Part shown: positions 1 through 64,000 of the stretch, piece by piece
How positions within the stretch are numbered: the first letter of the stretch is position 1
Layout of the letters: every line of letters starts with the position of its first letter
Assembly (NCBI GenBank): GCA_963971305.1
Contig: OZ020308.1
Span: forward strand, 36,795,275-36,859,274
Source: Arcuatula senhousia
Taxonomy: Eukaryota; Mollusca; Bivalvia; Mytilida; Mytilidae
Length of the DNA: 64,000 nucleotides
Direction: 5' to 3'
Position numbers and translations under genes: made by a program
The notes under the pieces: generated by a model
Seen by the model: the letters and a program-made list of their open reading frames with translations, nothing else
Database searches by the model: none
Told to the model about the DNA's origin: nothing

Positions 1-212
1 CATAGGCTAAATTTTCCGCCCCTACCCACCTCTCCCCTTTTCCTGTGGTTCTTCAAAATTTACCGTTCCTTTGTTTCCCACCCCATCCCCATATTCCATT
101 TATCATCATCATTTCATGTTCATTCTATCACCCTTTTCATGTTCATCGCCTGTAAATAACCTTTATAACGTTGCACGGGCGTAAAACACCAACTCACTCA
201 CTCACTTACTCG
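1..212 (+). repeat. SINE-like element, 3' half with (ACTC)n tail
   Basis: This is the 3' half of the dispersed element seen whole at 41805-42295, cut by the window edge. It shows the shared blocks for this family: a pyrimidine-rich stretch, the TTTATCATCATCATTTCATG block, then GTTGCACGGGCGTAAAAC and repeated ACTC. No protein is encoded. Confidence 0.85.
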
Positions 213-1184
213 TGTCGCCGACGGGTACCTCTTGATCATAATGCAAGACACATGTGTTAAAGTTGTTGAAGATCACAAGAGTTTCAAACTTCGTAAATAC
301 TAATCGTTGAGTTCTATATTGGTAATCTGGGGAATTGAATTAAAGTTCATGGATCACAAATAAACTCAAAATTGTTTCTCTTCAAAATTATATTCTAGTG
401 CCATTTTGGCAAGCAGACTACACACACTTCATCTGAATCTAATTTATGTTCGTCCCGTTTCTGCACTTTCCTAAACCAGAACTTCATCGATTTCATCAAG
501 ATCAGCAAAATAATGTTCAAATTTGAGATTATTTAATTAATTCAAGAATTTTGTCTCTATAATTTGTTGTATCTCTGTTCTTAATAACCAAATGTTATCA
601 AGATTATTGAGATCAAAATATATATGCAAAAATGATTATAAAGTTTCTTAATTTGTCTCGGAAGTGCACAACAAAACTGTTGTGCTAAATCCCGTGTTTT
701 TGATATGGAAGGTGCTCTGACGTCCCATGGCTACAGCTTGCTGGAAAAATGCCGAGGACGTCCGAGCAATCTCGGACTACCCTCATGTTGAGAATTGTAG
801 GGAGGGTAACATCGTAACAAACATTCATAATATTGACATTGTTTTCCATTGTGGTATTTTGATTGCCACGTGTTCATGCACATGTAAATATAGGTAAAAT
901 TGGTATATTTATTCCACTTTTCAAAACATTTGTATCATCTTCCCTCCAAAATCGTTTATGTACCAAGACATGTGTATGTAAGAACTGAAACAGACAGTGA
1001 CTTAACACCCTGATAGTGGTACACCACTCTTAGAGACATAACAAATATCTTTTTTGCGGATAAAGATTTTTTTGCACATCGATACAATTTATTTCCTGGC
1101 AGTCTATACATTTATGTTGATTCCTTGTATAATTGTGTATAGACTGAAGTGTGACCTATTTTGTAATGATGTTCGACAAATAAG
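213..1184. other. no gene seen
   Basis: AT-rich sequence with no convincing coding region, RNA gene or repeat structure visible by eye. Confidence 0.5.
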
Positions 1185-1630
1185 CATTATACCACTGTAG
1201 AACTGTATGTGCTTCATCGACAACAAACAGCTCCACGTCTTTGTAAGACCTTGTAAGCCTCTGATGTCAACATCTGTCTCCATTTATCTACTGCTAGTAT
1301 GGATTCAAGTGATGTGAAGAGAAACTGGTATTCCCCATTTAAAATTCCTCCATCGTCTTTCTCTTTCCCAATGTAAGTTACCTTGAATCCCAACGAATTT
1401 AGATGTTCAGACTGTTCTTTCATTATTGAAACAAGGAGTGAAACAACTAGCACCTTGCATCAAAGGAAATGCTTCTTAGCACACACTCTTTCCACCTCCA
1501 GTTTGAATAGACAACTAAACATCCTTTCTGTGTGTCAGTAACGCATTAAGAGGCTTCAAGAGTTTCTTTCTGAAAGTTTTTGAGGGAACTTATGCCAAAT
1601 CTATCGTATTTTTCATCGTAATCCATATTT
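1185..1630 (-). pseudogene. RecQ-like DNA helicase, broken N-terminal fragment
   Basis: Reading on the minus strand from about 1626, three frames together give the start of a RecQ-type ATPase core. An opening stretch contains FGISSLKNFQKETLEA. A Walker A motif, QTGGGKSVC, lies near 1485-1510. Then comes the segment LVVSLLVSIMKEQSEHLNSL (motif Ia region), followed by FLFTSLESIL and VDKWR, and finally a DEAH box in VVDEAHTVLQW at about 1200-1225. RecQ helicases unwind DNA 3' to 5' using ATP. Here stops and at least two frameshifts separate the motifs, no introns are visible, and the remainder of the helicase is missing, so this is a dead fragment. It may be a processed copy or a piece of a repeat-amplified helicase family. 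The family call is firm from motif order; the exact orthologue is not determinable. Confidence 0.7.
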
Positions 1631-3124
1631 GTTTCGTTCTAAATTGTGACCAAAGTACTATATGAAAGGTATCATTTGATTGGCCGCCAGTAGTTCCTTA
1701 ACGGAAGTAGTAAGGAACCAATAGTAAAGGTTCGTTATTTATATATGAATATTCATGAAAAAGAGATAATTTGTATCAATGAACCCACGGGTGGTGAGAG
1801 GTAGCGTAGCAAGAGCGTGACCAACCGTGGGTTTCCGACGATGATAGAAACAAATCTTACTCTAACAAGTCAGATTCATTCTGACCTGTAGAAGTTAGAA
1901 TTGGATCTGAATCTACATAGTAAGAAACCAAAATAGAATATTGATGGTACGAGAGGAAAAATCTTGAATATCCTCGATTCTCTGAAAAAATTAAAACAAA
2001 ATGACAATCATTCACATCGAATTGTATCTGTAATCTCATTTCGACAGTTTCTTTCTGTTTCCACGCTAAACAGAGCTCTGATGTTGTAGAATCTTCAAAA
2101 TTATCAGGTGTTGGTACTGCCATGTTGACGCTGTAATGTTAGGATGGCTTGTAATATGATACACATTCGCGCTATAATCATTCTCGGAAGCCAAGCTGTT
2201 CTTCTCTCGCCTACTCGTTCATCACGCATGAAATACTTCGTTTTTGACAGTTTTGTATCGACTTTACATTTTTCTAATGCGATTTAAACATGTTTCTATA
2301 TTTAAATGATATCCAGTTCAAGATCCTGAATTTCATACCAGATGAATGAGTGAGAGAAGAACCCCTGGGTTTCCGAGGATGGCGAAAATAGGATGCCGGA
2401 TGTTTACTTATCTTTTTATTCCGAGTTTTCTAGATGTTAAAACAACAGTGTCGAATGTCTGTTGTTTCAATGCGCTCGCATGACCAAAGAAATTATGGTT
2501 GGAATTTATGAACACAAAGAATACAAAAATATATTTTAAGAATGACTTAAAAGTGTCCGTCGTGTTTTGTTTTCATGGCATGAACATGAAAGCTTCTTAT
2601 ACGACACATTTATTAGATAAAGGTAATAACAAAACTACCGAACTTGAATGATCAATCTCATAGTCCAGAGAAATGACAAAAAACGAATCAGTCATACCGG
2701 AGAACTGGTGGATCGCAATGGTCCTGACTTGGTACAGGCATTTCAAACGAAATGGTGGGTTAAACCAGGTTTTATGGCGCCAAACCTCCCTCTTCCATTG
2801 CGATCTTAGGATCCGGTAATGACCATAGAACACAACATAGTTGTGAGACACAATAGGGATATTGAGGTGATCATCTCAGTACAGCAGACCAGTCAAACAC
2901 TAATTAAAACAATAAACTATCATATCTTTTAACTCAATTTTGAACTTTTCTACTAGTGGCTGATAACGAAGAAAGAATTTTTTTAGTGATCGTATGAGAC
3001 GTATTTTCTTATAGCCCTGCTTCAAAAGTCGGTCACGAAGTCGGTCAAGAATCATTCTTCATGTCCAAACGTTTAAATTCAATGCAATATTGAAAATGGT
3101 CCACAACAAACATACAGAAAAATG
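1631..3124. other. no gene seen; one short inverted repeat
   Basis: No supported gene. A perfect 9 bp inverted repeat (AACCCACGG at 1782-1790 with CCGTGGGTT at 1825-1833) could form a hairpin. The block around 2640-2830 has the feel of a dispersed repeat but has no second copy in this window to prove it. Confidence 0.4.
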
Positions 3125-3657
3125 AGAGCCGGTGGTGTAGTGGTTAACGCATCGGGCTACTAACACCAAGGTTCGTGGTTCGATCCTCGTCCATTTCATG
3201 AAAATTTCATGAACCAATTTTCCGACTCTCTCTTGACACCATTTGCGAGGATGGTCTTAAGGAACGATGCTAGTCCTTCGGAAGGGACGAAAAAGGTTGT
3301 CCCGTGTATGTGGAGAGCAATACCCAATGCACGTTAAAGACCCCCGTATAGAATTCGATAAGAGTAGGCTCAATGGGAACGCTGACCATAATGGGCCAAC
3401 GTGTGTGGAGAGTGTCACGCTTCATGCACGTAAAAGACCCATTTGTGGACCGCCAAGTAGGGCACCACATAGGCAAAATTTTCTGGTTATACCCACCTCT
3501 CCCCTTTTTCTGTGGTTCTTCAAAATTTACCGGTCCTTTGTTTCCCACCTCGCCCCCATCTTTCATGTATCATCATCAATTCATGCTTTTCATGTTCATC
3601 TCCCGTGAATAACCTATATAGCGTTGCACGGGCGTAAAACAGCAACTCACTCACTCA
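3125..3657 (+). repeat. tRNA-headed SINE with (ACTC)n tail
   Basis: The head resembles a tRNA gene: an A-box-like GGTGTAGTGGTTA at 3133-3145 and a B box GGTTCGATCCT at 3177-3187, which together form an internal RNA polymerase III promoter. The body then joins the same 3' module as the other ACTC elements (from about 3385: GACCATAATGGGCCAACGTG through GTTGCACGGGCGTAAAAC and ACTC repeats). The 5' portion differs from the copies at 8612 or 41805, so this is a separate SINE family that shares a 3' tail with them. The tRNA type is uncertain. No clear target-site duplication was found. Confidence 0.75.
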
Positions 3658-6378
3658 GTTAAATGTTGCAACCGAAAGCTGAATCTTAATATCATTAAAT
3701 TTATTCCCAACATTTATATTGAAGAAAATGTACTAAAAATGACAATAAATGCAATTCAATATATGTACTAGCCATTTATAACAAGTTGTATTATTTTTTG
3801 GAGCTAAAATGATATTAATAAAGTAAGCAAAATTTTATTTGTATAAAACAATGTATTTTCAGGGAAAATCAGTTGATGAATGGTTAACTGTGTTTATCTT
3901 TTGTTTGTATAAATGCATAACTAAATTTTGAGCCAATTATATGTACAGATTAAAAGATTTTTTTTATCTAATCTATATCTTACAATCAGCATTCCTAATT
4001 TACAAACCATATGTTTTTTGTCAATATCCATAGCATCGTTTAATAACTTCATGTTGAACAACTGATTATCGTCAGAGCATGTATTCCACATGATGACCCA
4101 TCATCTTAAATGGGGTGCTTCAACTCCATATTAAGGGTCCATGATCCCAGTCCATTCTCTTTAGCAGAAGCACTAAAACATTTAAATCGACACGTCAAGT
4201 AGTATAATTAATTTATACCATTTCAACATATATCAAAGAAAAAATCAAAATATTGTCTAAACAATAATCTTGCAGATTATATTGTTCATTTTTTAATAGT
4301 TTTAGTATTGGATTGATGTTAGAAATTCATCGACTCTTGTTTTATGATCTTTGATACAGAAATACTATAGCACATTAACACAATCTGATCATGAAAATCA
4401 TGCAAGCAACTGTTGATAAACATTAGATTTTATGATAACTATATATATATAACGGTGCTCTATCACATATAATAGTAATTACTGGTAAATAATTGGGAAA
4501 AAATGAAAATGTGAATACATTAAATCACTGTTTGGAATAAATAAAAGAAAGCAAAAAAGTAAGTTGTTTAAAATGTTCAGTGTTGTTTCTTAAAGTCATC
4601 ACGAAAAAAAACAATTCAGGTATTGTCAGTTCCTTTATGAGTAAAAAGAATGCATACTTACTCGAAGTTTTGAAAATAAGACCTTATTTTTTTATTGGTC
4701 TGGTCGTTCAAAGGATCCATTAATATTATAGATCTGCTTCTTGTATCCAGAATCTGCAATCGTCATGAACATTCATAAGACCCTTTTTTCATCACTTTTG
4801 AAAATTAAAAATTATACACCTTTACAGAAACAAACCGAATTTAAAATAAATTAAAAAAAAACATTAATTATACTATTTATTAGTATTGATAAATGTGAGG
4901 CTTACAAATGAATAACAATATGTTTACAATTTATTGTGAAACTTTATATATGCTCCTGTTATGATTTCGGGATGGAGAGAATTCTGGACCCATTAAGGAT
5001 CTGGGGAACAAATTTACAGAATTAGTACTGTCATTATACATGTAGAAGAAGCATTACACAATGTGGATCTGAATAGTTGCGTTTTGAATATACACCATGG
5101 TACTGTTCAGGAAAGAACGAAAGGTAACCAGATCACATCAATCACAGGAATGTAGTGGACTGAGGGTCGTGTTATGGTATCTACAGATTTGAAATATATA
5201 GTGCGCCATTGGTTTGTAACATTTCCCGTCTTTTCTAATGTAATTGTGACGTTACTCTTGTATAGGCAGCGTAGCCATCTTTTTAACGTTTACCGAATAA
5301 ATACAACGCGAACGCACAAGGTACTTCCTTTGAGTTAAGTTTCATCAAAATCAATCAAGCAGTCTAGGAGAGGTTTCCCTAACAAGGTACATGTATTTGG
5401 ACATACAGACTGACAAGGTGATTCCTATATAGCCCATAACTTTGCTTGTGGGCACATAATCAATGAATAAGTACATACTTAGTAATTTAACTGACTTGAA
5501 AAACTCAACATCATAGATGTTAAGGCTGGATATTGTACCCAACACCTCTAAGCCTGCATCATGCTTTTGGAAAATGAAATCAACTAGTTCTGATTTTAAA
5601 AAAAATATAAATACATTAATATAATTTTATGATTAATGTGTCATTGCCAAAGCTATTTTTAATTCTGTTGCTTTAAGTGGCAAACTTCTAAAGACACAAT
5701 CCAAATTGATTTTTTTTACATTGGGAAAACCCCATACTTCACAGCAATTGGAAAAATGGTCCTTACATAAAAATACTACAACTAAATTAATTTAAAATTA
5801 CTGCTAATACAAATATATAGATAAGGTGCATATCAACGCGACAACAATTTACAGTCACAAATAATTTGTGGAAACAGATGAAAAATATTTGGTAAATCAA
5901 ACACTTTTTATCCGTTTCTAATGCTTGTACAAATATCTAAACTTCTATATAATGCTACAGTGTCATTCCGAAGTAGCGATTTCACATCTTTATCAACCAG
6001 TTGATGCCCCTTACAACAGTTTATAAATTGTGGGGGTTGGCAAGGTTATGACCACCATTGTTTTTCTATGTTTTCCCAGGCTGGGCAATACCCTAAATTT
6101 TCACTGATCATGCTGATTGTCATAATTGTTTGACACACCAACCCCAGTGTTAACTGCCCCATTGTATCCTTCTTGTCGATGGATGCATGGCTCGTCTTCC
6201 TCCACGGGGAGGTACTGGTAGGAATTCTGGAGGTCTTACAGCACAATGCCATGATTACTGAATTCATATTCAAGCCTTCGGGAAAACAACATATCCCCTT
6301 GGGATTACAATTCGGGATATTCCCCTCTATTAACGGCCACAATTGTATCTATATTTTTCTATACTCTTCATACTTATT
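3658..6378. other. no gene seen
   Basis: About 2.7 kb of AT-rich DNA. Only short chance reading frames are present, and no repeat shared with the rest of the window was recognised. Confidence 0.5.
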
Positions 6379-6808
6379 CCCCCGTGCGGGAACCGGGTGT
6401 GAAAAGAATAGTCATGCAGCCGCCCGTAAAGCTTGTCGTATGAGGCGTCTAAACGGGTCAACATGTTTGCCGTGTGTTGTGACCTGTGTCGGGGGAGAAC
6501 AGGATCCTGGTCCACGTATGTGGGCTTTGGCCCTTACTTCTTCTAGACAGGCGGTCTGATCAATCGGCTGGTCACGCCAAGCCCTGTGGCTCATGGGTCA
6601 ATCGAGTGGATGTCATTCTGGAGGGTTGTATCGCCAGGTAACCCCTGACACGATGCTTGTCTCCATTAAAGAATACTAGTACTCTGTGCGAGTATACTGT
6701 CCTTGTAGCCCTGATGCGTTCAACTGGAGCCCCGTTGAGCAACCGCATCGCCCTTGTTGGCGCTCCGTGGTGGGCGGAGAGCAAAGCAGTGAATCTTTTT
6801 CTCTCATC

Positions 6809-8248
6809 ATGGGTTCCCCCCCCCCCAAAAAAAAACAAGGTCAAGCGAAACGTTTAAAAGAAATATTTTTTGTAGTGATGATGACGAGCAGGACGCACCA
6901 ACTCCATCTAAGCGTCAAAATACAACAAATGATAGTTGGCCAAAGTTTATTGTGCTTTCAAGCAAAGATGCAACTCGCCCTTTGACAAAAGTGATGTTTC
7001 CAAGGTTACGAAACTCCGATCCGATAACCTCTTTGTGGAGTGTGCAAAACAACAACAAGCCAAAATATTTTGACAATATCGTCCATTTTAAAAATTCCAG
7101 TTTCCGCTGAAGCTCATCGATCACTGAATCGTTCGCAGGGTATCATTCGAGATAGAGATCGGCTCTGAACTGTTATCACAGGGTGTCACTCAAGTCAAAA
7201 GATTCACCAAAAAAGAAGACAACAAAATTATCAAATTAAATACTTATCTTCTTACTTTTAATTCAGCTGTTCCACCAAGTCATTTAAATCTAGGCTATTT
7301 CAGAGTGTCTGTAGACATCTTTGTTCCTAATCCTCTTCGCTGTTTCAAATGTCAACGTGCTACATGCAATGGAAGGGAAAGGTGTGTTAAGTTTGCTCAG
7401 GAAGGCCACTCGGATTTCAACTGTGCCAACGATCCTAAGTGTGTAAACTGTAGCGCTGACCACCTTTCATCATCCAAACAATGCCCAATCCTTTTAAGTG
7501 AAAAACAAATTCAAAAAATTAAAGCTGAAAAAAAACATGATACCAAGAAGCACGTCGTCAAGTCTCTATCTTGAATGAAACAACACCATCCAGGTCGTAC
7601 GCTGAAGCTGCCTAAACCTATAGGACATTTGGTTACCAAACCATGTATACTTGGCCTGAGGGTGAAATTAAGCCCCGTACATGCAATATCAATGGATGGT
7701 TGTTTGGTACCGACTGTTTTGACAATGAAACCCAAAAAGGTTTTGTCAAATACAGCAAGAAACCATGGAAAGAGTTGTATGATTCTCAACCTCCTCCACG
7801 AAAGTCCACAGTAGGTCCAAATAACGATTCGGTGGTCGATGAAAAATTGTTCTATACACCTCGTCAGTCATCTTGGGCCGGTTTTGAAGCTCCAGCCAGA
7901 GTTTCCAACCCTAAGCCCTCTTCAACTTCAAAAACTTCTTCATCCCAGAAGAAACAGTCTTCCTCAAGATCATCGTCCGCTTCTCAAACTTCAAATAGAC
8001 ATCAGCGATCCTCACAGCCGGATAGACGACAGAACTCGTCACAGCAGACGTCACCATCAAAATCTCGATCCAAGAAAGCCGAACGAAATGCAATCTTTAT
8101 GCACAATCGTTTTGGCGATCTTGCTGACGACATGGAGTCGGATATGGATCTTTCGGAAACACCGATCGAGCGTTCACAGAGCCAGTCTCCACAAAGACGT
8201 AGGCGATCTCTCGGTAGACTTTCCGATCCTAATCAGACTCCTAAATGA
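6809..8248 (+). pseudogene. LINE ORF1 (RNA-binding Gag-like protein), broken
   Basis: The likely start is the ATG at 6809, followed at once by a C-run and an A-run (6816-6837) that have probably slipped. A segment downstream reads like the usual I-type ORF1 N-terminal domain (SWPKFIVLSSKDATRPLTKV). From 7305 a zinc-knuckle array is visible with cysteines in RCFKCQ, GRERCVKF, GHSDFNC, KCVNC and KQCPI. The C-terminal part, 7643-8248, is serine- and glutamine-rich and basic, and ends LGRLSDPNQTPK, nearly the same as the second copy. ORF1 proteins of this class coat LINE RNA in the cytoplasm and nucleus. Its TGA overlaps the ORF2 ATG as ATGA at 8245-8248. Several stops and frameshifts make this copy non-functional. 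Confidence 0.8.
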
Positions 8249-8516
8249 GTACCATCATTCAATGGAATGGTCGAGGCCTCAAGGCCAATTTTCTTGAATG
8301 ACATCTGTTAGTGCAGTCTTTAGATCCAACTGTCTTTTGTCTTCAGGAAACTGACACGATTTCCTAGAAGGGCTTCTCTATGTATAGCAAATTTTCTAAT
8401 ACCGAGCGAGCTGCTGGCGGATCTTCCATTTAAGTAAAGGATCGCATTCTCCATAGTTCGATTCCTTTAACTACCGATCTGCAAGCAGTTGCCGTGAGAG
8501 TTTCATTACATCAAAC

Positions 8517-9492
8517 GTCCCGGGTGGCGAATAGGCCCGCAGCAGAGCCTAGCTTGTCGTAAGAGGCGACTAAGGGTCTTGGGATTCTGACGTCGGGTCA
8601 GTGCTCAGCCCGTCCCGTGCGGGGCCCGGGTGGCGAATAGGCCCGCAGCAGAGCCTAGCTTGTCGTAAGAGGCGACTAAGGGTCTTGGGATTCTGACGTC
8701 GGGTCAGTGCTCAGCCCACAGAGCGACCAAGTGTGTACCCTAGGTGGCAGAATAGGGTAGCCCTCGTCCGCAGGGGTTGTCAGGTCTATAATACGGAAAC
8801 CCTGACCGCCGACCATAGTGGGCCAACGTGTGTGGAGAGTGCCACGCTTCATGCACGTAAAAGACCCCTTTGTGGACCGCCAAGTAGTGCACCACATAGG
8901 CTAAATTTTCCGCCCCTACCCACCTCTCCCCTTTTCCTGTGGTTCTTCTAAATTTTCCGTCCCTGTGTCTTCCACTCCATCCCATATTTCATTTATCATC
9001 ATCATTTCATGTTCATTTTATCATCCTTTTCATGTTCATCGCCTGTAAATAACCTATATAGCGTTGCACGGGCGTTAAACACCAACTCACTCACTCACTC
9101 ACTCAGTGCTCAGCCCACAGAGCGACCAAGTGTGTACCCTAGGTGGCTGAATAGGGTAGCCCTCGTCCGCGGGGGTTGTCCGGTCTATAATACGGAAACC
9201 CTGACCGCCGACCAAAGTCGGCCAACATGTGTGAAGAGTGCCACGCTTCATGCACGTAAAAGACCCCTTTGTGGACCGCCAAGTAGTGCACCGCATACGC
9301 TAAATTTTCCGTCCCTACCCATCTCTTCCATTTTCCTGTGGTTCTTCAAAATTTACCGGTCCTTTGTTTCCCACCCACCCCATTATTCATTTATCATCAT
9401 CATTTCATGTTCATTTTATCATCCTTTTCATGTTCATCGCCTGTAAATAACCTATATAGCGTTGCACGGGCGTTAAACACCAACTCACTCAC
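8517..9492 (+). repeat. SINE-like element A, inserted in LINE and itself split
   Basis: This copy is flanked by a perfect 14 bp target-site duplication TCATTACATCAAAC at 8503-8516 and 9493-9506. The empty site is seen in the other LINE copy near 12750. The element starts GTCCCGGGTGGCGAATAGG and ends in ACTC repeats. It is interrupted by a second copy at 8612-9102. Long target duplications and a simple-repeat tail indicate LINE-mediated retrotransposition. Confidence 0.93.
8612..9102 (+). repeat. SINE-like element B, nested inside element A
   Basis: This is a full-length 491 bp copy that starts GTCCCGTGCGGGGCCCGG and ends in ACTC repeats. It is flanked by a perfect 14 bp duplication of element A sequence, TCAGTGCTCAGCCC at 8598-8611 and 9103-9116. 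It was therefore the last of the two to arrive. Confidence 0.93.
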
Positions 9493-10025
9493 TCATTACA
9501 TCAAACAATAACTCTATGTTCAGTTAATATACCACCAAATGATAATTTAACTTAAGCGCAACTTCAAAATTTAACAGATTAGCTTCCTGCTCCATACATG
9601 CTAATTGGGGACTTCAATGCCCACAATCCATTATAAGACAGTGTTACTTTAAATGATAAGGGTAAAAAGATTGAGGATTTTTTTTATCCAAAGAATCTCT
9701 TTGCATTTTTAATGATGGTTTGTCTACATTTTTACATTCTGGCAATGGAACCTATTCATCAATTGATCTCTCAATTTGTGATCCTTCTATTTTATAAAAC
9801 TTCTCGTGGCAAGTCCATGACGATCTCTGTGGAAGTGATCACTTTCATATAATTTTAAAAGATCTCTTTGGTGAACCTGAACAAAGAATTCCTCGCTATA
9901 AGCTAGAGAGGCCCGATTGGCAAACATTTTCTATACTGTTCGGAAAAATTAAGACCAGAACTTTTTGATCATGACCAAGAACCAATTACAACATTAAATC
10001 AAACTCTTATCTCCATAGCAGATGA

Positions 10026-10532
10026 CGGGTTCCGGGTGGCGAATAGCCTCGCAGTAGCGCTAAGCTTGTCGGTAAAAGTCCACTAAAGAGCGCTCAGAAA
10101 ACTGACATCGGGTCAGGCCGCTTTGCCCACAAAGCGACTGGGATGTGTGCCCCAGGTGGTTGAATGGGGCAGCCCTGACATCGAGAGATGCGGGGTCGTC
10201 AGGCAATAATGCGGAAAACCTGACCGCAAACCATAGTGGTGCACCGTGTTGGAAAAAATGTCACGTTCCTCGCACGTTAAAGAACCCTGCTGCAGGTCTC
10301 GGTAAGAGTAGGACCCGTAGGATCTACATGCAGTAGGCTAAATTTCCCGTCCCTACCCATCACTCCTTTTTCCAGTGGCAGTCAAAACTCACCTACCCAA
10401 TCGGCCTTGTCCCCATTTCCTCCACTTCATCAACATTTCATGTTCATTGTATCACCACTTTCATGTTCATCTCCCGGATATAGCCGAAATCGTGCTGCGT
10501 GGGAGTAAAACAATAACTAACTAACTAACTAA
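10026..10532 (+). repeat. SINE-like element, (AACT)n-tail subfamily
   Basis: A 507 bp insertion in the decayed LINE ORF2, flanked by a perfect 13 bp duplication CCATAGCAGATGA (10013-10025 and 10533-10545). The 5' head (GGGTGGCGAATAG) is related to the ACTC copies, but the 3' half differs and the tail is repeated AACT after GTGGGAGTAAAACAATAACT. A second copy lies inverted at 16949-17421. Confidence 0.93.
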
Positions 10533-10930
10533 CCATAGCAGATGAAACCATTCCTAAGACCTCGGCAACTCCTAAAAAACTGAGTGTGGCAAGGCTATCG
10601 ACGATAGAAATAAGGCTCAAAAACTATTCGACAAACATCAAACAAAAGAAAATATGAGTAATTTTAGAATTTTTTGGGCGAAGGCTAGACGAACTTGTCG
10701 ACAATCCAGAAGAACATCCTGGAATAAAATTGTATCTGGTTTAACTTCACGCACTCCCAAATTTTATACAAAAATTAAAAATCCTCAGTTAAACATCTGA
10801 ACGTTGGCAAGTCCACTTGAACATCTGAAAAGGACATTGCCAACAAACTAGCTGATACCCGCACGGATATATCCGGTCCAGGATAAATAAATGTGTCTAA
10901 ATAAAGACAAAATGGCTTTCATTTTCCGTT

Positions 10931-11838
10931 TTTATACGACCGCAAAATTTTTGCGATCGTATAATGGTATGGCGATGTCGTCGTTGTCGTCGTCGTCTGG
11001 GGACATTTGGTTTCCGTGCGATAACTTCAGTAAATATTGACCGATTGTTATGAAATTTTTATATGATGTTTGTAACCACTAGAGGAAGGTTCCTATTGAA
11101 TTTGGGGTTGGTGGCCCTTACCGTTTTGGAAAAAAGGGCCAAAAGGGGCTAAAACGGGTGTATTGACAAAACTGTTGTAGAATGTTTATTATTCATTTGA
11201 TTTTTAAAATTCTTTTTTATTGAATTCCTTATTAAATTCTGTCAACAAAATGTGTCAATGGTTTTGATGTATATTGAACCCTTACATTGCTACAGGGGGC
11301 CAAAGACGGGCCACACCCAAAAATCAACTTTGTTATTTGTGGTCCGATTTTCAAAATCTGTTTTTCATTGGAATCCTTGTGAAAATCCCTGCCTGCATTT
11401 TTCAATCAGATTTGAAATATCTCTTACTGTTTTTGAGATATAAGGGGTCAAAGGGGCAAAAAACGCCATTTTTAAAAGTTGGTCAAGGCAAATGGTTTTA
11501 CACAAGAAATTTAACTGTAGTGGGCCAGCCAATTGTTTTGAAGTTTAAACATGATGATTATATACACTGAAGGAAGCTTTTTATTGCATTTGGAGTTTGT
11601 AGTACTAACCTTTTTTTAAAAGGGGCTTATTCGTGTTAAAAATGTCTCAAATGAAACTCAATGAATAAATGTTATTGTAAATATGTGTCAAATATGCATT
11701 TTAAAGTCCACCATAGGTTGCATGTGTAAAAAAGCTTTGTAAGTCTACCATGGGCTGCATGTGACCAAAGCAATAGACTATCCATATTGGGTTCAACTTG
11801 TTGCGGTCGTATCATGCTGCGCTCGGCGTAGCTTTTTA
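10931..11838 (+). repeat. hairpin-ended dispersed element T, copy 1
   Basis: The left end is a near-perfect 31 bp palindrome (10933-10963, TATACGACCGC pairing with GCGATCGTATA). A GTCGTCGTCGTC-type run follows. The right end near 11801-11838 carries TTGCGGTCGTATCATGCTGC, whose GCGGTCGTAT is the inverse of the left ATACGACCGC, so the two ends form short subterminal inverted repeats. Internal sequence alternates GGGGTCAAAGGGGC-type blocks. No open reading frame is supported. An inverted copy is at 19078-20387 and a partial one at 37619-38300. The transposon class is not identified. Confidence 0.75.
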
Positions 11839-11896
11839 TTTCCCAATCACAATACAACATTATTACAAAAAGGAAACAATTGCTGTCTTCATTAGC

Positions 11897-12471
11897 CCCG
11901 TACTTGCAACACCAATGGATGGATGTTTGGTGCTGACTGTTTTGTGGATGATATCCCAAAAAGCAATATCAAATACGCGAGGCCTTGGAAGGAATTGTGT
12001 GATAATCATCCCCCACCACGTAAGTCAACAGCAGGTCCGAATAATGATTCAATGGTCGATGAGGATTTGTTTATAATTCCACGAAAATCGTCTTGGACTG
12101 GATTTGGAGCTCCAACCAAAGCTTCAAATCCTCAACCCCCATCAATTTCTCTTTCTTCCAAACAGAGTCAATCGTCTTCCTCAAGGTCGTCATCTGCTGC
12201 TCAACCTGGAAATAGACAGCAGCGACCCTCACAGCCAGGAAGACGCCAGAGTTCATCGCAGCAGACGTCACCGCTTAAAATGCGAAGATCAAAGAAGGCC
12301 GAACGAGATGCAATTTATATGCATAATCGTTTCGGCTCTCTTGGTGACGACATGGAGTCTGATATGGATCTATCGGAAACACCTGTCGACCGTTCACAGA
12401 GCCAGTCTCCACAGAGGAGACGTAGGCGATCTCTCGGTAGACTTTCCGATCCTTCGCAGACTCCAAAATGA
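11897..12471 (+). CDS. LINE ORF1, C-terminal part (5'-truncated)
   Basis: The frame is open from the truncation point, with matching residues RTCN and NGW as in the first copy at about 7680. It ends LGRLSDPSQTPK. An internal ATG at 11923 begins MFGADCF but is not the natural start. The product is about 190 residues, rich in serine, glutamine and arginine (SQSSSSRSSSAAQPGN), with an acidic patch DDMESDMDLSETP near the end. The zinc-knuckle region lies upstream of the truncation and is absent. In the family, ORF1 binds the LINE transcript. Its TGA overlaps the ORF2 ATG (ATGA at 12468-12471), a layout suited to translation by termination and re-initiation. Confidence 0.85.
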
Positions 12472-15400
12472 GTACCATCATTCAATGGAACTGTCGAGGT
12501 CTTAAGGCCAATTTTCTTGAATTACAACTTTTAGTACAATCTTTAGATCCAACTGTTTTTTGTCTTCAGGAAACACACCTCAAGGAAACTGACACCATTT
12601 CCTTGAAAGGTTTTTCTATGTACAGTACGTTTTCTAATACTGAGCGAGCTGCAGGCGGATCCTCCATTTTAGTTAAGGACAGAGTTCTTCATAGTTCGAT
12701 TCCTTTAACTACAGATCTGCAGGCAGTTGCCGTTCGGATTTCATTACATCAAACAGTCACATTATGCTCAGTTTACGTACCACCCAATAATAATTTAACA
12801 TTAGTACAACTTAAGCAATTAACGGACCAGCTTCCTGCTCCATATATGGTATTGGGAGACTTTAATGCTCACAATCCATTGTGGGGTAGCGTTAACATTA
12901 ATGATAAGGGTAAAAAGATTGAAGACTTTTTGTCAAAAGAATCTCTTTGTATCTTCAATGACGGCTCCTCTACTTTTTTACACTCTGGTAATGGAACATA
13001 TTCATCGATTGATCTTTCCATTTGTGATCCTTCTCTTTTAACAGACTTCTCATGGCAAGTCCATGATGATCTCTGCGGAAGTGATCACTTTCCTATCATT
13101 TTAAAAGATCTTTTTGGTGAACCTGAGCAAAGAATTCCTCGTTATAAATTAGAAAAAGCCGATTGGCAAAAATTTTCAATTCTCTGTTCAGAAAAATTAA
13201 GACCAGAACTTTTTACTGAATTTAAAGAACCAATTTCTGTATTCAATGAAACCCTTATCTCTATAGCTGATGAAACAATCCCTAAGACCTCGGCATTTCC
13301 AAAAAAACTTAATAAACCCTGGTTTACCGACGAGTGTGGCAAGGCTATCGGCGATAGAAACAAAGCTCAAAATTATTTTAAAAACCATCAAACTAAAGAA
13401 AATTTAAGTAATTTTAGAATATTTCGGGCAAAGGCAAGACGAACATGCAAACAAACAAGAAGAACATCCTGGAAACAATTCGTATCTGGTTTAACCTCTC
13501 GAACTCCCATGAATAAAATTTGGAACTTCATTCAGAAAATGAAAGGTAAAAACTCAAAATCATCTGTTAAGCATCTTAATGTTGGCAATTCCACTTTAAC
13601 ATCTGAAAAAGATATTGCCAACAAATTAGCTGAGACCTTTGCAAAACATTCATCTTCATCAAATTACAAGCCTGATTTTCAAAAATTTAAACAAACAGCT
13701 GAGAAAACCAAATTAAACTTTAATTCTGACAACTCCGAAAGCTACAACTCTCCTTTTTCTTTGGATGAACTCAAAACTTCTTTAAGTAAAGCACACGATA
13801 CGGCCTGTGGCCCTGACAATATCCACTATCAGCTTCTAAAACATCTTCCTGATATATCGATGAATACTCTTTTAAATTTAATGAACGATGTTTGGATAAA
13901 TGGTAAATTGCCCGAAATATGGAAGCTTGCCACTGTTGTTCCTATCCCTAAACCAGGGAAGGATCATACAGATGCTTCAAACTATCGTCCGATAGCATTG
14001 ACAAGCTGCGTCTGCAAGACTCTTGAACGTATGATCAATGATCGGCTTGTTTGGTTCCTGGAGTCCAATGGACTCATTTCGAATATCCAGTGTGGTTTTC
14101 GCCAAGGCAGGAGCACACAAGATCATTTGGTCCGTTTCGAGTCATTTCTTCGGAACGCTTTCGCGAAGAACGAACATGTGGTGTCTATCTTTTTCGATCT
14201 CGAAAAAGCTTATGACACCACATGGAAGTATGGCATTTTAAAAGATATTTCTGATATGGGGTTGAAAGGAAGGTTGCCGAATTTTTTGGCTGACTTCCTG
14301 TCTGATAGACATTTTAATGTTAAAGTAAATAGAACAATGTCTGAAGAGTTTAATCAGGAAATGGGCGTTCCTCAGGGAAGCATCCTTTCTGTCACTCTCT
14401 TTAGTATCAAAATAAATAGTATTGCCAAAGTGTTGAAAGGTAATATTGAAGGTTCCTTATATGTTGATGATTTTTTAATATGCTACAGTGCCAAAAACAT
14501 GAACACTATTGAAAGGCAATTGCAACTGTGCCTTAATCGAATTGAAAAATGGGCCTCTGTAAACGGTTTTAAGTTTTCAGAGAGTAAAACCGTGGCTATG
14601 CATTTTTGTAAAAAGAGAAAACTCCATCCTGACCCAGATCTTTATTTATATAACAAAAAAATTAAAATGGTTGAAGAAGCGAAATTCCTTGGCGTTCTTT
14701 TTGATAAAAAACTGTCCTTTCTACCCCATATCAAAATGCTAAAATCAAGATGCCTCAAGGCTCTTGATATTTTAAAAGTTGTCTCCAGTACTGACTGGGG
14801 AGCTGATAAATCTGTTCTTTTAAATTTATACAGGTCCCTTGTAAGATCGAAATTGGATTATGGTTCTATTGTATATGGATCAGCTAAAAAGTCTTATTTG
14901 CAAATTTTAGATGCTGTTCATCATCAGGGATTGCGACTTTGCCTCGGTGCATACAGGACATCTCCTATTGAGAGCCTGTATGCGGAGGCAAATGAACCAT
15001 CCCTGAAACATCGTAGAATAAAACTCGGTCTCCAATATGCTACGAAGCTGAAAGCTTTCCCAGGTAACCTTGCCTACGACTGTGTTTTTAACCCACCTCT
15101 AAAAACTGTTTATGAAAAACACGAAAACAAAACTCCTCCATTTGGCATTCGTATTGCACCACATTTAGCTAATCTTAATATTGATTTGGAAACGATAAAA
15201 CCTGTTACATCTTTAAAAGTTCCACCCTGGGAACTTCTAAAACCTGAATTTAATTTTGATCTTCGAAAACATAAAAAGACTGAAACAAATCATTTGCTCA
15301 TTCAACAGGACTATTGTGAAATTAAATCTAAATACCCTGATTTTCTGACTGTTTATACAGATGGTTCTAAAGATGGTGATAGCGTTGCGTCTGCTGCTAT

Positions 15401-15845
15401 CTTGGGTAATAGCACTTCCACCCAACGCCTCCCATCTTCTGCTTCCATTTTTACAGCTGAAGCAAGAGCCATCATTTTAGCCCTTCGTTTAATTGATGCT
15501 TCAGAGCACGCACAATTCTTTATCTGTTCTGATTCTCTCGCTTGTCTTTTGGCAATTGAGAACTGCAAACTAAAACATCCATTAATTAGTAAAATTGTTT
15601 ACATGATTCACCAAATGATGAGAGGTGGTGCAGAATTGATTTTCCTATGGGTACCCAGTCATACTGGTATTCATGGGAATTCAGTCGTGGACAGGGTTGC
15701 GAAGGAAGCCCTTCGCAAACCAATTTCTAAATGTTTTATTCCCTATTCGGACTGCAGAAATGCAATCCGTATATATGTTCAAAGTTTATGGGATGAGGTT
15801 TGGGCTGCCGCTGAGCACAACAAACTTCATGAGTTAAAACCATAG
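12468..15845 (+). CDS. LINE ORF2: endonuclease, reverse transcriptase, RNase H
   Basis: A 1125-codon open frame. Residues 1-220 are an apurinic-type endonuclease with the motifs IQWNCRGLK, QETHLK, YVPPNN, GDFNAHNPLWG, SSIDLSICD and GSDHFPI; it nicks target DNA. Residues 450-740 are a reverse transcriptase with NYRPIAL, GFRQGRST, FFDLEKAYDTTW (motif A), PQGSILS (motif B) and YVDDF (motif C). Residues 960-1100 are RNase H with TDGSKDG, EARAI, CSDSLA and WVPSHTGIHGNSVVDRVA, keeping the D-E-D-D set. The start at 12468 is supported by the ATGA overlap with ORF1 and the same start in the decayed copy. The frame ends at a TAG at 15843, but homologous sequence continues in the same frame to 16145, so this stop is probably a mutation. 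All visible catalytic residues are present, so this is a recently active copy. Confidence 0.93.
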   Translation: MSTIIQWNCRGLKANFLELQLLVQSLDPTVFCLQETHLKETDTISLKGFSMYSTFSNTERAAGGSSILVKDRVLHSSIPLTTDLQAVAVRISLHQTVTLCSVYVPPNNNLTLVQLKQLTDQLPAPYMVLGDFNAHNPLWGSVNINDKGKKIEDFLSKESLCIFNDGSSTFLHSGNGTYSSIDLSICDPSLLTDFSWQVHDDLCGSDHFPIILKDLFGEPEQRIPRYKLEKADWQKFSILCSEKLRPELFTEFKEPISVFNETLISIADETIPKTSAFPKKLNKPWFTDECGKAIGDRNKAQNYFKNHQTKENLSNFRIFRAKARRTCKQTRRTSWKQFVSGLTSRTPMNKIWNFIQKMKGKNSKSSVKHLNVGNSTLTSEKDIANKLAETFAKHSSSSNYKPDFQKFKQTAEKTKLNFNSDNSESYNSPFSLDELKTSLSKAHDTACGPDNIHYQLLKHLPDISMNTLLNLMNDVWINGKLPEIWKLATVVPIPKPGKDHTDASNYRPIALTSCVCKTLERMINDRLVWFLESNGLISNIQCGFRQGRSTQDHLVRFESFLRNAFAKNEHVVSIFFDLEKAYDTTWKYGILKDISDMGLKGRLPNFLADFLSDRHFNVKVNRTMSEEFNQEMGVPQGSILSVTLFSIKINSIAKVLKGNIEGSLYVDDFLICYSAKNMNTIERQLQLCLNRIEKWASVNGFKFSESKTVAMHFCKKRKLHPDPDLYLYNKKIKMVEEAKFLGVLFDKKLSFLPHIKMLKSRCLKALDILKVVSSTDWGADKSVLLNLYRSLVRSKLDYGSIVYGSAKKSYLQILDAVHHQGLRLCLGAYRTSPIESLYAEANEPSLKHRRIKLGLQYATKLKAFPGNLAYDCVFNPPLKTVYEKHENKTPPFGIRIAPHLANLNIDLETIKPVTSLKVPPWELLKPEFNFDLRKHKKTETNHLLIQQDYCEIKSKYPDFLTVYTDGSKDGDSVASAAILGNSTSTQRLPSSASIFTAEARAIILALRLIDASEHAQFFICSDSLACLLAIENCKLKHPLISKIVYMIHQMMRGGAELIFLWVPSHTGIHGNSVVDRVAKEALRKPISKCFIPYSDCRNAIRIYVQSLWDEVWAAAEHNKLHELKP

Positions 15846-16145
15846 CTTGGGGAGAATCATGCTTCATTCCGATGCCGACGAGACCAAGTGGTCATCACTA
15901 GATGTCGTATTGGACATTCTAGAGTCACTCATGGCCACTTGATGACACAAGAGAAGGAGGCACCTGTGTGCATCCCTTGTGACTCTCCGTATTCGGTGAA
16001 GCATGTTCTCCTTGACTGTGTTGATGTGGCTCCAATACGTGTGAAGTATTTCACCTGTGCTTCTATGCACGATTTGTTCAGCGGCACTCCAAACGATGCC
16101 ATCATCCACTTCCTTAAGGAAGTTGGATTGTATGCAAAATTATAG
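15846..16145 (+). pseudogene. LINE ORF2 C-terminal zinc finger beyond a stop
   Basis: This is the same reading frame as ORF2, directly after the TAG at 15843. It encodes about 100 residues with RCRIGHSRVTHGHL and a cysteine-histidine cluster CIPCDSPYSVKHVLLDC, the usual C-terminal zinc-binding tail of I-type ORF2 proteins. It terminates at TAG 16143-16145. Loss by the single upstream stop would probably weaken template recognition, but the domain itself looks whole. Confidence 0.85.
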
Positions 16146-16442
16146 TTTTGTTGTTTTTTAAATATTTTACTATTTATAAACATTTAATTTGTTTCACCTG
16201 ATAATTTTGTATGTTCTATTTACAATTGTCGTTTGATAATATTAGTTTTAGCTTTTACTTAAATTATTTTAAGTGTTTACTTTTATTTATTTATTAGCAA
16301 TAACAATTTGTTTTAGTCTCGGTCTTTTGACTTAGTTTTACTTTAAAGATTTATTAAGTTATAACATGTTTTTGTCCCGATGATGGCTGCAATATCGCCG
16401 ACGGGACATAAAGCAGATACCAATCAATCAATCAATCATTAG

Positions 16443-16937
16443 GTCAAAGTTTCAAATGACACCTACTTGAAGCCGCAAATATTTGTGTATTATGGTCTTA
16501 TACAGAATGAAAAAAATCGCAGATCGATTACTTGGTTTTTGCTTAAATGTTCAAAACAAGAAGCATAACAATGTAACGGTAAAGAGTTACCGCAGTTTTA
16601 AAGTGATACTTTTTGTGAAACAGTTTTACAGTTTTAAAGTGATACTTTTTGTGAAACAGGGCCCTGTTTTACTAAGGAACTAAATTCTTAAAATGGTTTG
16701 AAGTTAGTCAAGAAAAAACAATACATTATTGAATCACATCAACAATTTGAATTTCTGTTCTTTTTATTATTTGTATTGTTATTTTCATATCACCCCATTG
16801 ATTCACTGGAAAGTAATTGAATATAGATCTGTCAAAACAACAATGACCAATAAGTTATAATTCATAATATGGCAACAACATACCAGTAACATTTGAGTTA
16901 AAAATGAGTAAATAAAAATCCTATGTACATGCACACG
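16443..16937. other. no gene; short direct duplication
   Basis: AT-rich spacer. A 31 bp segment (16593-16623) is repeated at 16629-16659 with a 36 bp offset, a small tandem duplication. Nothing else is recognised. Confidence 0.5.
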
Positions 16938-16948
16938 CACAATAATTG

Positions 16949-17421
16949 GTTAGTTAGTTAGTTATTGCTTTACTCCCAAGCAGCGCAATTTCGGCTATAT
17001 CCGGGAGATGAACATGAAAGTGGTGATACAATGAACATGAAATGATGATGAAGTGGAAGAAATGGGGACACAAGGCCAATCGGGTAGGAGAGTTTTGACT
17101 GCCACTGGAAAAAAAGAGTGATGGGTTGGGACGGGAAATTTTGCCTACGGAGACCTGCAGCAGGGTTCTTTAACGTGCGAGGAACGTGACATGGTGCACC
17201 ACTATGGTTTGCGGTCAGGTTTTCCGCATTATCGCCTGACGACCCCGCATCTCTCGATGTCAGGGCTGCCCCATTCAACCACCTGGGGCGCACATCCCAG
17301 TCGCTTTGTGGGCAAAGCGGCCTAACCCCGATGTCAGGTGTCTGAGCTCTCTTTAGTGGACTTTTACCGACAAGCTTAGCACTGCTGCGGGCCTATTCGC
17401 CTCCCGGGCCCCGCACGGGAC
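16949..17421 (-). repeat. SINE-like element, (AACT)n-tail subfamily, inverted
   Basis: On the minus strand it starts GTCCCGTGCGGGGCCCGG at 17421 and ends in AACT repeats (TTAG repeats on the plus strand at 16949-16966). Flanks CACAATAATTGG (16938-16949) and CACAATACTTGG (17422-17433) match at 11 of 12, giving a target duplication that overlaps the tail by a base. Confidence 0.9.
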
Positions 17422-17433
17422 CACAATACTTGG

Positions 17434-18315
17434 TCATGAAAGTGTTTGACAATAAAAACAAGACCAATCGATGTCTGGCCCTGTGTCGCACGGCAAAACG
17501 TTGAACCCTGTACCTTCTAGGCCCAATATGGACAGTCAAAATATTTTGACAGTTGCATCCTATGGTGGACTTTCATTTTTAGCATATTTGTCACATGCCA
17601 CCCAATATTGTAAAAATAGACAAAAAAAATAGTTTCTATTTTTTCCCCTTTTGGTCCCCTTATTGCTAAACAGAAAAGGTGGGTCAAGAAAAAATTGTAT
17701 CCTCCATTTTGTATCCAATATATGACCAAAATTAACTTGTAAAAATTTTTTTCTAATTCGGACCATAAATAAAAAATGTCACATTTTTTTCCCTTTTGGG
17801 CCCCTCGTTCCTAAACAAAAAGAGAGGGGACCCCAAAATCATCCAACCCTTTAATTTATGGTGAGTAACACTACTGTAAAGTTTCATAGCATTTGGTCAA
17901 CCAAAACAAGTTATTGTGGAAACAAATAAAAAAGTTGCTTTTTTGGCCCCTTTTGGGCCCTTAGTTTCTGAATGAAAAAAGAGGGGACACCCAAAATCAG
18001 CCCAACCCTTCCTTTTATGGTAAGTAATATTACTGTATAGTTTCACAGCATTTGGTCAACCAGAACAAAAGTTATTGTGGAAAAAAATTAAAAAGTCGCC
18101 TTTTGGGCCCCTAATTTCTAAACGAAATTATAAAATGACCTAAAAAGGGGAGGTGCACATCTTCAATATATCTGTAATCACTGTGTAAAATTTCAGAAAG
18201 ATCTAGTGTTTGGTTTTTGAGATTCAGAGAGACAGGCATTCCATAGCGGGACGGACGGACGGACGGACTGACCCGACTACTAGATCTGCTTTCGCCTTCG
18301 GCGACGCGGGTAAAA
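17434..18315. repeat. dispersed repeat with GGCCCC blocks and (GGAC)n
   Basis: The interval has repeated blocks of the type CCCTTTTGGGCCCCT followed by AAAAAGAGGGGAC and CAAAATCA at about 17780, 17940 and 18100. Toward the end there is a GGAC run at 18248-18268 and then GCCTTCGGCGACGCGGGTA. It resembles element T in general style (alternating GGCCCC blocks) but not closely. It has no coding capacity, and the class is unknown. Confidence 0.55.
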
Positions 18316-18598
18316 ATAGATATGCACATCGACACGATATGTTTGAAAAAGTTGTACAATATTATATCCAGAGATTTGAAATTTGATGTTCATAAACTGT
18401 AGATTTACCCCAAATATAAATTAATTACAAAGAAATCGCATTGCAATAATATGGCCATGGACGGATCTAAAATATGACAGACTATTACATATATTTGCGC
18501 AATAATATAGAAGTTATGAAATGTGGAAATGTACGCACCACGACCGAGACATATCGCCGGCACTTTAATAATCTTCAAGTAGAAAACGTCACGTGCAA

Positions 18599-18957
18599 GT
18601 CCCGGATGGCGAATAGGCCCGCAGCAGAGCCTAGCTTGTCGTAAGAGGCGACTAAGGGTATTGGGATTCTAACGTCGGGTCAGTGCTCAGCCATGCGCAG
18701 AGCGACCAAGTGTGTACCCTTGGTGGCTGAATAGGGTGGCCCTCGTCCGCGGGGGTTTTCAGGTCTATAATACGGAAACCCTGACCGCTGACCATAGTGG
18801 GCCAACGTGTGTGGAGAGTGCCACGCTTCATGCACGTAAAAGACCCCTTTGTGGACGGCCAAGTAGTGCACCACATAGGCTAAATTTTTCGCCCCTACCC
18901 ACCTCTCCCCTTTTCTTGTGGTGCTTCAAAATTTACCGGTCCTTTGTGTTCCACCCA
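18599..18957 (+). repeat. SINE-like element, 3'-truncated
   Basis: Starts GTCCCGGATGGCGAATAGG and follows the ACTC family up to the TGTGTTCCACCCAC block, then stops abruptly at about 18957. The tail and the ATCATCATTTCATG block are missing. Confidence 0.85.
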
Positions 18958-19077
18958 CGATTACCCATTGCTAACGGCTGCGGGCAATATTCACAAGGGT
19001 TTATATGACAACGAGGACAAACATTTTTTGGACTATAAAATCAACTATAAAAAGCGCACAATATTTCATTAAGAATA

Positions 19078-20387
19078 AAAAGCTACGCCGAGCGCAGCAT
19101 GATACGACCGCAACAAGTTAAACCTGTACGTTGGAGGCCTAATATGGATAGTCAATTGCTTTGGTCACATGAAGCCCATGGTGGACTTACAAAGCTTTTT
19201 GACACATGCATCCTGTGGTGGACTTAAAAATGCATTTTTGACACATATAGATTTACATCAACATCTAATACAAAAAGCCTTATTTATATACATGTAATAA
19301 CTACAACTTAATTTTAAGTATAAAACAATTTGCCTTGACAAACTTTTAAAATTGTTTTTTTTTCCCCCTTTGACCCCTTATTTCTCGAAAATGGTACGAG
19401 ATATTGCAAATCTGATTGGAAAACGCAGGCAGGGATTTTTACAAGGATTCCAATGAAAAAAAAGATTTTGAAAATCGGACCAAAAATAAAAAAAAGTTGA
19501 TTTTATGGGCGTGGCCTGTCTTTACCCCCTGTAGCAATGTAATGGTGAAATACATGTCAAAATCATTGACACATTTAGTAGACAGAATTTTATGAGCACT
19601 TCAACAAAAAAAGAATTTTCAAAATTGAATGAATAATGAACATTCTACAACAGTTTTGTCAATACACCCGTTTTAGCCCCTTTGGCCCTTTTTTTCTAAA
19701 ACAGTAGGGGCCACAAACCCCAAATACAATACCAACATTCCTTTAGTTGATATAATCATCATATTTAAACTTCATAACAATTGGCTGGCCCACTACAACT
19801 AAATATTGGTAAAAAACTATTTGCCTGGACAAACTTTTATAAATGGCGTTTTTGGCCCCTTTGACCCCTAATTTCTCTAAAACGGTATGAGATATTGCAA
19901 ATCTGATTGAAAAACGCAGGCAGGGATTTTTACAAGGATTCCAATGAAAAAAAGATTTTGAAAATCGGACCACAAATAAAAAAGTCGATTTTTTGGGTGT
20001 GGCCCCTTTTTGACCCCTTTTAGCAATGTAACGGTACAAGATACGTCAAAGGTGTTGTTACATTTTGTTGACAGAATTTATTGAGGAGTACAATAAAAAA
20101 AGAATGATCAAAATCGGATGAAAAATAAACATTCTACAGACGTTTTGTCAATACACCAGTTTTAGCCCCTTTTGGCCCTTTTTTCCAAAACGGTAGGGGC
20201 CATCAACCCCAAATACAATAGGAACCTTCCTCTAGTGGTAAGAAACATCATATCAAAATTTCATAACAATTGGTCAATATTTACTCAAGTTATCGCACGG
20301 AAACCAAATGTCCCCAGACGACGACGACGACGACGACGACATCGCCATAACATTATACGATCGCAAAAATTTTGCGGTCGTATAAAA
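19078..20387 (-). repeat. hairpin-ended dispersed element T, copy 2
   Basis: This copy is inverted relative to 10931-11838. It begins on the plus strand with AGCTACGCCGAGCGCAGCAT and ends with the palindromic GATCGCAAAAATTTTGCGGT block after a GACGAC run (20318-20340). It is longer than copy 1 because an internal segment of roughly 480 bp is present twice (about 19330-19560 and 19810-20040). Flanking DNA shares about 40 bp beginning ACTATAAAATCAACT at about 19036 and 20448, possibly a repeat the element landed in. Confidence 0.75.
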
Positions 20388-21584
20388 ATCGGCCAATAGA
20401 TTGATAATTATTTATAATAAAAGGTATATTTTGAAGAAAATACACAAAACTATAAAATCAACTTTAAAAGCGTGCAATATTTCACCAAGAAAAAAATCAC
20501 CTGCAAATAGTTCATAAAATTTCTGTCCTTGATTGACATTTATTTATAATTAAAGGTATATTTTTAAGAAAATACACAAAACTAATTAGTTATTTATATT
20601 GATTAAAGGGTACCGATTAAAGAAATATTTTGTAAGTTAATAATATAGTATTATTGCGTAAACTTTTCCATATGCAACTAGTCCAACATTTCATATTGCC
20701 TAGTCCAATATGCCATATCGACTAGTTCAATATGAAATTAAATTCCGGAAATAAAACGATATTTAAATGGCATTGCATATTGGACAAATTAACCCAATTG
20801 AATTGCTATTTTATTTGTTGATTGGTTACTGTTTGATTTTTTTTTATATAAATATTTAAATAAACATTCCCAAACGGAGTCATTAATTTCATGAAATATC
20901 ATTAAACTAACCTCTTAGATCATTTCTGAGTCGATGAAAGACAAACCACTGTCTGCTTTTTCGACTAATCTGCAGTATGTTCTTAAAGAAATGTTCAGCA
21001 GCGATTTATACCACGCCTTCCTGTATTTTATAAAAAAATATCGACAATTAATAAAAGTTTAAGCTTAAAAAAATTCTTTTCTTTTCAGTTTAATCTTCCC
21101 TCTTTTTGGGGGAAGGGGGGGTTATCGTTGAAAGCTTCAAATCTCACCTTGAAAAGTAAGCCTTTTAGGAATTACCATTTTCTAACACTATTTTAAAATT
21201 GCAACCTGTAAATCCTTAACGTTTTTACACGTTTAAAAAAATATGGAAACCCTCGTTCTTCTGCAGTTTTTATTCATCAAGTTTAAATTGTTCCAAATTT
21301 CGATACTTTTATCAGAATAATATTCGATACTATTGTTTGGTTGTTTTTGATTATCATTTATATCCCTTACTTAAATTAAAACAATTTTCTTTTGAGAAAA
21401 AAAACTTGTATACTTTCAGGGACCCAGTGTAAATATGTCGTTAGTAACTTTGCATTAAGCTGTTGCCTTTTCATATTGCGTTTATAATAAAATTTGATTT
21501 GCTAACTTTGTACATTTGATAAAACATGAGTATACTGAACATACTTACTTGCAAATAAATTTTCCTTCTAAAAACGACAGTCTC
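20388..21584. other. no gene seen
   Basis: AT-rich spacer. Short direct repeats occur (GGTATATTTT.GAAGAAAATACACAAAACT-like at about 20423 and 20556), and the words TAGTCCAA and CTAGT recur near 20685-20735. No coding region or element end was recognised. Confidence 0.45.
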
Positions 21585-21589
21585 AAGAT

Positions 21590-21869
21590 TGTAGTGAATT
21601 CTCCCCGTAAGTTCGTTCCGGCAGCCATTACCGATACTTATCGGGATTCATCGTAGACTCAACATCAAGCCTCCATTTGAGATGAGAAACTCTCAAGAGT
21701 TTACGTAGGCTGTTGAAGACATAACCGCGCGATTTAGGAGAGAGACGAAAAGAGGAGAAGACGAGACGATTGAGAGTAGAAGACGAAAGTGTAGACTTGA
21801 CTAGAGGCGGCGAGATAATTAGGTTGACAGGTATTTTAACATTCAGGTCGAACCCATAAAAACACAATA
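21590..21869 (+). repeat. 5' LTR
   Basis: Begins TGTAGTGAATTCTCCCCG and ends AAACACAATA. It matches the LTR at 29314-29590 except for one G/A difference and one 3 bp indel, all seen directly. The exact 3' base is ambiguous by one or two. Confidence 0.95.
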
Positions 21870-21874
21870 TAAAT

Positions 21875-21892
21875 TGGTACTGCGGGTGCCTG
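21875..21892 (+). promoter_or_regulatory. candidate tRNA primer-binding site
   Basis: A TGG (21875) followed by TACTGCGGGTGCCTG lies five bases after the 5' LTR, where minus-strand DNA synthesis would be primed. The complementary tRNA 3' end would finish CAGTACCA, but I cannot name the tRNA. Assigned by position and the TGG start only. Confidence 0.4.
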
Positions 21893-22230
21893 AATTGTTG
21901 ACATACACAACACGAAAAAAATATTTCTCAGCAGACTGCAGCTGCATCCGCCATAAAACCACGTGTTCGCCAGTTGAACACAGATTGATGTAAAGATAAA
22001 AATAGATAAGAGTCATGCAATAAATGACATAGATGTGAATTTCATGAAAAATCAAAAAAACAAGTACACATTAAATAGACAATTTGAGGTGGAATTTTGA
22101 TACATCACTTTGCATCATTGTCCAACACATATTTGATCATATTTTCTGAAATATAAAATTTTTGAGTCAAAGTAAAATCAGTGAAATTGATTTTACAAAT
22201 TAAAGCAATCAATTATTGATTTAAATTAAA

Positions 22231-23616
22231 TTGATTGACAAGATTTCAGAAAAGAAAGAAATTATGGCTGAATCTATGCCCAAATTACAAATCAATGTGT
22301 GTAGCTACGATGACTTGTTGGGTCTGCCATCGGTGGGAAAAGCAACAGCATTTAGAATATGGGAGATGAGAAAAACAATGGACATAACCCCAGAATTGCT
22401 AGCCACCATCCCACACATCAAGATGGAGAAAATAATTCATCTTATTGACTTTTCAACTGCCCAAGATCATGCTGAAAGTTTAAATCTTGAGCCAGATTAT
22501 GAAGAGAATATGGTGGCCATTGCAGAACAACAGCAGGAAATATTAGAGGAGCTTGAAAGAATTCAACAAACCAGCACACTGTTGTTACAAAAACAAATGA
22601 AAGTTGAAGATCTTCAGTCATTGCAGACATCCACACAAAGACCACCAAATTTTGACATTGTTGAAGACCATGGATATGCAATGCCAGATGACAACAATCC
22701 GCAGACAAGTACAAACTCAAGAAGTGTTAAGTTTGCTACATCAACACCAAGACAAGAGACCCAGCAAGCCACAGCCCTATCCATGCCTAGACAAGTGAGC
22801 AGGATAAAGGCCACACCTTTTCAAGAGAGGGAAGAGGAGGTACCAAGAGTATCAGCACCGAGAAGGATAAACCAAGAAGCCATGTCGACAAGACCAAGTC
22901 AACAGTATTTACCCAGACCAGGCCCCACTGTTGATAGGCCAGTACCTACCCAGGCTTACACACCTGCAAGAAACTCAACAAATACACCAATTCGGAGAGA
23001 CAATTTATTTGGACATTCATCAGACCAGATGGAAATACCAATACCATATCAACAGTCTCTCATCGCAGATGCTCAACCCAGGACATTAAATTTTCGAAGC
23101 TCACAGCCCCCACCGACAATGGTTAAATCATTTAAATTTGACGGTTCAGATAAAAGTGAAGATTGGTCATCATTTTTGGTGAAATTTGAAATCTTCGCAG
23201 ATTCATCAAGATGGTGCGACCTTGAGCAAAGGAATCAGCTGTGCTGGTGCCTAACCGGGGCAGCCAGCAGATACGTTACCAACCTCATAAGGCACAATAG
23301 AGATGTGACCTATGAAGAAATCATCGACAAAATGGAGCAAGACAAAGCTTTCCGAGATGTTCCAGACCAATATATTCAGACTCAGATTATTACGAAATTC
23401 CTGCAGGCCCTCAACGACAAAGAAGCAGGGAAGTCAGCGTCTATGTTAAAGCCAAAGACCATTGATGAAGCCTGTCAGCTAGTAAAGCTCAGTCAGCATT
23501 TGGACAGCTCCATTTATGGGTCCAGAGGTAAAAGTCAACATCTAGAACCATTGTGCCAAACAGTTAGACAGAAAGAGGAGAATAAACCTTCGGTGGAGGA
23601 CCAATTAGCCAAGTAA
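22231..23616 (+). CDS. gag: Gag, helix-hairpin-helix plus capsid, stops before zinc knuckle
   Basis: A 461-codon frame; a second ATG at 22264 (MAESMPKLQINV) is the more likely start. Residues 20-75 form a helix-hairpin-helix domain of the ComEA/competence type: INVCSYDDLLGLPSVGKATA, then IPHIKM. This is a fold that grips DNA backbone and is not usual in Gag. Residues 90-135 are a probable coiled coil (AEQQQEILEELERIQQ). Residues 150-300 are a low-complexity Pro/Thr/Gln linker. Residues 300-400 look like the gypsy capsid (KFDGSDKSEDWSSFLVKFEI and LCWCLTGAASRYV). The frame ends at TAA 23614, before the zinc knuckle, which is in another frame. Gag would assemble particles in the cytoplasm. The HhH call rests on the paired LPSVGKA and IPHI motifs. 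Confidence 0.85.
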   Translation: MIDKISEKKEIMAESMPKLQINVCSYDDLLGLPSVGKATAFRIWEMRKTMDITPELLATIPHIKMEKIIHLIDFSTAQDHAESLNLEPDYEENMVAIAEQQQEILEELERIQQTSTLLLQKQMKVEDLQSLQTSTQRPPNFDIVEDHGYAMPDDNNPQTSTNSRSVKFATSTPRQETQQATALSMPRQVSRIKATPFQEREEEVPRVSAPRRINQEAMSTRPSQQYLPRPGPTVDRPVPTQAYTPARNSTNTPIRRDNLFGHSSDQMEIPIPYQQSLIADAQPRTLNFRSSQPPPTMVKSFKFDGSDKSEDWSSFLVKFEIFADSSRWCDLEQRNQLCWCLTGAASRYVTNLIRHNRDVTYEEIIDKMEQDKAFRDVPDQYIQTQIITKFLQALNDKEAGKSASMLKPKTIDEACQLVKLSQHLDSSIYGSRGKSQHLEPLCQTVRQKEENKPSVEDQLAK

Positions 23617-23639
23617 ATGGAGAGCCTGCCTGTCTTCCA

Positions 23640-23846
23640 TGAAACTACCAATACTACCCTACAAGAACTCAAAAGAAAGTTGCCAACTCACAGTCAAGAC
23701 AGTATGGTTCAGAAAAAGGTGGAACGTTCAGATGTTACAACTGTGGAGGACATGGCCATATTGCAAGACACTGCTTAAAGCCAACCCAGCAAAGAGACAA
23801 GTGCCAAGGCAAAACTGACAAAGCAGAGAAGCCTTTAAACAAGTAG
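23640..23846 (+). pseudogene. gag: Gag zinc knuckle, out of frame
   Basis: About 120 bases after the gag stop, a different frame encodes one CCHC knuckle, CYNCGGHGHIARHC (23733-23774), followed by a basic tail and TAG at 23844. Knuckles of this kind bind the element's RNA during packaging. Its place and sequence show that it was the C-terminal end of Gag before a frameshift and the TAA at 23614. Confidence 0.85.
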
Positions 23847-24094
23847 GGGTCGGTCAGAGTGGGATAAAACCGACCCGGGCTGAAAATTATCACCCACCAA
23901 TGATTAATGAAAAAGAAGGAGAGGAAGATAAAAGGCAAGATTGGGAGGTAGGAAGAGGGGAACAGACAAAAAGGTTTGAAACAGCTCTGCATATCACACC
24001 ACAAGTCTACGGCGATGTTCCTGTACCAATGGACACTATCATCGTAGAAAATTCAACAGGTACCAAACAAAAGCAAGGTTCCCGATAATCCCCC

Positions 24095-24715
24095 TTGACG
24101 ATCACCCAGGACAATTTGAAATTAGAAAGTGAAGTGAACAGCAATGAGGTTGAGATGAGACCACCAACCACAGAGAAACAAGATACATGTACTAGCAGGA
24201 CACAATACCCAAATGACAATGAGATTCCTGAAGAGATTATAGATAGTTTAGGAAGAACACTGTCCGTGATGAAGACGGGACACTCAAAAATGCTCAGAGT
24301 TCCAGTATACCTGAACAACAGCAGATTGATAACGGTGTTAGACTCTGCTGCTGAGATGACCATCATTTCTGACAAAGTTTATGAAAGGCTAAAGGAGAAA
24401 CCACCAATTTTATGCCAATCCATTTTGCACGGAGCAGGAAGGGGAATGCAGATGAGCATCATGATGGTAGGTCCAGTTACATTTAAATTAGGGAGCAGAA
24501 GTTACCAACTAGAAGTTTGTGTGGCGCCCATATATGATGACATGTTACTGGGTTTAGACTTTCTAGACGAACAGGAAGCTGAGATGAACTTGAAGAGAAA
24601 TAAAGGAACATTATTATTGCATGAGGAAGAAATCAGAATCTTCTATGGAACAGGACATGCAGTACCAATGGTTGCCAAGGTCTCTTTACCCCCAGAGAAC
24701 AGTAGTTCCGGCTAA
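24095..24715 (+). CDS. pol: retroelement aspartic protease
   Basis: Residues about 65-165 form a retropepsin-like domain. The active-site loop is VLDSAAEMTIIS, with DSA in place of the more common DTG/DSG, and the C-terminal part is DDMLLGLDFLD (the usual LLG-hydrophobic-D signature). The protease would cut the Gag-Pol polyprotein inside particles. The ATG at 24095 is probably not the true start, because protease is normally made as part of a longer polyprotein. Upstream (23850-24094) is decayed linker. The frame ends at 24715, but pol continues in an overlapping frame from about 24690, so there is a frameshift here. All expected active-site positions are present in one-subunit form. Confidence 0.85.
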   Translation: MTITQDNLKLESEVNSNEVEMRPPTTEKQDTCTSRTQYPNDNEIPEEIIDSLGRTLSVMKTGHSKMLRVPVYLNNSRLITVLDSAAEMTIISDKVYERLKEKPPILCQSILHGAGRGMQMSIMMVGPVTFKLGSRSYQLEVCVAPIYDDMLLGLDFLDEQEAEMNLKRNKGTLLLHEEEIRIFYGTGHAVPMVAKVSLPPENSSSG

Positions 24716-25274
24716 CTCAGTGGTCCATGTGAAGGGACGACTAGATGCTAACCTTTTAAGTTTCATCGTAGAACAACCCACAGAAGACTCAACGCCTCTA
24801 ATGGTGCCAAGGTGCTTCTACGAATCGGGTAGCACTACTCTCTGTATTATTAACACATCAGACAATCCCTACACACTGAAAAAAGACCGAGTCATAGCTC
24901 AAGCCAGTCGAGTGGAGCAGATGAAATCTGATGCAACAGTACGAACCCTTCAAGTTAATCTTACCAGGGAGCAGACAGGTCTAAATGAAGAATTGGGTAA
25001 GTTAGTGGATTCAGCCAAGGCACACCTTTCAAAAGGGGAAGGAGACGAACTACAGCAGGTTATTACAGAGTACCAGGATGTGTTCTCCAAAGACCAATTT
25101 GATCTTGGTCAATTTCATCAGGTAGAACATTCAATCGACACCGGGTCAGCTAAACCAATCCATCAAAGGTGGAGACGCACACCAGTTGGGTTTGAGGAAG
25201 ACGAGAAAAAGCACCTCCAAAAACTTTTAGATACTGGAGTCATAGAGCCTTCAACCTCCGAGTGGGCTTCACCA
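24621..25274 (+). pseudogene. pol: pol linker and start of reverse transcriptase, truncated
   Basis: From about 24700 this frame continues pol after the protease with the connecting domain (VPANSVVHVKGRL, VPRCFYESGSTTLCIIN). It then reaches the entry to RT: HQVEHSIDTGSAKPIHQRWR, KKHLQKLLDTGVIEPSTSEW and ASPP. These are the standard gypsy RT N-terminal motifs. The sequence then runs straight into an inverted piece of the LTR, so all RT catalytic motifs and RNase H are missing. The first part of the open frame (24621-24690) overlaps protease and is not coding in this frame. Confidence 0.85.
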
Positions 25275-25360
25275 CCAATTTATATTGTGTTTTTATGGGT
25301 TCGACCTGAATGTTAAAATACCTGTCAACCTAATTATCGCGCCGCCTCTAGTCAAGTCTA
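25275..25360 (-). repeat. inverted fragment of the element's own 5' LTR end
   Basis: This is the reverse complement of 21790-21875, including the LTR/primer-site junction (TATAAATTGG), so it derives from the 5' end of an element. One mismatch is visible (TATCGCGCC against TATCTCGCC). It joins the RT remnant at CCAATTTATA and the gag patch at CTA. Confidence 0.92.
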
Positions 25361-25955
25361 GACAAGTGAGCAGGATAAAGGCCACACCTTTTCAAGAGAG
25401 GGAAGAGGAGGTACCAAGAGTACCGTAAATTGGGATATTTTGGTGTAGGGATATTTTGGCGGTTTTGGATCAAAACGGGCATGTTTAATTTTGGTGTGTT
25501 TTATTTTGGCGTTTTCATAAAACAATGTTTCTTTTCCAATACTTTACATCATTCGTACAATCAAAAGCTATTTGCATTTAACTCCACAGTTCCACCCTTT
25601 TAACATTCATTAGCGTGTTTTTTTTTCAAACCCAAGCTAATTATTATCTGTTTTGGCTTTGAAAAATAACAGCTTTTTGTGAAGTGTTCATTTAAATTTC
25701 ATTGTAAAAATGAAATTAAAGGATTGTTTCCATTGTAACTCATTATCCAACTATTTTTAGTCCACGTACCAACTCTAACAATTGTCTGTAATGCAATTGA
25801 TTCTATGCATTTTTAACATATATCGGTGTATTTAATTTTGGCACATTCAGTGGAGGCGCCAAATAAACCAAAATTAAGCTACATCCAAAATATCCCAATT
25901 TACGGTATCAGCACCGAGAAGGATAAACCAAGAAGCCATGTCGACAAGACCAAGT
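25358..25955 (+). repeat. second copy of 113 bp of gag, split by a MITE
   Basis: Bases 25358-25422 plus 25908-25955 match gag 22787-22899 directly, in the same orientation. The copy is interrupted by the 483 bp element at 25423-25905. At 25955/25956 it joins integrase sequence. Confidence 0.93.
25423..25905. mobile_element. 483 bp TA-flanked MITE
   Basis: The terminal inverted repeats start CCGTAAATTGGGATATTTTG at both ends (21 bp perfect). The element is flanked by TA on each side (25421-25422 and 25906-25907), and the gag source at 22851 has a single TA. A TA target suggests a Tc1/mariner-type helper. It has no coding capacity. Confidence 0.92.
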
Positions 25956-26767
25956 TCCATGCTGGTGCTCCCATGGAGAGAGTACACCTAGATTTCCTTG
26001 GACCCCTCCCAGAAAAACCCAGAGTCATGGTGGATCAGTTCACTAAATGGTGTGAAATTATTCCACTCCCATCGCAGAAAGCAGAAATCACAGCCAAGGC
26101 AGCAGTCAATGAGTTCTTCGCGAGATTTGGATGTCCTTTCACCATCCATACAGACCAAGGCAGAAATTTTGAAGGCAACCTGTTTAAAGCTATATGTGAA
26201 TTTCTCAGGATTAACAAGACCAGGACCACCACATACAGACAATCTGCCAATGGGCAAGTAGAAAGATACAATATAACCTTGATGGATGCAGTTAGATGTT
26301 TTGTCAGTGAAAGTCAACAAGATTGGGGTGAATACCTTCCTCAGTTAGCATGTGCAATAAGATCTTCAGTCAACAGGACAACAGGAATGACACCAAACAA
26401 GATGATGTTGGGAAGAGAAGTGAACCTTCCAGCAGACCTTGTTTTCAAGCCAAGTTCGGATGTACAGTTTGACGATGAGGAAGATTATGTGAGAAAGCTA
26501 ACAACTAGGATGCAGGATGCTCATAGGATTGTAAGGGACACTTTACAGACAAAACAAGAGCTGATGAAAAGAGACTATGATATCAACATGAGAAGGTATG
26601 AGTACAGGCCAGGGGATGCAGTTTACATCTTAGATACAGCACAAGTAAAGAACGGGACAAAAAAGCTGGATGCACCATGGAGAGGACCAGGGATCGTGGT
26701 ACAACGGATGTCCTCATATGTGTACAAAGTGCATATGCGAACCAGGATTGTAGTCATCAATCATGAC
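25956..26767 (+). CDS. pol: integrase (Ty3/gypsy type)
   Basis: The open frame reaches back to 25826, but its first 43 codons come from the MITE and the gag patch, so true integrase begins at about 25956. It holds the DDE catalytic core: D in MERVHLDFLGPL, D in IHTDQGRNFEG and E in SANGQVERYN. The zinc-binding HHCC domain is lost in the deletion. The C-terminal part (YEYRPGDAVYILD, LDAPWRGPGIV) is the usual SH3-like region and runs into VVINHD. Integrase joins the cDNA to chromosomal DNA. The frame is then interrupted by a 612 bp insertion. When that insertion is passed over, the same frame continues into a PHD finger. As it stands it ends at 26788 within the insertion. Confidence 0.93.
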
Positions 26768-26768
26768 A

Positions 26769-27380
26769 CCAGGTTTCTTTCCTTGTAATGCACATGGTCG
26801 ATATCCTCGGTGCTGGATTTGGCTTCCTTGTTCGAACGTTTTGGTTTTGAGTACTTTTCGTTTTCAACATTTTTGGATTTGACCTTCCAATGTTTTGATA
26901 TAAATGCTACTGATGAGAGGTTACTCCTTGAAATATCGATATATAGCATATCCAAATTAACCGTTCATATCCGCGTTTTGGTATTTGTAATTTTGAAACC
27001 ACTGGGCGATAACCGCTGCTGGTGGACCAGAGGTCCCCGAGGGTAATCACAAGCCCGGTCGTCAGACTTGTTTGACACGGTTTACCATAAAATTTCTAAT
27101 GTTTTTGTTGCTTAAATTTTCGATTTTTAAATTCAAAATTGTTTAAAACACCAGGTTTCTTTCCTTGTAATGCACATGGTCGATATCCTCGGTGCTGGAT
27201 TTGGCTTCCTTGTTCGAACGTTTTGGTTTTGAGTACTTTTCGTTTTCAACATTTTTGGATTTGACCTTCCAATGTTTTGATATAAATGCTACTGATGAGA
27301 GGTTACTCCTTGAAATATCGATATATAGCATATCCAAATTAACCGTTCATATCCGCGTTTTGGTATTTGTAATTATGACA
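26769..27380. mobile_element. 612 bp insertion with 226 bp direct terminal repeats
   Basis: Two copies of the same about 226 bp segment (26769-26992 and 27151-27374, identical as far as I can read) flank a unique about 155 bp core. The whole is flanked by ATGACA at 26763-26768 and 27375-27380, a 6 bp target duplication. Direct terminal repeats with a short non-coding core suggest a terminal-repeat retrotransposon in miniature (TRIM). The ends are not TG...CA, so the class is open. Confidence 0.75.
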
Positions 27381-27667
27381 GGATGAAACAATGCAGGGAT
27401 AAAGAACTACCAGATTGGTTATTCGTGTTTCGTCGTAGACTAGCAGCGGGAGAAGATATCACAGTCATAGAGGGACCCTTGTACTGTATATGTTCCAGTG
27501 TAGATGATGGTCGATTTATGATCCAATGTGACAGTTGTAAAGACTGGATGCATGGAGACTGTGTCCAACTAACACAATAAGTTGGGGAGACTTTACAGAA
27601 CTACTTTTGCCCCCGATGCCAGACCCCATGGTTGTATCCTGGTGGGATACAACACAAGTCATCGTAG
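27380..27667 (+). pseudogene. pol: PHD finger fused in frame after integrase, one stop inside
   Basis: The frame resumes exactly where integrase was interrupted. Its first residues, MKQCRDKELPDWL, are the usual end of a gypsy integrase. A PHD finger follows with the eight ligands of a C4-H-C3 cluster: YCIC, CDSCKDW, MHGDC and FCPRC. The block GRFMIQCDSCKDWMHGDC closely resembles PHD fingers of KDM7/PHF8-type proteins, which read trimethylated H3K4 with an aromatic cage including the W. A TAA at 27578 lies between ligands six and seven, and a TAG at 27665 ends the segment. A histone reader at the end of integrase would act like the chromodomain of chromoviruses, guiding integration. The domain call is firm; the targeting role is inferred. 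Confidence 0.85.
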
Positions 27668-27829
27668 CTAACAACAGAAACAGAATTGGAAATGGAAGAT
27701 AGAAGAGAGAAGGATGGGAATGGCAATTTCCTCAAAAAAGTTGAATTAGAGGATGAAAGTTCTAGCGAGGAGGAAAAACGACCCTGGAAAAGGTCCAACA
27801 GATAGGTTCAGGAGGTTAAAGAGGCAAAT

Positions 27830-28747
27830 ATGATGGAATTGTCAGAGGAGGAAGAAGATAGTAGGCCACCCAGGGGAAGGAAAGCCAGTTGCCCCTTGAG
27901 CAATTGTGACTACCAAACCAGAGGGTTGAGGACCCATGTAAATCACATGCACCTTTCAAAGATAATGTGGGACTATCATTCACCCTCAGTTAAACCAGAA
28001 CGGTTCCAAAAGATGAACAAGATCCGGGGAGAGGTGTTGTTTCTGGCAAAGACATTGGTAAAGAGCTCGTCCATAACGGATATACTGATATGGTGCACCG
28101 AGCAGCCAGGACTAATCCCGCGGAAGGCTGGAATTTTAGGGAGGCACATCGAGCAGATGAAGAGCCTGTCTGAAACCCTACTATGGAGGAGACCCCCCTA
28201 TAATAGGTATACTTTAAATCCACCAAACCACACCAGCGTTCTGATCCACTGGAGATACCAGGTTGCCATGCTGCAGCAACTCCCTGAAGAAGCTGTGGAG
28301 ATCTACCTCAACATGGGGAAAGACTATATGAATGATGCAGACAACTTTGTAAGTCAAGCTGGTAGGAAAAGGAAGAGAGATTCAACCCAATTAAGATCAG
28401 TGGTAGTGCGTAAGCAGCAGAAGGTGGGCAGATTAACAGAGGAGCAACAAAATCAGTTCCTTGAACTCATAGGGTCAGAGCGAGTGAGCGCTGTAGGGGA
28501 AATTGGAATGGACAGGACTGCACCAGAGAATGAGTGGCAGGAACAGATGGATTTCCTGGTCAACACCGCTCCCTTTCTACAAGCTGTATATAAACCAATT
28601 ATCTTGTATGTTCGTTCAGCACCAGAGGACCATTACAGTCAACTACTCTACATCATACTTTTAAAAACCTGCTCAAAATATTATGGACCACATCAGAAAT
28701 TCGTACTTCACTGTTTTACGGGAACCCCAAAAATTGTACAACTTTAA
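27830..28747 (+). CDS. C2H2 zinc finger plus TatD-like nuclease, N-terminal part
   Basis: A 305-codon frame in the same phase as integrase and the PHD finger. Stops at 27665 and 27803 separate it from them, with an acidic linker (SSSEEEKRPWKRSNR, SEEEED) between. Residues 20-42 are a C2H2 finger (CPLSNCDYQTRGLRTHVNHMH). Residues 50-180 are unrecognised and helical, followed by a basic RKRKRD. Residues 215-305 match the middle of TatD-family metal-dependent DNases: VSAVGEIGMDRTAPENEWQ, then PIILYVRSAPED and KFVLHCFTGT. The usual metal-binding HxH at the domain start is not visible, and the next conserved His is Tyr (ILYVR). TatD enzymes trim DNA 3' to 5'. The frame breaks at 28745 within the domain. 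Confidence 0.8.
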   Translation: MMELSEEEEDSRPPRGRKASCPLSNCDYQTRGLRTHVNHMHLSKIMWDYHSPSVKPERFQKMNKIRGEVLFLAKTLVKSSSITDILIWCTEQPGLIPRKAGILGRHIEQMKSLSETLLWRRPPYNRYTLNPPNHTSVLIHWRYQVAMLQQLPEEAVEIYLNMGKDYMNDADNFVSQAGRKRKRDSTQLRSVVVRKQQKVGRLTEEQQNQFLELIGSERVSAVGEIGMDRTAPENEWQEQMDFLVNTAPFLQAVYKPIILYVRSAPEDHYSQLLYIILLKTCSKYYGPHQKFVLHCFTGTPKIVQL

Positions 28748-29011
28748 TTTGGAACCACCATTTCGAAAACACCTATTTTGGATTTACCCATCTGAGCACT
28801 AAATATGATGAGACACAGAAGGAAGCACTCTGCCTGATACCTGCAAACCGACTTCTGCTGGAGACAGATGCCCCCTCCAGGAATCACCTCCAACAGCCCG
28901 ATATATATTGGGGAGACCGCTAGAGCAGTGGCCAGGGTCAGAGGGGAAACAGTTGAACGGATTTGTCGTTCGACCACTGTTAATACAGCTTCCTTATTTG
29001 GATTGCATTAA
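28747..29011 (+). pseudogene. TatD-like nuclease C-terminal part, two frameshifts
   Basis: Right after the previous frame ends, a second frame (28747-28920) gives YFGFTHLSTKYDETQKEAL and IPANRLLLETDAPS. The latter contains ETD, the conserved catalytic Asp motif of TatD enzymes. A third frame (28919-29011) gives the terminal helix ARAVARVRGETVERI and NTASLFGL, then TAA. The order and spacing are as in intact family members, so only two small indels and no large loss are needed to explain the break. The end lies 290 bases before the polypurine tract, so the domain is part of the element. Confidence 0.82.
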
Positions 29012-29300
29012 CTCATCGTAGAAGCCAACAACAATTACAGAAGATGTACAAAGTTTAAGTTTATGCCAATTTTTTTTTCACAAACCTTGTTGATCAGAGG
29101 AACTTATCAACTAGTTAATTGAGAGCTGGAACGCTTTATTTTAGTTTATTGATTATATTAACCAATTAATTGAGAATTGAAACGCTTTATTTTCATATTT
29201 TTTATTGATCATATATTCACGTTAACTGTTCAGAATTCACTAGAAGAACATTACTGTCCAGCCAACCTTTATGTCCAGCGGGTAGCACCCATCATTTTGT

Positions 29301-29313
29301 AGAGAGGGGAGAG
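29301..29313 (+). promoter_or_regulatory. polypurine tract
   Basis: AGAGAGGGGAGAG directly abuts the 3' LTR start (TGTAG at 29314), the expected plus-strand primer site of LTR elements. Confidence 0.9.
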
Positions 29314-29590
29314 TGTAGTGAATTCTCCCCGTAAGTTCGTTCCGGCAGCCATTACCGATACTTATCGGGATTCATCGTAGACTCAACATCAAGCCTCCAT
29401 TTGAAATGAGAAACTCTCAAGAGTTTACGTAGGCTGTTGAAGACATAACCGCGCGATTTAGGAGAGAGACGAAAAGAGAAGACGAGACGATTGAGAGTAG
29501 AAGACGAAAGTGTAGACTTGACTAGAGGCGGCGAGATAATTAGGTTGACAGGTATTTTAACATTCAGGTCGAACCCATAAAAACACAATA
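29314..29590 (+). repeat. 3' LTR
   Basis: Same sequence as 21590-21869 apart from A for G in CCATTTGAAATG and absence of three bases in GAAAAGAGGAGAAG. It is followed by AGAT, part of the target duplication. Confidence 0.95.
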
Positions 29591-29594
29591 AGAT

Positions 29595-31195
29595 TGCGAA
29601 TCTCGATACATTTCCAGTAGTTTTGTTTGTCGCTGAAGGCCCTGTGGCAAGGAATAATACCTTAGCCTCCATCTGTATACTAGGGATTGATCTAATATTT
29701 CATTGTAGCATTCTTTGTGACAACCGCATGGCTCTTGTAAATCTATTTGTATTTGATTCATATCTAATGCCTTGTCTTTACGTGTGGATTTTGTACCTAC
29801 AAAATGTTAATATGATGTATAGTTAGTTGCCTTAATCATCATGTTAAGTAAATATCAAATATCAAAGAAAAACAAGGATACGTAAATAGGTTAACGAAAA
29901 CCAAATGATACATTTTATAATATGTTTTTTTTTCAAAGACAATTAAATTGAACCCATTCACAAAAAGCCTTGACGACATGACGCCTGTCTTTTCGGCGCG
30001 AACCATTTTTCCTATGAACATCCGGCCACCTCTTTTCTCGGGACGAACATCAGGCCAACTTCTTGTGGTTATTACATGCATTCACCCGAAAAACAACTGG
30101 CCGACGGCCTTTTGTTTGACATTACTCACAAATAAATACCCTTCTCACTCTTCTGAAACAACAGGAGCAAATTGAAATTTTGTTACACTTTAATGATTAT
30201 TATTCTCAGGGTTAAGGAGGATAAGAGATACTAGTAGACCCCCTTGTCATATAATGTTTAAGTCCATGTTTTGCTATTGGAAAACTCTAAAAATCGATCG
30301 ACCAGATAAAAAAGGTAGGGGCTATAAGACCCTTTTTTGGCCCCAAAATATCAGGGTCTTTGATTTAAAGGACATATGCTTTATTAGCCATCTTACAATG
30401 ATGCGAATCAAGTATTTGGCCATTACAGCATTGTGAGGTTGGAGTCTTTCTTTTTACACGTCCTTTAAGTATGACTATTTTACAGATATTGAAAAAAAAT
30501 GGTCAAAACATCACATTTTACAATGGTTTTTGCTAAATTTTAATGCCTCCACATGCCTGCACCAAAATAAAACTTGGCAAAAATATGTAAAATGACACAA
30601 TATTTCGACGTGTTAAATATCTTTTTGGTGCAGACATGTGGAGGTATTTAATTTTTTGAAAAACTTGTCTGAAATTTGTAAATTTTGGCTGTTTTTCAGT
30701 TTTTCCTGAAATATGATGTCATTAAACTCGTGATTGTGACGTCATGTCAATGAAGAAATGAGTAATTCAGATTGTTTTAATACAACCATACATAGCATTA
30801 ATATGCTACAATATAAACTTTTTCAGTTCTCAGAATTGACTTTCTCAATAAATTTGGGGCCAAATAAGCACCTTATAGCCCCTATCTCTTTCAAACTAAG
30901 TTTGACTGTACTCGTAAAGCGAAGCACATATGTCCCCTGAAATCCCAAAAATAATTCACTCTCCTTCAATTGGCAGTCTTTGAAAAGCCTGAACCTCAAA
31001 GTGTGTTGATATTAAAAATTTCAATTTTCCGCAAAATGTGGAGGTTAATTTGAAAATTGCAGCTCATGAAAAATTGAATGCAAGCAACTCAGGACCCTCA
31101 CAATACTCTAGAAATGATTATTTTTTTAATTCAGACAATTTTTTTATTTCGACAGAAAGTGGCCATTTTGAAAATGGCGGCTCTAAAAAAATATT
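29595..31195. other. no gene; weak foldback structure
   Basis: AT-rich DNA. Complementary words occur on either side of about 30590 (GCCTCCACATGCCTGCACC near 30545 with GGTGCAGACATGTGGAGG near 30631; GGGGCTATAAG near 30319 with CTTATAGCCCC near 30870). This suggests a decayed inverted-repeat element at about 30300-30900. Confidence 0.45.
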
Positions 31196-31450
31196 GTCCC
31201 GTGCGGGGCCCGGGTGGCGAATAGGCCCGCAGCAGAGCCTAGCTTGTCGTGAGAGGCGACTAAGGGTCTTGGGATTCTGATGTCGGGTCAGTGCTCAGCC
31301 ATGCGCAGAGCGACCAAGTGTGTACCCTAGGTGGCTGAATAGGGTGGCCCTCGTCCGCGGGGGTTGTCAGGTCTATAATACGGAAACCCTGACCGCCGAC
31401 CATAGTGGGCCAACGTGTGTGGAGAGTGCCACGCTTCATGTACGTAAAGG
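31196..31450 (+). repeat. SINE-like element, 5' half
   Basis: Starts GTCCCGTGCGGGGCCCGG like the full copies and stops after CTTCATGTACGTAAA at about 31450. Confidence 0.9.
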
Positions 31451-31540
31451 ATTTTTGTAAAAAAATATCGCTCGCGAAGCGACCGCAATTTACAAAAAGG
31501 TTTTTTGGGGTTCTTAGTTCATTTCAGGCAATGTTCTTTT

Positions 31541-31838
31541 AGTGAGTGAGTGAGTTGGTGTTTTACGCCCGTGCAACGCTATATAGGTTATTAACAGGCG
31601 ATGAACATGAAAAGGATGGTAGAATGAACATGAAATGATGATGATAAATGAAATATTGGGATGGGGTGGGACACAAAGGACAGGTAAATTTTGAAGAACC
31701 ACAGGAAAAGGGGAGAGGTGGGTAGGGGCGGAAAATTTAGTCTATGTGGTGCACTACTTGACGGTCCACAAAGGGGTCTTTTACGTGCACGAAGCGTGGC
31801 ACTCATCACACACGTTTGCCCACTATGGTCGGCGGTTG
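31541..31838 (-). repeat. SINE-like element, 3' half, inverted
   Basis: On the plus strand it begins with GAGT repeats (the inverted ACTC tail) and runs through GTTTTACGCCCGTGCAACG to GGTCGGCGG, then a T-run. It lies 90 bp from the 5' half of another copy in the opposite direction. Confidence 0.9.
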
Positions 31839-32059
31839 GTTTTTTTTTTTCCGAACTTGCAAAATGAAATATAAATGCGTCCGAGGGAAACAGATGTCCA
31901 CACAAAATAGGAAGTGCTCACCCAAACGTCGATTGCATTAAACTGAATCTCCCTACAAAATTTCAATCATTTTCATTTACGACGTACGGACGGATATATA
32001 TATTAATAAGTAAAACCGAATGACCTTTGATGTGTCGTCGCAGGAACATGGAACATGTT

Positions 32060-34656
32060 TCATTTAAGGTTTCCTGTATTCAGAGGGAATATGTATGTAC
32101 CTGCTTTAATCTGGCTTTCCTTCGTTGATATTTCCTCTATAGTCTGATGTGAATCTTCTGGATGTGTACTAGATATAAGGACAAAATTATTTGGTTGAAA
32201 CAAACTTCCAGGTCTAGCATCTAGGCAAACATCTCTTGTCCACATGATAGAAATATTTGATGTTTCGCTATTCGTATAAACTTTAATTGGCTTCACTAAT
32301 GTATGGAATAGAGGCCGAATCGCTTTGTTGCAATTTGGATATATTGAGACAATTTGAATTCCTAGACCATTCGAAAGTGATACAATATTCATCATTCATG
32401 CCAGACCAGCTTCCTTCTCGACAAGTTATCAAAGATTCTGTTCTTATTGCTTCTTCTATTTTTTTTCGTTTGATCATATTTCTCTAGTGCAAAATCTGAT
32501 AACATCATTACCATATTTTGTTCAAAATTTTGATTATTAAGATCTATGAACTAACTAACTAACTAATGTTATTCAGTCTAAAAATCCATTACAGAGGATC
32601 ATCACTGAAAAGGAAACAACATTCTACAATAGACAAAATATCATACAATAACAAAACACACTGAACATATAATATTCATATACCATTATTATAACCTAAC
32701 CAATCCCTCTGACGAATTTCGAGTCTTCATACAGTCTTCCAAGAATGAAAATAATCTGATTAGAACATCAGTTTCAGACGCATTCATTAAATATTTGAAT
32801 TTTTCAATGATATCTAAGTTTCGGAATTCAGATATATCTGCGAACAAATCGCACTCGCAGATGAATTCTATCTTATTAGCATTACATGATTTACAGAGAC
32901 GTTCATTTGACGGAGTTTTGTTGTATCGCCCCCTTTCAATTTCAAGACTATGATTTGAAATTCGCAGTTTAGATAAAAGTTTAATATGTTGCCTTGGTAC
33001 ATTCAGTTGTGTATAGGTTTCAGGTTTATATTCTTTTTTCAGTGTATTATATGTGCGAAGTTTGTTATGATAATCAGAAGAAAGGATGGAAAAGAAGTAT
33101 CTGTTGTATCTTTCTTCAAATTTCTTTCTTAACGCATATACGAGCTTGCCTTCAGACATAGTACCCTTATTATTCCACACATGAATAAATCCCATTGTTT
33201 TGAGCAGTTCAAGAATATGTTTGTTAAATGAACTCGGTTTTGTCAATACATTCCGCTGTTCTAGACGCTAATTTACCGTTATTATCAGCATCTTTGTATA
33301 GATATAGCCAGTATTTTATAGATTGTAATACAACAGAGATGGATATTGGATAACGACCTAATTCGGCCATTGAGGCTATATTAGAAGCATACTTGTTAAC
33401 CCCTAACACGAATTTACAAAACCCGATATGTATTTTTTCCGGGATAAAACCGAAGAATGAATCTTCTAAGGCGTTATTTTTATCGGAAGTGAGTTTTTTG
33501 TCTAAATTCAAAATATATGGTCCCCACAGCTCGCTTCCTTACGTTAGAACTGGTTTCACACACGAGTCAAATAATTTAAACATTAGTTGGGAGTTATTGT
33601 GATGACTCTGGAACTTCCGCTTTATCAGAAACATTACCTTTAGTGCTTTTTCTTCAAATTATCTACAGCGTTAGTAAAGGAGCCCGATGCTCTCATTAAG
33701 AGACCAAGGTATTTGTACTCTTGCGCCGTTTTTATTGGTGTGTTGTCATATGAAAGATTAACATTTTTAAGTAGCTTTCCCGTTTTATTGAAGACTATAA
33801 CTTGGGTTTTTTCGGTATTTACTTTTAAATTCCATTCTTTACAATACAACGCAAGCGTAGAGAGGCAATTTTGCAAACCCTCTTGGGACTGAGACATTAG
33901 AATAATATCATCTGCGTACATAAGACAATTACAAGTGGTGTCGCCTATAGTAATCGGTTCACGGTTAGAACCTAATCGGTGTGGAAAATCATTAAAAAAG
34001 AGATTAAAGAGCAAAAGACTTATAATGCATCCTTGCTTTACGCCTATGTTTGAACAAAACGGATCTGTTAGACCAGATTCGAGTTTGAGTATGTTACATT
34101 TTTGTACATATCCTTTATTAAATTTACTAAATTCCCATTGATACCTTGTATTCGTAACTTCTGAAATAGATAGTCTCTTCTTACAGTATCAAATGCTTTT
34201 TTAAGGTCAACGAAGCAGCAATACAGGCGTTTTTTGCTCTAAACATCTTATGAATTAAAATATTGTTTAGTTGATTCTCTTCACAATAAAGTCTCACATT
34301 TAAAAAGAGGTCAGCAGCAGATATTACTCTTAAGATATGTGATAAAGTTTCGTTTCCAACAAATGCCTTCGAAACAGCATTGTACAAGCAGTTTCTATTT
34401 CCAGAGGTTTTGATGGCACAAGGCTTGCCTAATTCGAAATCTACATCTTCCGGAATTAAGGTCTGAGAAAATTGGTCATGGTCGGTATATTTAAACATGG
34501 AACTTTCCCAACGTGGTGAAATGGGAACTCCCTGTAATGCTCTGATAAAGATCTCCTGAACTGCCTTCGTGTCTTCATTTTAATAGCATTGTAATGATCA
34601 TCCAACATGTTTTCGGATAGCTTCAATAAAAATATTAAAGACGAAGCGTATGTCAC
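32060..34656 (-). pseudogene. OTU-like (vertnin-related) protein fragment, split by a LINE
   Basis: Two minus-strand blocks belong together. The first, 34656 to about 34236, reads SEHYREFPFHHVGKVP, then DFELGKPCAIKTSG, then NCLYNAVSKAFVGNETLSH and LFLNVRLYCEE. The NCLYNA motif with a preceding acidic/Gly segment is the Cys-box of OTU-like proteases. The second, from about 32548 to 32060, reads KIEEAIRTE, LSNGLGIQIVSIYPNCNKAI, then ISIMWTRD and RPGSLFQPNNFVLI, the usual C-terminal half with its histidine position replaced (PNNF for the common PNHF). Between them sits a 1.7 kb LINE. Small frameshifts occur in both blocks. OTU enzymes remove ubiquitin; this animal subtype is common near repeats and its role is unknown to me. 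Family assigned by motif recall only. Confidence 0.6.
32551..34232 (-). mobile_element. LINE (CR1/L2-like), 5'-truncated
   Basis: On the minus strand it enters at reverse transcriptase motif A (CCFVDLKKAFDTV, near 34225). It passes YADD in MYADDIILMSQSQEGLQ (33640-34014), KTQVIVFNKTGK and the thumb (KIHIGFCKFVLGVNK, 33224-33511). It ends with a C-terminal zinc-type cluster ERGRYNKTPSNERLCKSCNA (32689-33246) and stops at 32689. The tail is a run of TTAG on the minus strand (plus 32551-32566). Several frameshifts split it, and endonuclease and RT fingers are absent. No RNase H is seen. Similar layout to 49915-52060, so probably the same clade; the exact clade is not settled. Confidence 0.8.
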
Positions 34657-35377
34657 AAGTGATGGTCATATACTCGTCGTATCATGTGAAAACAAAGCCA
34701 TCTCAACATTAGATATAATAATTGTTTGATATCATGGTATTCGTTTCAACATGAAATATAATTAATTAATTAATTAATGGACTTTTATGACTAGAATGGC
34801 CGTCCTTGTGCCCAATGCAGATACACTAACAAATACCGGTATTAATCCACAGAGGGCACTAAGGGACGGTGCTCAATGACACACTCCAGTCTTTTCCATA
34901 TTTATATATGAGGCTGCAGAACCAGGTGGTCATCCTAGTGCCATATGTACACGAATAAGCAGCAAGTGGTAACACATGTACAGATGGCACAAAGGGACAA
35001 TGCTCAATGACACACACTAGTTCTTGCCATTTATGTTATAAAAAGTAGTTTTGAACCATCACATTCATAGAGTAACCATACGTGGACTCGTACAGGACGT
35101 GGAGTCGTACAATTTTGGTTAATTGTTGCGGACTTCATTTTCATAGGAAAGGTTAATAAAAATATATTTATGTGTAAATGGTACCACATTAATATGTTCT
35201 TTTACAGTTAAAACCATGCTTTGAGCTGAAGAATTTTAACAATACATTGAAAAAATCGGAGTCCAATTTATCAACTTATTTGTTAACTTGACTTTCAAAA
35301 ACGTTTTCTGTTTTCAGCCCCTCTAATTTGAGCCATATTGAGATTTTACCTCGTTTAACCCAAGAGATATATTTTCT
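34657..35377. other. no gene seen
   Basis: Spacer with an ATTA run near 34760 and two related blocks ending GGGACGGTGCTCAATGACACA and GGGACAATGCTCAATGACACA (about 34862 and 34993), a small imperfect direct repeat. Confidence 0.4.
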
Positions 35378-36110
35378 TTATTTTGGTTTTACATATATTA
35401 ATAAGCCGCCAGCTTTGCGTCCTCTCTTTTTTTGTTTTCTTGATTTCACTATAAACGGACAAGAGTAGCCTGGAAAACTGTTGGGATTTTCACTTACCAT
35501 TGTTTCTGATAGACCAATTATATCATATTTACAACTTAAGTTGCATAAAGGGTCATCATCAGCTTTATGGTTAGAAAAAAACATGAGTATTCCAAAAACC
35601 TACATTAATCATTACCAAAAGTAAAAATGAAAACATGTGATAACTAAGGATACATACAACACATAATGAATTATTCTACATTACCAAAAAAATACACGTT
35701 GTGAGACAAAGTATATAATATACATCAAACTTAACACATTCATAGTTAACTAAGGTTTTCATATACTTGATTGTTGCTTGTACAACTGCAACATTTACAT
35801 GTCCAAAATATTAGTTCAAAAGGTACATCAGGTGGTGAATATTGTTTAAAATAGTTTGTTGTCTCTGATGCCCGTGTTGCTCATTTTGTCTCCCATATCC
35901 ATCAGTTTGTCTCCTTTACCATATATTTCGTTGGTAATTTTGTTGATTATACTGTTTTTGACAATGGGATTGTTGGTTGTGATATTTTGGAGCTTGAGAG
36001 CCATGCTGTTGTTTCCTGTAAGGATTGTTCTTAAAGCGGGTTTTGTTTTGTAAAAATTTATTCATACATGTATCTGGACCCAATGCAGAAAACAGCACGG
36101 CTTTGATCAT
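35378..36110 (-). pseudogene. LINE remnant: endonuclease start and Q/N-rich segment
   Basis: Block 35584-35378 (minus) reads YDIIGLSETMVSENPNSFPG and GRKAGGLLIYVKPK, the beginning of a LINE apurinic-type endonuclease. Block 36110-35916 reads NKTRFKNNPYRKQQHGSQA and repeats of Gln/Asn, typical of the end of an ORF1. Between them are stops. Their order on one strand fits ORF1 end followed by ORF2 start of one LINE. It is not joined to the reverse transcriptase at 32551-34232, which was truncated independently. Confidence 0.5.
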
Positions 36111-36933
36111 TTTTAGCCGGGGTAATCGCTAGCGATTAGCCACGGCTATAGCTACGATAGCCTTTCTGTAAGCTTCATATGGTTTTTCCGGCTGTTCACC
36201 AAAAACCTTCCAATTTAAATATATCAATACACGCTTGCAATATAGTTCTTTTCCATATCTGTATTTTATTCGTCGCTTTACTCGCAATTATGTAATAAAA
36301 CGTATTTTTTTAGTTTTCAAATTTTGTACAAGTAAATGTATGTAAGACTGATGCGATAGTAATAATTGATGAATAACGAATACAAAAGCGGATTGATATT
36401 TGGTTTATAGGAGTGTTCGCCGATCTCATTAGTGATGTCATATTCACTAATTTGCATCTCATTAAGTGTCAAACTAGTACAAGAAATAAAACATCGATGG
36501 ACAGGATAATTTACCCAAAGTTCAAATCCTCATATTTGTTTTAGTTGATCAGATAAAATGGTTCTGTAAACGGTTCTTTGAAGAAGAATTTACAATTGAT
36601 TATGAAAATAAGCAATTATAAGGCTTAAAAATAAATTCATTCATTCATTCATATCTTGTAATTTTTCAATTTTTAGAACCACTGAACATATTTATTTTCA
36701 AGATGCACTACAAAAACGATCTTTTTCTAAATTTGGTAGAACCAAAACTGGCAAAAGGATCTGAATAAAGTGTATTTTCTTGTGATATGGACGAACGCAT
36801 ATATATATACAGTATGCCAATCCCCTTTGGCCAAATAAAAAAAAACAACGTGTGTTTCTATTACTTTTTTTTGTGTTGACTCATTGGTTTAACTGAATTG
36901 ATAACTTCTGTACAGCATATTTGCTGCAGCTTA
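36111..36933. other. no gene; (ATTC)n tail
   Basis: Mostly AT-rich. A short ATTC run at 36634-36652 after AAGGCTTAAAAATAA looks like a retroelement 3' tail, so the DNA just upstream may be the end of a short retroelement. Nothing else is supported. Confidence 0.4.
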
Positions 36934-37078
36934 CAGTGGCGGATCCAGAGGGGGGGTCCAGGGGGTCTGGACCCCCCTTTCGTCGGACAATTCTGTGATT
37001 TTCATGCAAAATGTGGGCAAAAATCATCAAATTATAGTTTTGGACCCCCCCTTTTCAGAAATCCTGGAACCGCCACTG
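36934..37078. mobile_element. 145 bp MITE with CAGTGGCGG ends
   Basis: Terminal inverted repeats CAGTGGCGGATCCAG and CTGGAACCGCCACTG (13 of 15 paired), with G- and C-runs inside that also pair. Flanked by GCTTA on both sides (36929-36933 and 37079-37083), a 5 bp target duplication. The CAGTGGCG start is common among hAT- and PIF-like MITEs; the class is not certain. Confidence 0.85.
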
Positions 37079-37618
37079 GCTTATCTGTATATTTGGTAGA
37101 TTTTATTCTGCAGGCCAACAGACAACTTCCTTTATATAGTTTACTCACAACCTTTTTCCGATGAGCAAGCAACATTTAATTCTGTAGGCTAACCAAACAC
37201 ATATTTCAAATTAAATGAGGAATAACCCATTAGAAGTTGTGAAAATTATGTTGAATTGTAAACTTTTGTTGATGTATAAAGCAATTAAAACAAATTAAAA
37301 AGCATAAGATTTCTCTCATTCTATAGTAAAGAATACAAATTAACAAGCTTAAGATTGCTAAAGGTTGCCAATGTTCAACTCGAAACTCAAAATAATATTG
37401 TTATACATACATCTGAGATGAATACAACTTAAGCAAAATCTGTTCTGTAACTCCTGTATAAATTATCACTTTAAAATGACATACAATCCAAAATTTCATC
37501 GAAATTTGTTAAGCAGTACCAGAGCAGTCACACTTACAAAGTATTGCTATAACCTCAAACTTACGTCACGGCGAACATTCCTATTTTGATGCTTCGTTTG
37601 CAGGCGCGCAATCACAAT
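37079..37618. other. no gene seen
   Basis: AT-rich spacer with no recognised structure. Confidence 0.4.
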
Positions 37619-38300
37619 ACATGTACATTGACAAAACTGTTGTACAATGTTTATTACTTATTTTAAAATTCTCTTTTATTTATTGAATTCTTATTAAATT
37701 CTGTCGACTATTTTAAATGTGCCAATGGTTTCATCACATTGCAACAGGGGGTCAAAAAGGGGACTTCCGCCTTAAATAGACTTTTTTATTTGAGTTCCGA
37801 TTTGCAATATCTTTTTTTTTCATTGGAATCCTTGTGAAATTCCCTGCCTACTTTTTTACAATCAGATTTGAAATATTTCTTACCGTTTTGAGAAATAAGG
37901 GTTGAAGGGGCATAAGCCCATGTTTTAGAGTTTGTTGAGGCAAATAGTTTTACACAACAAATTAAGTTGTAGTGGGCCAGCCAATTGTTATGAAGCTTTT
38001 ATAGTATATCCACTGAAGGAAGAACGGTGTTGTATTTGGGGTTTGTGGCCAAAAAGGGCTAAAATGGGCGTATTTACAAAACGACTGTAGAATTATTATT
38101 ATTCATTCAATTTTGAAATTTTTGTTCATTGAATTCCTCGTTATATTCTGTCAACGGTGTTCATATATATATATTGCACTGTATTGCTACAGGGAACCAA
38201 AGACCGGCCACGCCCATAAAATCAAATTTTTAGTTTGGTTAAATTTTCAACATCTTATTTTCCTTGTGAAAATCATTTTTACACAAAAAGTAGCTTCTAA
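37619..38300 (+). repeat. element T, partial third copy
   Basis: Shares with 11161-11540 the blocks TTGACAAAACTGTTGTA, ATTGAATTC.TTATTAAATTCTGTC, CATTGGAATCCTTGTGAAA and GGGCCAGCCAATTGTT, in the same orientation. It is diverged, lacks the hairpin end and partly repeats its own first block near 38090-38150. Confidence 0.65.
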
Positions 38301-38327
38301 TTTTATTTTTTGCTACACAAAAACAAT

Positions 38328-39280
38328 TTAAAATCTGTATATTACCCCGGCTACCAGTACTTTCAGTACTTTGATTACTACATGTAGTTGTGCAGTGCCA
38401 ATTTTGCTAAAATGAACACCACCCCTTTGATAAAGAAAGGTAGCTTTACTGTTCATTAGAGACGTATAAGCCAAAAATTTTAAATTCTCAGAGTTTCTAC
38501 AAAAATCTCTTATAGCTGTATTCATTTTTTCAGCACTTTTGTTAAATTCAACATGACCAATTCTCTCAAAGCATTGAAAAATATGGATATTATAGTTTTT
38601 CAATTTTGACAAATAACTAAGTAGACAAATCATAATTTCAATACATTCATTGATAGGTTTGTTTGAAATATCATTGTTTCCTACACCTATAAATAGATGT
38701 TTAGGGGTCTCATGATTCTTAATTAATTCTTTTGCACCATCTATGTTTTTTTTTGCTCGGTCCAAGAACTGTGACATTTACATCTTTTGATGGATAAACT
38801 CTCTTTGAATCGATCCATTTTCCATGAGAATCCATCACTATTTCTATTTCGTGACTTTTCAATTTGGGTCGAGCTTTTTCACTGAGTGCTTCAAATCTGT
38901 TTGAAATCGGGACGTTAAACACCGGTTCTTCTGATGGCGATTCTGATGCAGGCTGTACCTGAGGCTTCGGCAATTCTGAACGCTGTACCTGATGTTTAGG
39001 CGATTCTGATGCAGGCTGTACCTGAGGCGTAGGCGATTCTGATATAAGCTGTTCCTTATGCTTAACTAATGTTTTCTCATGCTGAGTTGGCGGGTTGTTT
39101 TTTCACAGCTTCAGCATAGACAATTTATTTCTTAGAGATTCGTTATCTTGTTGAACTTGTAAGTTTTCAATTGTGATTGTCTCCTTTTCATTAAGAAGGT
39201 CTTTTAATTAAGTTTCAAGGTCAATTCTTGTTAAAAGTAATTGTTCAAAGGTCTTTGTTGTTTCCTCTAACGACTTCATT
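38328..39280 (-). pseudogene. LINE ORF1-like protein with SGNH hydrolase domain
   Basis: On the minus strand from about 39280: a coiled-coil start (MKSLEETTKTFEQLLLTRI, then NEKETITIENLQVQQDNESL). Next come repeated units of the type PQVQPASESP (three to four), NRFEALSEKARP, and an SGNH/GDSL-type hydrolase core with IEIVMDSHGKWID (block I position), LFIGVGNNDISN (block III, GxND) and GGVHFSKIG (block V, catalytic His). Two in-frame stops lie in the coiled coil (near 39205 and 39110), and an A-run frameshift near 38750 separates the frames ending 38719 and 38777. An esterase domain of this type in ORF1 is known in CR1/L2 LINEs, where it may act on lipids. The upstream end abuts another repeat, so the 5' end is lost. 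Confidence 0.65.
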
Positions 39281-40380
39281 TTTAGCTCACCTGGCCACAG
39301 GCCATGTGAGCTTATGTCATCACTATGCGTCCGTCGTAGTCCGTCGTCGTCCGTTAACAATTTTATAAATCTTCTCTGAAACCACTGAACCAATTTAACT
39401 GAAACTTTGCAGGAATGATATATGACACATGTTTGCAACAAACGATCCTCATTTTAATATGATTCGATAAAAACATGGCTGCTGTTACTAAAAACAGAAC
39501 AGGGTGAAATCACTTAAAATGGCTTATAACTCAGCAACCATAACAGATGGAAAAAATCTGAAGGATTTTAGGCTCTTCAGAATCAAAAGCTCTACCAAAG
39601 TGTCCATTGGGTCGAAGTTGTCAGATGACCATTGATAGGGGTTATAGCCCTTTAAAGGCCAAAAAATAGCGTTTTTTCATGTTTTAGCTTTATAGAATGA
39701 AAACTATTTAAATGTTCAGCACATTTAGCTTTACAAAAGTCTCCTTAAGGTCGAAGTAATCAGATGACCCCTTATAGGGGTTACAGCCCCTTAAAGACAA
39801 AACAGTGTTTTAGCCTACATAATGGAAACTATTGCAGATAAAGAAAAGTTGTTGCTTACTTAAATGTACAGCTCATTTAGCTCTACAAAAGTCTTCATAG
39901 GGTCAAAGTTGTCAGATGAATTTTTATAGGGGTTACAGTCCCTTAAAGGCAAAAATAGTGTTTTTGGCCTTCAGAATGAAAACTATTGCAGATAGAGAAA
40001 AGCTGTTGCTTGCTTAAATGTTCAGCTTATTTAGCTGTACAAGTCTCCATAAGGTCGAATTGGTCAGATGATCTTTTATAGGGGTTACAGCCCCTTTAAG
40101 GCGAAAAAAAGTGTTTTTGGCCTATAGAATGAAAACTATTGCAGATAGAGAAAAGCTGTTGCTTGGTTAAATGTTCAGCTTATTTAGCTCTACAAAAGTC
40201 TCCAAAGGTCGAAGTAGTCAGATAATACCTTATAGGGGTTACAGCCCCTTAAAGGTGAAAAATAGCGTGTTTATATGTTTTTGGCCTGTAGAATGAAAAC
40301 TATTGCAGATAGAGTAAAGCTGGAAGTGGAAGTTGTCAGATAACCCCTTTTAGGGTTTTATAAAGAAGATTTTTTTTAAA
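39281..40380 (-). repeat. AGCTCACCTG element, copy in inverse orientation
   Basis: Begins TTTTTAGCTCACCTGGCC followed by GGCCATGTGAGCT, a terminal palindrome. A CGTCCGTCGT-type run follows, then four to five degenerate units of about 160 bp (GAATGAAAACTATTGCAGATA, GTCAGATGA, TATAGGGGTTACAGCCCC). These are the reverse complement of the array at 44679-45834. The far end of the element is missing. Confidence 0.8.
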
Positions 40381-40833
40381 TATCAATTAATTATTGAATA
40401 TAAGTTTATTACTTTCTTTTCAGAATGCTGCAAAAAAATGACACGCTCTTTGAATGTAAATAAAAATAGAAAGTATATGCAGTTGAAATAGTTTAAGCAG
40501 GTAAATAAAGTCCGAGGATGGAAGCCTCTCATTTCAACCCATGAATTCTGTTCACAGTTCTCATTGTAGATGTGTGCATACATTTTTAAGGTCTTGTCCT
40601 GCACATAAGTTATCATATAGTTTGCAGTCCACATTTTGACGTTATGATGATTGCAGATAAATGTGTTTGTTGTTCGAAGTTTTAATGTCTTATCAGATTG
40701 GACCTTTATGTGCAAACTTTGTGAAGGTTTTTGACATTCAGATATGACCAGATATAACCTGTATGCCAAGTTAATTAGAAAAGTAGTACACTTTAAACTG
40801 CCTAAAGTTAACATAGGTCCTCCTTTTAGATTA
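40381..40833. other. no recognised gene
   Basis: The minus strand is open for 151 codons (40838-40383), but the translation matches nothing I know and is full of residues typical of AT-rich chance frames. No other structure is seen. Confidence 0.35.
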
Positions 40834-41237
40834 CCCACAGCAGAGCCTAGCTTGTCGTAAGAAGCGACTAAGGGTCTTGAGATTCTGACGTCGGGTCAGT
40901 GCTCAGCCCACAGAGCGACCAAGTGTGTACCCTAGATGACTGAATGGGTTGGCCCTCCTTTGATATTACCCGCAGCAGAACCTAGCTTGTCGTATGAAGC
41001 GACTAAGGGTCTTGGGATTCTGACGTCGGGTCAGTGGTCAGCCCACAGAGCGACCAAGTGTGCAACCTAGATGGCTGAATGGGGTGGCCCTCGTCCGCGG
41101 AGATTGTCAGGTCTATAATACGGAAACCCTGACCGCTGACCATAGTGCACCAACGTGTGTGGAGAGTGCCACGCTTCATGCACGTAAAAGATCCATTTGG
41201 ACCGCCAAGCAGTGCACCACATAGGCTACATTTTCCA
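40834..41237 (+). repeat. two partial SINE-like copies in tandem
   Basis: Copy one (40834-40957) and copy two (40969-41237) both start inside the family head at CCCRCAGCAGA. Both follow a short CTCCTTT.GATATTACC-like sequence, which suggests a local duplication. The second stops at CATAGGCTACATTTTCC; neither has a tail. Confidence 0.85.
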
Positions 41238-41804
41238 GAACGTAAGTCTACAGTTAACTGTAATTAGCAAACTTGGTCCAAAGACTGCTTTTTTTGAGCG
41301 CTCCATTACTAAACTTAAGTCTACATTCAACCTATAGTTAACTCTAACGTAAGGGCGACCCAAAGTTAACCGCACTGGTGCTTAGAACGACCTTAGGTTA
41401 ACTTTACTTTAGAGCAACTTAAAATTAACTCCGCTCAGATTTTATTTATCCTTTGATTTGATTGCAATAATCATGATAAAACTATATTTATTTTTATTAA
41501 TTACTTTCTTTTCATTTAATAATAATTTTGCTCCTCATCCTTTTATAGAATTTTCATTTGTTGAAAAATAACTACATTGTATTTATTTTAAAGATATAAA
41601 TTCAGATTAATTTTATAAAAATGAGTCAAAGACAGAAATGGCCGGATTTCGCTAAACAGGAAGTAGACAAGCGACAGACCTGAAATCGAATCCCACGTTA
41701 TGTTACACCACCCTGATGCTGTATACCAAATATCAAGTGGCTGTGATAAGTAGTTGCTGAGAAAACAATAACGAAAATTTCTTCTTAATTTTATACAGGT
41801 TATT
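41238..41804. other. no gene; TTAAC-rich stretch
   Basis: At 41240-41440 the words TAGTTAACT, GGTTAACT and AAGTCTAC recur in both directions, which may be a decayed small inverted-repeat element. The rest is plain. Confidence 0.35.
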
Positions 41805-42295
41805 GTCCCGTGCGGGGCCCGGGTGGCGAATAGGCCCGCAGCAGAGCCTAGCTTGTCGTAAGAGGCGACTAAGGGTCTTTGGATTTTGATGTCGGGTCAG
41901 TGCTCGGCCCACAGAGCGACCAAGTGTGTACCCTAGGTGGCTGAATAGGGTGGCCCTCGTCCGCGGGGGTTGTCAGGTCTATAATACGGAAACCCTGACC
42001 GCCGACCATAGTGGGCCAACGTGTGTGGAGAATGCCACGCTTCATGCACGTAAAAGACCCCTTTGTGGACCGCCAAGTAGTGCACCACATAGGCTAAATT
42101 TTCCGCCCCTATCCACCTCTCCCCTTTTCCTGTGGTTCATCAAAATTTACCGGTCCTTTGTTTCCCATCCCATCCCCATTATTCATTTATCATCATCATT
42201 TCATGTTCATTTTATCACCCTTTTCATGTTCATCGCCTGTAAATAACTTATATAGCGTTGCACGGGCGTAAAACTCCGTCTCACTCAGTCACTCA
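41805..42295 (+). repeat. SINE-like element, full length, with target duplication
   Basis: A 491 bp reference copy for the window. It starts GTCCCGTGCGGGGCCCGG and ends in an ACTC-type tail (TCACTCAGTCACTC). The flanks TTATACAGGTTATT (41791-41804) and TTATACATGTTATT (42296-42309) match at 13 of 14. Confidence 0.95.
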
Positions 42296-42354
42296 TTATA
42301 CATGTTATTTTCGGACGAATCTGTTGGATGCAAATTATATTTTGCGTTGGATAT

Positions 42355-43860
42355 CAAAGGTCCATGTGAGCTATTGCCATCACGTGGCGTCTGTCGTCGT
42401 CTGTTTTCCGTTAATATATCGTTTTTAATATACTCCTCTGAAACTACTTAAAAGAATTAAATGAAACTTGGTTGGATTGATCCTTAGGGTGTCCTGGACA
42501 AAGGTTTTGTTCGATTTTTGAGCTGCCAAAAACATGACCACTGTTTCTAAAAATTGATTTGAATGGGTCACATTACTGTTTTGGCTCGTAAATCAAACTG
42601 CATTGGAGATACAGAAAATCTGATACAACCAATTTTTCCCAGCATCAAAAATCGATTTACAAAATTTAGTCTTCATTTGATCAAAGTTGTCAGATGAAAC
42701 CTTATAAGGGATATGACCCTTTAAGGGTCAGATATTGGGTTTTAAGCCTAACGCTAGCTGCCTTATGTAGTCATAACATTACTTCTGGCTTTCACGGTTT
42801 TATTTAGACGGATAAATCCGCCTACTGTATTTATTATTTTCTATATTACTTTTCAAAATATGATCAAATGTGTTAGAATTCAACGCATTTTCATATATCT
42901 TATTTTTTAAACGACACACAACGATTTTTTTAGTTCCTTTGAAATTTGCAATTTACAAAACAAACTCTTTAATGATAGGCACCAAAACATACATTAATAT
43001 TTATCTGTAAATTGATTGGTTGTGCACTCAACCTTTTAATTTTGTTGTTTTTTCATTGGTTTATCCTTTGTTCCTTTCTGTAAAATTTATAACATTCTAT
43101 ACACAATTCACAATAATGAGGAAACTAGTAAATGCTGGACGAGTTCATTTTTTATCTAAGGGGTTTATGAATCGATGAGCTGAAGGTTTATGAATCGCCT
43201 GTGCTTGCTTAAACCTTCAGCTCATCGAGCTCTACCAAAGTCCCCAATGGGTAGAAGTTGCCCCTTTAGGTTCATTGGCTCTTCAAAAAGCAAAAAAAAA
43301 ACGTTTTTATCATGTTCTTGTCCTAAAGAATAAAAAAAACTTTTACAGATAGAGTATAGTTGTTGCTTGCTTAAATATGTAGCTGCTGCTTAATCTCTTT
43401 AAAAATCACAATTGGGTCGAAGTTGTCAGATGACCGTTTTAGAAGATACCCTTACTATGGACAGATGAGCGATTCAGCTCCTAGGAGGCTCTTGTTTTGA
43501 AAGATGAATGAAATCCTGGTTAGAAGAAAGGAAGAAAAGGATTAGAATATTTGTACTTCATACCTTAAACAACAGACTAATGTCGGGCCAAGAAAAGGTC
43601 GAAGAATAAAAAAAACTTTTGCAAATAGAGTATAGTTGTTGCTTGCTTAAATATGTAGCTGCTGCTTAAGCTCTTTAAAAATCTCAATTGGGTAGAAGTT
43701 GTCAGTTATGGAGACCCTTAATATGGACAGGTGAGCGATTCAGGCTCCTAGGAGCTTCTTGTTTTGAAAGATGATTGAAATCCTGGTTAGAAGAAAGGAA
43801 AAAAAGGATTAGAATAATTATACTTCATACCTTAAACAATAGACTAATGTCGGGCCAACG
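42355..43860. repeat. AGCTCACCTG element fragments, one part duplicated in tandem
   Basis: Pieces of the family are present: the CCATGTGAGCTATTGCCATCA end near 42360, monomer-like blocks to 42780, and the opposite end GATGAGCGATTCAGCTCCTAGGAGGCTC near 43465-43492. A segment of about 275 bp (about 43330-43600) is repeated in tandem at about 43605-43860, including the end sequence and 95 bp of flanking DNA up to TAATGTCGGGCCAA. AT-rich DNA at 42780-43190 lies between. Confidence 0.65.
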
Positions 43861-44566
43861 TTGGCCATTGGTCACCAGTTTGGTCGGCGCAACGGTGACA
43901 GCCGACGTTCGCTGCGACGGATTCTGCACATTTGTGCGACGACGGCTCCAACAGTTTCCTTGACGTCGGCCCAAAGTCGTTCAATTTTTAGATTACAGGC
44001 TGCTTGACGATAGCCCAACCGTGATCCCATTAAATTTTGTGGTATTTGCTGGTGGACCATCTCCGGTCCGACCAAAGAAGTACGATATTAAACAGGTGCA
44101 GATCGTGTTCCAACCATATTTATACTACAACCCTATCTCTGGTTTGTTATAGTAAACGTTTAGAATAATCAAAATAATTACTTTTTAGTATTTGAAAAAA
44201 TCAAAAATAATTTTTAAATAATCAAAGTAAATTTATTATCGTCTCGGGGAAAACACGATACTTATGGTCTGTATTCACGTTGTATTTATTAGGTTATGAT
44301 AATTCAATGAAAATCAATCAATTAAATTTAACTTTTAAAAAGATACCGGGTAAATAATGCAACATTTGTATTTTTCCAACAAAGTCTTGTCACTAACAAC
44401 ATTTACAAATAGTAATAGTAAACTGTTTTTTTTTATTTTGTACTTTCCATAGAAATTAAAAAAAAGTTAAGCATAGGTAGAAAATTTCCTAAATGTTTAA
44501 TACAAACCCCCACCATTTCAAAACAATATTACCAAGCCGTCCATCGTCCAATTTCCAAGAAATAAC
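43861..44566. other. no gene seen
   Basis: Begins with a GC-richer stretch rich in CGACG words (43870-44000), then AT-rich spacer. No coding signal. Confidence 0.4.
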
Positions 44567-46141
44567 TAGAGGCTCCCAGGAGCCTGAATCGCTCACATGG
44601 TCATTAAGGCATAATTGTCTCTTCTTTAATGGGTCAAGTCCCAACTTAGACACAACGGAGACTTTCCTGAGGCTAAATGAGCTGAACATTAAAGCAAGCC
44701 CCACCTTTTCTCTATCTGCAATAGTTTTCATTCAATGGGGCAAAAAAACATGAAAAAACGCTATTTTTGACCTTAAAAGGGCCATTACTCCTATAACAGC
44801 TTATCTGACAACTTCATCCCTATTGAGACTTTTGTAAAGCTTAATGAGCTAAACATTTAAGCAAGCAACACCTTTTCTCTCTCTGCAATAGTTTTCATTC
44901 TTTAGGGCAAAAACATGAAAAAACGCTATTTTTGACCTCAAAAGGGCCATAACCCCTATTAGGGGTCATCAGACAACTTTGACCGAATGGAGACTTTTGT
45001 AGAGCTTAATGAGCTGAACATTTTAGCAGGCAACAGATTTTCTCTATCTGCAATAGTTTTCATTCTATAGGGCAAAAACATGAAAAACGCTATTTTTGAC
45101 CTTATAAGGGCCATAACCCCAATTAGGGGTCATCTGACAACTTCGACCCAATGGAGACTTTTGTAGAGCTTGATGAGCTGAACATTTTAGCAGGCAACAG
45201 CTTTTCTCTATCTGCAATAGTTTTCATTCTATAGGGCAAAAACATGAAAAAACGCTATTTTTGACCTTAAAAGGGCCATAACCCCTATTAGTGGTCATCT
45301 GACAACTTGGACCCAATGGAAACTTTTGTAGAGCTTAATGAGCTGAACATTTTAGCAGGCAACAGCTTTTCTCTATCTGCAATAGTTTTCATTCTATAGG
45401 GCAAAAACATGAAAAAACGCTATTTTTGACCTTAAAAGGGCCATAACCCCAATTAGGGGTCATCTAACAACTTCGACCCAATGGAGACTTTTGTAGAGCT
45501 TAATGAGCTGAACATTTTAGCAGGCAACAGCTTTTTTCTATCTGCAATAATTTTCATTCTATAGGGCAAAAACATGAAAAAACGCTATTTTTGACCTTAA
45601 AAGGGCCATAACCCCAATTAGGGGTCATCTGACAACTTCGACCCAATGGAGACTTTTGTAGAGCTTGATGAGCTGAACATTTTAGCAGGCAACAGCTTTT
45701 CTCTATCTGCAATAGTTTTCATTCTATAGGGCAAAAACATGAAAAAACGCTATTTTTGATCTTAAAAGGGCCATAACCCCTATTAGGGGTCATCTGACAA
45801 CTTCGACCCAATGGAGACTTTTGTAGAGCTTTTGATTCTGAAGAGCCTAAGATCCTTCAGATTTTTTCTATCTGTTCTAGTTTTCAAGTTATAAGTCTTT
45901 GAATGTGATTTTACCCTATGTTCTATTTTTAGTAACAGCGGCCATGTTTGTTTTCAAATCATAAAGCCGAACACAATTTTTAAACATCATGCCCTAATTA
46001 ATACTTGGACCAAGTTTTGAAAACTTCCATTCAGTGGTTTCAGAGAAGAAGATTTTTGAAAAAGTAACGGACGGACGACGGACGACGGACGGATGGCGAT
46101 GACAATAGCTCACTTGACCCTTCGGGTCAGGTGAGCTAAAA
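44567..46141 (+). repeat. AGCTCACCTG element, most complete copy
   Basis: The left end is AGAGGCTCCCAGGAGCCT (a palindrome) followed by GAATCGCTCACATGG. The right end, after a GGACGACGGAC run, is a stem: GCTCACTTGACCC TTC GGGTCAGGTGAGC, then TAAAAA. The words GCTCAC..G and its inverse GGTGAGC mark both ends. Between them lies a 165 bp tandem array. Coding capacity is absent. The 3' hairpin ending in CTAA is reminiscent of Helitrons, but a TC start is not seen, so the class remains open. Confidence 0.75.
44679..45834 (+). repeat. seven tandem units of about 165 bp
   Basis: Unit starts (GAGCTGAACAT or GAGCTAAACAT) lie at 44679, 44846, 45011, 45175, 45340, 45505 and 45670, with spacings of 167, 165, 164, 165, 165 and 165. 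Later units are almost identical and the first two are more diverged. Confidence 0.95.
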
Positions 46142-47640
46142 ACCAATAAAAAGAAAATAAATGAATCCTATTTGTTTAATAATGAGCAAAGTCGTAACCT
46201 CGCTACTTTTTAAGATATTGCAAGTAGAACTAAAGTACATTTTCCGCATCAATTTCCTGTTTAAATCAATGCAATATGTTCCGTGAGAAACATTGGTCAT
46301 GTTCTACTCACAGTGTCTTAAAAGCCATTGAAATAAGGATTTTGTTCTAAATTAACCAAACAATCTTTATTTCGTTTTCTTTTTACTGGATTTTATTTCA
46401 TGGAAATCGGTAGCAAAACAGCTCGGCAATATTGTTTTGAAATTGTTTGGATTTGCATTAAACGGGGTACGGGGAATTTTCTTCCTATGCGTAATTTTGT
46501 TTTGAAGAGTATATAACATTTTTTTTACTGATTTGATTGGTTGGTCCGACGTTGTCCCGACGTAAGAGTACCTAATCCGACCATTAACCTACCTTGCAAA
46601 CCCTCGACCGACGTTGGACTGTTGATGCATTGATTTGTTTATGTTAGAGTGTTTCCTCAGTTTTTGGTCTTTATCTAATATGTATTAAGTCTGTTTTATT
46701 TAAAGCGGTTGCATAAAACTTGTTTAAAAATGTTTAACAAATAGATTTTTTATTTTTATACTACAACTTGCGATTTATTGCCGACGTTAAGCAAACTACA
46801 ATCAATCAATCAATGTAAACGATACAAACAATAAACCAGCACAACATTCTAATTGCAAAAGCTTGTGCTTTCAATTAGAACTCATTGAACACTTCAACAG
46901 GGACTTTCAATGGGGTAAATATTTCAGTTTGGTGCAATAAAGCCTATAAAATATTTCAAATGGGTATTTATTAACCGGAAGTTATATATTTCTTCATCTT
47001 ACTTTTCGTTTTCCAGCAGCAATCTAGAAATACAATTACATGTATATAAATATTACAATAATATTGCTATTTAAAACGATTTGAAGTTACTTTTCCATAT
47101 TTTAATTTATTTCATAAATGTCGTGAAAATACTCCTTTTCTGTAAAATTCCCTTTTAACAACTACATTAATTTTGCAGTGCAATCAGATATGAGACATAA
47201 AAAGTTTAAATTAAATGTTAATAACATTAATAATTTGTTCGTTTTCCAACGAGTATGAAAATACTTTACAAAATGTGTATAGCATTTCATTAAACTTCTT
47301 TTGCAAAGACATCTCAAAAAATGGTACGTTCATAGTGTCTTAAATTTTATTGTTATGTATAAGATATTAAATTACAATACTTGCATTTTCATACCTTCAT
47401 TAACAATCTTTGTGCTTTACTTTCTTCCCAATCCGGTATTCGAGCGTATTCTTTGGTAATGATTACATATCTACAAGATAAAGAGCCTTTTTAATTCAAT
47501 CAATGTAAATTACCCAAAAGGCCAAGACGGAAAATCCGCTCGTGACAGTTTGCACGTGACGTCTTCTGTTCCTATTGGAATTCAATATAATATAACAGTT
47601 ATCAATATAATTTGTGTGTGACCCAGAGCTTCTTTACTAA
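46142..47640. other. no gene; (CAAT)n retroelement tail at 46788-46813
   Basis: At 46779-46813, ATTGCCGACGTTAAGCAAAC runs into CAAT repeats, the same design as the LINE tail at 16390-16435, so a short 3' end of a retroelement lies just before it. The remainder (46142-46780 and 46816-47640) is AT-rich with no gene. Confidence 0.5.
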
Positions 47641-47676
47641 ACAAGAGGCTCCCAGCAGCCTGAATCGCTCACATGC
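47641..47676 (+). repeat. end fragment of the AGCTCACCTG element
   Basis: The sequence reads ACAAGAGGCTCCCAGCAGCC followed by TGAATCGCTCACATG, matching the left end at 44567, and it is cut off by the array that follows. Confidence 0.8.
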
Positions 47677-47700
47677 CTTTTGAACCTAAACTATAGAATA

Positions 47701-49113
47701 AATACAAATGACAACAAAGTTCCAGACAATAAATTTTGCTACGCCTTACGCGCGTTTCGTCTATTCAAGACTCATCAGAGGCGCTCTACCAAAAATATTG
47801 AAAATGCCAAACACTGTATGAATATGAAGAGCATAGAACAGTATAACCAAAAATACCAAACTGGGGAACCAAATTATTACTAAGATATTCAACCTATGTC
47901 TGGGATAGGAAGAACCTTACGGTTTAGACAATTTTGAAATTTAGACGGATAATTTAAAGCTTTGATGTATTCTCCAACTCAAAAGTGTTGGTGCCGGAGC
48001 GGGCTAACCTCGGGGAATTAAAACTCCACCAGCAGTGCTAACCTTCACGTATGTTCGAAATACAAATGACAACAAAGTTCCAGACAATAAATTTTGCTAC
48101 GCCTGACGCGCGTTTCGTCTATTCAAGACTCATCAGAGGCGCTCTACCAAAAATATTGAAAATGCCAAACACTGTATGAATAGGAAGAGCATAGAACAGT
48201 ATAACAAAAATACCAAACTGGGGAACCAAATTATTACTAAGATATTCAACCTATGTCTGGGGTAGGAAGAACCTTAGGGTTTAGACAATTTTGAAATTTA
48301 GACGGATAATTTAAAGCTTTGATGTATTCTCCAACTCAAAAGTGTTGGTGCCGGAGCGGGCTAACCTCGGGGAATTAAAACTCCACCAGCAGTGCTAACC
48401 TTCACGTATGTTCGAAATACAAATGACAACAAAGTTCCAGACAATAAATTTTGCTACGCCTGACGCGCGTTTCGTCTATTCAAGACTCATCAGAGGCGCT
48501 CTACCAAAAATATTGAAAATGCCAAACACTGTATGAATATGAAGAGCATAGAACAGTATAACAAAAATACCAAACTGGGGAACCAAATTATTACTAAGAT
48601 ATTCAACCTATGTCTGGGGTAGGAAGAACCTTAGGGTATAGACAATTTTGAAATTTAGACGGATAATTTAAAGCTTTGATGTATTCTCCAACTCAAAAGT
48701 GTTGGTGCCGGAGCGGGCTAACCTCGGGGAATTAAAAATCCACCAGCAGTGCTAACCTTCACGTATGTTCGAAATACAAATGACAACAAAGTTCCAGACA
48801 ATAGACGCGCGTTTCGTCTATTCAAGGCTCATCAGAGGCGCTCTACCAAAAATATTGAAAATGCCAAACACTGTATGAATATGAAGAGCATAGAACAGTA
48901 TAACCAAAAATACCAAACTGGGGAACCAAATTATTACTAAGATATTCAACCTATGTCTGGGGTACAAAGAACCTTAGGGTTTAGACAATTTTGAAATTTA
49001 GACGGATAATTTAAAGCTTTGATGTATTCTCCAACTCAAAAGTGTTGTTGCCGGAGCGGACTAACCTCGGGGAATTAAAACTCCACCAGCAGTGCTAACC
49101 TTCACGTATGTTC
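47701..49113 (+). repeat. four tandem units of about 357 bp
   Basis: Units begin AATACAAATGACAACAAAGT at 47701, 48059, 48416 and 48773 (spacing 358, 357, 357). The fourth is 340 bp because TAAATTTTGCTACGCCTG is missing. Each contains GCGCGTTTCGTCTATTCA and CTCATCAGAGGCGCTCTACC. Units differ at only a few positions, so the array is young. Short open frames in the units are not genes. Confidence 0.95.
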
Positions 49114-49350
49114 GAATAATATTAGGCAAATACTATTAAACACTCATAGGCTATTAGGTAATTATATTTAGCATTGATCTTTTTCTAAGCAGAATAACTT
49201 GTAAGCCAAAATACTGCCATTTACCCCTATGTTCTATTTTTTATTTTTTTTTAACAGTAATAACAATTTTTATTGCACACTTAAGCTGTTAACAATTCTT
49301 TGTTAGTTACAGCTTTCACTACAGACCCTCTAAAATTCAAACTTACCACA

Positions 49351-49470
49351 TGCACGATGAATGCACGCGCGATGAGCGCACGATGAATGCACGATGAGCG
49401 CACGATGAACGCACGATGAGTGCACGATGAACGCACGATGAGTGCACGATGAGCGCACGATACACGTTCC
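49351..49470 (+). repeat. 11 bp minisatellite (GCACGATGARY)
   Basis: About ten units of GCACGATGAAC, GCACGATGAGC or GCACGATGAGT. Looser copies of CGATGAGCG and ACGTT continue to about 49625. A minus-strand open frame here is a by-product of the repeat. Confidence 0.9.
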
Positions 49471-49625
49471 ACGCACGATGAGCGATGAGCGTTTAAACAC
49501 TCACACGCACGATTGAATCGCTCAAATACACGATTGGGGATTTCACACGATTAACCACTCAAATGAACGTTACACGATGAGCGATGAACATTTAAACGCT
49601 CACACGCACGATGAGCGATGAACGT

Positions 49626-49914
49626 TGAATATTCATGCAGAGAAAATAAAAACACGTTTTAGTTATAATTTTCAGATACAGTACTATCCTCCAAGTAATT
49701 GTCGAATTTTTTGTATGTAAAAAGATTTTTTTTTTCGTTTTCATTTTCATATATTTTTATCCTAATCACCATTAATGATATAAAATAACTTTTATTATTT
49801 TTTTATATTCTATTTATTTGCTTAAATTTTTAATTATTAAATATATTTTTTTTTCAAATTTATTTAATTATTTGTTTATTATTGCTGATGTGAACTGATT
49901 GCTAGTTACTTACT
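49626..49914. other. no gene seen
   Basis: Very AT-rich DNA with T-runs and no structure recognised. Confidence 0.4.
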
Positions 49915-52060
49915 GTTTATATAACTTTATTCTCATAAACCAAGCATTTAGGTACAGAGAATAACTATGTACAATATATACAACATTACAGACACACAAT
50001 ACAACACAGAACAGTAACACAAAAATACACATAACACATTCATTGATATGATATATAGAAATAGTGAAGTTTAGCCGGGAGGACACGTTTTTTTATTTAT
50101 GATTTTTAATAAATTTACAAAGTTTGTTTAATTTTGATATATTTTTTGTTTCCATAATATCCTTGAACTTTAAGATATTTGGGTTTCTAATTAGCTGTTT
50201 ACTGATCAATTTCTTTCGTTCATCTAATAAGCATTCACATTCTAAGATATAGTGAAATTCGTCTCCAATACTTCTATTACATAAGTTACATTTTCTATTC
50301 TGTCGTTCAACGTTGTTCCATCTTCCCGTTTCAACAGGAAGTTTATGATTACATGTTCTAAATTTACAAAGTGTTATAGAATCTTTTTTGTTCAATGTTT
50401 CAAAATAATGCTCAAACTCTAAAGTGTCTTTGAAAATCTTATAATTTGCGGCTTTTGAGCAATTTTGAATTTCGTCATGCCAGCTTTGTTGAAACTGATC
50501 AGTTAAACTTTCCATAATTCTTTTCTTTAACCATTCAGAGCTTCGAAAGAAATGCGAGTTCCAAATATGAGTGTATCCACATTCGTTAAAAATACTTTTG
50601 ATGTGTCCAAGCCAAGAAAAATTTACATTTTGGGTATTAAACAGATGTAACATAAGCTTGTAAATTAGTACACATAGTTTTGTCTGTTTTCCAGACAATA
50701 ATTTTGACCAATATGATACCATTCTTAATTTAATGTCAAGATATAAAGGAAATCTTCCTAATTCGCCGTACACAAAACAGTTTGGCGTAGACGATTTTAA
50801 ATTAAGTAAAAGTTTGCAAAATTTCAGATGAACCTTTTCAATTATATGACAATTTTTGAAGCCCCAAGTTTCGCACCCGTACAACAGTATTGGCTTAACC
50901 ATTTTATCAAATAAGTCTAACTGACAAGAAATTGATAGATTATGATACTTTCCCAATTTAAAGACTTCATACATTGCCTTTGTTCCCTTTTCTGCTTGTG
51001 CTTTGATTGCCAAGTTAAAATTACCAGTTTTATTTAATTTGGTTCCAAGGTAGTTAAAATCCTTGACAATTTCTAGTTCTTTATTTGCGTATACAAAGCG
51101 CAAATTATTTGGTAATCTACCGATTGCAAAACATTAAATTTTAGTTTTTTCTATATTAACAGTAAGTTGCCATTCTCTACAGTAATCGTAGAAGCTGTTT
51201 AATTGTGATTGGAGGCCCTCTGCTGTTTCAGACATAAGAACTGTATCGTCTGCGTATAAGAGTGCAAATAATTTTGCGTACACCCCTAAAATTGATTCTA
51301 AATCTTCAGAAATGGATACCAGGCCGATGTTGTTTTGATTTTCTAGGAAAGATTCTAAATCATTCAAAAAAACGGCAAATAGGAAAGGGGACATATTTTC
51401 ACCTTGTCTCACCCCATTATTACAAGGGAAATAGTCAGATTTTTCATGGTTAAAGACAATATTAGACTTAATGTTTTTATACATGTTCTGAATAATATTA
51501 AGCATTTTTCCATTTATATTATTTAGTATTAATTTATGCCACAAGCCAGATCGCCACACTTTATCGAAAGCTTTCTCAAAGTCTATAAAGGCACAGAAAA
51601 GTTTCTTTTTTTCAGTTTAAGAAGTTCGAATAGTCCATGTAAGGTAAAAAGATTGTCGATAGTGCAGTAACCTTGACGGAACCCACTTTGGTTTTCATTA
51701 AGGACGGAGAAGTTTTCAGAATATTTATTTAATCTGTTTGTAAGAACAGCAGTAAAAAGTTTTCCTAAACAACTAACTATCGTAATAGGACGAAAGTTTT
51801 TAGGGTTTTTACTATCTCCTTTATTTTTGTAAATAGGTTTGATGTTTCCAATAAGCCAGCTTTCGGGTACTATTCCTGTTTCGAATACTAGATTGAACAA
51901 CTTTTCATAAATTTCAATAAACTCATTTGATGTTGATTTTATGTACTGTTCCTATATACCATCATCGAAGCCAAAGCCAAATACGGATCCAGCAGTGTTA
52001 TAATCATTAATAAATTCATTTAAATAAACATTTTGGTACAATTCCGCAACATCTTATAAG
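49915..52060 (-). pseudogene. LINE (CR1/L2-like) reverse transcriptase and C-terminus
   Basis: The minus strand reads from about 52060. Finger motifs come first (NIKPIYKNKGDSKNPKNFRP, ENQSGFRQGY, 51583-51900). Motif A follows, FCAFIDFEKAFDKVW, across a frameshift in an A-run near 51570. Next are GVRQGENMSPFLFAVFLNDL (motif B) and LLYADDTVLMSETAEGLQ (motif C, 51134-51559). The thumb and linker have KMVKPILLYGCETWG (50093-51103), and a zinc-type cluster CNLCNRSIGDEFHYILEC precedes the stop at 50093. About 180 bp of 3' UTR ends near 49915 after GAGAATAAAGTTAT. Catalytic residues are present; a stop near 51130 and one frameshift are the main breaks. Endonuclease is missing, as expected for 5' truncation. 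Confidence 0.85.
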
Positions 52061-52934
52061 ACATGTTTATCTCCCAACTTGAAAATAATTAACAATATTC
52101 AAATTTATTTCTTTTTATTGAATAAATTTAAAGACCTACACAGGTTATAAATCAATAAAACGAGAGAACAAAACTTGCCAAAATTGCGATTCCCGTTAAA
52201 TTTTCCAGTCAAAATGAAGATTTATAAAATCTAACTTCAAAACAGAAAGATTTTAATATTTTAAAACAGAAAATTATTCAAACGAAAATAACTCCTAGAA
52301 TTATTTGTCTTTATTGGATCATTTGCAAAAGATTGCCCCATTTATCAATACTGGCAGGGATTAAATAAAACTTAAATAAAAACTTAGTTTTCTTATTTCC
52401 AGATACTGGCAATAATTTGGACCTTAACATTATTATTTCGTAACTATAAACGTCTATATGTTTTACGTGTAATATGCTTTCAACTCTTAGTGGAATAATT
52501 TGCATTTGATAACGATTATTAATTAACAAGGTCCTGCTCATCACCTGTGGTTTTCTTCCCCTTAGATACCCGCTGTGACCTTCCGCATTAAACATCCGTT
52601 ATATATGCATGCGGCCTGTATTTTGTTTATTGTACATGATGAGTTCGGTCAGTCTTTGTTTTCACATTCATCATAAGAGGAAACGTTTATCTTCATTGAA
52701 AAAATATGTACCCGGTATATATGATTTGATAAAGAAAGACATTTGAAACTTAACATTTTATATAAAGTACATGGACTTAGTCTTCTTACAGAAACCTATA
52801 AAGTTATACGTTTTTACACCAGGGACATTGACAGACAGACACCAAAAAGTTGGCGATACATGTAACATAGTAAACCAAGGACAGACAGACGGACACCAAG
52901 TGATTGAATATCATGGTCAGAGCTTGGTAGTTAT
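52061..52934. other. no gene; short repeat of GGACACCAAGTGAT
   Basis: AT-rich DNA. At 52829-52905 the words ACAGACAGACACCAAAAAGT and ACAGACGGACACCAAGTGAT flank CATGTAACATAGTAAACCAA. The same arrangement recurs at 58609-58682. Confidence 0.45.
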
Positions 52935-53588
52935 CCGTTAGAAAATTTCATTCATTCACAGTCTATTGTTTATCTGGCTCGACTTCATACTGATGATATA
53001 AATCCACTACTAAAAGAGGCATTTGAACTAACTATAAGAGCTTAGATTCAAACAATATTTTTTCTTGGTACACTAATGTAAAAGATAATTCTCCGAACCA
53101 AGAAATAGGAGAAAATATTATTAATTGTAAAACAATGAAAAATGTTAAAAACTTAAAATCTAATATTAAAATAGAGATAAATGACAAGTTAAATCATTTA
53201 TTCTCTGATAAAATTAAGAGTTTTGATGAAAATAATAAGCTCTTTCTTTATAAAAAAAACTAAACCCTACTTTAGAAGGAGAGTATTATTTGTAAGAATC
53301 TTTATTTTATTTGAGACAAATCTTTCCTAAACTTAGAATTAGTTAAAATCATAATCTGGAAATTGAGAGGGGAAGATATTTCAAAATTCCCCGCAATGAC
53401 ATATTATGTAAAACTTGTAATAAACTTGAAGATGAAAAGCATTTTCTTTTAAATTGTAATATAAATAAAAGAATCAGAGAAAACCTTTTTAATTTTCTAA
53501 GAACAGATGATTTAAATTATGTTAATATGTCGGATGAAGATAAAATGGTCTATTTACTTACCCCAACAGATCATATTTGGCTTCTTTA
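52935..53588 (+). pseudogene. LINE ORF2 C-terminal fragment
   Basis: Plus-strand fragment without a usable start. It reads SIVYLARLHTDDINPLLKEA (52960-53020), then after frameshifts RQIFPKLRIS, a TAA, and NHNLEIERGRYFKIPRNDIL, followed by a zinc-type cluster CKTCNKLEDEKHFLLNC (53409-53460) and a tail similar to 32689-33246. It belongs to the same LINE group as the two minus-strand copies. It stops at the TTAA where the foldback element begins. Confidence 0.75.
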
Positions 53589-53592
53589 TTAA

Positions 53593-56500
53593 GAGTCTGT
53601 TCATGAGAAAACCATGCAAAAATGGAAATTTTGTTCAGTAGCAACGTTTTTAATTATGTAAAAGGTATATTGCAACTGAAAGACCATCTTATAAGACTTA
53701 TTCAGGCAAATTCATTTTTTCGAAAAATTCAAGATGGCCGCCCTACAGGCCTCAATAGATATATATAGCTTTCATCTGATTTATCGCTTATTTCAATCAA
53801 ATTTTATTTGAAAATTTGACATTTTTATTGTGATTTTTTCAGTCTACGTAGAAGGAATTAAAATTGTATCAATGTTTTTTTGAAAAAGTGATGTTTGGTC
53901 TTTCAAATACAGTGCAATTTTCGTAATTCATAATTTTGATTTCTCTGGTACCTTTAGGTAGGACTTGGGCAGTATTCCAGCGGTACGTCTAAACACCACA
54001 CAGGACACCTTAGTGCACTAAGGACCTAAATGTGCACTAAGGACATGATGCTTTAGTTTTAGGCCATTCAAAATAATGTTAAAGGATTCGGAATGTTAAA
54101 AATAACATATTTCTAAAGTTTTGTAAAAATATCTTAAATCGTATTTGAGTTATATTGCATTTAAAATAAATCCTTTGATGTGTCCAGGATTTACCGCTAA
54201 CTAATTGACAATATACAGATATAGATCATGGATAGTTATCGACGAATTTCAAAGTCAATAAACAAAGACGCGCATTCTAATTTACATGTCTTATATGGCA
54301 TCGTTGAATGAATAAACTTCATAAAAATGAATGAAATAAATTGCGTTGCTTGAAGCTTTTAAAAATAGAAAAAAACGCAATAAAGAATGACTTTCACACT
54401 CATTCTCACAAAGTTAAAACAAAGTTATAAAAAGACTTTCGATTTTCATAATTGTGAAAGTTTATTTTTCACTTTCTTGTTTTGCTAAATTAGGAAAACT
54501 TAAATTCCATAAAAGGCTGAACATAGCAAGACAGGCAAGGCAGAAAAACATAAAGAATAATAATAAAATAAGAAAATTAATGTCGAACCCTAGAAATATG
54601 AAAAAAACAAGTTCCCTTCAAGAAAAAAATTGGAATTGAAACCAATTAGAAATATTCATTGATAGGTGTCTAAAGCTCATAAAACGTAAATTTAACAACT
54701 TACAATTGAACTTTAAAATAAATCTAAAAATTGTTTCTACAATTAAAGGGTTTCTTTATTTTTTAAATTACAAATACATTGATTTTAATAATGAACGGAA
54801 TTCAAATTCGAATGTTTCATTTTTTAAGAAGGGGGATTTTCGTTTGTAACGCCACTTTGACGTCTTTTTTTGCCACAACAACTTATTTGCGCTCGTTCAT
54901 CATTTGCACTATACTTTTGGGGACTAATTTAAAATGTTTCTCAATGTGCTTTTAAAGCCTTTCTTGAAGTGTTAATTTGGTTTTTAGTTATAATTTATTT
55001 TGAAGGAAGGGTTCCTCATAAAATACTTTTTCAAACTGTATATTAACCTTGATATTCAGGTACATGTAAATAAGCTCCGAAAACTGGCGCATATCAAACT
55101 TCTAAAACTAAAACATGTATAGATCGATTTATACCTCCCATAATATGTTATTGGCACAATTGGACGCTACGGAGCCTAAAATGGTTGTTAGTCTAAATAT
55201 AGCAAGGAATTTCACGAATGGAATAAAAACTAGTTGAGAAAATAAAAATGCACGGAAAAAGTCACTGAAACAAATTATGGAAGTTATAGAAAAAAGTAAG
55301 AAGAAGACTGCAAAATCACAAACATTAAACTTTAAGAGTTTAATAGCAAAATCAACTAAAATTGGTGTCGTGGGTGTTTTCTTTTTATTTTTAAAAAATA
55401 TCATATTTCAAAAAAAGGTTAGATTTACTAAACACAAATGAAAACTGAGCGGAAGTTATGCATATTGTTAACTATATGTTTAAGTAGCCGTCTCTGTAAG
55501 AATCATGCAAAATGCAAAAATAGTGGCAGATGCATATTTTTGAAAACTGGTTCTTTTTATCAGAATTTGATCTTTATGATGAGAAATGGATGTAAATTAA
55601 AATTTAGCCCAATCGGTTCATTAGTTCTCGTTTAATACACAATACAAATTTGGTTACATTGTGTATGAAAATAAGTACGGGAAAAAGTCCCGCCAATTTT
55701 TTTTCTTAACAAACCAACCCAAAATATCGCTTTAAGTTTCCGACTGATATTTTTGTTGAAATTCAACTAGAATGGCCTACTTTTTCAGAAAATATCAACA
55801 ATTTTCACAGACCTTTCCGAACTTTTGAGTAAAGAGGCCAAGAAAATTGGTTGAGTTGTGTATGAAAAAAGTTCGGGAAATGTTCCCGCCAAAATTTTTA
55901 ATGTTAATTTGCAGATAGTCTAATGGACCAATTTCACTTAAGTTGATATTTTTCGCTAAAGTGGTCCAAGATGAATAACTAGCCAAAAAATTGTTAAAAC
56001 CTGAGATAATAAGTAAATCACCTTTTGCATGATTTTTACTGAGACAGGCTCTTAAAAGCTTATCTTCGTAGCATACTGTGGCACTATCTGAGATGAAATA
56101 TTATGCATCATCAATATTGCCGAGAAAACTGTGTTGAATATTTTTGTGAAGGACAGACAGACAAACAAGGATAATATGGTATCTTTAATCTAAAGCATAT
56201 GAAAATTGTTTGTCCTCCGACGAGCGTTTTTATATCCTATTGGAATCAACTCACGTGTTGCTTTGGAGTGACCTATTCCCATGCTAAATTTATTAATTTT
56301 ATAGACTGAAGTTTGTGCTCATGAATCACTGAAATTCTTTGAATCAGTCTTTGAATGAAGATAATGGGTCACTTTTAATTTTTTTGTCCCTAAAGACATA
56401 AAACCGCTCTAAAAAAGTCGCAGAATGCATGGACAGAGTCAAATTTACAGAAAATGTTTTATTAATGAGCCGTTAGCCTAAATTTGTTGAACATTCATTT

Positions 56501-58357
56501 TGTCTTATAACTATATTTTTTAATTTAAATTTATAAAGCTACTATTTACTTCGACTATATTTATTAGAAAAAGTTTTAGCTTAATAATTAAATACTTTTT
56601 TAAAATAAAATGTATGCTTACATCTGGAAAACAACCTTAAACTGTCTTATCTTCAAAATTGTCTAATTATACCTGTAATCAAAATTGGTTATTTGTCGTT
56701 TATTCTATTCTATTTGAATTTTCATGCATGACTTGACGATCCCAGCAGGATGTATCGTCGGCATATCAAAGGATTTTAATTAAAAGCTCTATAATTCTAA
56801 ACCGAATAGAAATATTTTTACAAAAATTTCGAAATATTTTATTTCTAACATTCTGAAACCATTTACATAGTTTCCAATGACATAAAACAAAAGCATCATG
56901 TCCTTAGTGCACATTTTGGGTCCTTAGTGCACTAAGGAGTCCTGTGTGATGTTTAGACGTACCCTTATTCCAGACTGTTCAAAAATGCTGAAATTTGTTA
57001 TTTTTAAGGGCACTTATTGTCCAAGGTAACGCTTTTTTATCCTAATCTTTTAGAAATTCAAAAACAATAACATATCAAGACAAACTTATCAAAAAGCCGA
57101 GCTGGGATTTTACATTTTGACTTAGCCACAGCCCCGGAAAACAATGACATGTTTTGATAATTCTTCATAAAATCTACTTTTTGGAGGATTCAGTTTAAAA
57201 CTCTGAATGTGTTTGCTATGAAACAAAATACATTTAGAACATTTGATACAACAGATGATCACAATACAAGTACCATTTAAGGGTCGAGAAAGACATATAC
57301 TTGTGGATTAAGGGTGAAAAATGGGAATATCTTGTGTATTTTGATGAAATGTACAGAAATGGCCAACTTAAGGAGACTATTTTTCATGAATGAAAGGGTT
57401 GGACTATTAATATGGAATATCTTTCCAAAAGACTGTTATATGGTCTGTACAAAAACATATTTGTAACTTTGCTTTCGGTTATCCCTTACATGTTACCGGT
57501 ACAACATTACAAAAATTGAGATTTGGCCATTTTACCACATGGCTAAAATGGGCTTCAGGGGCCTAATAGTGGCATCTTTTTGAAATAATTAAAAGATGTA
57601 CAGAACAGGAGACTTTATATTATAAAATATTCCCATCTTTCACCCTTAATCCCAAAGTATATGTCTTTCTCGACCCTTAAATGGTACTTGTATTGTGATC
57701 ATCTGTTGTATCAAATGTTCTAAATGTATTTTGTTTCATAGCAAACACATTCAGAGTTTTAAACTGAATCCTCCAAAAAGTAGATTTTATGAAGAATTAT
57801 CAAAACATGTCATTGTTTTCCGGGGCTGTGGCTAAGTCAAAATGTAAAATCCCAGCTCGGCTTTTTGATAAGTTTGTCTTGATATGTTATTGTTTTTGAA
57901 TTTCTAAAAGATTAGGATAAAAAAGCGTTACCTTGGACAATAAGTGCCCTTAAAAATAACAAATTTTAGCATTTTTGAACAGTCTGGAATACTGCCCAAG
58001 TCCTACCTAAAGGTACCAGAGGAACCAAAATTATGAAGTACGAAAATTGCACTGTATTTAAAAGACAAAACATCACTATTTCAAAAAATATTGTTACAAT
58101 TGTCATTCAATATACGTTAACTAAAAAAAATCACAATGAAAATGTCTTATTTTCATAAAAAAAATATTGAAATCACTGAAAAATCAGATGAATGCTATAT
58201 ATATTTAGGCCTGTAGGGCGGTCATCTTTGATTTTTCGAAGGAAAAAATTTGCCTGAATAAGTCTTATAGGATGGTCTTTCAGTTGCAATATACCTTTTA
58301 CAAAAATGAAAACATTGCTACTGGACGATTTTGCATGGTTTTCTCATGAACATGCTC
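53593..58357. mobile_element. foldback element 1, TTAA-flanked, with inserted transposon
   Basis: Long inverted arms: left 53593-53980 plus 56974-57340, right about 57632-58357, about 750 bp each, around a 290 bp centre. Pairs seen directly include GAAAACCATGCAAAA (53617) with TTTTGCATGGTTTTC (58331), and GGCACTTATTGTCCAAGGTA with its inverse near 57940. TTAA lies at 53589-53592 and 58358-58361. No transposase is seen. A 2985 bp element interrupts the left arm. Confidence 0.85.
53981..56965. mobile_element. 2985 bp TIR element in the left arm, hAT-like
   Basis: Flanked by an 8 bp duplication TATTCCAG (53973-53980 and 56966-56973); the intact right arm shows a single TATTCCAG. Terminal inverted repeats of about 75 bp start GGTACGTCTAAACA and include ACACAGGAC and CCTTAGTGCACTAAGGACC, which is itself a palindrome. 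No open frame inside resembles a transposase, so the element is non-autonomous. An 8 bp target fits hAT or P types. Confidence 0.88.
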
Positions 58358-58361
58358 TTAA

Positions 58362-58717
58362 ACAGTCATTAGAACTGACGGCAGAGGTCTCGTAACTTGC
58401 TATATGTTTATTTGTTGTATTTGATATATTTCATGTTTACATTTAAATATGATATATATATGTTCTGTCACAAACTGTTTTTTGTATGTTTATATGACAA
58501 TAAGTGTCGTCGGGGATAATTGTTTTTTTCTCCGAAAAAAAAATATGTATTTGTTTGTTTGTTTATTAGTTTTAGTTTTCTTGCGTTTTTTTACAACCAG
58601 GACTTTTACAGACGGACACCAAGTGATGGACGGTACATGTAACATAGTGAACCAAGTACAGACCGGCGGACACCAAGTGATGGGCGAGATTTGACAGTGG
58701 CAAATCAAAGGGTTTTC
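58362..58717. other. spacer with GGACACCAAGTGATG repeats
   Basis: At 58609-58682 ACAGACGGACACCAAGTGAT and CGGCGGACACCAAGTGATG flank ACATGTAACATAGTGAACCA, the same small repeat as near 52850. No gene. Confidence 0.6.
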
Positions 58718-58721
58718 TTAA

Positions 58722-61139
58722 CAGCCAATCTGCCAGAAAACCATGCAAAATCCTAAATTTTGTTCCAAACCAATATTTTCATATCAACTTAAGGGATGGT
58801 TTAACAAAAAGACCTTCATGAAAGACTTATTTTGGCAAAATATTTTTTCCGGGAAATTCAAGATGGCCGACCTACAGGGTTCATCAGTGTTCCTGGGTTT
58901 CTTTACAAAATCAGCTTGAATAATTACAAAACCTCATGTATTTCAAAGTTTTTTTTGGTCCATTTATCTCCAAATTATCAAAAATTGAACAGTTAATATT
59001 TAAAGGGTAATACCTTTGCCTTCAAAATAGATGAAAATTTTAAAAATCTTAATAACCATTACCCAGCGTCCCTAGGGGGTGACATGGGCAATTTTCCAAA
59101 TTGTAAAAAAACATCAAAATACTTGAATTTTAGCATTGTTTTATGTCTAAGGCAGGCTCTTTAAATCAAATTCACTCCCATATACTTTAATAACTGGCTT
59201 TAATGTCAATTGTATTAGAAAATAGAGCTCGGCTCATGCTTTATGACATCGCTACAAGTCAGAGAAGTGGGTCAGTCTCACAATTTGGTAGAAAATTTCC
59301 TATTTTTTGACAACATTCGTAAAAACATGCTTGTGTTTAATTTTAAACAAAGTGCATTTTTAATAAGTGTCAAGATATGTTGTTACAACAAAAATTAATG
59401 TAACTGTCTTCGAGTTGCGGAAAAAGTGCAATTCAAGAGTCAAATTGGTATATTTTTCAAGAATAATTGATAAATTGAAGATATTGTCAATTTTAGATGA
59501 TGAAGGCAGACCCATGATAAATCCAGTCAAAAGTTCTGATTATTGATCCAAAAGAATGCTCTTTTGGCTCTTAGAAATAATGTTTTCAAGTATGTTAGCG
59601 GTCATAATTTTCAAGATAGAGGCATCCAAAAATGGCATTTGGTCATTTTCGTCATAGTCACAAAACGTGCTTCTATACTATTTTGGCGACATTTTTTTTA
59701 CAGAAGTTGTTGAATGAATAGTTAACAGTTTGATTATTTCTTCAGTTTGCTCTTGTTTGCACTCAACCAAACAATTTCAAATGAATCTGTCAAAAGGTGC
59801 CTGTTAAATGTTTGTTCAAAATTGGCAAAAAGCATTATATGGCAAAAACATCACGAACCCCCCAAAAAAACTAAGTAAAAAAAAATTGTTTTCTGAAAGG
59901 TATCTGAGACGATGTCTTATAGTTTTAACCACATGAAAAGAAGTGTAAAAAATTGCATTGCCTGGTACACATTTTTTTTCAAAATTTTTTCGGACTTAGT
60001 TTTTTTAAAGGCAGATAGCAATTTCAGCCACATAACACATTTTGTCATTTTTGACAAAATTTATCTAAGTCAAATTTATACAGATTCTTTTCATATTGAT
60101 TGCTGGCATGTAGACATAAGCATACTTTAGAATAAATAAAAACACTTTTCCCTGCATTGAACAACTTTTAAAAAAAAATGCTACCAAATGGGCCCAGGAG
60201 CTCATTTTGGACTATGACGATAATGGCCAAATGCCACTGTTTGAATGCCTTTATCATAGAAATAATGACAGCTTCCATATTTGTAAATATTATTTCTTAG
60301 AGACAAAGCAGCATTCTTTTGGATCAATAATCAGAACGTTTGACTGGATTTATCATGGGTCTGCCTTCATCATCTAAAATTGACAATATCTTCAATTTAT
60401 CAATTATTCTTGAAAAATACACCAATTTGACTCTTGAATTGCACTTTTTCCGCAACTCGAAGACAGTTACATTAATTTTTATTGTAACAACATATCTTGA
60501 CACTTATTAAAAATGCACTCTGTTTAAAATTGAACACAAGCATGTTTTTACAAATGTTGTCAAAAAATAGGAAATTTTCTACCAAATTGTGAGACTGACC
60601 CACTTCTCTGACTTGTTGCAATGTCATAAAGCATGAGCCGAGCTCTATTTTTTAATACAATTGACATTAAAGCCAGTTATTAAAGTATATGGGAGTGAAT
60701 TTGATTTGAAGAGCCTGCCTTAGACATAAAACAATGCTAAAATTCAAGTATTTTGATGTTTTTTTACAATTTGGAAAATTGTCCATGTCACCCCCTAGGG
60801 ACGCTGGGTAATGGTTATTAAGATTTTTAAAATTTTCATCTATTTTGAAGGCAAAGGTATTACCCTTTAAATATTTACTGTTCAATTTTTGATAATTTGA
60901 AGATAAATGGACCAAAAGAAACTTTGAAATACATGGGGTTTTGTAATTATTCAAGCTGATTTTGTTAAGAAACCCAGGAACACTGATGAACCCTGTAGGT
61001 CGGCCATCTTGAATTTCCCGGAAAAAATATTTTGCCAAAATAAGTCTTTCATGAAGGTCTTTTTGTTAAACCATCCCTAAAGTTGATATGAAAATGTTGG
61101 TTTGGAACAAAATTGCATGGTTTTCTCACAGATTGGCTC
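58722..61139. mobile_element. foldback element 2, TTAA-flanked
   Basis: Inverted arms of about 930-945 bp (58722-59665 and 60210-61139) around a 540 bp centre. Ends read AGCCAATCTG and CAGATTGGCT next to TTAA (58718-58721, 61140-61143). The arms are a few percent different. The outermost 150 bp (GAAAACCATGCAAAAT, AAATTCAAGATGGCCGACCT) are related to element 1. It has no transposase. Confidence 0.88.
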
Positions 61140-61143
61140 TTAA

Positions 61144-62587
61144 ACTGTCTATAAAAAAAATATCTTTACAAAACTTTCGGCTTGTGATATTTATTATAAA
61201 ATAAATAGAATGGTATTTAATACTTCCATGCTTTGGTATACACTGTGGAAACTTATCTTTTACGGCTTAGTGCATGTTTGAGGTAGCCCGGCTAAACGGT
61301 ATTTAGACGCACCGACCTATAAATGAAGGGTGCTTAAGCTTTTCCTTTAAAGTGTAATTCATGATTATCCAATGTCTTGCTTGTGTAAAACGTGGGTTCG
61401 TCGTTTTACCCGAAAACATGACATACGAGTATTTTAAATATAATAATATAGTTTGAAGCAAAAACTTAAACATTGAAGTAATTAACTGATGATGTCGTAT
61501 TGTTCAAGAAAACGCATCCTTTACTCAAATAACACCTAATGACCTATTTCAAACTTGAGCATTATAAGATCGAAAGAAGCCGAGATACGCGAGTTGCAGT
61601 ATATGACGAACGAAGGAACAAAATGGATGAAAATTCCATACCGCGACATGTGGTCGTTCGTTAATAAATATACAAACTATTGCCGTATGACGTACATACG
61701 GACACAATTTGATAAATATAATATAAAAAGAAAAATAGTTAATTTAGATCCCGCGATGATATGTACGCGCATTAAGTTCTACTCCTGCCCGTTTGTCCGT
61801 CTATCGGTACGTTGGTATTTATAGTATCATCATGGATTCCTCCCAAGTCGTGTTTTTGAGTCCACGTCCAAGACAAAAACATGACATTATGTAGGATGGA
61901 GCGGGACGTTGACTAAAAAAAACCTGATTTTGGAGGATGCCGTCATGATTTTTCTCATCAATGTAAATGTACATGTGAAAGAAGAGTGGTTCAGTATCAT
62001 AAGTTGTATGTATGTTCTAAGTGACTTGCAGACCTGTACCACCACTATTTTTGTCTCGGGACTGGGTCGATATGAACATGTTTATAAAGAATAGTTTGCA
62101 AGTTTTCGTCATGTATTTTCCGTTCATGAGAATGAATTAATAGGGTGGTTCAGCGTGACCGAACATTACGCTGGGCAAGTGTGTGCCATGAACAAATTCC
62201 TTCTTTATTTTACTACTATTACAGACGAATCGACATTTCCTTTGTTTTTTTTTAAAGAAAATTTAACTAGACTGATGCTGCGTGTCAAGAAAAACTGGTA
62301 AGGAAGATAAAAACGTCATGAACGTAGACATAACAAAGGCAACACAAAGTAGTTAAAGCACGGGTTGTGCTAATCTTTACAAATTATCCACATTTGTTTG
62401 TATTTTTACGGCACGTCCAAAAGAATGGTTTATATCAGTAATCACTAGAAAAATTCCTAGCCATACATGTACACCAAAACGGGCGAAATCAGAGGGCCCA
62501 TTCTAAAAGTGTTCTTTAATTAGTAGATAAATAAATATTTTCCCAAACGTCATGTTTTCGTAACTTTTAATAGAAAATTAAAGCAGG
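61144..62587. other. no gene recognised
   Basis: AT-rich DNA. An 89-codon open frame at 61555-61824 gives no recognisable protein. Nothing else is supported. Confidence 0.4.
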
Positions 62588-62595
62588 GATTAAAT

Positions 62596-63116
62596 TAGCT
62601 ACTCCAAATAATAATTTTAATTGTCAAATTCATTCATGAAAGCAACTTAAAACGATAGGTATCTGCTTCAGAAACAGTAAAATATAATTTTTATTTTAAA
62701 AACTTTTAAATTGCATGGAGTACAGAATTGTTAAAAACTGAAAATTTTCATTTCCTGTGTTTTTTTTTTAATTTCCGGTCAGTCGAAATTTTTCTCCCTT
62801 TCCTCATAATGGATTTAAACTGTATCCCGAAATTAAATAACCTAGAGTTACGTCGCTTTGGCCGTTGTTAGCAATAAAATTTCAGAAAAGTTCTTAAAAA
62901 AAGTAGAAAAATAGCAAAACACAGAAAATTTAATTTGGCGTGCTTCAACGTGCATTCATTAAATAATTTGAAACTTGGTATTTTGACAGAAATTGCACAG
63001 ATAAATAAGAGGGATACCACTTCTCATTTCATCTACGTTATGGTCACCATTAATTTTAGAAGTGAAATATCTACAAAATAACAAATCTCTTAAGGAAATG
63101 TTTTTTTGGAGTAGCT
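62596..63116. mobile_element. 521 bp MITE with TAGCTACTCCAA ends, copy 1
   Basis: Starts TAGCTACTCCAAA and ends TTGGAGTAGCT. Flanks GATTAAAT (62588-62595) and AATTAAAT (63117-63124) match at 7 of 8, a probable 8 bp target duplication. There is no coding capacity. Confidence 0.88.
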
Positions 63117-63167
63117 AATTAAATAAAACTGATTTTGTTTTGTACATCCCTGATTAAAGACATTGTA

Positions 63168-63691
63168 TAGCTACTCCAACCAAAAATTTTAATTGTCAAA
63201 TTCATTCATGAAAGCAACTTTAAACGATAGGTATCTGCTTCAGAAACAGGAAAATATAATTTTTATTTAAAAATTTTAAAAATTGCACGGAGTACAGAAT
63301 TGTTTAAAAAATCAAAATTTTCACTTCCTGTGCTTTTTTTTTTCATTTCCGGTCAGACGAATTTTTTCTCCCTTTCCTCATAATAGATTTAAACTGTATC
63401 CCGAAATTAAATGGCCTAGAGTTACGGCGCTTTGGCTGTTGTTAGCAGTAAAATTTCAGAAAAATTCTTTAAAAAGGAGAAAAAATAGCAAAACACACAA
63501 AATTCAAATTTGGCGTGCATCAACGTGCATTCATCAAATAAATTGAAACTTGGCATTTTGACAGAAATAGCACAGATAAATATGAGGGATACCACTTCTC
63601 ATTTCATCTACATTAGGGTCACCATTAATTTTAGAATTGAAATATCTACAAAATTACAAATCTCTTAATGAAATGTTTTGTTGGAGTAGCT
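63168..63691. mobile_element. MITE with TAGCTACTCCAA ends, copy 2
   Basis: Same orientation and about the same length as copy 1, about 90 percent similar by eye. Flanked by a perfect 8 bp ACATTGTA at 63160-63167 and 63692-63699, which fits hAT-type mobilisation. Confidence 0.92.
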
Positions 63692-63830
63692 ACATTGTAT
63701 CTTTTCATTTTTTTTTCTTTAGATTATATTGTCTTCTTCAAATTTTGTATATTGCCTATCTTATAAAGTACCTTTTTGTTAATTTGACATGTTCAGAGTC
63801 TACCTTTTAGGTAATCGGAAAGAAAGTCAC

Positions 63831-63935
63831 AGGAAAAAAAGTCACAGGAAAAAAGGTCACAGTTTTGATAGGAAAAAAAAGTCACAGGAAAAAAGGTCAC
63901 AAGAAAAAAAGTCACAGGAAATAAAGTCACAATGT
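63831..63935 (+). repeat. GTCACAGGAAAAAAA minisatellite
   Basis: About seven units of GTCACAGGAAAAAAA or GTCACAGGAAAAAAG, one separated by TTTTGATA. Simple local repeat. Confidence 0.9.
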
Positions 63936-64000
63936 ATTTAAAAGTCCATATTGAACTAAGTGTTATTATTTTTATGTTAAAACTATTCTTCTTTATCTTC

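What the first reader, a model, noticed from the sequence alone, without database searches (positions are those of the whole stretch)
25956..29011. LTR retrotransposon whose pol runs on into PHD, C2H2 and TatD-like nuclease domains
Seen: integrase, a complete C4HC3 PHD cluster, an acidic linker, a C2H2 finger and the first TatD motifs lie in the same reading phase once the 612 bp insertion (a multiple of three) is passed over. Only three stop codons (27578, 27665, 27803) interrupt before the frame breaks at 28745. The polypurine tract and 3' LTR follow. Known: chromoviruses carry a chromodomain after integrase, and TatD is a 3'-5' DNase family. Inferred: one ancestral polyprotein with a chromatin reader and a nuclease able to process cDNA ends or target DNA. 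I do not know of a described gypsy lineage with this set.
Basis: partly seen in the sequence, partly recalled or inferred. Interest (0 to 1): 0.88.

Follow-up and report, generated by a model that had tools for sequence, protein, structure and literature searches.

The report
Retrotransposon with PHD integrase and nuclease
This is a decayed copy of a retrovirus-like jumping gene whose relatives carry a chromatin-reading finger on the integrase and, where a virus would keep its envelope gene, a separate gene for an enzyme of the DNA-cutting TatD family.

Summary
The domains are real. Window 21590-29590 is a Ty3/gypsy element (LTRs 98% identical, 4-bp target duplication) with integrase, PHD, C2H2 and TatD in that order. 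It is broken: reverse transcriptase is missing, a 612-bp insert follows the integrase, and TatD lacks motif I. The same genome holds relatives with open frames. In them pol is PR-RT-RNaseH-IN-PHD and stops just after the PHD. C2H2 + helical module + TatD is a separate ORF3 in the env position, usually behind a splice-acceptor-like site. So the single polyprotein is not supported; the shared phase is local accident. Catalytic residues persist across copies 29-48% identical; close copies show low dN/dS. The predicted fold is a TatD barrel. Lineages without a visible PHD also carry TatD ORF3, and one PHD clade has another ORF3 tail, so TatD looks older than the PHD. IN-PHD pols occur in Pinctada, Haliotis and Ostrea. 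Closest known kind: exonuclease ORF3 of bdelloid LTR elements (PMC5408684). My searches found no described PHD- or TatD-bearing LTR element.

The parts
21590..21869 (+). 5' LTR (TGTAGTG...ACAATA), preceded by target duplication AGAT at 21586-21589
   Evidence: 98% identical to 29314-29590
22225..23616 (+). gag open frame (463 aa)
   Evidence: matched in relatives
23643..23846 (+). gag zinc knuckle
   Evidence: zf-CCHC 8.5e-4, just below Pfam cut-off
24089..24715 (+). aspartic protease
   Evidence: gag-asp_proteas 7.4e-7
24594..25273 (+). linker up to where the RT should begin
   Evidence: matches the stretch before RT in relatives
25274..25955 (+). rearranged stretch in place of RT-RNase H: inverted LTR/PBS piece, gag pieces, about 485-bp MITE-like insert
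25956..26767 (+). integrase core and C-terminal part
   Evidence: rve 1.2e-9; 93% identical to L009
26768..27379 (+). later 612-bp insertion with two 231-bp direct repeats, ATGAC duplication at 26763-26767 and 27375-27379
27482..27637 (+). PHD finger at the end of pol, interrupted by a stop at 27578 that L009 lacks
   Evidence: PHD 2.2e-8
27665..27667 (+). natural stop codon of pol (shared with L009, L011, L012)
27668..27889 (+). start of ORF3 with acidic linker; acceptor-like site present in L009 and L010 is missing here; stop at 27803 that L009 lacks
27890..27952 (+). C2H2 finger C-X4-C-X9-H-X4-H
   Evidence: conserved in ORF3 alignments A1 and A2
27956..28405 (+). conserved helical module of ORF3 (approximate limits)
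28436..28738 (+). TatD, middle part; motif I (HxH) missing by deletion just upstream
   Evidence: TatD_DNase 4.5e-10
28871..29008 (+). TatD, C-terminal part in another phase
   Evidence: 3.9e-4 (below cut-off)
29301..29313 (+). polypurine tract
   Evidence: sequence
29314..29590 (+). 3' LTR, followed by target duplication AGAT at 29591-29594

Best explanation
A decayed copy of a Ty3/gypsy lineage with three ORFs: gag; pol = PR-RT-RNaseH-IN-PHD; and ORF3 = C2H2 finger + helical module + group II (HxH) TatD domain in the env position. Shown: anatomy, conservation, separate frames, low dN/dS in TatD. Inferred: ORF3 is translated from a spliced subgenomic RNA, as retroviral env is. The PHD, whose best matches are histone-H3-reading fingers, tethers the integrase complex to marked chromatin, doing the job of the chromodomain in chromoviruses. 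The C2H2/helical module brings TatD to the element's nucleic acid, where its 3' exonuclease and/or AP endonuclease activity cleans or repairs cDNA before integration.
For: 18 of 20 fetched loci hold IN, PHD and C2H2 matches (17 with all in one orientation and order); 16 of the 18 have the TatD part in the stretch too. Pfam on open ORFs: three pols with RT, RNase H, IN, PHD; four ORF3 with TatD at 1e-30 to 2.9e-38. LTR pairs 96-100% identical found for 5 of 7 loci tried; 4-bp duplications read at three. Frames of pol and ORF3 equal in 9 of 18, different in 9; spacing 239/242/237/243 in near-copies. Acceptor-like site with at least 12 of 16 pyrimidines upstream of the first ATG in 10 of 14 ORF3 versus 5.3% of 1200 control windows. 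L067's ORF3 has no ATG ahead of its C2H2-helical module but an acceptor-like site. TatD dN/dS 0.007/0.095, 0.002/0.071, 0.002/0.027, 0.008/0.077. H394, H525, H559 invariant and H396, E489, D610 at least 90% in 25 sequences. Foldseek to a TatD enzyme 3.9e-14, TMt 0.82. 51 of 64 hits carry rve and PHD. PHD matches PHF2, DIDO1, CXXC1, PHF8, BPTF. TatD activities: PMC10085689, abstract and passages.
Against: No transcript was available, and no shared splice donor was found in five leaders. In the AT-rich window background 14.9% of 1500 140-base windows reach the same acceptor score; L041, L044, L045 and L050 of 14 do not reach it with the first ATG (L044 and L045 do with a later ATG). One PHD clade has ORF3 without TatD and two of ten downstream pieces show no ORF3, so TatD is not indispensable. 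No nuclease, histone-binding or targeting data exist. dN/dS rests on few substitutions, and four of the five close pairs come from one subfamily. Some loci carry indels, so the 9:9 frame count is not clean.
Confidence: 0.75

Rival explanations
1. One pol polyprotein running through PHD, C2H2 and TatD, with the stops as later decay.
For: Same phase in the window and in 9 of 18 relatives.
Against: Stop right after the PHD in 16 of 18 relatives, the other two stopping earlier; tail of 14 residues or fewer after the last PHD cysteine in 49 of 50 IN-PHD proteins; spacing and frame relation vary among near-copies whose ORF3 stay open.
Confidence: 0.04
2. ORF3 is made by stop readthrough or reinitiation from the pol mRNA rather than by splicing.
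For: ORF3 starts close behind the pol stop in several copies; no shared donor was found.
Against: Variable phase and spacing, acceptor-like sites near the ORF3 start, L067 ORF3 without an ATG ahead of its C2H2-helical module.
Confidence: 0.15
3. TatD region is a host gene (TATDN-like) or retrocopy inserted next to this copy.
For: Animals have TATDN genes (PMC10085689); the genome's own TatD genes could not be listed (PF01026 search did not complete).
Against: Present at the same place in many diverged copies, inside LTRs where these were found, and in several IN lineages.
Confidence: 0.02
4. TatD acts on host nucleic acid (sensor ligands, R-loops, silencing RNAs) rather than on the element's cDNA.
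For: ORF3 is separate from pol, so it need not be packaged; TatD enzymes are reported in varied roles (PMC10085689, passages).
Against: No direct evidence either way; C2H2 and helical module suggest delivery to nucleic acid but not which.
Confidence: 0.3

Closest known systems
Vesta and Juno LTR retrotransposons of bdelloid rotifers with DEDDy exonuclease ORF3 (PMC5408684; abstract and passages seen)
   Same: LTR element with gag, pol and an env-position ORF3 coding for a nuclease-like protein; the authors state ORF3s in LTR retrotransposons are typically expressed from spliced messages
   Different: Nuclease is TatD (metal-dependent TIM barrel), not DEDDy; C2H2 plus helical module in front; PHD on integrase; no dUTPase matched in three pols (one weak dUTPase-like match, E 0.017, in a window piece)
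Chromoviruses (Ty3/gypsy with chromodomain behind the integrase; recalled; title and abstract start of PMC2864245 seen in a listing)
   Same: Chromatin-reader domain fused behind the integrase
   Different: Reader is a PHD finger; no chromodomain matched in three pols
PHD-bearing CR1-like LINEs (Kapitonov and Jurka 2003; seen only as a reference title in PMC5408684; paper not held)
   Same: PHD finger captured by a retrotransposon
   Different: LINE; place and protein differ (recalled)
TATDN2/TATDN3, YcfH, YjjV: group II TatD enzymes (PMC10085689, passages)
   Same: HxH motif, fold and metal ligands; an extended N-terminal region, as reported for TATDN2
   Different: Encoded by a mobile element, with C2H2 and a helical module

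Membership tests
Ty3/gypsy (Metaviridae) LTR retrotransposon | LTRs with short target duplication, polypurine tract | tested here: met
Ty3/gypsy (Metaviridae) LTR retrotransposon | pol order PR-RT-RNase H-IN | tested here: met
   in L015, L018, L028; the window itself lacks RT
Chromovirus | chromodomain C-terminal to integrase | tested here: not met
   PHD there, no chromodomain match at E 0.05 in three pols
TatD nuclease, group II | HxH motif and conserved E, H, H, D metal ligands | tested here: met
   for relatives; window copy lacks HxH
TatD nuclease, group II | TIM-barrel fold | tested here: met
   (predicted model of L015 ORF3)
TatD nuclease, group II | nuclease activity | not testable with these tools
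   no assay
Env-bearing gypsy (errantivirus-like) | ORF3 encodes a membrane fusion glycoprotein | tested here: not met
   ORF3 carries TatD or an unmatched tail; transmembrane segments were not scanned for
Env-bearing gypsy (errantivirus-like) | ORF3 expressed by splicing | tested here: inconclusive
   acceptor-like sites found, shared donor not
Bdelloid Vesta/Juno | dUTPase between PR and RT, DEDDy or GDSL ORF3 | tested here: not met
   (three pols, four ORF3)

The most novel reading that the evidence does not exclude
An old invertebrate gypsy lineage uses ORF3 as an effector slot: a conserved C2H2-helical carrier delivers an exchangeable tail, by default a TatD nuclease kept by selection, replaced once by another small domain. 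The lineage later added a PHD reader to its integrase that steers insertion towards H3K4-methylated promoters, the opposite of chromoviruses.
Probability: 0.3. Interest if true: 0.85.

Novelty: new variant of a known kind. Interest (0 to 1): 0.72.

Why it matters
A TatD domain that keeps its metal ligands in a retroelement bears on an open question: what captured nucleases do for retrotransposons. The PHD on the integrase offers a test of chromatin-guided integration in animals outside chromoviruses. Bivalve and gastropod annotations hold such proteins as 'hypothetical' or 'uncharacterized', so some TatD or PHD gene counts in molluscs may be element genes (inference).

Tried and rejected
Single polyprotein: rejected. 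Host gene in one copy: rejected. Window piece against the protein collection: 612 candidates, none significant. IMG/VR: no relative with the window piece or the ORF3 profile. Phages: no match. GTDB genomes: five bacterial loci only. Splice donor: donor-like words in the leaders of five loci are not shared between subfamilies. The alternative ORF3 tail looked ubiquitin-like by eye, but Pfam gave no support, nor did PDB for the one tail tried, so it is left unnamed. A TatD tree put ORF3 and metagenome relatives on one side of the bacterial proteins (91/74, not strong), but no animal TATDN could be included. The PF01026 search of the own genome did not complete, so host TatD genes were not compared. 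My H1 pattern was badly written and missed most true matches; the aligned histidine (H525) comes. In one search the first-ATG rule misplaced the start for L044 and L045. In one search the 'best acceptor' column picked sites inside coding sequence for L009, L011, L012 and L014-L017; the site before ORF3 was seen directly in printed sequence for L009 and L015, L014 and L016, not for L011, L012 and L017. Papers: seven searches aimed at PHD- or TatD-bearing LTR elements listed none whose title or abstract start describes one; of the papers listed there I looked into only PMC3286476 and PMC5408684 (passages). Searches were wider. Only open-licence PMC text is held.
Full report
What is in the window. 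Two LTRs (21590-21869 and 29314-29590, 98% identical) bounded by the 4-bp duplication AGAT enclose gag, protease, integrase, a PHD finger, a C2H2 finger and TatD pieces, then a polypurine tract. The reverse transcriptase is replaced by a rearranged stretch made of an inverted LTR/PBS piece, gag pieces and a MITE-like insert. A later 612-bp insertion with two 231-bp direct repeats and an ATGAC duplication sits after the integrase.

Relatives in the same genome. The genome (1.04 Gb, 1803 contigs, unnamed; that it is a mollusc is inference) gave 97 matches to the C2H2-TatD piece (127 of 191 candidates scored) and 153 to the integrase-PHD tail (150 of 1397 candidates scored); both are lower bounds by the tool's own note. 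I read 20 ten-kb loci (L009-L028). 18 of the 20 have integrase, PHD and C2H2 matches; in L022 the integrase match is inverted, so 17 are in one order and orientation. 16 of the 18 have the TatD part in the stretch as well; in L014 and L019 it does not appear there. L025 and L027 are the two misses. A further 20 loci were requested but not obtained.

Three ORFs, not one polyprotein. In L015 pol is an open frame of 1667 codons with protease, RT, RNase H, H2C2, rve and PHD, and ORF3 (659 codons from its first ATG) has a full TatD domain at 2.9e-38; L018 and L028 agree, L018's pol frame stopping inside the PHD. In 16 of 18 loci pol runs to the last PHD cysteines (one of them mutated in L026) and then stops; L010 and L018 stop earlier. 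The pol frame and the C2H2 frame are equal in 9 and different in 9 of 18 loci, some of which carry indels. Among near-identical L020-L023 the distance from PHD end to ORF3 ATG is 239, 242, 237 and 243, with ORF3 open in all four. The window's stop at 27665 is this natural pol stop; those at 27578 and 27803 are not seen in L009. L009 and L010 have an acceptor-like CATTTCAG behind the pol stop which the window lacks.

Splicing. A site with at least 12 pyrimidines of 16 before YAG and no AG just before it lies within 140 bases upstream of the first ATG of ORF3 in 10 of 14 ORF3 tested (L013, L015, L018, L020, L028, L046, L047, L048, L049, L051). The four misses are L041, L044, L045 and L050; L044 and L045 reach 14 and 12 if a later ATG is used. 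5.3% of 1200 windows at positions 1500-5200 of eight loci, lying mostly in pol, and 14.9% of 1500 windows from about 33.5-63.1 kb of the window reach that score. The 14 include close pairs (L044 and L045), so they are not all independent. In L067 the first in-frame ATG of ORF3 lies behind the C2H2-helical module, 18 codons before HxH, while an acceptor-like CTCTCTTTTGCAG stands near the start of the frame, as if the start codon came from another exon (read by eye). I found no shared donor in five leaders. Splicing is thus likely, not shown.

The nuclease. Alignment of seven ORF3 (29-48% identity to L015, except L016, nearly identical) keeps the HxH, E, H, H and D positions. In 25 sequences including metagenome proteins and L041, H394, H525 and H559 are invariant, and H396, E489 and D610 are at least 90%. 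PDB sequences: YcfH 3e-14. The 25-sequence AlphaFold model (mean pLDDT 73.9; blocks of the TatD part 76-97) matches TatD enzymes, best 3.9e-14 with TM 0.82 by target. The seven-sequence model was poor (pLDDT 55.3) but matched the same fold. Close copies give TatD dN/dS of 0.007/0.095, 0.002/0.027, 0.008/0.077, 0.002/0.071 and 0/0.011; four of these five pairs are within the L020-L023 subfamily and share sequences. The N-terminal module gives 0.003/0.029, 0.006/0.027, 0.005/0.023, 0.007/0.019 and 0.011/0.031, a weaker constraint. dS is saturated in the four more distant pairs. HxH puts ORF3 in group II with TATDN2/TATDN3 (PMC10085689, passages). The human members tested there, TATDN1 and TATDN3, show 3' exonuclease and AP endonuclease activity, and the three E. 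coli paralogs are AP endonucleases (abstract).

The PHD. The window PHD matches PHF2, DIDO1, CXXC1, PHF8 and BPTF fingers, best 4e-10; that these read H3K4 methylation is recalled. In the last protein search 51 of 64 hits carry both rve and PHD, with named hits from Pinctada imbricata, Haliotis rufescens and Ostrea edulis; two others come from contigs filed as bacteria (Candidatus Thiodiazotropha ex Lucinoma, Sedimenticola), presumably host DNA. A pattern found the PHD in 51 of the 64 proteins: 50 of the 51 pols (P0097 was missed) and the Peronospora protein P0119, which is no pol. All 51 keep the tryptophan and 50 of 51 the methionine that in such fingers line the methyl-lysine cage (recalled). 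49 of the 51 end within 14 residues of the last cysteine; the two longer tails, 63 and 664, I take to be P0091 and P0119, hence 49 of 50 pols.

Modules and history. Downstream pieces of ten other IN copies, chosen by me, give: TatD ORF3 in L048 (frame broken within TatD), L050 (runs off the piece) and L051; ORF3 with the same N-terminal module but another short tail in L044-L047 and L049; nothing recognisable in L042 and L043. L041, L067 and L068 belong to lineages in which I see no PHD behind the integrase, by eye, yet they have C2H2-type fingers and TatD. On an integrase tree of 27 rows the copies with the other tail form one supported clade (95/93, with L062, whose ORF3 was not examined) nested among TatD carriers, with the PHD-less rows outside (the root is the midpoint and long branches meet at the base, so that part is weak). 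The simplest reading is that TatD came first, PHD later, with one replacement of TatD. The TatD tree separates L041/L067/L068 (96/92) from the rest in the same way.

Other organisms. The ORF3 profile finds 24 proteins (E from 4.5e-241 to 2.0e-61; 23 with a listed TatD domain) well apart from the other 30 of 54 hits; 19 of the 24 have a longest contig under 30 kb, and the one with a named organism is from Argopecten irradians. Only the 7993 candidates sharing most words were scored. Their genomic neighbours could not be read.

Mechanism. Shown: anatomy, conservation, separate frames, low dN/dS. Inferred: spliced ORF3; PHD steering of integration; TatD action on the element's cDNA ends or abasic sites. 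The rival that it acts on host nucleic acid is open.

Literature. Bdelloid Vesta and Juno elements carry a DEDDy exonuclease ORF3, and the authors state that ORF3s in LTR retrotransposons are typically expressed from spliced messages (PMC5408684, abstract and passages). A survey of bivalve transposons has no word beginning with PHD or TatD in its held main text (PMC10294476). Searches for PHD- or TatD-bearing LTR elements listed no description; the library holds open-licence papers only, and Repbase was not searchable.

Noticed in passing
L027 2070-8359: LTRs of 251 bp, 100% identical, around a single 1472-codon frame with gag, protease and the C2H2-helical module but no RT, integrase or TatD matched: a young non-autonomous relative or derivative.
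   Followed up: partly
window 26768-27379: 612-bp insert with two 231-bp direct repeats (99.6%) around 151 bp and a 5-bp duplication: TRIM-like or 1.6 copies of a 382-bp unit.
   Followed up: no
window 25421-25907: About 485-bp MITE-like insert with 40-bp inverted ends (87.5%) inside a transplanted gag piece.
   Followed up: no
window 12441-15845: 1134-codon open frame that looks like a LINE with endonuclease, RT and RNase H by eye.
   Followed up: no
L044-L047, L049: ORF3 tail of roughly 70-100 residues in place of TatD, without Pfam match where scanned (L044, L046, L047, L049); the L049 tail had no significant PDB match.
   Followed up: partly
window 18588-18956 and 31196-31836: Direct and inverted copies of a repeat, 90-95% alike, on both sides of the element.
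   Followed up: no
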